Positions 1 through 64,000 of a stretch of 64,000 nucleotides of DNA are shown here, piece by piece. Below the pieces are notes generated by a model. That model saw nothing but the letters and a program-made list of their open reading frames with translations. It did no database searches and was not told where the DNA came from. The DNA is taken from contig CM055109.1 in assembly GCA_029204225.1 (NCBI GenBank), forward strand, positions 1,314,673 through 1,378,672, written 5' to 3'. This stretch comes from Diphasiastrum complanatum (Eukaryota; Streptophyta; Lycopodiopsida; Lycopodiales; Lycopodiaceae). A program made the position numbers and the translations under genes. The stretch's first letter is position 1. Every line of letters starts with the position of its first letter.

Positions 1-120
1 GGTTCATTTCTTATCTCGCCCAGTTCGTCAAGGAACTATGTGAGCCAAATGATTTCATTGGCCATCTTTGTTGCTTCAACGTACTCTGCTTCATAGGATG
101 ACTAAGCCACAATGGTCTGC
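1..120 (-). pseudogene. Ty1/copia RNase H fragment at the left edge
   Basis: On the minus strand the bases read SSYEAEYVEATKMANEIIW, which matches the copia RNase H segment normally written STAEAEYxAxxxAxxExxW. The frame has an in-frame stop just before it and the match ends near base 118, where an unrelated tandem repeat begins. It runs off the window edge, so only the 3' part of the domain is seen. It is a truncated relic, not a working gene. Confidence 0.7.
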
Positions 121-127
121 TGTCGTC

Positions 128-334
128 CATCAGAAGGGTACCATGTTGCAAGCACTCATCAAAACCCTTGTACAGTTTGGGAAAAACTTCCCTATGCTCA
201 ATGACAAATCTCTCTATGTCAAACTGAAAATTGAAATAGGACAAAAAATGGGCCTGTCTGTCGCCAACCCCAGCATCAACAAGAAAAGAACTAAGAGCTC
301 TATCATAGATCGAACTAGTAGACGGGGAGGCAAT
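128..334 (-). pseudogene. Truncated N-terminal copy of the tandem-array gene
   Basis: The minus strand encodes SSIYDRALSSFLVDAGVGD and continues through a segment nearly identical to residues 5-70 of the full copy at 454-1455. The initiating Met of the full copy is changed here, and the reading frame stops being homologous near base 128, where copia RNase H sequence joins. It is the 5' stub of a third tandem unit. Confidence 0.7.
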
Positions 335-453
335 ATCGATATGAGGCGCCGATTAGCAAGGGGACCTAAATGGTGTAATCATACACGCGTGATGGCGATA
401 TACACTGTACATGATTCCGGATATCAGAACTATGCACCAGGGGAGCAGTGTGA

Positions 454-1455
454 CTATGGAAACGTCTGTTGGGCGCGTGGTAGCGATATAGTATGTTTTG
501 ATTTTCGAGCAGGTCGGTTTGCTGGACTCAATATGTGAAACGGAATTCCAAAAACGACTCTCATATATATATAGTCCAAAAACTCCTCCTCACTCGGCAT
601 ATTAGCCTCATATGCCCTGCTCTCAGATAGCATCCTTTGAAGGGCATCTGTGCCACTTGCCCATTCTACCTGGTCCTCATAGTCGATGCCATCTATGAGG
701 TCATCATCATCAAAGTCAATATAATCATTAAATTCAGAAATCATCCTTGACATAAGAGATAATATCTCATCTTCTCTGAGATCCATTACGTCTCTGATGT
801 CGCTAACGGACAAGAATGCAATATCGTCCATATGGTACACAGGGAGGTCCATCAGGGTTCTGCTCTAGTCAATCTCGCACACGGTAGATAAGAGAAAGAT
901 AGACAGAGAATGAGCCTTGGCAGGATCATATTGTTGTGCTTGCCTAGCCTCCTCTACATCTCCTAAAACCTCATCAGTAATGAAAACCTCTGAAGCAACA
1001 CGAGTAGTAGGGGCAGACAAACCAATCATAGACGACCCAGAAGATTCTGCCTCGTTAGGGATAAGAGTAGATAAGAAAAACACAAAGGCCATACCCTCTT
1101 GAACAAAGCGACATACTCGATTGTATTCCTCACAAGGTATGACACGTTTAAACATATCGATAAGTTTGGTAAACTTACCATCATGCCTTTGCTTGGCACT
1201 AGGCTGAGCATGAGTCAAATCTATGAAATGCACAAATCTTAGGTTGTCCATTAGAAGGGTACCATGTTGCAAGCACTCATAAAAATCCTTGTACAGTTTG
1301 GGAAAAACTTCCCTGTGCTCAATGACAAATCTCTCTATGTCAAACTGAAAATCGAAATAGAACAAAAAATGGGCCTGTCTGTCGCCAACCCCAGCATCAA
1401 CAAGAAAAGAACTAAGAGCTCTATCATAGATTGAACTAGTAGACAAGGAGGCCAT
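454..1455 (-). pseudogene. Unrecognised acidic protein, about 334 codons with one internal stop
   Basis: From ATG at 1455 the minus strand reads 196 codons (start MASLSTSSIYDRALSSF) to a TAG at 867-865, then continues in the same frame for 137 more codons to the stop at 456-454. The internal TAG lies where CAG would give Gln, a single C-to-T change. The second half is strongly acidic (FDDDDLIDGIDYEDQ). I do not recognise the family and see no signal peptide, membrane segment or known catalytic motif. Tandem copies on both sides preserve the N-terminal and C-terminal parts, which supports real coding on this strand. The overlapping plus-strand frames have no such support. It could be a transposon-borne or duplicated host gene. 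Confidence 0.5.
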
Positions 1456-1574
1456 ATCGATATGAGGCGCCGATTAGCAAGGGGACCTAAACAGTGTAAT
1501 CATGGGCACGTGATGGCGATATACACTGTACACGATTCCGGATATCGGAACTACGCACCAAGGGAGTAGTGTGA

Positions 1575-1690
1575 CTATGGAAACGTCTGTTGGACGCGTG
1601 GTAGCGATATAGTATTTTTGTTTTTTGAGCAGGTCGGTTTGCTGGACTCAATATGCGAAACCGAATTCCGAAAACAACACTCATATATAT
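1575..1690 (-). pseudogene. C-terminal tail of a further tandem-array gene copy
   Basis: The minus strand encodes VVFGIRFRILSPANRPA, matching VVFGIPFHILSPANRPA at the C terminus of the 454-1455 copy. Small indels shift the last codons out of frame. Homology ends near 1697, where the CACGTG-box array starts. Confidence 0.7.
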
Positions 1691-1748
1691 AGTCTAATTC
1701 AGAGGATCTAAACTGTACATGTGTTTCAAAAACGTGCGGTCAAAATTG

Positions 1749-2020
1749 CCACACGTGTGAAAACGACGGCCAAATCATTGTATGACACGTGTATACTCCA
1801 GATCTTGACACGTGTCCTCGCACGTGCATGCCAACTATACAATCGTACGGACCAGTCGTTCCATGACACGTGTGTGGCCTAGATCGTGACATGTGTCCTC
1901 GCACGTGCATGTCAGCCGTATGATTGTACAGACCGGTGATGTCCTGACACATGACAGGTCCATGTGATGACATGTGTCACCACACATGCGGGGATTAGAC
2001 ATGTCACATCACACGTGTGA
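1749..2020. promoter_or_regulatory. Tandem CACGTG (G-box/ABRE-like) array
   Basis: Seven perfect CACGTG hexamers lie at 1752, 1786, 1809, 1821, 1867, 1902 and 2012, most inside GACACGTGTC-like palindromes; decayed ones (CATGTG, CACATG) lie between. The array is built on an 81-bp tandem unit (1782-1862 and 1863-1943) plus partial units on each side. CACGTG is the plant bZIP/bHLH core site. The array ends 23 bases before a TATA box facing the histone-like gene. Confidence 0.65.
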
Positions 2021-2042
2021 CAATGATGGGACAATCTGCAGG

Positions 2043-2049
2043 TATAAAA
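2043..2049 (+). promoter_or_regulatory. TATA box for the histone-like gene
   Basis: TATAAAA, 256 bases before the ATG at 2299 and directly after the CACGTG array. An initiation about 30 bases on would give a leader of about 225 bases, which contains an upstream ATG at 2208. Confidence 0.5.
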
Positions 2050-2298
2050 GGATGTTTTCGGCTCATATTTTCGTTTCGAATTTCTTCGTTCCCTAGCGCT
2101 CCTCAGATTTCTTCGTTCACTTGCGCTCCTCGCTATCCGCATATCGCTACCACGCGCCCAGACAGTTAGATATCAAGACAACTTTCCCCTCTGCACGTCG
2201 TAGCGATATGCCATCTCCCATATCGCTATCACGCGCCACCCTATCCGTTATCCACTGTTCTTTCTGTTTGGCGTATCATAACGATACCTCGGCTTCAA

Positions 2299-2701
2299 AT
2301 GGCCCATACCAAGCAAACAACACGTCTTACCACATTTGTCTCGCCTCCTCGTCCTCCTGTACAAAGGGCAGTGGGCACTGGTAGGAGAGTAGGTCGGCCT
2401 AGAAGACCATGGCTAAGGGATATCATGAGACTACAAAGGACAACGAATCTCCTGATTCCCCGTGCTCCGTTCTACAGGTCTGTGAAATTAGTAACAAGAT
2501 CACTCTCACATGATGTTTGCTAGAAAATTCTATGAGGACTCTACGCTTTGCACAATGCACGCGAAGAGAGTTACCCTCATGCCTCAAGACATGCATCTTG
2601 TCATGAGGCTGAGGAGTATATACGATCAGGTTTTTAAGAGTGGCTTCACCTCTAGGCCACCACCTACAGAGAAGAAGGAGAAAGCAGACCAAGCCCACTA
2701 G
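2299..2701 (+). pseudogene. Small histone H3-fold gene, CENH3-like, broken
   Basis: The frame from 2299 starts MAHTKQTTR, an H3 tail start (canonical ARTKQTAR), passes a short basic tail, and reaches LRDIMRLQRTTNLLIP and PFYRSVKLVTRSLS, matching the H3 alpha-N and alpha-1 region. TNLLIP is the form seen in plant CENH3; ordinary H3 has TELLIR. This frame stops at 2521-2523. A second frame (2510-2701) carries EDSTLCTMHAKRVTLMP, matching the end of alpha-2, loop 2 and alpha-3, followed by a basic C-terminal extension ending at TAG. About 20-25 residues of loop 1 and alpha-2 are missing at the frame change, so it cannot fold as a normal H3. K4 is kept, K9 is Leu, and no K27 region exists. It is most likely a damaged copy of a divergent or centromeric H3. 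Confidence 0.65.
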
Positions 2702-2871
2702 GCCTGCCAGGCAAAGGGTAGTACTCAGCGAATTACCATCCACCCCTCATATCTCTCGTCCTTTGGTTGGACCATCACACCAATCTGCAATGCGTTCTTC
2801 TCCTCCCACCACCAAACTATTCAAGTAGTTCCTCTTCCATTCCCTCCATTCCATCCCACAATAACGAGAAT

Positions 2872-3695
2872 ATGACCTCTACTGTAGATAAAATAATATT
2901 GGATCTAGATAAGAGTTTAATAGGTGATTTTTATAAGGATCTTTGTGTAAGATTTCCCGTTGATCCGAAAGATTCAATTTTGGATTCTGAGAGGTATATA
3001 GTTTTTGATGAGTATGTTGCCAAAGAGATTGATAAGATATGAGGTCAATTTTTTTTTTGTGTAAGTTCAATTAATTATGTAAATCACATAAATAAAGGCT
3101 TTTGTGATGCCCTGAAGGAGAAGACAGCAGATATATCCGATCCAGTTGTGGAGGCTGGTTTGATGTATTTTGTAAATAGATGTAAATGCGATGATAGTAA
3201 GGACATTGGGGTTGCGCTGTCCTTTTTTGCACACAACCTTCATAGTCCAACTCAGGCAACAAAGTATCATTACCATACAACTTCCGAGACCAAAGTCTTC
3301 ATTATTCCATACTACCAAAAGTAAGTGATTATATAGAATATATTCAAGTAATATTTTTTATAGGTATTGTAATTCCTTCAGTTTAACTAATTATCTCTTG
3401 TTTGCAGTAAGCATTGGAGTATGCATATAGTCTCCCTTAGGGAAGATTCAGTAATCTCATCTGTTAAGTTATTTTCAATTTGGTTTTTGATAAGTCAATT
3501 GACTCGGTTATTTTGGATTTGCAGTATAAATGTCGAGCATTTACAATGAATGAGATATATGAGTTTTGTCAACAAATGTTGGTGAACTTATTATCTCATG
3601 TAACACCCAGTCCAGCTGCAAAAATGGGAGGCCAATCAAGTTCACAACTGACACTAGTGCAGAGTGGAGATAATCTATATTACTTTGAGCTATAA
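2872..3695 (+). pseudogene. Ulp1-type (C48) cysteine protease fragment with an intron
   Basis: The frame from ATG 2872 reads to a TGA at 3040-3042 and continues in the same frame to 3320, ending KVFIIPYYQ before a GTAAGT donor at 3321. Joining to the acceptor after 3417 gives NKHWSMHIVSLREDS in frame. The pattern of a hydrophobic strand, IPYY, then HW followed by a strand is that of the catalytic His region of Ulp1/SENP peptidases, which cut SUMO-like tags and are also carried by some plant transposons. A further frameshift near 3440-3480 leads to a last segment (VFDKSIDS to VNLLSHV, 3480-3600). No Asp-Cys-Gly active-site Cys segment is visible. It is therefore a decayed partial gene. It ends tail to tail with the minus-strand gene at 3874-4640. 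Confidence 0.5.
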
Positions 3696-3873
3696 ATAAT
3701 AAATTAAATAGAGATATACATTTTTGATGTAATGCCCTGTGAATAATTATGGGCATATAGAAAGATAGAGACAATGGGATAAAAGCATCCATTGTTAAAT
3801 ACAGGACGCACATGTACATTCTCAGAAAATGAGAAATATATTGATATTTATGAGAGCTTTTACAAATCTTGTA

Positions 3874-4640
3874 TCATGATTGCTCTATTATCTGAACAAT
3901 TCTGCCCAAATCTTTGCATTTGGTTTTCTCTTCATGTCTTTTACATATCTGCACAAATTTACATTAATCAAATTACAGTTAGTGATCTGAATATTGACAG
4001 AAAAGATAATGAATACAAATTAATATACAAATTCATAGATTTCACATAAAGCTGAAATATTCGAAAATATCTTGCTGTAAAAGTGTCAGTTCCGTTCTAA
4101 TGTAGAATAAAGTCCAGTCCTGCTCAACCTCAATAGTAGTAAGTAAATCCCCATTTGTCATGATATCAATGCATATACAATCAGTGTGTCCAATGTTGTC
4201 TAGATCTTGATCTAATGGGGCCCAAGTACCATTGTGTTCTTTCCATCTCTGATAATGAAATACCATACTAAGCATTTGTTTTTCTATACTATTAAATGAT
4301 ATGAATGTATGTTTGATTCTACAAGCAATATTTGCAATGGATTTTATATCCCAACCTTTGTCTATGAATTTGAATAAAAAATCATTTGATAGATTTTTGC
4401 AAACAAACAATGTGGGAGTTCGATGCACCTCCGTGTTTGAAACAGAGCTGACAAACAATGACATTGGAACAAACCAGCTTAAGTGCACAGTTCTTAATCC
4501 AGTACTAATTTTGAGTGACTTTTGTACATCATTATATAGCTTGGAACGAAAACATTTTATTATATTGACGTTGACTACAATCCACCACACGTTATCTTGA
4601 AAATTAGGTAGAGGTATATACCTGAGGATGAAGCATTTCT
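3874..4640 (-). pseudogene. Unrecognised intron-containing family, copy 1
   Basis: The minus-strand exon from about 4630 to 4046 reads IPLPNFQDNVWW, then HLSWFVPMSLFVSS, HRTPTLFVCKNLS, KGWDIKS, and WAPLDQDLDNIG, and ends DWTLFYIRTELTLLQQD. A second exon (3948-3874, acceptor TTTGTGCAG) reads ICKRHEEKTKCKDLG and ends TGA. The same blocks, in the same order and with the same 75-base last exon, occur at 61972-62930. In this copy about four bases are missing before the donor, so the splice is out of phase. I do not recognise the family. The last blocks resemble a small ubiquitin-like fold by pattern only, which is weak inference. Confidence 0.55.
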
Positions 4641-4989
4641 ACCTCTTGTAGCAACATTGAAATAACTCTTGATAGAGTAAGTTAGGTCGAAATGGCCATG
4701 ACCCATGTTTCATAGACATTAGGCAGAGTCGATAAAAGAGTCATTACAGCAATTGGATCGAACTGCATCTGAATCTTCAGGTTATTTTTGAAAAAACACC
4801 ATTTTGAACCTTCACCAAGTTGAAAATATTCTCTGTCATTCCATAAGAACCTTCACTGAGCCTAGCAATTATTTATTACAATAAAATTTACCTATAGACA
4901 AGTGGGCGAAGGTTAGTTTTGCTCAAATTTCCACATATCGCCCTCCTGCTGGCTTTCCAATCAACCCTTAACAATCCGATTTAGGTATT

Positions 4990-5235
4990 GCTAAGATGTC
5001 CTAGACATCATTGGCTGTCTGATTAGATCGAATATGACTAATTTGAGAATCTTTGATATTTAGTGTGATTAAGCCAAATGCCTTGCCATCTCGTTGCCTC
5101 CATTTGGTGATGCTTGCCGCATCTCCCTCTAGTTTGACTTCAGTGCCATCAACTGTCCCATAGTTCCTTGGCTAGTAAAATGACTCTCATCTTGAACTTT
5201 TCAAAGATGGTAATTCTCTCCATCGAGCTTGTCAA
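4990..5235 (-). pseudogene. Ty1/copia gag fragment
   Basis: On the minus strand, in three frames joined by small indels, the bases read DKLDGENYH, then KFKMRVILLAKELWD, then KAFGLITLNIKDSQISHI and QTANDV. These are typical of copia gag N-terminal domains (KLDGxNYxxWKxxM, then xKAxxxIxxxI). At least two stops replace Trp or other codons. No LTR was found next to it. Confidence 0.6.
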
Positions 5236-6716
5236 TTGGACCTCACAAGCCATCAAGATGAGAAAGATTGGATGAGGTGCACCACTTTTCCTTTAAAGAC
5301 CAAAAATACCTAAGCTAATTTATCCTTGAGATATGTACAAGATGTGTGGTGGTTGAGGTCTAACCTCATGATAACACTTACCATGCAAATTAAGTAGCTA
5401 GTTTTTATCCACTTTCACAAAAGATTTTGAAACCTTTTTGCTTAAACTCTCATGAATTTTCTTTTGAATGCTATGAAAGAGGAAAATTTGCTGCAAGATA
5501 CAAATGCAAGGCAATGGGCAAAAGTTGTTATGTAATATTGGGCATGGAGTTTGGTCAACTGAGGAGCTATTGGAAAGCTTACAACACATCTTTCACAAAA
5601 CCAGTAAGAAACTAGAAACTTTGTACAGAATCATGATGTTTGCTTTGAAAACAGATTCATCGAAAGAGGATTGGGAAACTATCAAAATTTAACCAAGTCG
5701 AAGAAGAAATAAGCTTTAATCTACTGGCATTGGATTACCCTACCTTGTGAAAACATAACTCTTAACAAGCAAAAGAATGTGAAAGAATTAGTATGGAAAG
5801 GTGTAGTAAGCCAGAACCGTATATGCCAATTGATAGCTTAGTTCAAATTATGAAAAATTGAATCTACATGGGACTGTTATCATTTGCCTATATGTACTAG
5901 ACATGGTGCCAGTACTTGCCTGTTCCCAATTTTAGTATATTGATTATCTAACACCTCTCCCATCAGGGAAGCTGCCCATAAACTGGCAGCTGAGCTGGTG
6001 GAAAGGTCCGTTGAAATCAGCAATTAAAGCAAAGAACTTGTTTGGCATATGAGGATTTTATGGGAATTCACATCAATGATTCAAGCGTAAGACTGAAAGC
6101 CATTCTTACCTAAAGCCAACAGTTTATTCTCAACAACATACTTTCTTAAATTGACTGACATACCATCGCGACTAACCAAGCATTTCAGAATTACTCCATC
6201 AGAAGATATGCCTAGAAAGAAGATATGTTCACAAAGAACTTAAAAGGAAACTAGCCTTGTAGAGAAACATGCATCATCAAATTAACAAATATGTATTCGA
6301 ATTTGAAAGCACCTGCTAATTTCAAAATGCTTGACTGGATTGAAACAATTGTGTTGACTTTAAAGCAAGTATAATCCGAAAAGCATGTTTTTGACATCAA
6401 GTGAAGAGTTGATGCTCTCAAGACTCAGACTCAGCCCCATTCACTCTTAAATAGAGCAAGAAACACCTCTTAGGAGTATGTAACAATCATGAAGTAATTA
6501 ATTCCTGTTCAATGTGAGAAAAAAGTCAAGATAGGATTCTATTAGAGTATGAGACTTGACACTGGAAGACTTGATTGAGCATTTTTCTATCAACAGAGTC
6601 TGCTCAACCGATAATGAAAAGAAGAATCTATTTGGGGTCTATGTACAAATTGCATTGTATATGAAGATCCTGCTTACTACAGATCCAAAGTCGTCGTCAA
6701 GCCGTATATTTCAAAT
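5236..6716. other. Intergenic, no recognised gene
   Basis: Two overlapping short plus-strand frames occur at 5427-5692 (KFAARYKCKAMGKSC; TEELLESLQHIFHK). They look like coding sequence broken by a frameshift, but I cannot assign a family. The rest, up to the stop codon of the cysteine protease at 6717, is AT-rich and shows nothing I can support. Confidence 0.4.
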
Positions 6717-9512
<2,796 letters not shown>

Positions 9513-9989
9513 CGCAGCTTCAGATGTGACCTGTCTATACCGCTCGAAACTAAAGTATGCACGCCTAACTCTGCAAGCAACGCGCTTTTAATTCAGATTC
9601 TTCTTCTTTCTCCCACGCGCAGTATCTGTGTAACGTTGGTAGATCAGAAACATCGCATTGACTAAAAGTTTGTCAAAATATTATGTCGGCAAGGACTAAT
9701 TTTAGGTTTATTTTCTTGTTTCAGTCGAAGTAGAAAAGCGAGCGGCTCACAAAAGGATATAACATTTCAAATACTAAAAAACTGACACAAGGAAACTGTA
9801 CGTGGTTGAGGCGAAGCACTAATAATTTATAAATAATGCGAAATGCTCAGATAAGACGACAGATCGCGAGACTAAAAAAGGCCAAAAGGACATAAGATTA
9901 AAAGTGTACGTATCTGAAGGGTAGCATTGACAACACACTGTCATGTAGCATGTTCATTAAAGAGATTAGTCATGCAAACTTGCCAACCT
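9513..9989. other. Upstream flank of the cysteine protease gene
   Basis: It carries the presumed 5' leader and promoter of the minus-strand protease gene. I see no clear TATA box in minus orientation close to the start codon and no other coding sequence. Confidence 0.35.
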
Positions 9990-10925
9990 ACCTCGTCAGC
10001 TTCCACAATGGCTACAAAAAACAAGCAAACCAAAATAGCTCAGATCTAGAACTAAACAAACGTAGAAAAGCAACGCAGGTAAACTATACGCGTGCGCTAA
10101 AGAAAACACTGGGAGGCTTTCGTTGAAGAATGAACGTGTAGCTGAGCTCCCTTGCAAGATTGAATCAACCGCAAAAACAAACAAATTACAGACAGCACTC
10201 ATCTATAAAAGTAGGAACCCCACAACAGCAAGCGTGCGTGTTTGATGCGTAAAAGTAACAAATCACTATGAGATCATCATGAACGATGGACGTAGAGGAA
10301 AGTTCCAAGATTGTTTACAAAATCGCTGTCATTAACAAGCAAACCAAAAAAACTTAGATCCAGCACCCAGACCAAAATCAGAAAAGCCTTACGAGCAAAC
10401 CGCTCATTGGGAGATATTCATCAACAATGGACGTATAACAAAGCTCCCTTGTAAAGTTACATCAATCGCTATAACAAAAAAGCAAACCGAAAAAAACTCA
10501 GGCCCAGCACTGATAAACAAAAGCAAAACCGCCACACCAGCAAACTGTACACTGTAAAATATTCATCAAAAGATTCAAGACTGCACATCTAGCAAAGCTC
10601 TCAAGTAAGCCTACATCAACCCCTACAACAAGCAAACGCACCAATGCCACCAAAACCTCAGATCCAGCACTAACACCGTCCGTTGATGCATAACAATAAC
10701 AAGACACTGTGAAATAATGGTTCACCAAAGATAGAACTATAACAAAGCTTTCTGGTCAGCTTACATCAACCGCTGTAACAATAAAAAGACACTGTCAAAT
10801 AAAATAAACACCGTTTGAGAAAATGGTTCACCAAAGATAGAACTATAACAAAGCTTTCTTGTCAGCTTACATCAACCGCTGTAATATATTAAACAAACCA
10901 AAAGCTTAGATCCGGTACTCACCTC
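9990..10925. repeat. Degenerate tandem repeats of about 105-155 bp
   Basis: A block of the form AAAGCTCCCTTGTAAAGTTA followed by CATCAA-CGCT recurs near 10144, 10303, 10440, 10594, 10744 and 10850, each followed by an AAGCAAACC-rich stretch and a CAGATCCAGCAC-like segment. The last two units are the most alike and only about 106 bases apart; earlier ones are about 150 apart and more diverged. The array lies 0.5-1.4 kb upstream of the protease gene start. No coding potential. Confidence 0.6.
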
Positions 10926-11486
10926 AAGCGTCGATCGATCGAAAGCTCACAACCAAGACGAACGATCACATTGTCACGATCCACAAAGCAAACCTTCGTC
11001 AAGGAGAAATAATATATTTTATTTTCTGATTACGATAACGCAAAAAAGCCTTCGTCGAAAAGCTCGCTGCTCAGCGTCGACATAGCTGTCAGCTAATCGA
11101 GAGAGCTATGAGGACGCTGGCGTTTAAGCCCTGAGCCCGCCGACTTGGATGTTAGCCACCTGTTGCGATCGGACTTGGACGTGGCAGAATCTCAACGGTG
11201 TTAGTCTGTAGTTACATCATCCCAGTAATGGACGGGGGCAGGGCGGGAGACAAAGCACCAAAGAAAAAGACCAAATATTATTAGCATGGAGTAATAAATC
11301 ATTTTCAATTTTGAGGAGTGACATCGTCGAATCGGTTAAGAATAGCCGGATTATGAGCCATAGCACGGCTTTTCGAATGTTTTGAATTTCCATCTTAGAT
11401 CTACAAATGCTACGATTTGCTATAGCCACCCTCGTCGCTCCAGCAACTCGAGGTGCTACTGCAGGTAACCCATCTCTGTATGACGG
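10926..11486. other. Intergenic, no recognised gene
   Basis: Moderately GC-rich stretch around 11040-11220, then a short frame on the minus strand with no recognisable family. No repeat structure that I can support before 11487. Confidence 0.35.
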
Positions 11487-12087
11487 ATACCTAGTACATA
11501 AATCACCCACAGAAAACCAAAAATGGCAAACGCTAAAGGCACTTTGAGTGCATCAACAAAGTGCCTTTACCACTCGTCAATCCAACATATAAAAGGTCAT
11601 GGAAATCAAAACTACAATCTTGTTAGCACGGTGTATGGGTAGAGTTGTTGACTGCGATCAACAAGGCACAAGCTTGAATCTCAGTCGTCGCTGTGCAGCG
11701 ACATCTTAGGAGCTTGCTCCTCACTTAGGTACATAAATCACCTATAGAAAACAATCTTGTTAGCACGGGGTGTATGGGTAGAGTTGTTGACTGCGATCAA
11801 CAAGGCACAAGCCTGAATCTCAGCCGCCGCTGTGCAATGACATCTTAGGAGCTTGCTCCTCCCTTAGGTACATAAATCACCTATAGAAAACAAAAAAATG
11901 GCGAACACTACAGGCACTTTGAGTGCATCAACAAAGTGCCTTTACCACTTGTCAACCTAACATATAAAAGGTCATGGAAATTAGCACAGTGTATGGGTAG
12001 AGTTGTTGATTGCGATCAACAAGGTACAGGCTTGAATCTCAGCCGCCGTTGCGCAGTGACATCTTAGGAGCTTGCTCCTCACTTAGC
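11487..12087 (+). repeat. tRNA-derived SINE-like tandem array
   Basis: Two alternating blocks. Block B (11619-11752, 11756-11885, 11986-12087) contains TAGCACGGTGTATGGGTAGA, which fits a Pol III A box, then a perfect 7-bp stem TTGTTGA/TCAACAA around a 6-base loop, then GCTTGAATCTC, which fits a B box. That is the order and spacing of a tRNA. Block A (about 11514-11618, 11886-11985) contains the inverted pair GGCACTTTG/CAAAGTGCC. The tail TACATAAATCACC-TA-AGAAAAC recurs at the end of each B block and again at 11490, so the order is tail, A, B, B, A, B. Confidence 0.6.
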
Positions 12088-14538
12088 ATTGTCAGGCTGT
12101 ATATGTTGTGTATAACCTATTAGCTACATAACTATGTATACACCAAAAAAAAAATTACAATCATTTACGAATATTTTTTAAGTCTAGCTTTTAATCCGTG
12201 CATGACATCTATGTTCTCGTAATGGAAAAATTAAACCTAGGATGATCCTGCGAAGTAGGGACATCTTCAACTTGAGAAACATAGACAACAAGAAATACAA
12301 TGGGAACAAGAAAATGCACAATAACATGTGGTTAGCTATCGTTGGCTAAGTCTAGGGCATTGTGTGCGTCATAGTATCAATAAGGAACATGCTTGTCCAG
12401 ATAAGATATAGTATCTAGATAAGATATTAGTTTTCATTCATAGTTGGCCTTTTTGCTATATAATAATGATTATTGTAAAACAATCTTGCAAGTAAATTTG
12501 GCCTAACTTTATGTTTGCAAGTACTAAATGATAGGAGCACTAAACTTTTGACTCTTGAGGATGCTAAGGATAAATCTAGAACACCAAGAGTTTTAAGAAA
12601 AAATTTATGTGTTTTCAAATGTTTACATGCAAGTACTTCAAACTCTAATTTCAAAGCTCAAAACTCATTTGGAGATTGCAAATAAAATGTTCAATCTAAA
12701 TAAGCTCATTAAACCTTAGCTTTGATCGTTAAAGTAACTAGAACCAAGATCAACCGGAAAAGTAAATGATCTCTCAAAGTAACAAATGGATAACATTGGG
12801 AGAACATTCTAAATGCATTAGAGTTTTAAACAAAATTTTGACGAGCATTCCAGTTTTAACTTGTGTTGTTTTAAAGAGTGCAACAGTTTGGGCGAGATTA
12901 TCAGGAATTGAAATTTTGTGGCTACATGTATTAGAACGTATGTCGATAGATTGAAAAGTAAATGTTTTACCAACTGCATTTTCAAAAGCATATCTAGCAC
13001 AATTTTGTTTGTTTTACATATGTATGGTGTATTTGTTATAGACAAATGTGATACATAGCAATGACTATTTAACCAATCTAAATCGATGTTGTTGTGTTGT
13101 GTTTCACATATTCTATTAAGCACAAAATAAAATCTGTATTTTCTTGACGCACGTACGGGTCAACTTGGAACTTGTCACTACATGTAATGACATCATGATA
13201 AATTTTATAGCAAAATGAATCCCAATCAAAAATAAAAGTGATGGAGAGTTTTATAGGAAAATGAATCCCAATATTAAAGCCAAGATTTGAATGTAGCAAA
13301 CGTTCAATTTTATTGTCACATATTAATTCGGCAATTGTAAGCGGTTGATGATTCAATGTACCTTTTCGAAGCTGCATCCAAATGGAACTAATAACTTGGA
13401 AATTAAAATTTTAATGGCTTTAAAAAAAAAGTTTGTTGTGTGCTGTGCAAATTGATGACTATACTGTTGAAATTGCCATTTAGCAATATATTAGTATGTG
13501 TATTTGTTGTTTTCATTTGTTTGTCGTGCATGTCCATATTTGAATCACCTTTCTAGCTTTGGCGTTGTAGAGGTAATATATTCTATGATGACGGAAGTAT
13601 GAAAGCTCAAGTATTTTTTTTATGTGAGTTTTAGTCAGTAAATGTGTCATCTATTTAATTATTTTTATTACAAACTTCTTTTAATCATTTATTCATTTAT
13701 TACAAACCTTTTTTAATCATTTATTCATTTTTTTGACTACAATACTCTTCAAAATTTCAAAATTTTAGATGATCTTGTCTTTAAGTTGCATGATTATGGG
13801 CCATGTACTTTTTAGCTTTGATGCATGACTCAGCAGCAGCAGCATGAGTGCTAAGCTATTGTGATTATTTGCTAAAAGATATGACTAAGTTTAAGAATAT
13901 CTAAATGGAAAATTTATTATTTTTGAATATGCAGTTTCTTTTTTCAAAGATTTCAATGCCATGTTAAAGTAAAACGTTCTCCTCATATATCAATCACCTT
14001 GTTAACTTTGCGTTGTTATTGACAATATTTATATTATATTGACGACTCTTTTTAAAAAGGCTTTTAGCCAACCTCAACACAAAATCTATTCGAATTTTTT
14101 TGTTGTTGTAATAATACATCTACAATATTATATGGAGTTTCAAATTGAGCCAATCTTGGAATCATTGTGCTCCCAAATATCTGTATTTCATGCACGAAGG
14201 TGGATTAGAGCCGAGGTCTCCATAGCCACACATAACACTTGCTATACAATAAATTAATCAAGCAATAAAGCAATAAAATAAAATTTATCAGCTCTAAAAC
14301 CATTGAATTTATAGAAGTCAACAAGGTGAATTGATAATACTAGAAAGTTTGCCATGCGCTTTGAAATTTTTTTTTTGGAATTTGCAGACTGGCCATTTTA
14401 TAGCATGTTGGAGATGCAAGTGTCACATGGTTCTTTGGCTATCGTTCGGCGTGGCACGACCTGGTAGGTGTCAATGAGTCTATGAATTGATCTTCCATAA
14501 AAACAACATCTCTGCTAATGAATTTTTTTTTTTATTAG
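12088..14538. other. AT-rich intergenic DNA, nothing recognised
   Basis: Several short open frames on both strands show no family resemblance and no splice-consistent structure. No repeat, RNA gene or mobile-element end that I can support. Confidence 0.4.
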
Positions 14539-14838
14539 TTAGATCATATACTTTATATGCTTTATTTTATATCCGACAAAGATATACTTAGTAGGAACTG
14601 AGTCTAGTTTCTTTCTGGTCTCTTTCAGTATTTGCGCGAAGGCAATGCACCTGAAAAATCTGAGATGCTTTAGAGAAGGTTTGGATCCTGTCCAAACTTC
14701 ATGAGGAGTCTTGTCTGAGAGTCCTTTGGTCATGCACCTATTTTGAATGTGATTAGCAACAAAACCTGCTTCAGCCCATAATGTAATCAGCAGCCCAGAA
14801 ACTACTCCTCGGTGTGAGTATGTTTCTATCAAATTCAA
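14539..14838 (-). pseudogene. Ty1/copia integrase C-terminal fragment
   Basis: The minus strand reads WAEAGFVANHIQNRC, then KTPHEVWTGSKPSLKHLRFF and DSVPTKYIFVGY. This is the conserved stretch after the integrase core in copia pol (WAEAxxTAxYxxNR, then TPxExWxGxKPxxxHLxxFG, then FVGY). The canonical FG is changed to FR and the frame ends soon after. No other pol part is adjacent. Confidence 0.75.
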
Positions 14839-15203
14839 GTCAGCGAAGTTGGCTCTGCTTGATCGTAGTTTCTAATTCACTAGATCGATTCTATTGATTT
14901 CATAGATGCACATAGATTCATTAACGATAATGCGCTTGCGAAATCGGTTTGATAGAAAGCGTGTGATAGCTATGAATGGTAGCTATGTTCTATTGTAGCT
15001 TTAATTTTTTTACCACACCATTTCCATACCACTTTATTCCTATATCCAGCCACTCTCTGTGAGGGGAGGATAAACAAGTAGTATTGTAATACTAGTTCTA
15101 CATATCATGGACACTCAACTTTATGATGAGAGGTATCTTCCATAACCGAATCTTACAAGTGAGCAACCTGAATCAAGCCAATGGACAAGATCACAATTAA
15201 GAT

Positions 15204-15638
15204 ATGTCATACATGATCCAAAAAATCGAGCTAATCATTATGAAGGGAGATATGATGACTTATCTATTAGATTATATCCTAGACGAGGCATATGAATGTA
15301 GAACTCCAAAATTAGATTTATCGAAATTCGATGGAAGAATGGATCCTCATAGATTCATTCAAATCTTTGAGAATGCCTATGAAGTATATGGAGATTCTTC
15401 ACATGAAAGCATGGCCCAACTCTTCTCTATGACCTTGCTAGGTGTCACTTGGGATTGGTTCTTTAACCTTGACCGAGATGAACATAATGATTGGGAAGTG
15501 TTGAAAGAAGCTTTCATTAAACAATTCAAACCAAAGGGTGATGACAAGAGCTCAATTCTCCAACCATTCGAGAACATTATGCACACACTACAAATATCAT
15601 TAATTGGGGTCACATCTAAGCAACCATTGACTGTGTAG
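15204..15638 (+). pseudogene. Ty3/gypsy gag fragment
   Basis: About 144 codons with PKLDLSKFDGRMDPHRFIQI, then AQLFSMTLLGVTWDWFFNL, then WEVLKEAFIKQFKP. This is the order of the plant gypsy gag domain (PF03732 type: FxGxxDPxxxLxxFE, LxGxAxxWxxxL, WxxLxxxFxxxF). Beyond the stop at 15636-15638 no zinc knuckle or protease follows, so it is an isolated fragment. Confidence 0.7.
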
Positions 15639-16145
15639 ATGCTCAAAGATGCAACAATGAAGTATTATCCAAATTGAAAAACCGATAACAATAACATCTA
15701 CAAGGATAGATCAACCGATTATGGATGCATTTTATGTTTCTTATAAAGATGTTGAGCTTACTCAAATAGATTGGCTACCAAACCCATTGGTTAATGAACC
15801 TGTAGAAACTATAGCCAGTTTTTCGTAAGCTTGTGCATTCGTTTTCCTCTATCTATTACAATAACATTTCTTATCAAGCGCGCAAACACACTCTGAGTTT
15901 TTCTATAACTGATTTGATACAAGCCTGACTGCGGCACTCTTTCCATCTCCTCGTACTAAATTCCAATTCCTAACGTGGATTTACAGGCGACATCTCTGAA
16001 GAGCCGATTCTAATTGTTTGTGTGTAGGGAATTAGCCGAAGTTGTCAAGCAGGTACATTCTCCTAGGTGGAAGGTGTAGCAAAGCCTATGTCAAACAAAC
16101 AATAATATTCACCGACTGAAAAAAAAAAAAAAACATTTACGTTTA

Positions 16146-16380
16146 TTGGAATGCACATACATACATATACACATACATATACACATACACATACACATAC
16201 AAATACACACCCATACATACACATACACTTACACACCCATACATATATCAGAGACACATACATATATATATACACACATACATACAGATACATATATACA
16301 AACACACATACATATACACAACACATTTGTACATACATACATACACATACATGCATACATATACACACATAAATACATGA
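16146..16380. repeat. (CATA/CACA)n low-complexity tract
   Basis: Irregular ACATAC and ACATAT repeats over about 230 bases. They create long but meaningless open frames on both strands (His-Thr and Tyr-Val-Cys runs). Confidence 0.9.
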
Positions 16381-16871
16381 GGACACACTCTAAAAGTCCA
16401 AACATAATTTTTGACACTAATCCTTAAGCACTTCCAATTAAAAGTGAGTGTTTGGCTTGATATAACAGGCACATCAGAGATTAAAGAGCTTGTAAATACT
16501 CAAGAAAGAACCGAAAGAGCTAGTGCGAGACTTTTTCCCACTTTTTCTTTATCCCCTACAAGATCTCTTTCAAATCATTCTATCACTGATGCAAATCAAT
16601 TGGATTCTTTTGAAGATATTTTTGCTTCAGAGTGAATCAAACTCCATCAATACGGAAATTCTACAGTCACAACCATCCCTCATCAATAGTGGAGGTGTTG
16701 TTGCGGGTGGATTGGGGGAAATAAGATTAGGCAACAACATTGGAGGAGGGCCCACGCCATTGGGTCTTTAGGAGGTGGTCTTCCTGGAAAAAACCTGCGC
16801 AATGTTTTTGGGGTTCTTGCTCTTAAATCTGGATCCTCTTGTAGTCTTGGTTCAGATGCAACAGGTCAAAA

Positions 16872-16873
<2 letters not shown>

Positions 16874-16948
<75 letters not shown>
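16874..16948. repeat. Compound (AT)n(GT)n microsatellite
   Basis: About 25 AT dinucleotides followed by about 12 GT dinucleotides. Confidence 0.95.
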
Positions 16949-16949
<1 letters not shown>

Positions 16950-17671
16950 ACTAAAAGAGTCACAAAACATTGATTAGTTCAAAATAGAGAGTGTGTGCAA
17001 GCATTTAAATGATCTTCACATCATCAAACTAGCATAGCAAATGAGAGAGAGAGAGTTTTGAATACACGGCTATCCCTGCTATTGTTTTGTGCTTGTCATT
17101 CAACTGACTATGTACTTGATGCTTTTCTGAATTCAATCCCATTGCCTTATTGTGTCATATATTATGTCAATATGAATGTATTTTTCTCTGATTAACTGTC
17201 CTATGCAATCTTGCCACTAGTCTTTACTCATATAGAATTGTTTGAACTATCTAATGATTCCACTAGCAATGTTTTAATAAATTTGTGTTTGTCTACATAA
17301 TCAATCGTATAGATTCTGATAATTTCAAATCAGAGTCAAGTAGAATCAAATGAATCACTGATTCGACATTTTGATTTGAATCTTATAGATGTAGTTCATA
17401 CACCGAGGGAAAAGACTCATTCTGCAGAGCTTACTGATCTGACAATTGTATCGAATCATCAGGTCTTAATATTCTGCTCATTCCATTCCCATTTGCCCCC
17501 AACCAAAAGAACATCTATTAGAGAGTGGGATAAAAACTCAAGACCTTTGGGATACAACACATACGGCATAACACTAATATTTAAATCACACGGTGAGGAG
17601 GGTGTGTAGGCCATTCAATATATGTTGTATCTTAAGGCTCTTAACTACCCTACCACTAGCCGCCATGCCCT

Positions 17672-18030
17672 ACTTGAGTGAATCTCTTCATCAAATTCAT
17701 GCCACATCTCTGAATTTCATTATCTCAAAGTCTTGGCTCATTTGTTGCTCTCCAAGGTGGATTGTCTACCAATCACTATTGTTTATCTTCTAAGTGGCTT
17801 CATCCATCAATTTTTTTCTTTTCTTTTTTAAATAGTACAATTGTCCTTATAGTCCATATGAACATTAGAGTTTTTATAATTATGAAGGTTTTGGGAAATG
17901 GGATTAGAATTCATGACATTTGAGATACAACACATATTGACTCATTCCATATATGTTGTAACATGATGTATGTTAATGCTCACGATTTAGAACTCCAAAA
18001 TATCATTTATGATAGATACTTTAGATGCTA
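17672..18030 (+). repeat. Dispersed repeat, copy 1
   Basis: From ACTTGAGTGAATCTCTTCAT to TTTAGATGCTA, this stretch recurs at 23543-23960 in the same orientation with small differences and short extra segments in the second copy. Both copies lie beside copia remnants. It has no coding frame I can support and could be part of an LTR or a non-autonomous element. Confidence 0.75.
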
Positions 18031-18725
18031 GGTACAGTTGTCACAAAAAGCCATATACTTCCAAGTACAACGACTTTTCTAATTAGGTGACAAGCATTCA
18101 ATGTAGTTAATACATGGATGAAATCTATAAATAGGTCATCCAAGCACAAATTGTTGGTTGCTCCGTCCATGAGACGTATTATTTGAGCCTCTCAGTTATG
18201 CCGTCAATTTTTGGTTGTAATTGCTATTTGTATTGTGCTTCAGTGTAATATAGTAGCAACAACTTTTCTATCTATGTATAACATAGATGAATGCTTGTTG
18301 TGATTGAATGCACTTTACCGTTGTTTGATCGTGCTTGTTTACTCATTCTGATCAGAACACGGACGTCTACAGCTCCTCAATTTTTGATCAGATGATGGCT
18401 GTCTTTGATGCCTGAGGATGGTATCATACTACTCTTCCATTTATTTCAGAACCATACTTCACATTGAATCTGATTTTCAGCAATACCACACACAAACCAT
18501 CTCTAATCTCTTCGATGAACTGTACTTTCGTTTTTGAGAGTATGAATTAATTTTTAAGATCTTGTTGGGCAATTAGAATACTTAAATGCTGTGATTACAT
18601 TTGGCATAAGCTGTCTATTAGACTGGTTTTGCATCTAGCAGCTGATTAGAATGGGAGAGCTGTTCCGCAATATTCCTACTCTCTTCTCTGTTCACGTTCT
18701 TCTATCTCCATTGCCTCCATCAGAT

Positions 18726-19671
18726 TGGTATCAGAACATAGCTCAGATAAATCGAGAGATTAAGTTTGTTCCATTTATATTACTGTTATCATGTCTCATC
18801 TTGGTAGCTCTTCGTCATCATCCAACAAGGCTAGAATCATTGACAAGTTCAATGGTTCTAACTTCTACATCTGGAAGAAGTCCAGATGATGTTGATAAAT
18901 AGAGATCTTTGGGATGTAGTAGAAGGTGCTGACATGAAACTAGAAGATGGTGATCGAGCAAAGGCATGGAAGATCAGAAGGCCTTAGCATGTATCACACT
19001 CAATCTGGTCGACTCCCAAATATCCCACGTTACCACATGCAAAACCTCCATGCATTAGATTTGTTATCAAATCTCTATGAGACTCATGATGTAACCACTA
19101 GATTACATCTCAAAAGGAAGTTCTTTTCTCTTAGCATGTCTGATTCTACTGCCATCACTTCTAACATCAACAGCTTCAAATCTTTATTGGATCAGTTATC
19201 AGTTGTAGGATGTTCTATTCAAGATGATGATGACATTATGACCTTGCTTTATTCTCTTCCAAAGTCGTATGAACACTTTGTGGTGATGATCTCGACACAA
19301 CCCGACCTCACTCTTCAGAAGGTGATTGGTAATCTTCTTCAAGAAGAAATACGGAGAAAGACTGCAGTCTGTCCATCAAAGACAAATCCATGACTCTATA
19401 CACCAAGAAGAAAGACTATTCCAAGGGCAAGAATCAAGTGCAGCAACAACAGTAGAAGCCTCAGACTCAAGGTGAGCACGGTGGATTGCGCAAGAAGCTT
19501 TTCTGCAGATATTGCAAGAGAGCCAGTCACGACATCAAGGAGTGTCATATCCGGATCTACAACGAGGCAAAGAAGCAACAACAACAGCAACCAGACTCCT
19601 CCAACGCGGCGAAATTCAAGGAGCAAGATACACATTTGTTAATGGCTTACAACAGCAGCAGCAAAGACTGA
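18726..19671 (+). mobile_element. Ty1/copia 5' remnant: primer-binding site and broken gag
   Basis: TGGTATCAGAAC at 18726-18737 matches the initiator-tRNA-Met primer site of plant copia elements, so the bases upstream (perhaps 18.1-18.72 kb) should be a 5' LTR, although I could not fix its left end. Gag starts at ATG 18791 (IIDKFNGSNFYIWKK), shifts frame near 18880, continues LWDVVEGADMKLEDG, then RLHLKRKFFSLSM to DLTLQKVIGNLLQEE (19090-19350). A zinc knuckle CRYCKRASHDIKEC lies at about 19501-19542. Several frameshifts and a stop at 19393 separate these parts. No pol follows; Helitron sequence begins at about 19733. Confidence 0.75.
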
Positions 19672-19732
19672 ATTCCAAACAATCACCAGCAAGCCTCACT
19701 CACAAAGAAATATCGAGCATGCAAAAATTGCT

Positions 19733-22030
19733 CTATCTCATATAGTGGCCCACAACTCTCTGACCACCACCCTCCACAGCCTCTGCCGTAATCATATATG
19801 GCCCCTTGTACACGTACTTGTACAAATACTTCACACTACGTATATGTACACATATCTCTATGTTAATGTGACATTGAAAATGTAGTGTTAACCGTATATT
19901 GTACGATACTATCCACCTGTTATCTAATTCCATTCCATGTGACTACACCTTTGCTCCGTTGTCTCTATGCCTATACAAAAGATATCCATTCACTACCGTT
20001 GTTTCATCAATGAAATTCGTTGGGTAGTTCTGTGAGCATTTTCCATCCTTCATGCACAGTGTATTTGGAAAAGATGTTCCGCATGGGCCGTGCATCATAT
20101 AGGTCCTCACTATCTCATACAACTCTGGATCATCCTCATGGAAAAGAATCTTTGTGGATACGATACAATCATAATCTCCAATAGTGATGGGTTTGCTCTG
20201 CTCCTCCAATATAATCAATAGGCGGGCATGGGGCAATCCTCTCTTTTGAAACTCAACAACATGAAGCCTTCCTATAATGCGCCCAAATATCCCATCCTTC
20301 TTCAACAAATTAATCAAGTGATGAAGCTTCATGCTAAAAACCCTCGACACCAAATCGGGCCTATCTGTAGGTGTCTATTGAAATCTCAGCCCCCTCCTCA
20401 CTTCTAACCAATTTGGGTTCACTATCATTGTGATAAACAAATCAAGAGAACCCAACTCCCTAACAACGGCCATTGCATCTTGGTACCGCTGATGTATATG
20501 ATGCAATGAACTGATATAAGATGATGGAAGGACTACTCGATGTCCTGTGTTGCTGGCAGAATGAGCTCCAAGGGTGTCAACGATGCCACTACGAATATCT
20601 CTATGAAATCTATCTCAATTGTTATAGATGCAGTTCATGTTGTTTTGCACCAATTTTGCTACCATGTCACACACATACTCTTGCAATAGCCTTCCACCCA
20701 AATGTATAGGTGAAACATGCTCTGCCTGTATCTACAAATAGTAGCTGTAAAACTCTCGAATGGTGACAACTTTGTGTCCACCCTCTGTTTGCTCTTCAGG
20801 AACATCTGAATATATACCATCACGTCTGTCATCATCATCAGCATGTGCAACATCTCTCATACACATGTGTCGAATCCCTTGATACCACCCATCGGTATCG
20901 TAAGGAAAGAGGAAGACAAAATGCAAGGCATCATACGATGAATGACGCTCTATGATATGCTGCAAACCATTCTGAATGGAGTGAAATATGATGTCATGCA
21001 TTCCATCGTTCGGGGTATCATCTATAGGCATAAGCACTGCAATCTTATTGCTCGTAGGAGCATTGAATTGTCTATTTGCTCTTCTCTATGAACACCAAAC
21101 ACTATGTGAGATTGAATATCCTTTGTGACATTCTCCCGCATGATTCAAACAACATTCATACATTTTATGCAAATGGATTCACATCCATCATCATGTTTTG
21201 CAAAAGGGAGAGAACGTCACACCTAAGCTTGGGATTCACAGATAATCTCTAATGTAATTGCAAATCATCACCATCCATTATGTAGATCCGTGAAAATGAA
21301 GGTCTATTTAAGGGCAACAGACCACCAATGATACAATCGACCAGACAACAAATATCGAATCTACTCCCTCAAATGATTCTCTGCCTCTCACCAGTGTACA
21401 AACCCTCTCAAAATTTTCAACTTTGGACATCGGATCCAATGGGTTAGACAAAGTTGCATCCGCATCCAGATATGTCAAACAAATTTCCTCATGCATCTAG
21501 ACCTCTTGTCGAAGAACAGACATACGTGATGGACCCTATTTCGAATGTACTCAACTGGACATCCTCATGTAAATCCAACTTTCCTACTGACGTACCAACA
21601 TCTACCACAATATGTGTATCATCGGCAACTCTTTCAAATATGGTGGAATCAATGCCATCCCTACTAACCACATCATGCACCTCTTTGTCCTTCTCATTCG
21701 CTCTAATCTATTCCTCCTCTCCGATCTAGACTCTAACTCTGACCTCCTGCAAGTGGGATCTCTACGAACATGATCGAGGGTGATAATCTCTCCTAAATTA
21801 CCCCTAAAACCAACATCACCAATGGGCATATGTTTGATGCTATGCAAGTTTAAAACCAAACTTGCAGTCGAACATGCTATCTCCTCAGCAACACGGACGA
21901 CAGGTGCAGACGATAATGCCCTTCGCACAACGTTGTGTTTTTTGTTCAACCTCCTCCTCCTTGTAGACCACGTCCCACCCTTTGGAGTAATATACGAAAA
22001 ATTGTTCCGCACACACGTAGGGGTGTCCAT
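19733..22030 (-). pseudogene. Helitron replicase (HUH Rep N-terminal domain) remnant
   Basis: In minus orientation, 20353-19943 reads RLHVVEFQKRGLPHARLLI, then HGPCGTSFPNTLCMKDGKCS, then NGYLLYRHRDNG, and continues in another frame at 19933-19733 with DNRWIVSYN, FQCHINIEICVHIRSVKYLY and KYVYKGP. This is the order in plant Helitron RepHel proteins. Upstream pieces at 21037-20732 (HFVFLFPYDTDGWYQGI) and 20520-20380 (ELGSLDLFITMIVNPNW) also fit. The HUH motif, normally PHxHxL, is PHARLL, so the second metal-binding His is lost. The Tyr-containing KYLYKYVYKG is kept. The helicase part is absent. The 21041-22030 stretch is assigned by position only. Replication function is lost. Confidence 0.8.
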
Positions 22031-22701
22031 GCTCTATTCTACATAAAATGTTTACTTCTTTAGAAACAAATACCCGTGGAATTGAAACACAAATTATTAG
22101 ATTTGTTGTGAATTTTTTTGAGGATAACAAAACAATTGCTGATTGTAACTGAAAAACAACAAAACATATAATTAAAGGAAGTTGAACATAGTATAGATTT
22201 GAGACCTATAGGTGCATTTGGAGTCAAAGGATTACAAAAAAAAAGCAATACAGAGTGTCAATTCGAATTTTCGAACCGTATGGCTGTATTCTATTTTGGA
22301 ATGTCACCACATATTCCCTCCCAATTTCCACTCCCAAAATTTTAAATTCCCACCTTGTACACTCATATTACCATAAATCTAAAGCATTCTTGACTTTTTC
22401 AGTCTATAAAACAATCTGATAGTCTAGACTTTTGCTTAGGATCTCAAAACACATAGATTAGGAAGCAATTTTAAACTAACAAAATTGTTTAATATCTTCT
22501 CTTAAAATCAATAGAGAGATTTTTGTTGGAAATTAGAAATTTTGCATCACTCATATATATTCATCTTTCCTTGCAAATTTGTAAAACAATGTTGTTGACT
22601 ATTCAATAATAAGTCAATTACTAACAAATTAAGAAAAATTCAAAACCTATCAAGTACTCCTAGGTATAAAAAATATTTCTAATTTCTTTGAAGGTGAATA
22701 T

Positions 22702-22800
22702 ATTCCATATTCCACATGCGATCTAGATTTCATAGTTGAAATTAAAATGGATCGCATGTGGAATATATTCCATATTCCACATGTGATCCATTTTAATTTC
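22702..22800. repeat. Near-perfect hairpin (inverted repeat)
   Basis: A 29-base arm at 22738-22766 pairs with 22772-22800 with one mismatch and a five-base loop; the arms include AAAATGGATCGCATGTGGAA. A third, shorter copy of the arm (ATATTCCACATGCGATC) lies just upstream at about 22708-22724, so two alternative hairpins can form. It resembles a small foldback or MITE core but no terminal duplication was seen. Confidence 0.75.
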
Positions 22801-22862
22801 AATTTTCATCATCTCCAAGTTTGAGATGCATGGTATTGTCATGAAGGAACAATCTCAATAAC

Positions 22863-22960
22863 ATGAGAGATTTTTGTGAATCTACATGCACTTACACCCC
22901 CCAACATAATGGGTGGCCGAGAGGAAAAATAGATCTTTATGTGAATGTGCTGAATCTATT
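22863..22960 (+). pseudogene. Ty1/copia integrase scrap
   Basis: The plus strand reads RDFCESTCTYTPQHNG followed by WPRGKI, matching the copia integrase segment FCxxxGIxxxxTxPYTPQQNGVAERKN with a deletion and several substitutions. Homology is lost after about 30 codons. Confidence 0.5.
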
Positions 22961-23436
22961 AGACTTGATGCCTCTCTACCCATTTCTTGCAGTGCCCATG
23001 AATAACCGAGCATTTAAAATGCACATAAACGTTGTCTTCAAAGTAAAAGTAAAGTCATTATCTCAATCACAGAGGATAGAGCGGGGAGAACCATTAGCTG
23101 GAAAATCTCTGACAAAACTAAGCGGGAACACTGCTCCACTATAGTGCTCCGAATTGGTATAAGATGTGCGTACTCGCTTATAACCATAACGTTGACTCTT
23201 GCGGTTGCGTTCAATTTACTTCGACTTTGTAATGGACCGTATGCAGGACTTTGCGGTTGCCCGCAGTGCCTTCATTGAAACCATTTGCAGGACTTTGTTG
23301 ATGTGGATGGTTGCTTTATTGTTAATAAAAGCAAGAGACTCCTTGCACTAAAGACAAGGGTATCTCTACAATCTAAGTTACTACTATTCATCAAACTCAA
23401 GCTCTTTCAACTACTACTTCAAGTAGTAAGAATATC

Positions 23437-23515
23437 TTGTGGCATTATAAGCTAGGTCACTTAAGTTTCAAGAGCATTTTACATATGTCAAGTAAAAAAA
23501 TGGTTCATGATCTAA
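23437..23515 (+). pseudogene. Ty1/copia GAG-pre-integrase scrap
   Basis: The plus strand reads NILWHYKLGHLSFKSILHM, matching the LWHxRLGHxSxxxLxxL motif of the domain that precedes copia integrase. It lies 0.5 kb downstream of an integrase scrap in the same orientation, which is the reverse of their normal order. Confidence 0.6.
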
Positions 23516-23542
23516 AGTACGACATGCTAAGATAAGAATTCC

Positions 23543-23960
23543 ACTTGAGTGAATCTCTTCATCGAATTCATGCCACATCTCTAAATTTCATTATCTCAAA
23601 GTCTTGGCTCATTTGTTGCTCTCCAAGATGGATTGTCTACCAATCGCTATTGTTTGCAAAGCTTGACCCGTCGACTTTTCCTTTTCTTTTTTAAATAGTA
23701 CAATTGTCCTTATAGTCCATATGAACATTGGAATTTGTATAATTATGAAGGTTTTGGGAAATGGGATTAGAATTCATGACATTTGAGATACAACACATAC
23801 TTCATAAACACCTACCTAGAAACCACATGGTGATGAGACTATGTGAGTCATTCCATATATGCTATGTGAGTCATTCTATATATGCTTCAACATGATGTAT
23901 GTTAATGCTCACGATTTAGAGCTCCAAAATATCATTTACTATAGGTACTTTAGATGCTAA
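23543..23960 (+). repeat. Dispersed repeat, copy 2
   Basis: Second copy of the stretch at 17672-18030. It contains a short extra duplication of TGAGTCATTC-ATATATGCT near 23850-23890. Confidence 0.75.
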
Positions 23961-24013
23961 GTTCATAAATTACCCAATGTAATTATCCTTCTTTTGATTA
24001 CTCATTTGACATG

Positions 24014-24018
<5 letters not shown>

Positions 24019-24094
<76 letters not shown>

Positions 24095-24117
24095 CTTTTG
24101 ATTACTTATTTGACATG

Positions 24118-24180
<63 letters not shown>
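24019..24180. repeat. Two (GA)n tracts with a duplicated flank
   Basis: GA dinucleotides occupy 24019-24086 and 24123-24180. The same sequence TTATCCTTCTTTTGATTACT to GACATGAAAATGA precedes each tract, so flank and microsatellite were duplicated together. Confidence 0.9.
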
Positions 24181-24185
<5 letters not shown>

Positions 24186-24480
24186 TATATACAATATGTA
24201 TTGTGATATGCAAATTGGGTGGCCCATATTCAACCCATGTTCTCTTATATAGTATCTTCCATGGCTTTAGAGCTTCTCCTGCACTAACTAATTCGCTCTT
24301 CTGTTTTGTGTTTCATGTAACAACCAACCTCCAATTCTCTCTGCGTGCCACTTCAGCCTGACTCAGAATCGATTGATTCAGTACAAGTGAAATGATCTTG
24401 GTCAGAGTGGAGTCCCACTCTATCATACCAAGGCTATCAAAATTTTGCAGTCCGTTACAATCCATTCATTTTCACTCGAT

Positions 24481-24640
24481 CGCTGCAGGAGCTCCAATTC
24501 CTGTCAAAGGTACCCACTTCAGTTGTAGCAAGCCAAGCACAGAGCTTGTATCTATTCTCATCCAATCACTGCAGGAGATCCAATTCCCGTCAATGCTACC
24601 CACTTCAGTTGTAGCAAGCCAAGCTCAGAGCTTGTATAGA
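24481..24640 (+). repeat. 86-bp tandem duplication in the AAE14 leader
   Basis: The segment beginning CGCTGCAGGAGCTCCAATTC recurs 86 bases later (CACTGCAGGAGATCCAATTC), both running to AGAGCTTGTAT. It lies 150-310 bases before the AAE14 start codon and so probably in its 5' leader or promoter. Confidence 0.75.
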
Positions 24641-24790
24641 TCAAGGCAGATACTGTAGCAGAGCTCTCCATCAGTTTAGCAAGGATTTTTTGAAATCTCT
24701 TACTTATTAGGACTCTTCTCAAAACCACCACTTTTAAGGACTTCTCAAAGCTACTACTTTCAGGACTATTCAAAGCTGTCATCTTTGGAG

Positions 24791-27700
24791 ATGGGTGTGG
24801 ATGGTACCCACATTGGGGAGGCAGTACGCTTTCTTGCCAAAGGCAGAGCCCACCAGGCTGCCACCATTTTTCAAGGCAGAGAGAGGAGTGGAGCAGAGGT
24901 GATGAATCGAGTGGCTGCTCTCAGTGCAGGCCTCCAAAAGCTGGGTCTGCAGTCAGGAGATCGTGTAGCCATTGCTGCTCTCAACAGGTGAATTTTTCTC
25001 TGGAATTTTTTTCGTGATTTTCGCTCAACAGTGCAGATACTACCTGCACCTTACAAGTTCAGAGCACTATACGGTTTGGGAATAATGCAGTGATCTCAAA
25101 ATCTTCTGGATGAGCTTTGTAAATATTTGAGTTTCAAGTTTTCGGGTAAAATTGTCTCTAGTATTTGTAGAGACTTTCATTCCTCTTACAAAGTTGCCGG
25201 ATGAAAGTGCAGTGATTGGTATTTGGAATGGCTACTTGCGGTTCCATGTGCTGGAGGCATAATTGCGCCCCTCAATTACAGATGGGTACGTTAGCCTTTT
25301 TACATAGCAGTTGCTCTGAAGCATCACAGCTCCTTCAAACTTTTCCCCTCAAATCTCGAGTCAATGTAGGAAGTGCAGCTGTTTGATGTCTTCTCTTCAA
25401 AATATTAATCCCTTAAAGCTCAAGGTGGCTCAACGCATCAGTTCAATCCTCAATTTCATAGCTGATCGGTGCTGGCATTAGTCCTACTACTTTTTGTTGT
25501 TACAAACTTATTGAAGTGGCTTTTGGCATGTGGTAGAGATGCATATGCAGAAAGATAAACCTTTAAAACACTAGAACATTTTGGAGAATAATAAGTGGCT
25601 TCTGGCATGTACAAGAGATATATATGGAGAAACATAACCGGAGAGCACTTCAAAACTTGCTGGAGACAGAAAAGAAAGAAAGAGATTTTTCTCCCATGCC
25701 TTTCAGAAGAGGCCCCTTGCTGGCTCTCTCCCAGGCTACTTTCCTCTACATGGAACAGCCACTTTTTTCCAGAATCAGTTATTTTCTTGTTCGAGACTGG
25801 TTATGTTTCACAGACCTATGCTTGTGTACGTTTCAAGAACAGGGAAGGGCTTTACTTCACCACCTTTTATTTTCAACCGCCAGTTGAGCTTGAAGATCAT
25901 GGGAGGCAGAAAAGGAAAAAATAAAGGGTTAGCCAGAAGAGGGTTAATATCAATGGCCTTGCTCAAGTAACTGAAACAAAGAAAGACCCAGCATGACAAT
26001 CGCAGAAAATCCTACAAAACATGCAAGCAGATAATCAAAAATAAGATTCTGAATTGAAGAGAACAGGAATAGTGTTTGATAATAATAGGCAAATCAATAT
26101 GAAACTTTTCTAGCTCGAGTCGAAGTAATTGAGAGTAGGGACTTGAAAGCTTGACAATGAGTCTGCAAGGGACACTATAAACGCAAATGAAGCTTTTGAG
26201 AAAAGCAAATACTTGAATTCTGGAGGCAATAGTCCAGATCATAAAAGGATAAAGTGATCTCCAAAAAACAATCAAGAAAGTTAGGGAGTTCAAAATCAAG
26301 ATGTAATTTCTTATGCAAAATTTTGACGTGTAAATTTTTCTTCACTTTCTAACCCAAGGCTTAAATCCATTCCTGGTGAAAATCTCCTTTTTAAAAACTC
26401 ACCCTCCTGGTAAACTGCAGAAGTCTGTAATCAGAAATTTTACATGACCGTTAAGGCCCAAAAAGAGTTCTACTGCTCCTAAAAATCTTCACCAATTTGG
26501 TAAATTCGTCTGCTCTAAGAATGGTGCCTGGAGATTCTTTACAGCCCAGCATACACTAATTTGACGTAAGGATAAGTAAAAATTTTGGTCAAATTTCAAA
26601 AGAAGGAATGGACTTTTCCAGTGACCTTCACAGATGGTTTGAGTCACTTCTAAGCTATATATTCCTCTAAAAGGACTATTCTCCAACACATCAAATTTCT
26701 CAATAAGAGATGAAATCAAATTTCTGTTTTTAATATCTCCTGTTTGTATATGCTTGGGGTTTCATGTCATGTTCACTCAATTACACATTTATATGTATGG
26801 TTCCAATTTCGAAAGTTTCATAGTACAGAATAATATTTGAGCAAGTTCAATTAGTTTGCCTTTATAGAGAAATTGAGGCATTAAATTAAAGAATGAGCTG
26901 CAGAGTGCAGAGGAAGCAAGTGCAGCCATGGAACAAATAGATCCAACCATGTTGGTGGTCGATCAGACTTGCTTTAAATGGTGCTCAGCCCTAAAGTGCA
27001 GGTGTAAGTCTTTGCAGATCACTGCCTTCCTGGGGGAAGAGCTCATTCCAAACAGCACAAGTCAGTGAAGCTCCATCCAAAGACATACAGCATCTTGTGG
27101 TATTTTGAGAAATTACTAACCTAATATGCAAAAAATTTCAGGACAGATTTGAGGTGGATAATCAGTAGCTTATATTTGAGGTGGAGATATACAAAATTCA
27201 AATAACTTCAGTTTGAATAGAATGATGCAATTTTTATGAAGAAAATACTTATTGTACTTATCAGAGGTATTGCAAGATTGAAGAAGTTGTCACCTAGCAG
27301 TAGTATCTAGCAGAAGCATGTTAAACCTTGACTAGTCCAAAATTGCAGCAGTCATGAATGCAGAACGCATCATAAATCTGGGAGCATTTCAGCATGATTT
27401 TGAGCTGCATTGGGCACCTGATGAGATCGCTCTTATTTGTTTCACTTCAGGTATGATACTTCGTGTCTAGCAATGAAAAAGATATTATGTGCAATTCTCT
27501 AAGCACAAAATTGCTCTAGTTCTGGATCTGCCTCCGCCGGAGTTAAGTGCTTTTTCTTATATCCTTAAAAATGTCAGAATTTCGTCTGCAGTAAGAAGAA
27601 CTCAAAACACATTGCTCTGAGATTGCATTGCTTGTTGGATACGTTTGTTCTTTCAAGCTTCCTCGCATCTTCCCTTTTGATGTATTCAATATTCATCTTT

Positions 27701-30700
27701 CAGGGTAGGGTCGTCTTTCGCAATCCATCTTCTCTCATCCTAATGTCTGCAGATATTTCATAACAATATTGAGAACCAGATGAAAACAATTATGGAAAAA
27801 AAACATATATATATATATATACCTTCTTCACAGTCTGACCAATATTGCTCTCTAGGCTTCTGAAATGGGCCCTTTTCTGGTCTTACTTGACAATGATCAG
27901 CAGATAAGAGTGCAGATCTAACAATTAAATTGGAGATTTTGATTTGGTTTCAGAAAAAACTAGCTGGTAGTTTACATGAAATGTAGTATCTTGCAAGCTT
28001 CGTCTGAAAAGATAGGCTGCCCTCCAGCTGACTCTTTGTACTCAGGGATATCCATGATATATAAGGATTGCATACTGAACTTGTTTCACATTGAACCTGA
28101 ACCCTAGCCTCATTTTTGTGACTAGAGGAAGTTCTGTTAATCCTTATATATCCATGATATACAAGGATTGCATACTGAACTTGTTTCACATTGAACCTGA
28201 ACCCTAGCCTCATTTTTGTGACTAGATTCAAGTTTACGAGTTCTTATTTGCAAGAAGAACATCTTTCCTGTACTTCTGAACAAGAATCAAATTTAGGTGC
28301 TGTTATCTGCGAGAAGGACGACTTTCCCTGTACTTTTGTATCATTGCCATTCAAAATGTGTCTTCTTTATTACTACTAACTTGATCTTTGTGTCACCTTG
28401 CCTACTCCTGTTCAATCAGCCAAAAGCCTCAGAAAAATTACTCTTGAAGTCTGAAAATGTCTTAGAAATGTGAATGGTCTATGAAGGAAAGGATCTTCAG
28501 TAACTTTTTCATTCTAGCTGCAGTATATGGGGCAGTTAGTTGGAATTTGGAGCTTGCAAATGAAAGAAGTGAGATCTCCATTCTCTAGAATCTTGCAGAC
28601 CCATGCATGCTCTATCCTATCCGAGGAGTTTTATTTTTGTTGTTCCTTTGTCAGCTAGATGCTTCATGGTGTACCATCATTCACTCAGATCGTGTTAATA
28701 TGCTCCCTTTCCGATAATCACTACCTGAATTTTGTCGTCTAGATCCTCAAGCTTCTGCAGTCAGAAGACTGCGTGAAATGTCTTATGCACACTTATAATA
28801 GGCTAGTGCTCTGTAGGGCGATCTTTGAAATAGTTGCAGGCACTTGAGCTTGAGATGAAATTTTACAATTAGCATGCTGCCTGGGAAATCTGAGTGACAC
28901 TATATGTATGCGCAATGCAGGGACAACTGGAGCCCCAAAGGGGGTTGCCATAAGCCACACTGCTTTACTCATACAAGCTCTAAATAAAATTGCTGTTGTT
29001 GGCTATTCATCTGATGATGTAAGTGCTTCTGATCATTCAAGCAACAATCTTCTGTCACTGCCTTATACCTTGTAAGTATCTAGTATGTGTGGCCATGTTA
29101 GTGTAAGATAATGTTCCTGATAGCCGAGGAGAACCTTTTGCTACAATTTCACATTACTTTCTAGAAGCTTTTGGTAGCACCTTGAGGATTGCAAGTTCAG
29201 AGTCAACCTTGGGCAGTAAACAATGACAATGCAGTTGAATGATATCCCTAATGTTCAGAAACTGCTTCTGGATGTCGGGAATGGTGACCCACTTTCCTCC
29301 ATTGTACGGATCCCACTGCATGTTTCAAGTAGAGTGTACTAGCTTTAATTTCATCATGCATCTTACTGTACTAGATGCTATTCATGGTTAAAACTTAGTA
29401 CAGTATTTAAGCCTTGCAATTTTTTCTGTGCTTTGTATTCTCTTTGAGCTCTATCTTCACATTCTAGTCTCTTTGGCATTCTTGTCAGCTTAGAGCATTT
29501 TGCAGGTATTCTTGCACACTGCACCTTTTTGCCATATAGGAGGGCTTTCATCAGCACTTGCCATGATAATGACAGGAGGTTGTAGTGTTATTCTCCCCAA
29601 GTTTCGAGCTGATGCAGTGCTGACGGCCATAAATGAGCATCTTGTTTCAGCCATGATAACTATTCCTACTATGGTATCTGATCTGTTATCCTTACATGAC
29701 ACAGAAAAGTAAGTTCCGGGAGCTTGATATGAATCATCTTATCCTTCTGATATTGTTTGTTCCACGGAGCAATATATGTTCTTCGTTTCAGGATGTCATT
29801 GTTAAGGCATCCAACTTTTGAGTAAGTACCACGATAGCTCCATTTTGCTAGAACCTCTTACATATGGAGTGATACCCAACAGGCCTTGATGACTTAGAAT
29901 GAAAAAACCAGGCCCTATCTAAGGCAAACGGAACCTGCACAAACAACTTCTGTACCCCCTAAAGCATAGCAAGAAAGGAGAGCTTTATGAAGTAAAATCT
30001 CCGAACTTGAGTAGAAAACTGAAATGGTAATCTAATTTGACATTGTAATCCAGTCAGTTTTAGATATCATAAATAATTAGTACAATGTGCTACTTTTTTC
30101 TGGAAGGGAGAAAACTTGATGCCTTTTGTAAATTTGGCATAACTGGATACTGCTGAACTAACATTTTCTTGTTTGGTTAAAATGTCAAGGGCACTTGTCT
30201 CACAATGTCATGTGTCACATTTGATAGGATTTCATTTGGCGGTGATCAAGATTCAGATCTGTATCTTGATCTAGTGTTCATGTTTTTACTTAGTAGTTCA
30301 GATCATAGTGCTCTAACAAGACATAACCTGGGAATGGATGAGGCTATGATTAAATCTAGTGCAATGGCTAAAATTCAATGCCTATGCTTAATAGCTAAGA
30401 CTAGAGTACTCCAATTATGTGGGCTTTATCTTGCAATTTATCATTAAAACAACTGGTATGGCACTTGTTGTCTGCAGAGTTGATTGTGTAGGCTTGTTCC
30501 TTGAAATGTAAGAATAACAGATCCTTTGCATCAATGCTAAGTAGTTATTGGGGTTTCTCTTTGTGGCAGAGGCCCAAGAGCATACATGGAGCGCACATTT
30601 CCAACTGTCCGAATTCTGCTTAATGGGGGGGGAAGTCTCAGCTCTAATTTACTTGAAACCCTGGAGAGATTTTTTCCAAGTGCACGGATCTTTTCGGCTT

Positions 30701-33700
30701 ATGGTGAGGCATATGATCTAATCATCAACTCGAGCTTGTCATGCTTCTTTTGCTAGGCTGTGTTTAATTTGGTATTTTATCAAATCAGTGAACCTTTAGC
30801 AAATATTTTCTGGTTTAGTGATTTTAACATATTTTTCATGAAATACGAATAACTACTAGGTGTATGTAACACCATATTGAGATTCAATTTCGCTGAATTG
30901 ATTCGAATGAATTTGAATTGTTTTGCAATTCATGTCCTTGGGTTTTTGTGAGTTGTTTTGCTGTACAACGATTTGAACTCCAAAAGGGAATTTGGATCAA
31001 CTTGACCTCAATTTGAGTTGATTTGTACCTCTGAGGTATTTTTGTGAGTAGTTTTTCTTTTTCATACATATGGTAAAGAATGTCTGATCTATGCCATTTG
31101 CTGAATGCCGATAGCAGTTATCGACATAATAGGCAGTTGATGTTTCAAATCTTTCAACTGCAAAATGCTTCTTGGTTTCCAAGGGGAGGCTCGAACCTGG
31201 GACCAAAGAAACTTTGGATGCCAAGCTAACCAGTTGAGCCAAATGAATAGGCTCTTCAAGGAGATAAAGATAGCAGTTTTCTATGTAGTTGTGACTTGCA
31301 CTTTTGACAAATTTACTAATAAGATCAAATATCTCATCCAACAAAATTTGACTTAGATAGGGAAAAAATAAAACCTCAAAACTTTTTTTTTCCCCAATAT
31401 TATGATTGTTTTAATATAGCTTCCTTCTGCTTGTATTTTAGAACTTACACACCTAGCCCTAACTTGGGCCCTTTGACAATATAAATAGGCCATCAAACAC
31501 CTATTAAAAGGTTCTCAAACACTAGGATAGTTCACATGGATCAGATAAAGGAGAGCTTTGTGCATTGATTAGGTGAAAGTTCTATATACCAATCGAATCA
31601 GATTTTTGTACCGTCTATCGTCACATACACTTTCATCTAGTTAGAACCAAGTGTTTTCTGCTCTGTAAGTATTAACTATTCATCACGGATCAGTCAACAA
31701 TGAAGATTCTATCCAAACCAAATCAGACTATCACAAGAAAATATTTTGAATGGGCTGATCATCATTGGAACTGGAATTGCAGTTTAAAAGCTTCAACCGG
31801 CGATTCCCAGAGCATTGCTCAATAATTTTATTTCCAGGACACAGTGAGAAGACAACTTTCCTTTTGGTACACCCTAAATATTGGATAATCTTTGAAAACG
31901 TTTGTGGTTGGTCAAAGCTGAATTAGCACTTCCATTAGGTGGCTACCTTTGGCTTATAACTATCTTCTGAATGGTGTAAATTATAGATTTCAGAGGGTGT
32001 AGGTTTCACTGTTGACAATCATCCTAAGAGATATCACTTTGTTGACAGAGTTATACCTTGCATAATTTGGATGCATATGCTCCATTTGCCATTTGGTAGA
32101 TGTGCCTCTGTAAATCCGCTATGTAAAAGCTTATTCTTCAAGGGGCCTACTGGTGGATGCAATTGGGCTGTTGGAATCTAGTCCTATAGCTTGATTTTTC
32201 TAACAGAGGATAGAATATCACAAGTTGAATTTGTTAGGTTTGCAAAGTTTTGTTGAAGCACTAGAGCTGACCCAAGTTTTATTATTTTGTAATAGGAATG
32301 ACAGAGACTTGTTCCTCCATGTCATTTATGTTGATCCGTGACCCTGATTCCTTACAAGGATCTCTCACTACCAACCTACTTAACAGTGAGCCATACAAAA
32401 GTCCATCAAATAGATTACTGGATAGCATACCAAAAGGTGGCATCTGTGTTGGCACACCAGCACCTCATGTTGAAATTCGAGTACAAAAGATTCAAAAGGA
32501 AGAAAATATGCTATCAGCTACAAATGACAGCGTATCCAATCAATGTATAGCTGTTCTCAGAAGTACAGTGGCCTGCCATGAGATTCAAGATGAACAGATG
32601 TATACCGAAGGACATGTGCTGACAAGGGGACCTCAGGTGATGAAAAAATACTGGGGGCAACCAAAAGAAACAGCTGCTGTCTTCAGGGAAGATGGATGGC
32701 TAGATACAGGAGATGTTGGGTGGATGGATGAGAATGGCAGGCTATGGTTGCGAGGTCGGAGCAAGGATATGATAAAGAGTGGTGGCGAGAATATCCATTC
32801 ATCTGAAGTAAGATCTTTCACTGCCAAAAAGTCACATTCTGGTTTACTCTCAGCATGCCTGATTTTGGAGTGACCGCGGGTCTATGGTTGAGAACTTGAG
32901 GAATAAAATTGTGTTAATCTTATGCCTCAAGACATTCTCTATCTACAAGTTGCAGTATTTTTGCTACATAGGAGTTTGCAACATGTTACATCATGCTATT
33001 GGTAGGAATCCTCTTTTTCATTCCAATTACTAGCTTGTCTAGTCGAATGCCTGTTTCAAAGACCACAAAGAAAATTGTAGTATAAGCCAGTTTGACCCAC
33101 ATGAATTACATCTTTTAAGGAGATCAAGAACGCTGCTTAGATTCAGAAAGGGTTTGGTTTCATCGAGCAAGGAGCACTTTACTCTAATTACTTGTTCTGC
33201 ACGTGTCTTCTATGAGTTCAGAATTCTGTTTGCTCCATTTAACTCATAACTGCCAGTTTTTCTTACTGATATTGGAGATGGATCTGTGCCTTCAAATTTA
33301 CCATATACTCTCAAGTTTCACCTAGACCCATGTTTCTTGAAGCCTCCTGCACCCAAGTTTGTTTGAGGGAACAAGTCCACCTTCGCTTTTTGCACCAGTA
33401 GTTGTCCACTGGAAAGTGACGCTCAAGTTTCAGCTGTTGAGATGATTTATTGACAATAATGATGACCCTATTTCTCCAATTTTGAAATACTGACATACAA
33501 TATACTCAAGTTTGTCTCCTCACTAAAATGCAGTTGACATTCTAGAATGTCTGAGGTCTGACAGATTCTGGAGGTCTGACATATTCTGGTTCTTCATGCT
33601 TTTGTTATGGGTTGCTTAAAATGCCATGCAGCTGTTCATTGTATGATAGTCCCAATATCTTGTTTTTCTATTGAGGAGCCTATTTCTTGCTTTGAGAATT

Positions 33701-34424
33701 TGCAGGTTGAAAGTACACTGCTAAAGCATCCAGCTATCTCAGCTACTTTGGTCTTTGGAGTTCCCGGTCCTCGCTTGAATGAGGCTGTCGTTGCGGTTGT
33801 TCTTTTAAGGAAAGGATGGAAATGGGCAGAAGAAAATGATGCGAACAACAAAGTTGGAATATCTTACACAAATGAGAAAGTTGTGTCATCAGCTTTACTA
33901 CGCATACACTGCTACCGACAAGGATTATCTCGGTATCCATATATATCCTTTTTGGATTCTGTACGTATATGAACAGTCTAAATTTGTGAATTGAAATCAT
34001 ATATTTGAGCCCAAAAATTTCCATGAAATAAAATGTAAAACTAGTCTAGTACGAGATAAGAGTAAATCTGGTCAATCTTCATTTGAACAAGCAGCTCTCA
34101 GTCAGAAAATACGAAGTCCTTACTTATGAACACATTGTAAACTAAAACAGCCATAGACTTAGTGTGACAAATTTTTATAGGAATCAAATTGGTCACAACT
34201 TGTAATGCAACTAACATTGAGTCTCTTATTGCAGGTACAAAGTTCCCAAATATATTGGCAGGCATGTGGAGCCTTTTCCAGTGACATCAACAGGAAAGGT
34301 GAAGAAGACTGTAATTAGAAATATGTTTCTTGATTGCATATCAAGATCTACTCATGAGCAAAATGTTCCTGTAATCCAGCCATTGCATACTGATGAACGG
34401 TTGAAGCTGCAAAGCTCCCTGTAG
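24791..34424 (+). CDS. AAE14: o-Succinylbenzoyl-CoA ligase, phylloquinone biosynthesis (AAE14/MenE type)
   Basis: Eleven exons join in phase: 24791-24987, 25213-25285, 26904-27060, 27349-27450, 28921-29018, 29506-29708, 29793-29822, 30570-30703, 32296-32807, 33706-33932 and 34235-34424, giving 640 residues. The enzyme activates o-succinylbenzoate with ATP and joins it to CoA. Motifs of the AMP-forming family: ICFTSGTTGAPKGV across exons 4-5, HTAPFCHIGGLSSA, LNGGGSLSS, YGMTETCSS across the exon 8-9 junction, WLDTGDVGWMDENGRLWLRG, GRSKDMIKSGGENI, and catalytic Lys in TSTGKVKK. The ending SSL fits a PTS1-like peroxisomal signal, also known for Arabidopsis AAE14. The protein is about 80 residues longer than Arabidopsis AAE14, mainly through exon 9, where about 45 residues sit between PHVEIRVQ and GHVLTRGP. 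The start is the first ATG in the frame that aligns with the family; no plastid transit peptide is obvious. Confidence 0.9.
28047..28225. repeat. 100-bp tandem duplication in AAE14 intron 4
   Basis: The segment beginning TCCATGATATATAAGGATTG at 28051 recurs at 28151 almost unchanged through CATTTTTGTGACTAGA. It lies in the intron between exons 4 and 5. Confidence 0.85.
31157..31255 (-). mobile_element. tRNA-derived SINE head in AAE14 intron 8
   Basis: The minus strand reads GGCTCAACTGGTTAGCTTGG (Pol III A box) and about 35 bases later CCAGGTTCGAGCCTCCCC (B box GGTTCGAGCC). The spacing is that of a tRNA, but the acceptor and anticodon stems do not pair as in a real tRNA gene. A related copy lies at 35213-35297. 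Confidence 0.65.
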
Positions 34425-34458
34425 TGAGATTTGTTGCCACATTCCTTTTCTACCCAGA

Positions 34459-34464
34459 AATAAA
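34459..34464 (+). terminator. AAE14: Poly(A) signal of AAE14
   Basis: AATAAA, 35 bases after the stop codon and followed by an A/T-rich stretch. Close to the stop for a plant 3' end, so a further downstream signal may also be used. Confidence 0.45.
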
Positions 34465-35212
34465 TATAAAAAATTCTTCCATTATATCGTTATTCTGGTT
34501 TATTCATTCACCCATACATGCAAATTTCTGCTTTCCCAATGTGTCTGTCTATATATGCTTTCTTTAGCTACTTACCTTCATCTATCTCAAGACAATGCCT
34601 GGAGCCCAAGGGCAAAGGCTTGACCATTGGGAAAGGACCAATGCCTTAGCCTTGTGAGTTTTTTAGTGCCGTCTACTTTTGTCATAAAAGTTTCTAGAAA
34701 ACTAAATCTTTTGCCACAGCTTTCATGTTCACAATCAATGATTGCATGCCAGTGGACCTTCATGTGGATAATCAATGACTAAATGCCATATTACACTTGG
34801 ATTACACTTGGACCTTTCATTGTCCAACAAAAGGTGTGGCATTCAATCATTAAGCTTGTCAATATGAAATTTGTGGCAAAAGGTTTAGGGTTAGGTATCA
34901 TTTCTTTATTGTTTGTCCACACACACTGTGTGTTTATATTGGTCTATGGATTGGGGATCAACGACTTGATGAACTTCCTTTGCTTGTGTTGGCAAATCTT
35001 CTTGAATGCAATCCTAATCAAGACACTAATTAGTGGCCCTTGCAAATCGATACTTGTAAATGATATTAGAAGTATAGGATGAAGTCATCTCTTCAAGAAA
35101 TTTATTTGGCTAAAAAACCTCATTCTTATTTTTGGGGGTCTGCTTGGAAAATTAGATTAAGGTGTGTACATCTTCTAAATAGGGGTAAAAAACCTTCATA
35201 GGACCATCATTA
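34465..35212. other. 3' flank of AAE14, nothing recognised
   Basis: Short frames only. The phrases AATCAATGA and ATTACACTTGGA are repeated locally near 34735-34810. No gene or mobile element that I can support. Confidence 0.35.
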
Positions 35213-35297
35213 TGCATCTTGGTTTCCAAGGGACGTTTGAGTTTGGGAACAAAGAAACTTGGATTGCAAGCTAACCATTCGAGCCAACCCCGTGGAC
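35213..35297 (-). mobile_element. tRNA-derived SINE head, second copy
   Basis: The minus strand reads GGCTCGAATGGTTAGCTTGC and then AATCCAAGTTTCTTTGTTCC, aligning with the copy at 31157-31255 over about 80 bases. The B box is decayed (CCCAAACTCAAACG). The two copies share TTGGTTTCCAAGGG on the plus strand beyond the tRNA-like part. Confidence 0.6.
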
Positions 35298-35555
35298 CAT
35301 CATTATGGCCAAATTGATTAGATTATGCCTTTACACTGACGCCTCTACCCACAAAGCAAAAGCAATGATAAGGAAAACTGAAAATTAAGCTCCTCATAAT
35401 TGAATCAAAAAAATTTGCTGGTTCTAAAATCACTTTTTAACGTAAAAGACTTTTGAATTTGAATGACTAAAATCAAATTTCAAATGAATAGTACATAGTT
35501 GCCAGAAACACATTTCTGGGCAAAAACGTTCCCAAAAACGCTGGGAAGGGGGGGG

Positions 35556-37995
35556 GGGAAATAGAATACATTACAATTTTTTGCCTCTCCTCGCTGCCAG
35601 AAATGAATGGTGTGAAATTTTGATGTGCTTGGTTCGAGCATGGAAGATTGGATTGTTGGCCAGTTGCGGTGGCCAATTGTTGAGTTGCTTGATTGTCACA
35701 ATAAATACATGGAATGTCTTCAGCCTTGATCACTTGAAGCTCCTCCAAAAGTCTTCTTAGCAATAGGATCTCCTTAGTTGTTGTCATAGCCTTGTACTCA
35801 TATTCAGTTGATGAAAGAGAGATGGTATCTTGCCTTTTGAAAAGCCAAGATATAACTTCTCCACATAAGAATGTAGCAAAAGCACTTGTGAATCTTCTAT
35901 CCACTTTGTCACCTAAAAAATCTGAGTCTGAGTATGCTCTCAAACAAATATAAGTCCCTTGATACACAATGCCAAAGTTTCTTGTAGCCGAGATGTACCT
36001 TAACACTCTTTTGGCACTTTTCCAATGCCATATTAGTGGAATTTGCATGTATTGACTCAATTTGCCACTGACAAAAGCTAAGATCTGGTCTAGAGATGGC
36101 TAAATAGATCAAAGAGCCAATAAGTTTTCTATAGTGATGTTCTCAAAGGATGCTTCCTCACTTTCCTTAGAAAATTTTGCACTTAGCTCCATGGGAGTTT
36201 CAAGTCCTTTACAATCTTTCATGCCAAACTTTTCTAAGATGGATCTAGCATACTTAAATTGACATATGGAAGTAAAATCATTAATTCTAGTGACTTCTAT
36301 TCCAAGTATATCTTTTAGAAGTCCTAGATCTACCATCTTAAATTCACTAGGAAGGGAAATTTTCACATCTCTAATGCCATCAAGATCATTTCCTGTGATA
36401 ATTATATCATCAGCATATAAAACCAAAAAATTGATCTTTCCATCATTACATTTGTAGTACAATGATGGTTCATAAGAACTTACAACAAATCCAATGGAAA
36501 TAAGATAATAATGCAACCTAGAGTACCATGCTCTAGGTGCTCGCTTGAGTCCATAAAGACTCTTCTTCAAAAAGCATACTTTGTCTACTTCTCCATCTTT
36601 GATGAAGCCCTCGGGTTGGCACATGTAAATTTCCTCTTCCAAGAATCCATTCAAGAAAGCATTTGTCACATCAAGCTGAAAGAGCTCCCCTCTGAAGTAG
36701 CAAGACATATGATCAATCCAATGGTTACAAGCTTTGGAACAGGAGCAAAGGTTTCATCATAATCTATGCCTTTGACTTGCAAAAATCCTTTTGCTACAAG
36801 TCTAGCCTTATACTTATGAATGGAAATATATCAAGAAAGAATAAGAGGTGTGAAGTTGAGAATCTTCCCTTTGCTTCCCTTTCTCACTATGAGTGACCCT
36901 TGATGGCTCAGCCCTCACCCTTGTTGATCTTCTTGGGTCCTTTGGAGCTTGAGAAGATCCATTTGGTCTTCAACTCCTTGAAGCTCCTCCTCAGCCATAG
37001 CATGATCATTGATAAGATAAGAGTTGTTGGAAAGCTCCTTCTCTTGACATTGAGAGATTCATCAAAAAGTACATCTCTACTTACAGCAACTTTCTTGGTA
37101 ATAGGATCAAATATCCTATAAGCTTTACTATTTTCACTATAACCAGCAAAGTTGACTTTGAATGAGGTAGCATCTTCCTTCTTCCTTACTTCTAAAGGAA
37201 TGTGTACATAACAAGTACATCCAAAAATTTTCAAATCACTAAGATTTGGCTTTTTGCCATACAATGCTTGAAAAGGTGCGAGTCCTTGAATGGCACTATT
37301 AGTCATTCTATTACATAGAAAGTTTGCACATAAAATAGCTTCTCCTCAAAAAGAAATAGGAAGATATGCATCTAATTTGAATGCTTTAGCACAGTTATAT
37401 AGTGTTCTATTTTTCCTCTCGGCCACTCCATTTTGTTGAGGAGTGTATGTGCATCTAAACTCTCTCCTAATGCCATTAGTTTCACAAAACTCTTTCATCC
37501 TATTGGAGATGTACTCTCCTCCATTATCACATCTTAATACTTTCAAACTAGCATTAAGTTGCTTTTCCACAAGAGTTTTGAACTTTACAAACGACTCACA
37601 TACATCACTTTTCTTAGACAAGAGGTAAAGCCAAGAGTATCTTGATTTATCATCAACAAATGTGACATACACAAGAGCTCCACCATTAGATTCATGTGAA
37701 AATGAATGCACATCCGAGTGTATTAGGTCAAGAGGAGAGTTAGATCTTGTCAAAGATCTCTTGAATGGTTGCTTATGAGATTTGGAGAATCCACAAGCTT
37801 CACAAAGCTTTCCACATTTGGATATGGTTTTGGGTAGTCCAATTGCAATCTCCTCACCATGGTCTCCATAGCTTTGAAGTGAATTTCGGGCTGAGTTTGT
37901 GTTAGCCATTTATGAGCTAACACTGGCTGAATCCTCGCATCAAGCAAGCACATCCCAGAGTCATAAATGGGTACGCAATGAGATAGTTTCAAAAT
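35556..37995 (-). pseudogene. Ty1/copia pol remnant: GAG-pre-integrase, integrase, reverse transcriptase, RNase H
   Basis: Minus-strand order: a decayed GAG-pre-integrase end (37992-37850), zinc-finger and integrase core with LIHSDVH, LRCDNGGEY and YTPQQNGVAERKNR (37840-37346), a stop TGA at 37348-37346 where Trp is expected (SFWGEA), and the integrase C-terminal part with LKIFGCTCYVH (37306-36908). After a deletion of the RT N terminus come LDVTNAFLNGFLEEEIYM, SLYGLKRAPRAWY and LYADDIIITG (36708-36109). RNase H with SSTEYEYKA and CDNQAT follows (36060-35580). The catalytic Asp residues of integrase and the RT YADD are intact, but the stop, the deletion and frameshifts kill it. No gag is adjacent and no LTR was found. 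Confidence 0.85.
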
Positions 37996-40900
37996 TTGAT
38001 AAAGGGTTAGACATCCTTATAAAGGGTTGGCAACCACAATCCACCTTAAAGTATCTTTCTTGTAGTCAAATATGCTACAAAGTGTTCACGTCCTACTCTA
38101 TCATGAGTTAATTGTACTATTTGTTCAATCTCATAGGGAAGGTCACATCTGAGTTGGTGGACCTGATCAATATCTATGTGATAAAATTGTTTAGCTAATG
38201 CTATATAGTAATCAAATTAACCCTAATGAGATCACCTTGAGTTGCTTCTTAGTCTAACCTTATAAAAACCTAAAACATTTAAATGAAGGTATTGTGCTTG
38301 GATGACCATTGGCAAAGAGCAAGGCCTAAAGCTCTTATGGTGCAAACTTTTATATCTTTTCCGGCTTTTCTTTTGGCATTTCTTTTTGTTTTCTTAATGA
38401 TTCTTATGTTTTGTTGTCAATTTCACATAATGACCAAGTGCAAAATTAAATTTGCATTTTTTTCTTGCTATTTCTTATAGTTCTTATTTTTGATTTTTTT
38501 GCTAGTATATAACATGTAATGTTGATAGCCAATGATGGCCTACCACATGCCACATACAGATTTTGTTGAAATGTGCATGTGCCTTATGACAACTTTCCAT
38601 TTGTCATCCACATGCAGATTTCATTGCTCCATGTTAGATTTTTGTTGGTTGAGAGTTGTGGTAGGAAGGCTCGCAAATGTTTTTGCTTCTAAATATATTT
38701 TTTGGAGGTCCCCCCAAAAAAAAAAATTAAACATCCAATATTACGACAAGTGAAAAACGTACAAATCTTAAGCTATGCTAAAATGTAAATTTCAAACAAT
38801 TGTTTGTTTGTACTTCAAAAAAAAAATTACAAGCTCTGCCAGAGAGTCCAAGTCATAGTCTACACTTGGACACAAGAAAACCATCACATCAGTGAGGGAG
38901 CTCCACTTGTTTGTGACTATTTTCTCAAAGAGGTTGAACACAAATAGTGATCACAAACATGAGAGCTATAGCCACTCCAAGCCTACATGTGTAGTAATTT
39001 TGTAGATGAATAGATTAGTTTATAAATGACAAGAATTTTTTTGCAGCACTATAGGTCCATTATCCATTCATACTAAAGTATAGCATCTCTCATATAACGT
39101 GTTCTAACAAAAATATTGTATTAAGAAAGTTATAGCAACTTCGAGCTTACATTTGAACGTACAAAAAAGCTCATAGATTGATATGTAGCTAATATCAATC
39201 AAGTGGAAATTGAAAGTTGAAAATATTTGACTTGTAGTACTTGAAAACTAGCACAAACTACATTCAAAATGATACTATCTAGCATTATATCACCACAACT
39301 TGTTATCCAAGGCAACATTCACTAATCCGAGGTTGGCAACACCACTCTAATAAAGAGCATCTTGTTGAGCCACCTGAAACACAAGATCATACATGTCAAT
39401 CACTCACTTAGTGGATGATGAGCTAAAAATAAACTTTTGGAGAATGAAACCAAACAAGCAAATAGTCCATGCCAACTTTTTGGAGCACGAGAATGATGGA
39501 GTGTTAGTTATCAAGAAATAGAGGATTAAAAAATGGTACAATATTCTCGAGGGAAGGACTTTAGTTGCGTGAGGACTGAAAACAGGCTCCGAAGACTAGT
39601 GACTATAGCATTCAACTCTGATATAACTCGCTTGAGTGCATTGTTTTCAGCACTACTCTGTTGCACATAATGAAGAAATTGTTAATTTGCACATTGCAAT
39701 TGTTGATTCGCGAACTGTAATTGCTGATTAAGACAAGATATGCTATGCATTCTGATATCTCGTAGCCTTTGACAATATCCAAGTAAACAGCTATTTCTTT
39801 CTCATACAAATTTGAGAAAATGAGTTACAGACTTGAAATTTGGACACAAATTGGTAGTTGGATCTCTAGGATAAATTGATCCATCCACCCACTTTATCTT
39901 ATGATTATTTATTTTCAGTTCTCTAACAATTTCAGCAGCATTCTCTACAGCTTTCGAATTTTTCTTACTAATTGGAGTACATTGCATAGGAAGTGCAACA
40001 TGCAAATGGAACATTGCCATTGTTGATAGCTACAATACGTAAATGCTTCAAACTACAATAAGTTAAACTGAATAGATCTAGCGTACCTTACTTTTGTAAT
40101 GTCTATGTCATGCTAAAAAATCATCTCGCCTCATATTTCACTGTAAGCATACAAAGATTTCAAACGTGCTCATTATACTCCCGCTTCAGTTTTTGCATTG
40201 AGCACACCAAGATTTACCACAATACTCTTGAAGCTCTAGCCCCGAATTTTGAAACGAGCATGCAAAGAAGTTATTACATTTCATGCTTAACTAACTAATG
40301 TCTAAAGTTAACATAGCAGTTAAACATCGGGCAAGGCCAGAAACTTGGAAAATGGCGACCAAAAGTTACCGGTTCGCACTCTCTCTCTTCGTAGTTTTTC
40401 TCTAAAGTGAAATTTCTTAAAGGGCCCATTTTGAGCCCATATTTCCCCTAATGAGAGCTCTTCCACTGGTTGTCAGGTCCGAACGAATATCTAGGCCTCA
40501 GGATGTAGGTAGGCGAGGGTTGAGGGTAAGGTATGGTGGTATGGGACACCATAGCTTATCGGAGATCCGAGCTTGCTTCATGGTGGTCTATAGCTCCAGT
40601 GCTCAGGGGAGAGATGGCAGTACCTCTATGGTTGGAGCGTTCATGCTTTAGCAATGACCGGATCGATGATGGAAATTCTAACAATATCGCTTCCACTTCC
40701 AACAACAACAGGCAAACGAATGGAAGGGCAAGAAACAAGCGTCCGACAACATTCTCATTTTGTCCTTTTCCGATAGAAGGTTATGCATTTTCATCTAAGC
40801 CTTTCCAAAAGAAAGGTGACTGTGTTTTGAAAATTCACACTATGTTGTATTAAACTTCAAACTAAGGAAAAGTTGCACTGATGAAATTTCCTTTGCTTTA

Positions 40901-41108
40901 TACCTTTCAAGATGAAAGCATTACATTCATCCTTTCCGGTTGTACACAAATAAGAGAGCAGATCGTGCGAAAAGCAGCTCTTTGCTAGGATAGTCTCTGT
41001 AGTGAAGAGACAATTCGCCTTTAATTCTTTGCGATCAAATCAGAACTTGCTCACTACAATTGCTTTTGAGTTCTCTCTAATCAGATCAAAGCTTGCTTGC
41101 TTGCAGCA
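37996..41108. other. Intergenic, no recognised gene
   Basis: Mostly AT-rich. A minus-strand frame at 39802-40020 (VENAAEIVRELKINNHKI) and a plus-strand frame at 40451-40651 (Arg-rich) are open but match nothing I know. A (A)n tract near 38710 and 38817 is unremarkable. Confidence 0.35.
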
Positions 41109-41307
41109 ATGGTAAATTCTAATGCCTCAATTTTCGTTATACTTTTGCTTCTGTTTCTAGCTACTCTGGTTTCTTGTAGGGAGTTTTCCAAAGTTGGATA
41201 TGCTCCTTCAGAAGAGCAGTTGTTGGATCTGTATGAAGCATCATTGGTGCATGGCAAAGCTTACAATGGTCTGCAGGAGAAGCAACATCGCTCTGAAGTG
41301 TTCAATT
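41109..41307 (+). pseudogene. Truncated papain-like cysteine protease (signal peptide and prodomain start only)
   Basis: From ATG at 41109 the frame encodes a hydrophobic signal peptide (IFVILLLLFLATLVS) followed by REFSKVGYAPSEEQLLDLYE and HGKAYNGLQEKQHRSEVF. It aligns with residues 23-70 of the intact protease at 6717-9512 (KDFSIIGYSPEDL, EHGKTYNDLDEKQQRFEIF). Homology stops at about 41307 and the rest of the frame is unrelated, ending beside a GA microsatellite. The catalytic domain is absent, so it cannot be a protease. The signal peptide sequence differs from that of the intact gene, so it comes from a paralogue, not a recent partial copy. Confidence 0.75.
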
Positions 41308-41390
41308 GGTATGGAGGGCGTCGATGGATAGATCTAGGGATGCCAAGATGTGATGCTCCTGCAGGACTGAGGGAGAGACAAAGATAGTTC

Positions 41391-41392
<2 letters not shown>

Positions 41393-41456
<64 letters not shown>
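41393..41456. repeat. (GA)n microsatellite
   Basis: About 32 GA dinucleotides, directly after the end of the truncated protease frame. Confidence 0.95.
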
Positions 41457-41459
<3 letters not shown>

Positions 41460-41609
41460 CATTTTGGAGATTCTCATTGGTCCACGTTTGCCCTAAAATG
41501 TATTTGAAGGGCAATTGAAAAGCAGTTGAAGTGGGTTTGAAAATCTTACTCTTTGATTTTAGAGAGAGCACCTGCTTTTAGAAACTTCTAGAGAGAGAGA
41601 GCAAGAAGG

Positions 41610-41616
41610 TATAAAA
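41610..41616 (+). promoter_or_regulatory. TATA box of the FAD oxidoreductase gene
   Basis: TATAAAA, 137 bases before the ATG at 41747. Initiation about 30 bases downstream would fall inside the GA/poly-G tract and therefore after the ATG at 41624, which argues for the 41747 start. Confidence 0.5.
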
Positions 41617-41633
41617 TTGCGCGATGCACTGCG

Positions 41634-41671
41634 AGAGAGAGAGAGAGAGAGAAGGGGGGGGGGGGGGGGGG
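41634..41671 (+). repeat. (GA)n followed by an 18-G run
   Basis: GA dinucleotides to about 41652, then 18 consecutive G at 41654-41671. It lies in the predicted 5' leader of the oxidoreductase gene. Read as protein it gives RERERE followed by Gly, an artefact of the repeat. Confidence 0.9.
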
Positions 41672-41746
41672 TTAAGGGTATGGGGCGGTTTAGGGTTTAG
41701 GTTTCGGGTTGTGCTGAAGAAGGGGCTCACCCCAGCGAAATGGGCG

Positions 41747-43033
41747 ATGGCGATAAGAGCCTCTCTTCTACCTCTCCACCTTCTGCCCTCGCCATTTCTC
41801 TCGATCCTTCCCTGCCGCTCGCGATCCAGGAACGTCTCTGCCCATTCAGCCATGGGGCATCGGGGGGGTTCATCCGCTGAAGCAGCAGAGGCTAAGCACG
41901 TAGTTGTGTGCGGAGCAGGGGTGATCGGATCCTGCACGGCCTATTTTCTGGCTCAGAAAGGGGTGAAGGTGACAGTGGTGGAAAAGTGTGGTGTGGCCTC
42001 TGCTGCATCAGGCAAGGCCGGGGGCTTTCTCGCCCTTGACTGGTGCGATGGCAGCTTGCTGAAGGATCTGGCCAGGGCAAGCTTTGATCTACATGAAACC
42101 CTAGCCGAGGAGCTGAACGGCAGAGAGAGGTATGGCTACAGAAGGTTGGATGCGCTCAGCCTGGTGTTGGAGGAGACGACAGGCGGTGGTGTGGCAAGCC
42201 ATAGCCCAAAACTACCTGCGTGGATCGACGGCTGTGTGAAAAGGGCTGCCCCTATCGGGACCCAAAAAACCACTGCGCAAGTGCACCCGTTTCTGTTCAC
42301 GCAGGCGGTGCTGTCGGACGCGATGGACAAGCATGGCGTCAGGCTTTTGATGGGGAATGTGGGAGGGGTGGAATTGGAACCCGCCGAGGGCGAGGGTTAC
42401 AGGGTGACAGGAGTGATGGTGGATGGCAATTTTGTGGGTGCCGATGCGGTGGTGCTGGCTATGGGCCCCTGGACAGGGACCAACAGGCTTGTGTCAGATC
42501 TCACAACTATATCAGGCATCAAAGCCCATAGTATAGTTTTGTACCCACAGAACCCTAATGTGATCTCCCCCCATGCTCTTTTTCTGCAATACAAGACCCA
42601 AGAGGGCAAACAATTGGACCCTGAGGTGTACCCACGCCCATCAGGCGAGGTCTATGTGTGTGGAATGTCAGAAGAAGTCGAGATTCCTGTAGACTCAGAT
42701 CGGGTTAAGCCAAGGAAAGAAGCAATTGTGATGCTGCGGCGAATTGCCAGCACGGTTTCGAGCGAATTGGTGAATGCTGAGCTGAGAATAGAGCAGGCTT
42801 GCTTCTTGCCGTGCTCTGTTGATGGTCGGCCTTTAATTGGGGGGATTCCGAATGTTGCGGGGGCATATGTGGGCACTGGCCATAGCTGCTGGGGGATCTT
42901 GAATGGGCCTGCTACTGGGTCATCTCTAGCAGAGCTCATAGTTGATGGAGTGGCAAAGACTGTGGATCTAAGCCCTTTTGATCCTGCAAGATTTGGGCAA
43001 ACTTCTCATCGACAAAAACAAGTAGCGCTTTGA
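41747..43033 (+). CDS. FAD-dependent oxidoreductase, DAO family, single exon
   Basis: An intronless frame of 428 residues. Residues 1-49 are Ser/Arg/Leu-rich without acidic residues until position 44 (LPCRSRSRNVSAHSA), suggesting an organelle transit peptide. A Rossmann dinucleotide-binding segment follows at 51-80: HVVVCGAGVIGSCTAYFLAQ and the acidic end VTVVEK. Next are the DAO-type SAASGKAGGFLALDW and a C-terminal GTGHSCWGILNGPATG, where family members close the FAD site. The family oxidises amines or amino acids with FAD; the substrate here cannot be told. The frame stays open upstream to 41624, but those codons come from the GA/poly-G repeat. The gene is GC-richer than its surroundings. 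It resembles plant and fungal TDA3-like oxidoreductases. Confidence 0.85.
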   Translation: MAIRASLLPLHLLPSPFLSILPCRSRSRNVSAHSAMGHRGGSSAEAAEAKHVVVCGAGVIGSCTAYFLAQKGVKVTVVEKCGVASAASGKAGGFLALDWCDGSLLKDLARASFDLHETLAEELNGRERYGYRRLDALSLVLEETTGGGVASHSPKLPAWIDGCVKRAAPIGTQKTTAQVHPFLFTQAVLSDAMDKHGVRLLMGNVGGVELEPAEGEGYRVTGVMVDGNFVGADAVVLAMGPWTGTNRLVSDLTTISGIKAHSIVLYPQNPNVISPHALFLQYKTQEGKQLDPEVYPRPSGEVYVCGMSEEVEIPVDSDRVKPRKEAIVMLRRIASTVSSELVNAELRIEQACFLPCSVDGRPLIGGIPNVAGAYVGTGHSCWGILNGPATGSSLAELIVDGVAKTVDLSPFDPARFGQTSHRQKQVAL

Positions 43034-43193
43034 GTTTTCTTTAATTCTTTCAACAAATGGATCCTCTGACATGGGTTCACTAGGCTAATGCATCTTTGCC
43101 AAAGCTTCAAGAATGCCGAACTACTTGAAATTTTTACATGAAGCAGTGCGCCAAATACATAGAAAGAAAGTAATTGTGCAAACTCATGAGCCA

Positions 43194-43199
43194 AATAAA
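43194..43199 (+). terminator. Poly(A) signal of the oxidoreductase gene
   Basis: AATAAA about 160 bases after the stop codon, a usual distance for a plant 3' untranslated region. Confidence 0.45.
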
Positions 43200-45044
43200 A
43201 TGTCAGGATTCCTAGCATGAGAAGTATGTACAGAACTAATGTGGTAGTCAAATCTCTTGAAAGAAAGGGCAATGGTAGTTATGTTCATTTAGGAATGTAC
43301 TATACAATTTTTTTGTGAATACCTACTTGTAGGCTTGATTATTGGTTTTGTTGCTTGTTACCAAAGCAAGATACAATTGTAGTTTAATGAGAAAGTTTCA
43401 GCTTGTGAGCTGTTCTTTTACATGCATGTCTGTGGTTTCTTGCATGATTTAGTTGGGAGTTCAGCTCAGATTATTTTTTGAATCAACCCAACCTACAAGG
43501 GTATGTATTTTGGACTATAACCCCATCTGGTTTTCAAGAGTAAATCTCCTATTTGTTGGGAGATTGGTCGAGTAGTTTCATCTCTTGAAATTCAAATTAG
43601 ACGATGTTCAAGCCTCCTTCCAACACCCCATGGCACATGGCACACACGAAGTATTTGCTACTTGGCTTTTGACACATAACGAGTATAAATTGGACAAATT
43701 GGAACTAATTGACCTACTTGTAGACTAGAGACATTTGAAATTCACATTTCTATGTTTTTATTGTTGCCCATTGCCATGGAAAATTTTTGTAGTTCAAGGA
43801 AGAAGTGGGGTTTCAACATAAGTGTGTTTCGGACTCACTTCCTATGTGCAATTTCAATTTGACCAAGGAGATATAATCTTTTTTATTTGCTTGAGTGTCA
43901 TGTACACTTTTGATTGTTTTTGGGTCCACTATGGTTAAAAAAATGTTTGCTAGTATGTTAAACAAATGTCCAACTATGAAAATGCTTTGGTATAAGGTGC
44001 TTTGTCCTAACAACAATATGTTTTTTTCCATCTAATTTTGGAAGGCTTTAATCATGATTGTTCATAAATTAGGGAGAAAAAAGAATTGATCCTTTCCATG
44101 TTAATAAAGGAAAATGGCTTGGAACTTAAAGACAACCTAACGGTTGTTTCATTGCTTGTCAAACCCAAAACAAGTTTCATGCACATAGTCAAGAAGCTTT
44201 TCTTGGAGCAGGTCTAAGCAACATGAATTTTGCATAATAGAACTAGATAGATACTATAACTTCTTGGTCATAGGTATTTGGTTATGTTTGTGCACAACTC
44301 ATTTCCAAAGAGCTCTTTGGAGAGATTATATATAAGATTTTATAATGTGGATATAGAAGATAAATCGGACAATCAACTTGGCCACCTCATCCATCTATGT
44401 TCATGACATTATATATACGAACTTGTTAAAATAATTTTTTTGCACCAAATGAGTTTTCTTGTAGTTTTGTAAAGGGAAATGCTATATGCATTAAAACATA
44501 TAAACTGGATTATAAAAGAGCAAGGACATTAATAAAGCAATTGATGATTGTTGTTTTTTAGAGTGAACCTTGATGGATTAAGGCCTTCATTGAGACCAAT
44601 AAGAAGATGCCACTTGAATAATTAATGCTTTGTAAATAGCATATTTCTGACATTTTGGGTTATTTTGCTCATTTTGTGAATTTAGACCTCATTAGTTGCC
44701 TCTTTTTCATTGTTTTGTTATTGATGTATGTGTAGTGTTCTCTCCACTTTTGTTTTTGTATGCATCACCTTTGCTTCATATGATACGAAAAGCCAACACC
44801 TTATAGATGCTTCATCCTTACCAAATGATTTTGTGAGATTGATACTCACTCTTTCCAACTTGCTTGTGTCTTCTTGTGCCTTAGTTATGTTTGTAAATCA
44901 TTTGCATTTTATTGCAAACTTTTTCCCAAGGCCTTTTAAGTCTTCCAACTTTTACCTCCCGAGGTTTAGTTGCTTTGTCTCATCGATCTACATGTTCCTC
45001 CTTCACATAGATTGCATTTTCCAATATTAAATATCTCTTTTATC
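43200..45044. other. AT-rich intergenic DNA, nothing recognised
   Basis: Short open frames on both strands without family resemblance. No repeat or mobile-element end that I can support until the copia protease begins at 45045. Confidence 0.35.
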
Positions 45045-47140
45045 ACACTACCTCCCCCCACCCTATTTTACTACCATGTTTCACCATCATTGGCCATGTA
45101 GATCACCCTCTTGTCACCTTCATATGCCAACAAAGATGAAAAATTCTCTTTGTGAAAGGTCATGTGTGAGGTTACTCCACTATCATCCACCAAGGATCAA
45201 TATCTCCATCATTAGCAACCAAACATGAAGACATCACAAAAGCATCATCATTTGAATTTTGATCACCAACACGAGTTAGATTTCTTTGCAACACCTTGAT
45301 CTCTCTTTTTCTTGAAGCACTCACTAGAAAAATGTCCTTTGACTTCACAATAGAAACATTTTAGCTTAGATCTATCTTTCTTCTTGCCAACAAAAGTAGA
45401 AGCCTCACCTTGATCTTGCCCTTTAGACCACTTGCCTTTGCCTTTGCCCTTTGAGAACATAGGCGCCTCCTCTCCAACTTGATAAATGGAAGCAGATCCT
45501 CCTCTTGATAGAAGCCTAAACTCCTCATTCACCAAGATCTCTTGCAAATCCACCATACTTGGCAAAGTCTTTTGAATAGCAAAACTTTGAACAAGATTAG
45601 CATGATCACCCAACAAGCCATTAAGAACACCTCGAACAAGTTCTACTTCCTTAATGCTTTTCGATCATTACATGCTAACTCATCATTGAATGTTTTATGC
45701 TACATACCTATGTAACTAGCAGTACTTCAGACCCCTAATAGTCCATTTAGTATTGGGGGCTAAATGGCAAGGTACCCTTGGATAAGGGCAAGCAAGTGAC
45801 TATACCTTAGCTGGAGGCATGGAGTCACGTGACCCTTGGATAAGGGGTACCCTTAGTATTAAGGGTAGGTGCCTTAGATTAAGGTACTAGTGCCCTTGGT
45901 TAAGGGCAGGTAGGTGTCTATGCCTTGGATGGAGGTATGGAACCTAGAGAGGTGTTAGAAAGTCATTGGATGACTATTTTTTTAAACCTTGGACCTCAAC
46001 CTTGAACCATATCACTTTATTGGCCTAGGACCAAAGTATACTTGCACAACTTGGGCAATGGGACCTAGTAGGAGAGCGCCCTTCTAAAGTGTCCATTGAG
46101 TTCCCAACTCCCACAAGAAAGGCATTCAAAGAGTCATAGGTTATGGAAGGAGTCTCTTGACATTCCATAAGCCTATGGAGGCTCTTGGAGATTCTTTAAC
46201 TCCCCTAGGCTTCTCTCTCTCTCTCATTGGATGAGCATGGAACTCCATAGTGCATTGGAGGGGTCCATGGGCCTTTATATGAGGGTAGTAGGGCGCCCAT
46301 TGGGAGGGGGAGATCTCTCTTGTTTGCTTTGCTTATGCTCTAGTGTTGCTACTAGTGTGTAGAGTGCTTTCTTGTGGATCTTGCTTATGGTATGGGACAT
46401 AAGTAGGGTTTGGATCTTGAGTATGCTATGGAGTGTTGTGGTATGCTTGTGATTTGTTTATGGTTAGCAAGGGGATGCTAGATAGGTCTTGCTTGGAGCT
46501 TGGATCTAGCTATAGTTGGGTGGTGAATACTTGAGGCCAACTTGTTATCTATCTTTGTGTTTAAAGTTTAGGGACACAAGTGGAGGAGAGGTCCTTGGAG
46601 GCTTGCAGATCCTTACTTGCAGGTGGAGGCATCCTAGCTTGAAGTTGGGGAGCATCTTGAAGCTTGCAGGTTGCTTGGAGGACATTTGGAGGCTCTACCT
46701 TGGATTTGGAGGTCATCCTCACCTCTACTTGTAAAACTTTAACTCTCAAAACAAAAGCATGAGCACTTTCATCCTTCTTTTACATACATTGAAAGATTTG
46801 CCTCCTAAGGATTAGTACCCTTGATGTAGACTTGGACTCATAAAGCTTCTTCAAAGCTTCCAAGCCTCTCTTTATGAAGTACACTTACCAACTCCCTTGA
46901 GATGTTCATTTGTAGCATGCATCTTGATCACATGAAGAGCTTTCTTTGACCTCCTATCATACCAAATTCTTCTTCAGGTGCCAAAGGTCTTTCCTCCACA
47001 CCTACAACAATATCCATCAACTCATTCATCTCAATGAGAGACTCCATTCTCACCTTCCAAGTAGAATAGCTGCTTGAGGTAAGTCTATCATTGCTTTCCA
47101 ACATGAAGCCTCCATTTGTAGGACCATGAGTTGAGGACAA
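45045..47140 (-). pseudogene. Ty1/copia gag and protease remnant, split by an insertion
   Basis: Minus-strand gag starts at ATG 47140 (ESNDRLTSSSYSTWKVRM), goes through KKALHVIKMHATNEHLKGVG and EAWKALKKLYESKS in changing frames to about 46755, is interrupted, and resumes at about 45700 (KEVELVRGVLNGLLGDHANL). A zinc knuckle CFYCEVKGHFSSEC lies at about 45362-45321 and a protease motif WMDSGVTSHMT at about 45180-45150, with the catalytic DSG intact. It ends near 45045 with no integrase. Several frameshifts and stops make it non-functional. Confidence 0.8.
45720..46750 (+). mobile_element. About 1-kb insertion inside gag, solo-LTR-like
   Basis: It separates the two halves of the gag above. It has no coding capacity, carries repeated CCTTGGATAAGGG palindromes at 45770-45900, a TATA-like TTTATATGAG near 46275 and a GGAG-rich 3' part at 46580-46710. 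That layout is like an LTR in plus orientation. I could not find a clean target duplication, so the type is inferred. Confidence 0.4.
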
Positions 47141-47257
47141 ACTAGTTAGTTACTTGAGAGATAATTGAATGTGACATGTTAGTGGGTAGTTGAGAAAACC
47201 ACATTTAGTTATGCACAATGGTAGAAAGTGACATCCACAAAATTGAATGGCGGGGAA

Positions 47258-48042
47258 AAAAAAGCCAGGAAGAGAGAAGATAGAAAAGAAAAACCGACAA
47301 AGGGAGGAGAACCTCTGTTGATGATTATTGAGGACGAGAGAGAGGTCACAAGGAATTGAGTAGTGTGGAGAGAGCATAGAGCTGGATGTCAGGTTCCATA
47401 TTGGACGATCTAGAGAAGGATAGCCGATTGGTTGCATTAATGATCAAATTAATGTTGAGCAGAGTTGATGTTGTGATGTGTATTGTTGGATAAAATTGTA
47501 AGAATTATTGTCATTGGAATGGGAACCTTTGGAATACTTCTTATCATATCTGTGCACCATTTGTTGTTCATATTTGTGATGAGTGTTTGTGAATTTCCCC
47601 GATTATTCATGGAGTGTCACAAGTGAGAATTGAAGTTTATCTGTTGTATAAATTTAAGATTGTAGAACTGAAACTATAGATGTGTTGTTTGCAATTGTAG
47701 TAATACGTTGATGAATGTCAAGCAGGTAGAACTTATTTGAGTTATTCGTGATGACAAGCCAAAGTTACAAGCTAGATGCTTAGAATGAGTTGTAAATTAT
47801 TTTTGCCATGTTCCATGTTTTATGGAGATGTAATTGAAGTGAGGAGTGTTAGGATTGGCTATTCTTTCAGTTGATTGAGTTTGAATGAATGAAAGATCAA
47901 TTTGAAAATATAGATTCTAAGCAGTAGCTTGTGAGTGAAAAGAGTGTTCAGTAAATCCTAAATATCAATTAATTGGTTGTGTATAATTACAGCTCTGTAT
48001 TCAACAGTTGGCAGGATACGAAGTGGGAGTGTATCTCTGTCA
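47258..48042 (+). repeat. Probable Ty3/gypsy 5' LTR
   Basis: Its first 460 bases recur at 49778-50241 in the same orientation, and it ends directly before a gypsy-type primer site. The left boundary is approximate because the repeat fades into a G/A-rich stretch. Confidence 0.5.
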
Positions 48043-48060
48043 AAATTTGGCGCCGTTGCC
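48043..48060 (+). other. Ty3/gypsy primer-binding site
   Basis: TTTGGCGCCGTTGCCGAC matches the TTGGCGCCGTTGCCGGGG start that follows the 5' LTR in many plant Ty3/gypsy elements. Confidence 0.6.
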
Positions 48061-48169
48061 GACTTTCTTTCATTTCCATATTCGCATTTCTTTTGCTTTT
48101 CATTCTAATCGTTTTTTGTTTGTGAAACTCGATTATTAAGGTATCATGCACAGCTCGTAAATAAACGCA

Positions 48170-48340
48170 CTACAGAAAGCCTGGCATGATAATCATATTA
48201 GATTGAAGGAATTAGCCAAAGGAGCTCAGGTTCTACTCTATAGAACTCGAAACATTCAACCAGGAAAGCTTAAATTTCAAGGCCAAGGACCTTATGTGAT
48301 CACCCAATGGATCCGTGCAACTGGAGACGTTAGACGGGAT
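48170..48340 (+). pseudogene. Ty3/gypsy integrase C-terminal scrap
   Basis: The plus strand reads RLKELAKGAQVLLYRTRN, then PGKLKFQGQGPYVITQW. It matches the end of plant gypsy integrases (KxFxxGDKVLLYxSR, then PGKLRxxWxGPYxV). It lies only about 110 bases after the primer site, so gag, protease, RT and most of integrase are deleted. Confidence 0.65.
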
Positions 48341-48798
48341 CCCATTAGACATGTTGGTTAATGGATCTCGACTGCGTAAATTCTATACTTTGTGAAACTC
48401 ATATTTTTTTGTACATATGTATATCTTCTTCAGAATAGTATTTGATGTGTTTCTTGGTTTTACGTAAGCAATTCATATCCATGCTTTTCCAAGAATCAAT
48501 CTACTTACACCCCTTCTAAGCGAAATTTTTTTCATGCACGAACACGTTTTTTTTTTTCCAATTATTTTTTAAGTCCTGACAAATTCTTGAAATTGCCATA
48601 TGCATTCATGCACCATCACTCAACACATTTCACATTGATCTGCTCACTATTTCTACTGACCATATTCTTTCTTTTCCTACTTGTCTTTCCACAATGTTTT
48701 GCCGGGGGCAAAGACAAGGAGAAATCCTTGTGTTTCAAGAATCACGAATCAACTCCAGATGCAAATTCCTTCAACAGATGTGGTTAATGAGAAATACT

Positions 48799-48994
48799 AC
48801 ATCAACCGAGATTAGTATGAACTGCATCAACCGAGATCAGTTGAACTGCATCACCCAAGATTAGTATGAATTGCATCAACCGAGACTAGTATGAAGTGCA
48901 TCAATCGAGATCAATATGGACTGCATCAACCAAGATCAATATGAACTGCATCAACCGAGATCAATATGAACTGCATCAACCGAGATCAGATCAA
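48799..48994 (+). repeat. 25-bp minisatellite
   Basis: About seven or eight units of the form GAACTGCATCAACCGAGATC plus AATAT, with unit-to-unit substitutions; the last units are the most regular. Confidence 0.85.
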
Positions 48995-49425
48995 CCGAAG
49001 TTCACACGTGAGGCGTGTCAATCGAAGGTCACATCAACGAATGAATACATCATCGGACAACATCCTTGTGAACTAATTTACACAAGATAATTGTTCACAA
49101 ATATACTTCTACCTCATGAGCTTCTTTGAAAAACCAAGTGCCAATTCTCATGACTCTCTAACGATCTTGTGCATGCCCACGCTCTGACACACAAACAGTT
49201 GATCTAAGCACTACTTTGATTCTTGCTTATTGTTTGCACGACACGATTTCACAGTTCAAAAGTACACCAAAAAGATTGAAGTGCCTTACAGACATAAAAC
49301 ATACGAAGATGAACATGGCTACTTTTGCTGATCTGGAGTTTATGATTGGAAGCATCGTTGTTCCCGTTAGCTTGAGTCTCATGGACATAAAAGAAATGCA
49401 GTAGTGATATGAGTAGGCATAACCA

Positions 49426-49845
49426 GTGTTCAAGAAGCTGGACTTCACAATCCCTCCAACCCACGGCTTCCAAAGCCATTTTCTCATGATAATGGCCTAC
49501 AATCAATATAACCCCACTTTGAAAGAGTTTTCATTCAAACTCTCAAAGAGAGGTAACACCACGTTCATAGTGCCACTAGCGAACAAAGACTTGATGGAAT
49601 TTGGATTTTTAGAGGGACCAATCAGGATTACCAAGAAGTTGAAGGAGTTAGAGAGTTCTCAGCATGTCCAATTCTTGGATACATCACTGGATAAGTACAA
49701 AAACAAGGATGGTTATTTGCTAGAAGCCATCAAAAGCAAGGAGTTGGCTGCAGCTTGCGCATATCTGACTGATGGGCAAAAAAAACTAGGAAGAGAGAAG
49801 ATAGAAAAGAAAAACCGACAAAGGGAGGAGGACCTCTGTTGCTGA
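49426..49845 (+). other. Open frame of unknown nature, 139 codons
   Basis: The first in-frame ATG is at 49426 or in the short open stretch before it. It reads LDFTIPPTHGFQSHFLMIM, KEFSFKLSKRGNTTFIVPLA and LKELESSQHVQFLD, and its last 25 codons run into the repeat shared with 47258. I do not recognise a family. It is more regular than neighbouring noise and might be a captured host exon or a retroelement-encoded segment. A preceding frame (49303-49401, ATFADLEFMIGSIV) could be an upstream part separated by a stop. Confidence 0.3.
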
Positions 49846-50241
49846 TTATTGAGGACGTGAGAGAGGTCACGAGGAATTGAGCAGTGTGGAGAGAGCGTAG
49901 AGCTAGAGAATTGTCAGGTTCCATATCAGACGATCCAGAGAAGGATAGCCGATTGGTTGGATTGATGATCAAATTAATGCTGAGCAGAGTTGATATTGTG
50001 ACGTGCATTGTTGCATAGAATTGTAAGAATTATTGTCATTGAAATAGGAACCTTTGGAATACTTCATATCAGATCCGTGCACCATTTGTTGTTCATATTT
50101 GTGATGAGTGTTTGTGAATTTTCTAGATTATTCATGGAGTGTTGCAAGTGAGAATTGAAGTTTATCTTATGTATAACTTTAAGATTGTAGCTCTGAAATT
50201 ATAGATCTGCTGTTTGCAATTTTAGTAATACGTTGATGAAT
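49778..50241 (+). repeat. Second, truncated copy of the gypsy LTR-like repeat
   Basis: It matches 47258-47719 over about 460 bases with scattered differences and stops abruptly at 50241. If the first copy is the 5' LTR, this is a truncated 3' LTR. No polypurine tract precedes it, so a simple duplication remains possible. Confidence 0.6.
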
Positions 50242-50798
50242 GTTGAAGGTTGACTCGACGAGGGTTCTTTCAATACTATTTTGGATAAAAAATCACTTAT
50301 CTGGCTATTTCTAAAGAATCTGGAAAGACTAACCTTCACTTGATTGACAATAGGTATATCTGATAATGATGATGCTAGGGTAGAACCATAGTTGTAGCAA
50401 ATCGCGATTTGCTCATGGATCTAGCCCCCAAGCTATGCCAATGTGACAGCAAGAGGAAAAGAGCTCACTGGTAACCTAGACCAAAGTCATCGGTGGGATA
50501 ATCTCTACCTCAATATATAGAGAATAGGATTCTGTGCATGAGTCCATGCAATCCCCATGCAGGTCAACTATAAATAGGTTACAGCTCTACATGCATACCT
50601 CCTGCCTATATCAGTCACATGTACATGCACCACTCCATATGTCACAATTAGAGTGTTTGGGTCCTCTCAAGGTCATTAGTCACCAACAGGCCTCAATGTG
50701 GAATAAAATCTAGGCGTGACCAATAATCTCGAACACTGGAGGGTCGGTCTACCATATTAGGACTATTCCAGATCCTTAACCGAATATGGCCATAACAG

Positions 50799-51015
50799 GC
50801 TGAAAGTTTCGAAGTAGTCGATACTGGAAATTTGAGAGAATCCCCTTGCCACGAGTTGAGCTTTCCTTCTGTCGATACTACCATCTACTTTATATTTGAT
50901 CTTAAAGATCCATTTGTAGTCGATTATCTTTCTGTTTGCTGGCAGCTTGGTGACAGTCCATGTATTGTTCCTCAGCAGTGAATTGTACTCCTTATCAAGT
51001 GCTTCTTTCCAGAAC
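50799..51015 (-). pseudogene. Ty1/copia reverse transcriptase N-terminal fragment
   Basis: The minus strand reads FWKEALDKEYNSLLRNNTWT, then KIIDYKWIFKIKYKVDGSID and QLVARGFSQISSIDYFETFS. This is the classic start of copia RT (WxxAMxxExxALxxNxTW, KWVFKxKxxxDGSxxRxKARLVAKGFxQ, DYxETFSPV). It breaks off after FSPV. It lies 0.3 kb from the full copia element and belongs to a different copy. Confidence 0.8.
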
Positions 51016-51291
51016 TCTAGTGTTGATATATATCGAATTTATGTCATAAGTAACTTTGCATGGAATATCCATGCACTAGATGTAGATGATGGTCGACAAC
51101 TATGTTCTATCTGAAATGAAATGCGCATGAATGATTCCAATGAGGATAATCCATGCAAAAATGTTTTCCTCCAAAATATTGTCAAAGTTGTCAAAAAAAA
51201 TTCTAGAGTGGTTAATCTAGGCATGTAGATTGCAATGTTGTTGATCATAACTCTCAAAAGACATATGAGATCTTGTCGAAAGTATTGTTTC

Positions 51292-51565
51292 ACTTAGAAT
51301 TTACTTTGCACAGGAACACAGATCATGCTACACAGTAACACAGATAGAAAACACTCTCCATTGCAAGCTCACATAGCAACTGTATTTCTCAAAATGAAAT
51401 TACACTATACATATAGTTGTTCACTCAGGCAACCCATGCATGACCCAGGTTGCCATTGGCGGGATGCGTGTCCCGTCAACTTGCCTCGTGGCGAGGCCAA
51501 CTGATCCTTATCCACTGATAGGACCCACAGTATAGTAGCATAGTGATTCTACTTTAATTCTAACT
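51292..51565 (-). repeat. 3' LTR of the copia element
   Basis: Same length as the 5' LTR with no indels between them. On the element strand it starts AGTTAGAATT and ends AATTCTAAGT; both LTRs share these ends, so the usual TG...CA termini are absent. Confidence 0.9.
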
Positions 51566-51574
51566 CTCTCCCTT
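51566..51574 (-). other. Polypurine tract of the copia element
   Basis: AAGGGAGAG on the minus strand, ending exactly at the start of the 3' LTR. Confidence 0.75.
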
Positions 51575-51612
51575 AAAGTAGAGTCTACTTTACCATATAC
51601 ATAGCTTTAAAG

Positions 51613-52290
51613 TCAACAAACTTTAAGTACAGAAAGCTTTGATCTAAACTTATCAAACTTTTCTCCAACAAGTGGCTTAGTGAAAATATTAGCTAGTTGT
51701 TCATTTGTGCTACAATGAGCAACATGAATTTCACGACTCAGCAGCCTCTCACGTATAAAGTGATACTGAATCTCAATGTGTTTAGCTCTCGCATGGAACA
51801 CTGGATTCTTTGCTAGCTAAATGCCACTCTGACTGTTGCTATGTAATGTCGTGGGATTTTTCTGCTTCATGCCAACTTCTTCCAAGATTTGTCTCAACCA
51901 TATAGCTTCCTGTGCTGCACTACACATTGCCTTATACTCTGCTTCTGTGGTGGATAGAGCAATTGTACTTTGCTTTTTACTAGACCAGGAAAAGCAACTA
52001 CCACAAACCTGGAATACATACCCTGTGGTGGATCTACGATCATCATAGTCACCTCCCCAATCCGCATCCACATAGCCACACAACTCAAGTAAACCATCAT
52101 GCTTCTTGTAAATCAAGCCATAATCTAAAGTGCCTTTCACATAATGCAAAATGCGTTTAGCTGCTTCCAATGCATTTCCGTAGGTGCTGCCATAAACTGA
52201 CTTACAATGCCAACAACATAGCATATATTTGGTCTAGTTGTGGTAAGGTAAATCAAGCTCTCTACTAACTGTCTATATAGCGTAGCATCA
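51613..52290 (-). pseudogene. Copia element: RT tail and RNase H
   Basis: After the RT stop the minus strand reads [19 protein letters not shown], shifts frame near 52175, then gives [36 protein letters not shown], and [10 protein letters not shown]. It stops at a TAG (51819-51817) after SQSGI, where Gln (CAG) is expected, and resumes LAKNPVFHARAKHIEIQYHF to the true end at 51613. The RNase H acidic residues in DADW and EAEY are kept. Confidence 0.85.
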
Positions 52291-52295
52291 AATGA

Positions 52296-53138
52296 CTATG
52301 ACTCATCAAGCTTAGAAAGCTTTTTACCTGGTTCAATAGGAGTATTTACTGGTTTGCAATCCTGCAACCTAAACATGTGCAACAACTCTTTGACATACTT
52401 CACCTGTGTTAAACCCACTTCGTGTCCTTTTTGCCACACCTCTACTCCAAGGCAATAATGCATCAGGCTGAGATCTGTCATCTTGAATTGTTCCATGAGG
52501 TCTTTCTTGATCATGTCTATCATCTCTTGATTATTTCCCATAATAATCAAGTCATCAACGTAAAGAGCAATCAAAGCAACCATACCATCAAAGCATAAGA
52601 CATATAGATTTGGATCAGAATGCATTCTCACCATCCCCTTTGAACGAAAGTAGGCATCAATCCTGCTATACCAAGCATGTGGTGTCTGTTTAAGACCATA
52701 AAGCGCTTTCTTCAAGCGACATACTTTATTTTCCTGTCCCTTCGCTACAAAGCCTTCAGGTTGATCCATGAACACTTCTTCTTCTAACTCACCATTTAGA
52801 AAAGCAGATTTCACATCCATCTGATGCAAAGGCCAACCAAAATGTGAAGCTAAAGTAACAAGTAGACATATAGTATTCCACTTACAAACCGGTGCAAAGG
52901 TCTCCTCATAGTCGATGCCTTTACTTTGTGCATACCCTTTGATCACCAATCTTGCCGTGTGCTTTGCTATACTTCCATCTGCATGGTACTTAGTCCGGTA
53001 TATCGATTTGCAACCAATGGATTTCTTGCCAACTGATGATTCTACTAAGTCCCATGTGCTATGTTTAGCAATTGACTCCATCTCCTCTCCCATGGCCTTG
53101 ACCCAAATGTCATCATCCTTCGCTTCACCATAAGTCAA
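52296..53138 (-). pseudogene. Copia element: reverse transcriptase
   Basis: An open stretch of 280 codons with ARLVIKGYAQSKGIDYEETF, LHQMDVKSAFLNGELEEEVF, ALYGLKQTPHAWYSR and LYVDDLIIMG, where YVDD is the catalytic pair. It ends at a TAG after KLDES. Upstream it joins the integrase only through a frame break near 53140-53310. The domain is the best preserved part of the element. Confidence 0.9.
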
Positions 53139-53310
53139 ATGTTCTTTGCTTTGAATAATGCTAGATGAGAGAGCATAATTTGCTTCACACCTTTCAGGTT
53201 GTGTCTTCTCTCTTGTTGATCTTCATAGCTCTCCCTGGCTAGATGATCCTGGAAAGTCATCCATGTCGCGACTCTCCAACAATCTCTCAAACCACTTAGG
53301 GAGCTTCCTA

Positions 53311-54543
53311 TCAGGTGATCGGCTCCCACGATACATCCTTCTCCTTGCGTTTGTCACATGCAACTTCAATCCTTCTTGCACCAAAAGGTTTGTCCCTACC
53401 TCTCCAACCTATCTCTTGAGGTTGAGTAGTAGTATCTTGAGATGTATCCTCTTTTTCATCACTTGGAAGGTCAATGAATGGATCATCATCAGGTGGTATC
53501 CTCACTATACTATCTTTCTCACTGGATGTCTCTATCTTCTCAGCATCCTCATCTTCATACATCTTGGATTCATCAAAGATAACATCACGGCTTATATGGA
53601 CTTTGTTTTCCACTGGATCAAAACATCTATAGCCCTTCACACGATCATCATATCCTAGGAATATACACTTGATAGCTTTTACATCAAGTTTACGTCTCTC
53701 TTCCTTAGGAATGTGTACAAAGGCCTTACATCCAAAGATTCGCAAGTGGTTCACCTTTGTCTTCTTCTTCGTGAATGCTTCCTCAGGTGTTATCTTTGGT
53801 ATGGCAATGGTAGGACTTCTATTTTGAAGATAGACTGCCGTACTGCATGCTTCTGACCAAAAATCTTTTAGTAGTTTCATCTCAGCTAGCATAGATCTGG
53901 CACTTTCCACAATCGTATGATTCTTGCGCTCAGCTACACCATTGAGAGCATGAGTATGAGCTTGTGTAAATTGTCTTTTAATCCCACATTGATCACAATG
54001 ATCATTGAAGTCATTAGACTTGTACTCACCTCCACTATTTGATCTGATCTTCCTACCTGTCTGATTTTCGACCAATGCTTTGAAGCTCTTGAAGTTGTCA
54101 AATGTCTGATTTCTTCTTCAAGAAGTAGATCCACGTCACATATCATCAATAAAGGTCATGAAATAGAATGCTTTACCTAAGGACATGGTCCTCATAGGCC
54201 CGCATAAATCTGTGTGGATTAAATCCAGGATGTTCTTTGCTCTTGCAACACCCCCTTTATTGAACTTCTCTCGATGCTGCTTCCCATATACACAAGATTC
54301 GCACATCGATTTCAAGTGATCTTCTATGGTAGGCAATCTTGTTACCATCTCCAATTTTCTCATAAAACTGAGGCTTCCCAAGTTCAAGTGACCAAGCCTC
54401 TTATGCCACAACTCAGTTTGCGATGAAATGGACGATACAAGTCCATGTTGCCCCTTGATTGTAGCATTCAACCTGTACAATTTTGTATTGGGCTCTCTTA
54501 CTCCATCCGCAATAACTTTGAACTTTTGGTTCACATCCTTCAC
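53311..54543 (-). pseudogene. Copia element: GAG-pre-integrase and integrase
   Basis: The part 54543-54136 has LWHKRLGHLNLGSLSFM, a zinc-binding CESCVYGK and LIHTDLCGPM (first catalytic Asp). Near 54140-54117 bases are lost and the frame changes twice (WIYFLKKKSD in one frame, then back). The part 54075-53311 has IRSNSGGEY, where the normal RSDNGGEY has lost the second catalytic Asp, then NGVAERKN, LRIFGCKAFVHIPKEE and FLGYD. Integrase is therefore inactive by mutation as well as by frameshift. Confidence 0.88.
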
Positions 54544-54546
54544 AAA

Positions 54547-55692
54547 TCAACGATCATGGGCGAATTCTACTTTCAACTTTTTATCAGTAATGACTCCAAC
54601 AAAAAGTAGATTTTTCTTCAAACCTGGTACGTAAAGTACCTCCCTGATCATCTTGCTTTTGCCATCAGGTAGTTGGATTGAAACGCTGCCTATCCCCTTG
54701 ATCTTGCACACCTCACCATTTGCTTGTGAAACGAACGTTCCATTATCCAACACTTTCATGCTACTGAACCAATTCTTGTTACCTGTCATGTGTCTTGTGG
54801 CTCTCGAGTCAATATACCACGCTTGATCATCTTGATTAGATGACAATGCAGATATGAAGATGCTAGAGTCTTCAATCTCACCCTCATCGACAAGGTTACC
54901 TGCTTGTTTTGGTTTCCCCTTGACTTGTTCCACCAGGAATTTGCGACATTCACTCTTCCAATGGCCCTTTTTACCACAATGAAAGCACTTGCCTTTCTTC
55001 TTGGTCTTACTGGAAGATCCCTCGTCCTCTTGAGACTTGGCAAATTGCTGTTTAGACTTCTTCTTGCCCTTGCTCTTGCCTTGTTTTTGGCTTGTCGCAA
55101 CTGCCTGATCGTCAATATTTTGACGTCTAGCTTTCACCATTTCTCGTCGTTGCTCTTCCTACATCAAGATTCTTGTGAGCTCGTCAAAGGTTGGCAATCT
55201 TTCTCTTGATGCTATTCCGCTCACAAACATCTGATAGGGTTCTGCAATGCCGCACAATGCATTGTGCACCAGCTCCACATCACGTATGCGCTCAACAATA
55301 GAATGCAGTTCATCCCTCATTGTCTTGATTCTGGTCATGTACGTCTGAATGTGCTCTCCTTGCTCCATGCGGGCACTATTCAACTTTGACTTCAGAAACA
55401 TGATTCTTGACAGATTTGACGTCTTGAACTGCTCCTTTAGCACATCCCATGCATGTCTGGGTGTAACAACATCACAAATGTGGGTAATGATGTGATCCTT
55501 CACTGACAAGTTAATGAAGGTCAAAGCTTTCCTCATCTTTTTTTCGAACACTTTGATATCCGCTTCATTTGGCGGCCTTCTCTCATCACCTGTGATGACT
55601 TCCCAAACGTCTTTCTCCATCAATATGTTTTTCATTTTGAATTTCCACACTGCATAGTTGGAAATCCCGTCCAATTTGCTACTTTCACTCAA
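54547..55692 (-). pseudogene. Copia element: gag, zinc knuckle and protease
   Basis: Gag from ATG 55692 (KLDGISNYAVWKFKMKNIL) runs to a TAG at 55161-55159 after LTRILM, where Gln is expected, and continues in frame with RRQN and KCFHCGKKGHWKSEC, the CCHC knuckle, at about 54995-54953. The protease site reads YIDSRATRHMTG; the catalytic DSG is changed to DSR by one G-to-A change. The frame stops at TGA 54549-54547 after FAHDR and goes on in the same frame into the GAG-pre-integrase part. Confidence 0.88.
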
Positions 55693-56598
55693 ATGGACTC
55701 TCCCATGTTTGCCATCGCAAAACTGCTTGAAACTTCTGCCGTAGGCTAAAAACAGTATCTCGAGGCCAACAGTGATGTCAGAAGTTGAAAATAATGACTT
55801 GTACTTTTTTCCTTACCAGGCCACTCACCGCTTTTCCACCAATTTGAAAGCCAAATCGGTGTCGCCTTCCAAAATGCGCTCAGTCGTCAACTCCCAGCTT
55901 CGTGCCCATTGAAATGGTGAAATCACTTCTGGCGTACTCCGAACACTTTCTCCGTTGCAATCACTCTGTTTTGCTGTACCGTACTTGTAGGTACAGTCCG
56001 GGTGCCCTTTGTTTGGAGGTTATAGTCTTTCGTTTGCGTCAAAACGGGCAAAGGACACAAAAATGGGGATTTTCCTTGTTTTTGAACTGTTTCTTCCTTT
56101 TGAAGAAATCCCACCCTTCAATTCGAATTTAACCCATCAGGCCTGGAGTTTTACAGCTTCTAAAAAGGTTCAGAATGGAGAGAAAGCCGCTTTCTTCAAA
56201 CCCTAGGCCAGGGTTTTTCTCAGAAAACTATACTTGGCTTCCTATTCACAGTCTTCTGACAAGCTTATCCTCTTCCTCTGAGGTCGCCCTACTGTTGGAA
56301 AGCTGATGCTTCAATCCGTTCGTCAAACGGTATCCGATTGAATGCACACTGACTGCAAACACCAAATAGCCTATTTTAAAATTTCAAAATTCCGTTTGCT
56401 GAGGTTCTAATTCAGCCGACAACCCTTATCTCTAAATCCTCACACAATCTCAAGCTCACCAAGCTTCTGTGTGCTAAACTCTCTGCACCAGTGCTTCTCC
56501 TTCCGCCTACAACCCGTCGTAAACCCCGAACTCTCAGAAGACAATTCTCCCAATGCTCTCTTCAACGACGATGCTGTATTGTGTACACTCCCTGTACG

Positions 56599-56610
56599 AC
56601 TTTGATACCA
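56599..56610 (-). other. Primer-binding site of the copia element
   Basis: TGGTATCAAAGT on the minus strand, directly after the 5' LTR. It differs slightly from the TGGTATCAGAGC initiator-tRNA-Met complement common in plant copia elements. Confidence 0.8.
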
Positions 56611-56884
56611 ACTTAGAATTTACTTTGCACAGGAACACAGATCATGCTACACAGTAACACAGACATAAAACACTCTCCACTGCAAGCTCACATAGCAACT
56701 GTATTTCTCAAAATGAAATTACACTGTACATATAGTTGCTCACTCAGGCAACCCATGCATGATCCAGGTTGCCGTTGGCGGGACTCGTGTCCCGTCGACT
56801 TGCCTCGTGGCAAGGCCAATTGATCCTTATCCACTGATAGGACCCACAGTACAGTAGCACAATGATTCTACTTTAATTCTAACT
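56611..56884 (-). repeat. 5' LTR of the copia element
   Basis: 274 bp, about 94-95 % identical by eye to the 3' LTR, differences mostly transitions. Confidence 0.9.
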
Positions 56885-57465
56885 ATTTCTGCATAGATTA
56901 TTCGCACGTGGACATTGTATGCAAACAAAATATTCAAAAATTGGCCAAGTGTCATGTCTTGCATGGATAAACATAATGTTTTGTATTTGTGACATGTCTA
57001 TGGAATGTCATTGTCAATCCCTAAAGTGGACGCTCATAGCATTTTTTTTGAAGATGATGGGCTTTGGAAAGATGGAATCTTTGGTTCAATATTAGGAAAT
57101 TTGCTTTATTGCATATTTGAAAACTAAGCATAGAGCTTTGTGTGAAAGAAGACCCTTTACTACTACCACCATTTAGTCAAATGTAAGAAGCTTGAACATA
57201 TTTTGTCTTGTGTCTTTTTAGAAAGCACAATATAAAAAAGACAAATTGGAACACTGGTTTCAAGCTAGTTCAAGAGGGATCCTGATGTTTTTTATGCAAT
57301 ATTATCATGTACAAGTGTGACTATTAATTCAATGATCATTTATGTAGTGCTGTAAACTATGAGTCTTAGTATCTTGGTGAACTTGATAATACACATGCAT
57401 GAAGAATCATATCTAAGAACTAAGTTAGAGTGAAATAAAAAACCATGTCCTTTGTTCTTAGTGTT

Positions 57466-57468
<3 letters not shown>

Positions 57469-57537
<69 letters not shown>

Positions 57538-57551
57538 AACACACACACACA
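57469..57551. repeat. (CA)n microsatellite
   Basis: About 40 CA dinucleotides with one short interruption (ATGA) near 57536. Confidence 0.95.
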
Positions 57552-58095
57552 AATGGTTTTCTATTCTAGGTGGCTAAAACTTTTGTTAGTTTGCGTGCTG
57601 CCCAAGGATCCAAAACTTGCAAAAGAGGACATCTAAATTTGATATTCAATCAATGGAAACAAGAAACCTATCTTGTTCTCAATATGAGCCACAACGCTTA
57701 TTATTATTAAAAGTAAAAAACAACTATTGAAAAAAAAATAGCACGTATGTGACCCATTATAGTGGAGAAATTTCACAAGAATGAAATTACTAATGATAAC
57801 TAAATGTACGACTATAATATTCCATAAAAAATGCCACATCTCTCAATATTAATTCATGTCGGACTTATTTTCTCCATAGTCTATACTTTCACAAAGAAAT
57901 TGTTACTGTGCACATCTACATAGTACACCTAGTGGGTTCATCACAAGTGATAATATTAGTCACACTTATTATTCCTATGAAAAAGTCAAATATCAATAGA
58001 CACACAAACATGATTATATTTTTTAAAGATCATGAGTAAATTTAATTTCTAATAGTTTTTCTCATGTTTTTATCAAAATAATGGCTTGCATCAAA
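57552..58095. other. AT-rich intergenic DNA, nothing recognised
   Basis: No frame or repeat I can support. It ends at the CACTA motif at 58096. Confidence 0.35.
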
Positions 58096-58640
58096 CACTA
58101 TAAATACAAAAAAACAGGCCTATAGCGACAAAATTTTGTGACATTTATTTGTAAAAAAATAAATGTCGCTTAACAATTAGCTTTTTTAACGCCGCAAATA
58201 AAATGTCTTGCGATAATTAATCGTCATTGAGCGACAATCTAAACACTTCACTTTGCAATACCTTTACTAGCAACATTCAAACAACATTTGTTTGACGTTA
58301 AGTGACGTTTATATTTAATTGTCATTGCGCGATGCTGTTGAAATTTATCAGAAACAGATTTGGAGACCCCTTTTTATTTTGGCTTGTGACATCTTAGTGA
58401 CGTTTTTTTAATGTCGCATCGCGACAACCCATTTCAGTGAATTTCGATGACATTTCTACAACGCTTAAGCATCCACACTCAATAAACATCGCTAGGCGAT
58501 GTTGTTAAACCTTATCCAAAAAAAATCCTGAGGGATGATGTCTGGATTTTCGAATGAGGCAGAGGTCCTAGTGAAGGTTTGGCGACGTTCAATTTAAATG
58601 TCGCTTAGGGTCATTGTGTTCTGGGCATCAACGTCGGGCG
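58096..58640 (+). mobile_element. Probable CACTA (En/Spm-like) transposon terminus
   Basis: CACTATAAATAC followed by AAAAAAACAGGCCTATAGCG at 58096 looks like a plant CACTA terminal inverted repeat. The next 540 bases are packed with short direct and inverted motifs of the type TGTCGC/GCGACA and GACGTT/AACGTC (for example at 58127, 58173, 58234, 58410, 58423, 58580, 58593, 58637), as in the subterminal regions that bind CACTA transposase. No matching opposite end or transposase was found in the window, so it is a terminal fragment. Confidence 0.5.
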
Positions 58641-59037
58641 ACGATCAATACTTTATTTATGGTTGTACTTATTCACTCTTTGCCAAATGTCTAGATGTTC
58701 TAAGTGAGCTTCTTGTGCACATTGGTGTGAAACTTGAGAAATTCTTAAGTGTCTTTCTATATGTCTATAAGTGCTTGAATGCTCTACCATATATATTTGT
58801 TGTGCAAAGCATACTAGTATATGCTTTTGTCACTTTTTAGTATGAATAGAAATTTCCCAATGGTGATGCATTTGATATGCATGATTTTTATGCATTAATT
58901 TGAAAGGTTTCCTTTGGGTAATTTGTTTTCACTTGTTTTGCTCAATGACCATAAGTTTTGCAGATCTCTCATGGATGGCTGTTATGGGAGTGTGTTGCAC
59001 TGGTCTTAGGGTACTAATCTTGGATCAACTGACAAAA

Positions 59038-59235
59038 CCTACAATGAAGTCTACGACTTATCCCAAGTCTCAAACTTGTCCAAAGTCTTCGACTTGTCTG
59101 ACGTCTCATCCTTCTTGACTTGCCCGAAGTCTGCACATTGTCTGAAGTCTTCGACTTCTCAGCCTTGTCCAACTTCTGAGTCTGACATTGAAGTTTGTCA
59201 AACCTCCGATGTCGACTATCCGACTTCTTCAAAAG
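59038..59235. repeat. Degenerate short tandem repeat around CAAGTCT/TCGACTTGTC
   Basis: Irregular units such as AAGTCTTCGACTTGTCTGA and CAAAGTCTTCGACTTGTC repeat about eight times. It lies inside a weak open frame that reads Ser/Cys/Pro-rich sequence, probably an artefact of the repeat. Confidence 0.55.
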
Positions 59236-59639
59236 TCGATATAAGTGCCAACTCTCAAAAGTCAATATCATCAAATTGGCGGCTCAATAGCACTTTTGTC
59301 ACAACTGGACAAAATCTCCAACTGACTCATATATTGTTTGAGTGTGACTGCCAACAACATGTAGTGCCTTAATTTTGTTTGTAAATTACTCATTAATCAT
59401 TCTTTTAATCGGTTAGCCATGTGTATATATACATCGACTTATTATTGACAAAATTTCTAGAATTCACACATGTGGGACTGATCCACAAGCATGATTGATC
59501 TTATTAAGCTTTGTGATTAGCACAATAATCTGATTCTAGATTGAATAACAAGATCTAGTACAGAATTTATGGCTTAACCACAATCTAGCATGCTAAGAAT
59601 CAGATAATGATAGCTTTGAATTACAAATGAGCAAAAGTA

Positions 59640-60366
<727 letters not shown>

Positions 60367-60372
60367 CTCCGC

Positions 60373-60487
60373 CTAAAAAGCAATCCATGTTGACTTGAAC
60401 ATGGATCTTGGTAGTACTCCAAGATTGGCTCTCTGCTTGATGAAGGAATTCTTGCTCAAAGATTTGGTGAGCAAATATGCAATACAA
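60373..60487 (-). pseudogene. Copia pol C-terminal end
   Basis: The minus strand reads IAYLLTKSLSKNSFIKQRAN, then LGVLPRSMFKSTWIAF and TAG at 60375-60373. It matches the end of copia pol (xDIFTKPLPRxxFxxLRxxLGV), followed by a purine tract and LTR start. Upstream homology fades after about 40 codons. Confidence 0.65.
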
Positions 60488-61469
60488 AATGATGTGTCGA
60501 TGTGATTATAGAGGTTACTTTATCTTCCAGGCTCTTCGGATAACAGTAAGCAATCAGATCAGTCAGCAACTAGCAAATAGATTCATCAAACAGAATCGAA
60601 TTGGCTAATGATTCCTCTTAATCGAATACAGAGAATTAGTTCTTATCATAGGAAGCAAACATAATAGAGCATCAAACAAGTTCATTATCTGAACACATAG
60701 CTCATTCAAAATTGAAAAAAGTTTTGCTTATGTTATGCTTAACAGTTTTGGCTAATTCTCTACACACATAAGTTAGAATTCACTCTCTAGTGACGTCTGA
60801 AAATCCACATTAGAGTAACTAAAATTCAGTAAGAAATGAGAAGTAGGTGTGACGCAGACAGAGAAGTATCACAAACAGTTACAGATCATTCAAAGTGTAT
60901 TCGCTCAATTGATAAGAAGTAATGCTGTAAGAGATGGAAGAGAGAAAGAATGCTCAAGCTTATAGAAATTGGCTCTCTTTTCTCTCTATTGATACTCAAA
61001 TCTGTGCGTGTGTACAATGGCATGAAGTGTCGACCTTATAGGAACGATCATCGGCCTCAATGTCATTTACTAGCCATTAAGATGTCGGTTGAGATCCGCT
61101 AATGCGTCTCTATAGAACGTCGCACAAAATGTCGCGAGTTCTAACCTAAAAGTGAATTTACAAGGTGCAAATAGGTCTTTAGATGAATTTAGGCACTATA
61201 GCACATTTACATGTATAAAAATTGAAATTTTTACAATATAAAACAATACCTTTGGATAATGTGGGATCATGAGGCTCCACATGAGTGGTATAGTTTACAA
61301 GTGGACGTAGATATTGAAAAGGTAATATTTTGTTCATTTGTGGTTCCTTTCATTCCGATTCATATTTCTTTACTATCATTGTTTGTAATTTGCCGATTCA
61401 CACATTTTGTGATGACATTTCACTCTTGAGCCATATACTCTCGACGATGTATGTAGAGTTTAGCAAGAG
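60488..61469. other. Intergenic, nothing recognised
   Basis: AT-rich with no supported gene. Short TGTCGC/GTCGACC motifs near 61030-61140 recall those of the CACTA terminus but are too few to assign. Confidence 0.3.
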
Positions 61470-61778
61470 TTGATCAGAATCTATGTACAGAACAGTGTAA
61501 GTGTTACACCTGAAATCGAGGGCCCTAAAAAGCAAGCTGCTCCTGCCTCAACAGCCTTTCAGGTTGCTCAAGATGCAAAAATTATTATATATGATCAAAC
61601 ATGCATAGAAGTCCTTCCCAATACAGAGGAAGGCGATATTATAGCAGAGAGGCCTGTTGCCTTAAAAGGCATAGAAGTCCTTCCGACAACAGAGGAAGAC
61701 AAGATTATAGAAGAGGAAATTGTTGTCTTATCAGTTCTTAATACTGATATTGAAAATATAGAAAAATTTTCTGAATAG
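61470..61778 (+). other. Open frame with a 66-bp tandem repeat, probable exon
   Basis: A 102-codon frame without any in-frame ATG ends at the stop 61776-61778. It contains two copies of a 22-residue unit starting IEVLPNTEEGDIIAE and IEVLPTTEEDKIIEE, encoded by tandem 66-bp repeats (61605-61670, 61671-61736). A possible splice acceptor (TATGTACAG) precedes codon NSVSVTPE near 61491, so it could be a terminal exon. The encoded protein is acidic and not recognised. It ends tail to tail with the minus-strand gene at 61972-62930. Confidence 0.35.
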
Positions 61779-61971
61779 ATATTCATTTGTAATAGAGGTA
61801 CATTAAAAAAAAAGATACAATCTTACATGTAAACGACCCGTTTATGGGATTTTTATTGATATCAATATAGATTCTTACAATCAGGTTGTGTCCATAGTGT
61901 AATACTGGAATGCAATTTTCTATATTGATAAAAAGACATGATGATTGACATGTATTTGCTGATAGTGAATC

Positions 61972-62930
61972 TCAGTGTTCTTCCATAAGTTGGATTGTTT
62001 CGCCAATATCTCTGCATTTGATCTCAAGCTCATGTCTTTTATGTACCTGCAAACTAATACAAAGTGAGTTACAATAAGTATAGAGATTGTATGAGAAAAT
62101 TTTTATTAAAACTATTCACAAAGAATCGAGTGTTTATAGTTACTTATGAGTTTAACATTGAAAATGAATCTGAAGTCTGAAAGTACATCGTCATGTAGGA
62201 GCAATAGTTCCCACCTGATGTAATTTAGACTCCAATTTTCTTCCACCTCAACACATCTAAAAAATGCATCACTGTATATAATTTCAATATTTTTTTGTTT
62301 TGAATATCCACTGGCTTCCAAGTCTTGATCGAGTGGCACCCATTTACCTTTTTTTTTTCTTTTTTTCCATCTTGCATAATGGAAGCATAAGCTCAACATT
62401 TGGGTTTCAATTTGATAACAAAAGCACATGGAAGACATTTTAATTCTACATTCTATTTCTCCATCTGATCTGTTGTCCCAGCCTTCATCCATAAGTTCAG
62501 ATAATAAACTAATAAATTTCTACATACAAACATCGTTGGGGTTTTGTGTATATTGACACTTGAAAAGAAATCCACAAATATATTCAAGGAAATAAACCAA
62601 CTCAATCTGACTGTTTTTTATCTTGTGCTTATCTTTAATGAATTTTTTACATAATTATATAGCTTGCAATGAAATGATTCTGAAACTGCAACATCTGGAG
62701 CAATTCATTCATTACTTTCAAAACTAGGTAATGGAATTGGGACTATTTGTCCAAAATATCCTTTTGTATCAGGAATGTACATTGATTGATAAAAATAGTT
62801 CCCACTATCAACTAGATCTTTTGCAGTTCTACCTCGATATTACAGCTGTTCAATACCAAGGTGCATAAAATCTAACACATCTGCTAGAGATCCACTGGGC
62901 TCTCATTCATTTTTGTTGGATGAATATAAA
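61972..62930 (-). pseudogene. Unrecognised intron-containing family, copy 2
   Basis: Minus-strand exon 62930-62157 follows a good acceptor (TTTTTTTCTTGTAG) and reads DVLDFMHLGIEQL, YRGRTAKDLVDSGNYFYQSM and IPLPSFESN. Further on come LYNYVKNSLKIST, RLSWFISLNIFV and HKTPTMFVCRNL, then in another frame DEGWDNRS, IETQMLSLCFHY, WVPLDQDLEASG and VEVEENWSLNYIRWELLLL. The donor after 62157 joins in phase to exon 62046-61972 (VHKRHELEIKCRDIGETIQL, stop TGA). A few stops and one frameshift near 62500 break it. Shared blocks with 3874-4640 extend over about 200 residues including the last intron, so copies arose as DNA, not through RNA. Confidence 0.6.
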
Positions 62931-63749
62931 TCTACAAGAAAAAAATGATTATATTGGCAAATTTACTATTAGATATTTATGAATGACAAAAATCAAAGTA
63001 TAAAAAATATCAATACTCATAGTTGCAAAACAACTTTTGGATGTGAAAAATTGCCTACATTGGCAGATCTAGCCATGTAGAATATTGTACATTTTGTCAA
63101 TTTTTTTTGTTAGTCACTTGAATGGCCAAAGTGCCACTTGTAAATCCACACCTAAAGTAGGTTATTACGAGTCCAGAGGAATGGTTGTGTCCATTTGGTA
63201 GTGATTCCTACTTTGTAGGATCCAGACCATGATTTATGATGAGATTTGTACCTACCATGCACCTACCAAGCATGACTCTTGGATCTAGGCTAGGGTTTTC
63301 ATATTAGAGCAAAAAAGTTGAGTCTACTTCCTTATTACATGCTGGATTTTCACCTAACTTGGCAAAGTAAGTGTCTTTTACTATGTATTTTCATTCTCCA
63401 TAGTGAGGAGATAGAAATTTTTTGGAGCCTCAAGGAGAAACCCGAGTTTTCTCTCATTGTATGATGATAGTGATTGATTCCAATGAAAATCAGCTTTGGC
63501 ACACTCTAAACTCTGTCTACAGGCCGTACTACAGCCTCATTTTCACACGTGTGAAGTCAGATTATAGTTTTTGATCAATGCTCTGATTGTCTCTATTTGT
63601 TTTCTATCAAGCTGCTAAACTAGATCTTGTTTTTTGATAACTAGTATCTGATAGATTGTTTAACAAGAACACAATCAACCCTGTGGATCATTCAAAGATT
63701 CATTTATGGTCCTTATTACTGTACTTTTAACATTGGATTTGTCTTCCTA
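62931..63749. other. Intergenic, nothing recognised
   Basis: AT-rich. It may hold upstream exons of the minus-strand family copy 2, since that exon begins with a splice acceptor, but I could not identify them. Confidence 0.3.
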
Positions 63750-64000
63750 CTCAATAATGCAGGTCCGATATCTTGGAATAGTTCGAATCTGACCTCCATT
63801 GCAATGTCATCCATAGAATCTTGCAGCCTCTCAAAGAAAAAATTTGGTTGAGAAAATTACCATCTGATATTGGTCTTAGACAATCTATTCCAACAATAAT
63901 ACAATCTGATAATTAGAGTGCTATTGCATTATCTATCAATCCTAGATTTTATTCTAGGAGTAAGCACATTGAAGTCAGATATCACTACATCAAGAGCATG
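63750..64000 (+). pseudogene. Ty1/copia RNase H fragment at the right edge
   Basis: The plus strand reads ISWNSSNLTSIAMSSIES, then QSDN, a TAG where Gln is expected, and SAIALSINPRFYSRSKHIEV and RYHYIKSM. It matches copia RNase H (WxSKKQxxxALSSTEAEY, then CDNQSAIxLxxNPxxHxRxKHIEIxYHFIRE). The frame changes between the two parts. It runs off the window. Confidence 0.8.

Follow-up and report, generated by a model that had tools for sequence, protein, structure and literature searches.

A histone H3-like gene fused to a SUMO-protease-like domain in a DNA transposon family of the lycophyte Diphasiastrum complanatum, with one decayed copy examined in detail

Two components of the element described here are known from transposons elsewhere: H3 genes occur in fungal elements, and a C48 domain has been found in CACTA, Ginger1 and Mutator-like ones. 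Fungal hAT transposons carry H3-like genes, as described for H3L of Pyrenophora tritici-repentis (PMC3538342) and for Pseudocercospora fijiensis and its relatives (PMC6710886); in these accounts the copies are near-identical or have been inactivated by RIP, and H3L belongs to neither H3 nor CenH3 (PMC3538342). C48 domains are reported from CACTA elements (PMC8978399) and, as Ulp1, from Ginger1 (PMC2836005). In the plant VANDAL/Kaonashi (KIU) group of Mutator-like elements, Ulp1 is fused to a chromatin factor, the sequence-binding protein VANC (PMC13317346). In Arabidopsis, silent chromatin is lost under the action of the VANC proteins that VANDAL elements encode (PMC10398659, PMC13317346); these proteins also induce hypomethylation of their own family (PMC13317346), and the role of the Ulp1 domain in the KIU versions of VANC is stated as unknown in that account (PMC13317346).

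The lycophyte element resembles the fungal hAT/H3 elements in having terminal inverted repeats and an H3-like gene in many copies; like H3L, its H3 was joined to neither H3 nor CenH3 in a free tree, though joint clades with either were not rejected. It differs from them in that its H3 is fused to C48/Ulp1 and followed by introns, in that several diverged subfamilies are under purifying selection, and in that the tail in the subfamily studied most closely is near lysine-free save K4; Pfam scans of pieces of its first gene found no hAT family, and there is no 8-bp target-site duplication. As in VANDAL/KIU, a plant DNA transposon joins Ulp1 to a chromatin factor, whose action on chromatin is a prediction here, but the partner is a histone rather than VANC, and in the pieces scanned Pfam found neither a Mutator transposase family nor one for the VANC DNA-binding region. 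CACTA elements have short terminal inverted repeats and, like Ginger1, can bear C48 as the present element does; in contrast to these two, it has CATTA rather than CACTA ends, no 3-bp duplication, a histone fold and, in the pieces scanned, no Transposase_21 or integrase match. Plant CENH3 (HTR12) is characterized by TNLLIP, a tryptophan at the start of alpha-2 and an ARTK tail start without K9. The transposon histones share TNLLIP, the K9-less ARTK-type tail and, in part of the family, the tryptophan, whereas the many mobile copies, the C48 fusion and the H3-length loop 1 in the subfamily studied most closely set them apart. Searches of the open-licence PMC literature listed no H3-Ulp1 transposon, and the main text of a 2026 review on gene capture by plant transposons contains the word 'histone' 0 times. 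The Ulp1 fusion, the K4-only tail and the transposon type, which Pfam scans of gene-1 pieces assigned to no superfamily, appear to be new.

The window, i.e. the whole stretch of DNA that was analysed, comprises 64,000 bp (C18:1314673-1378672) of a genome assembly of 1.74 Gb in 5,176 contigs. As judged by alignment, a DNA transposon that ends in short terminal inverted repeats has left a truncated and decayed copy at window 124-4621. Its parts are given below by reference to E20, a full-length sister of 9,017 bp, together with further pieces of the same kind of element.

11-352, minus strand: second piece of element gene 2.
124-571, plus strand: partial duplication of the same element, equivalent to E20 4282-4728 (blastn 84%) and 93% identical to window 1243-1691.
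576-2525, plus strand: left part of the decayed copy, equivalent to E20 3614-5563 (blastn 86% identity).
865-1473, minus strand: element gene 2, an ORF aligned with homologous ORFs of L022, L027, L029 and L032.
2043-2049, plus strand: TATA box (TATAAAA) of the histone gene, 256 bp 5' of the ATG.
2299-2524, plus strand: N-terminal half of the histone gene (tail, alpha-N, alpha-1), with a sub-cut-off Pfam Histone match, PDB H3/CENP-A matches and 74-92% identity to other copies.
2524-2525, plus strand: junction of a frame-breaking 50-bp deletion, through which most of alpha-2 and the end of loop 1 are lost; the 50 bp are present in 6/6 aligned sisters.
2525-2701, plus strand: remaining half of the fold, with the end of alpha-2 and all of alpha-3, running in another frame into the basic linker; identified by Pfam Histone (33.4 bits) and alignment.
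2702-3320, plus strand: rest of what is exon 1 in the sisters, covering the linker and the C48/Ulp1 domain's N-terminal part; its homologue is an open exon in L020, L022, L024 and L026.
3321-3407, plus strand: GT...AG intron ahead of the exon with the catalytic His, its splice sites matched in E20/L020, L024 and L026.
3408-3451, plus strand: start of the Ulp1 His exon (KHWSMHIVSLRE), from the sequence read and alignment to sisters.
3465-4621, plus strand: right part of the copy, equivalent to E20 6936-8105 (blastn 90.5%) and ending short of the right terminus.
4042-4638, minus strand: element gene 4, aligned with L026, L022, L033, L027 and L029.
39757-40020, minus strand: fragment of the 5' end of gene 1, the putative transposase (tblastx).
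61929-62944, plus strand: another fragment of gene 4 from an element of this kind, separate from the one at 4042-4638 and about 57 kb away from it (tblastx to E20, E32, E33 and L027).

The Asp, Gln and Cys motifs of the protease domain lie in E20 within 6563-6935, a region with no equivalent in the window, and the copy stops at E20 position 8105 of 9,017. An aside in the first-pass annotation that the histone might be transposon-captured is borne out by full-length sisters with terminal inverted repeats, and gene 2 at 865-1473 (minus) is one of the 'unknown repeated genes' noted there beside the histone. The same annotation had read an H3-like sequence in two frames with a gap, which agrees with the ORF reading, Pfam and PDB. 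The N-terminal half of the fold lies at 2299-2523 (plus, frame 1) and reads MAHTKQTTR...TNLLIPRAPFYRSVKLVTRSLSHDV; the C-terminal half lies at 2495-2701 (plus) in another frame and reads ...KFYEDSTLCTMHAKRVTLMPQDMHLVMRLRS..., followed by a basic stretch. The MAHTKQTTR, TNLLIP and VTLM blocks and the C-terminal basic stretch are thus present as described. The Pfam Histone score was 21.7 bits for the N-terminal half, under the cut-off of 26.4, and 33.4 bits for the C-terminal half, over it, and both halves match PDB H3/CENP-A chains. The sole lysine of the window tail is K4, and the stop codon (2699-2701) follows a 20-bp deletion at about 2670. TATAAA was found 5' of the ATG in 11/14 distinct sisters of the window's subfamily, ten at -249 to -257 and one at -197 (L027 and L032, in which the ATG was not found by pattern, were left out of the count). 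Upstream of the TATA box, at window 1775-1950, lies an 81-bp tandem repeat with CACGTGT motifs, which may serve the element in regulation or as an array of binding sites.

The gap in the window's fold, at about 2524/2525, is frame-breaking and amounts to 50 bp (about 17 codons), so that the gap noted earlier is real, if slightly smaller than its estimated size of 20-25 codons. The 50 bp are retained in all six sisters aligned (L020, L022, L023, L024, L025 and L026), and the further 20-bp linker segment lost from the window at about 2670 is kept by 6/6 of them, in full in five and one base short in L025. Among the seven loci that best match the window, L004, L005 and L008 are broken as well, by other lesions that in two cases fall inside alpha-2; these three keep RWNITALEAL or CWNITALEAL, which is missing from the window. 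Besides the window, 23 of 26 distinct transposon loci have a stop-free fold that includes loop 1 and alpha-2, a share that the choice of loci overstates, as it does the strength of selection (20 fetched loci were picked for long open frames, L002-L008 were picked as the window's best matches, and L002 and L019 are one and the same place). Because the aligned sisters have the 50 bp and the broken sisters carry other lesions, the loss of alpha-2 in the window is, on these alignments, private decay of a single copy and no variant. The CENH3 variant with a conserved alpha-2 loss proposed in the first-pass annotation is not supported, the deletion being private to the window, and the idea of a conserved alpha-2-less form was rejected on the retention of alpha-2 by the aligned sisters. 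An assembly error behind the gap was likewise rejected, as the sisters are intact and the window copy is decayed in several places.

The complete element was defined from twenty 10-kb regions and four left extensions. Two full-length copies were read, E20 (9,017 bp) and E32 (9,979 bp), and comparison of copies gave sharp shared ends, CATTA[GC]AGGAGTT on the left and AACTCCT[CG]TAATG on the right; the left end of E33 was sought in this comparison and not found. A target-site duplication, sought by eye in the flanks of eight end pairs (E20, E19, E32, L025, C4:76.27M, C9:67.13M, C7:63.1M and C2:82.2M), was absent at 8/8, four of these pairs having been matched by strand and 5.5-8.7 kb spacing alone. 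Genome-wide, left ends of the window's subfamily number 279 when up to 2 mismatches are allowed and its right ends 166 with up to 1, and a wider pattern gave 794 left ends, with 0 for the reversed control in each case; these copy counts include assembly duplicates. Several copies are doubled at equal score between a large and an unplaced contig (e.g. C2:19950529 and C2583), a sign that the assembly may contain uncollapsed haplotypes. The alpha-3 motif HxKRVT(I/L)MP is coded at 2,586 places (1,257 and 1,329 by strand; reversed control 0), a count made by degenerate codon pattern that includes host H3, may include assembly duplicates and had its surroundings read for a minority. With the window's N-terminal protein as query, 150/150 scored matches were 74-100% identical (150 scored of 4,780 candidates, the window itself being the 100%). 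Together with the motif count, host H3 included, this differs from the one or few host genes expected of a CENH3.

Four genes were recognized by tblastx in E20, E32 and E33: gene 1 on the plus strand, gene 2 on the minus, the histone gene on the plus and gene 4 on the minus. Gene 1 is multi-exon, is putatively the transposase and has in-frame stops in E20 and E32; against Pfam, its pieces matched no transposase family and nothing over cut-off. Gene 2 matched no Pfam family up to E = 1 and gene 4 none above cut-off, and a gene-4 profile had 0 PDB matches up to E = 1. None of the copies read has its four genes all intact.

The third gene is a multi-exon fusion of an H3 fold and a C48/Ulp1 (SUMO-protease-like) domain. 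GT-AG spliced models run without a stop to the end of the third exon in E20 (the same copy as L020; C3:54.324-54.333 Mb) and L026 (C4:41.60 Mb), with lengths of 469 and 468 aa in which the last four letters come from the next intron and a later exon is left out; in L024 the frame is broken within the Ulp1 part. The E20 fusion matches PF00125 at 73.2 bits (E 2.8e-20) and PF02902 Peptidase_C48 at 22.4 bits (cut-off 20.7), L022 matches PF00125 at E 1.5e-21, and the C-terminal part of L026 matches PF02902 at 27.4 bits against the same cut-off. In L027, of another subfamily, PF02902 scores 17.3 bits, below 20.7. Motifs of the catalytic His-Asp-Gln-Cys type were identified by eye as KHWSMH (HW), IVDA, QQDD/QQED and SCGW. 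The joining of C48 to the histone was observed by Pfam in the window's subfamily and by tblastx in E32, E33 and L037.

In the loci of subfamily D, pieces of the same genes occur in a different order. Its clearest member is L031, with which L030, L028, L035 and L038 were named as D-type, and its H3 (oriented 3922-5175) has a long proline- and glutamine-rich N-terminal part: MARTKQTARD is followed by about 300 residues rich in Arg-Ser and Gln with a long proline run, then by the fold, and the protein closes with a short RRERN stretch. Over 7.2 kb, L030 and L031 share 97% identity, which suggests young copies or a recent duplication. No Ulp1 part was seen in six D loci. In L034, a frame at oriented 4015-5190 joins a gene-1-like N-terminus to a D-type histone fold. 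L029 carries a second H3-like gene at 1642-2175 (plus), starting MAFMKQTTQID, about 3 kb from the C-type one, which implies that two elements lie close together or nested.

The histone tail was compared at 19 of the 26 distinct transposon loci besides the window, partly picked for open frames, with a start motif in which position 4 could be K, R or N; L028, L029, L030, L033, L034, L035 and L038, in which this motif is absent, were not counted. In 19/19 distinct readable tails lysine is missing from position 9, which is taken by L, I, P or D, and K4 is kept in 18/19, L036 having R. Within the window's subfamily, K4 is present in 14/14 and is the sole tail lysine in 12/14 (L003 adds K22 and L026 K29). 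Further tail lysines occur in the other subfamilies, at K10 and K38 in L027, at K19 in L032 and at 14 more positions in the long N-terminal part of L031. Host H3 has K4, K9, K14, K18, K23, K27, K36 and K37 in 10/10 loci. The Arabidopsis CENH3 tail has an 'ARTK' start without K9; since this combination also occurs in plant CENH3, the K4-only, K9-less tail could be the legacy of a CENH3-like ancestor rather than of anti-silencing selection.

The element ends, the fusion, its tail, the constraint on the fold and the counts of ends and H3 motifs are all sequence observations, and the reading of them that we favour, with about an even chance of being right, is that the fusion is the element's own anti-silencing factor. 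The fusion is predicted to be expressed, to enter nucleosomes and to act as a SUMO protease. Its H3 part would enter nucleosomes with H4 and so bring the protease onto chromatin, where the tail would keep the K4 motif of active chromatin in the absence of K9 and, in the window's subfamily, of nearly all other lysines. Nucleosomes without K9 would receive no H3K9 methylation, and hence none of the ensuing DNA methylation. In Arabidopsis, CMT2 and CMT3 direct non-CG methylation to H3K9-methylated regions (PMC10398659), so a K9-less nucleosome would form a gap in this silencing loop. The same enzyme class as in the KIU versions of VANC, joined to a histone, would provide another route to chromatin. 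More tentatively, and with the odds somewhat against it, the transposon may have evolved its own K4-almost-only histone fused to a SUMO protease, by which its copies are kept free of both H3K9 methylation and SUMO-dependent silencing. If true, this would be a self-encoded chromatin state lasting through several diverged subfamilies and, provided that the element itself accounts for most of the 2,586 H3 motifs, through thousands of copies within a single genome. Hosts silence transposons via histone marks, and an element bringing a K9-less histone and a SUMO protease would represent a counter-move at the level of the nucleosome.

An unlikely alternative, though the best placed of those considered, is that the histone is a passenger, i.e. 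a host H3 or CENH3 gene captured once and copied along without function. There is a precedent in the inactivated hAT/H3 elements of Pseudocercospora fijiensis (PMC6710886), and many copies of the present element are broken, the window's included. Estimates of dN/dS from five copies of the window's subfamily (10 pairs) were 0.51 for the linker and 0.54 for the N-terminal part of Ulp1, values that would suit a passenger, but 0.17 for the fold, with 0.42 for exon 1 overall. The tail gave 0.81 (38 codons, 7 usable pairs), without clear constraint, which is again in line with a passenger and counts against a strongly selected tail. Among the 36 between-locus pairs a ratio was obtained for 8, dS being not computable in 28. 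Five of these pairs, between subfamilies (L027/L032 counted), gave 0.13-0.21 at a dS of 2.3-3.9, near saturation, and those within subfamilies gave 0.11 (L033/L037), 0.29 (L024/L020) and 0.60 (L031/L034). On these ratios the H3 fold is under purifying selection, and the low values within and between subfamilies argue against a functionless passenger. The same is true of the stop-free folds at most loci (partly picked for open frames), the repeated joining of C48 to the histone and the occurrence of H3-like genes in all subfamilies read.

Slightly less likely than a passenger is a role in chromatin or centromere targeting, in which the H3-fold module would be a CENH3 derivative that steers integration or aids chromosome segregation, with Ulp1 freeing SUMO-modified partners. 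CENH3-like residues are present, with LIPxA.F in each subfamily; in addition, alpha-2 begins with a tryptophan in L027, L032 and the subfamily of the window. Loop 1, however, is equal in length to that of H3 in A (the window's subfamily), L027 and D, and longer by 1 in C and by 4 in L032. A tree with H3 and CENH3 proteins, which with its two CENH3 rows and Arabidopsis H3 rows gives a weak basis for parentage, split A, B and C from the rest (85/85) and held H3 together (96/98), with D, CENH3 and H3 in an open fork; all transposon rows fell on one side of a weakly supported branch (61/73), and L027 and L032, labelled B, formed no group. The free tree thus joined the family neither to CENH3, the grouping that the first-pass annotation expected, nor to ordinary H3. 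Constrained clades were not rejected for A+B with CENH3 (p-AU 0.11), A+B+C with CENH3 (0.23) or A+B+C with H3 (0.34), so trees holding the family with CENH3 stay compatible with a centromeric derivation. The distribution of copies points both ways. A local cluster of at least 7 left ends lies within 0.32 Mb at C2:21.37-21.69 Mb, while C1, the sole chromosome counted, has at least 37 left ends spread from 0.5 to 98.6 Mb of its 101.6 Mb among the first 100 of the 794 places, a spread that may speak against centromere targeting.

In a search with Arabidopsis CENH3, 150 of 5,403 candidates were scored and the top 13 were set apart by score; the ten of these that were fetched (L009-L018) are ordinary H3, and the fetched next-ranked, dispersed H3-like loci are the transposon family. 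The host CENH3 gene was not found among these 150, swamped by transposon copies. Histone gene counts in such genomes would be swamped by transposons in the same way.

There is a slight chance that the element is instead an endogenized DNA virus whose histone fusion acts on viral or host chromatin. It has several genes of unplaced origin in about 9-10 kb and is without a target-site duplication, and one gene-1 piece has, among its Pfam matches under the cut-offs, Birna_VP3 (15.4 bits against 22). However, one IMG/VR scan with one gene-1 piece found no viral relative, no viral family exceeded its cut-off in the Pfam scans, and the short inverted repeats at hundreds of dispersed ends are what a transposon would show. 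Finally, the reading as a host paralogue of CENH3 that lost alpha-2 functionally, for which the tail start and the TNLLIP and VTLM motifs would speak, can be virtually dismissed, given that the deletion is private and frame-breaking, lies within a truncated transposon copy and is confronted by sisters with alpha-2 present.

Elsewhere in the window, remains of copia-type LTR retrotransposons were found at 35476-37909 (RVT_2) and at 52299-55812 (RVT_2, zinc knuckle, Pol_BBD and SH3_retrovirus). An exon of a papain-like cysteine protease, with an Inhibitor_I29 propeptide (E 7.4e-20), lies at 8994-9587 (minus), and a 472-aa ORF at 41615-43030 (plus) encodes an FAD-dependent oxidoreductase domain (DAO, E 7.3e-43).
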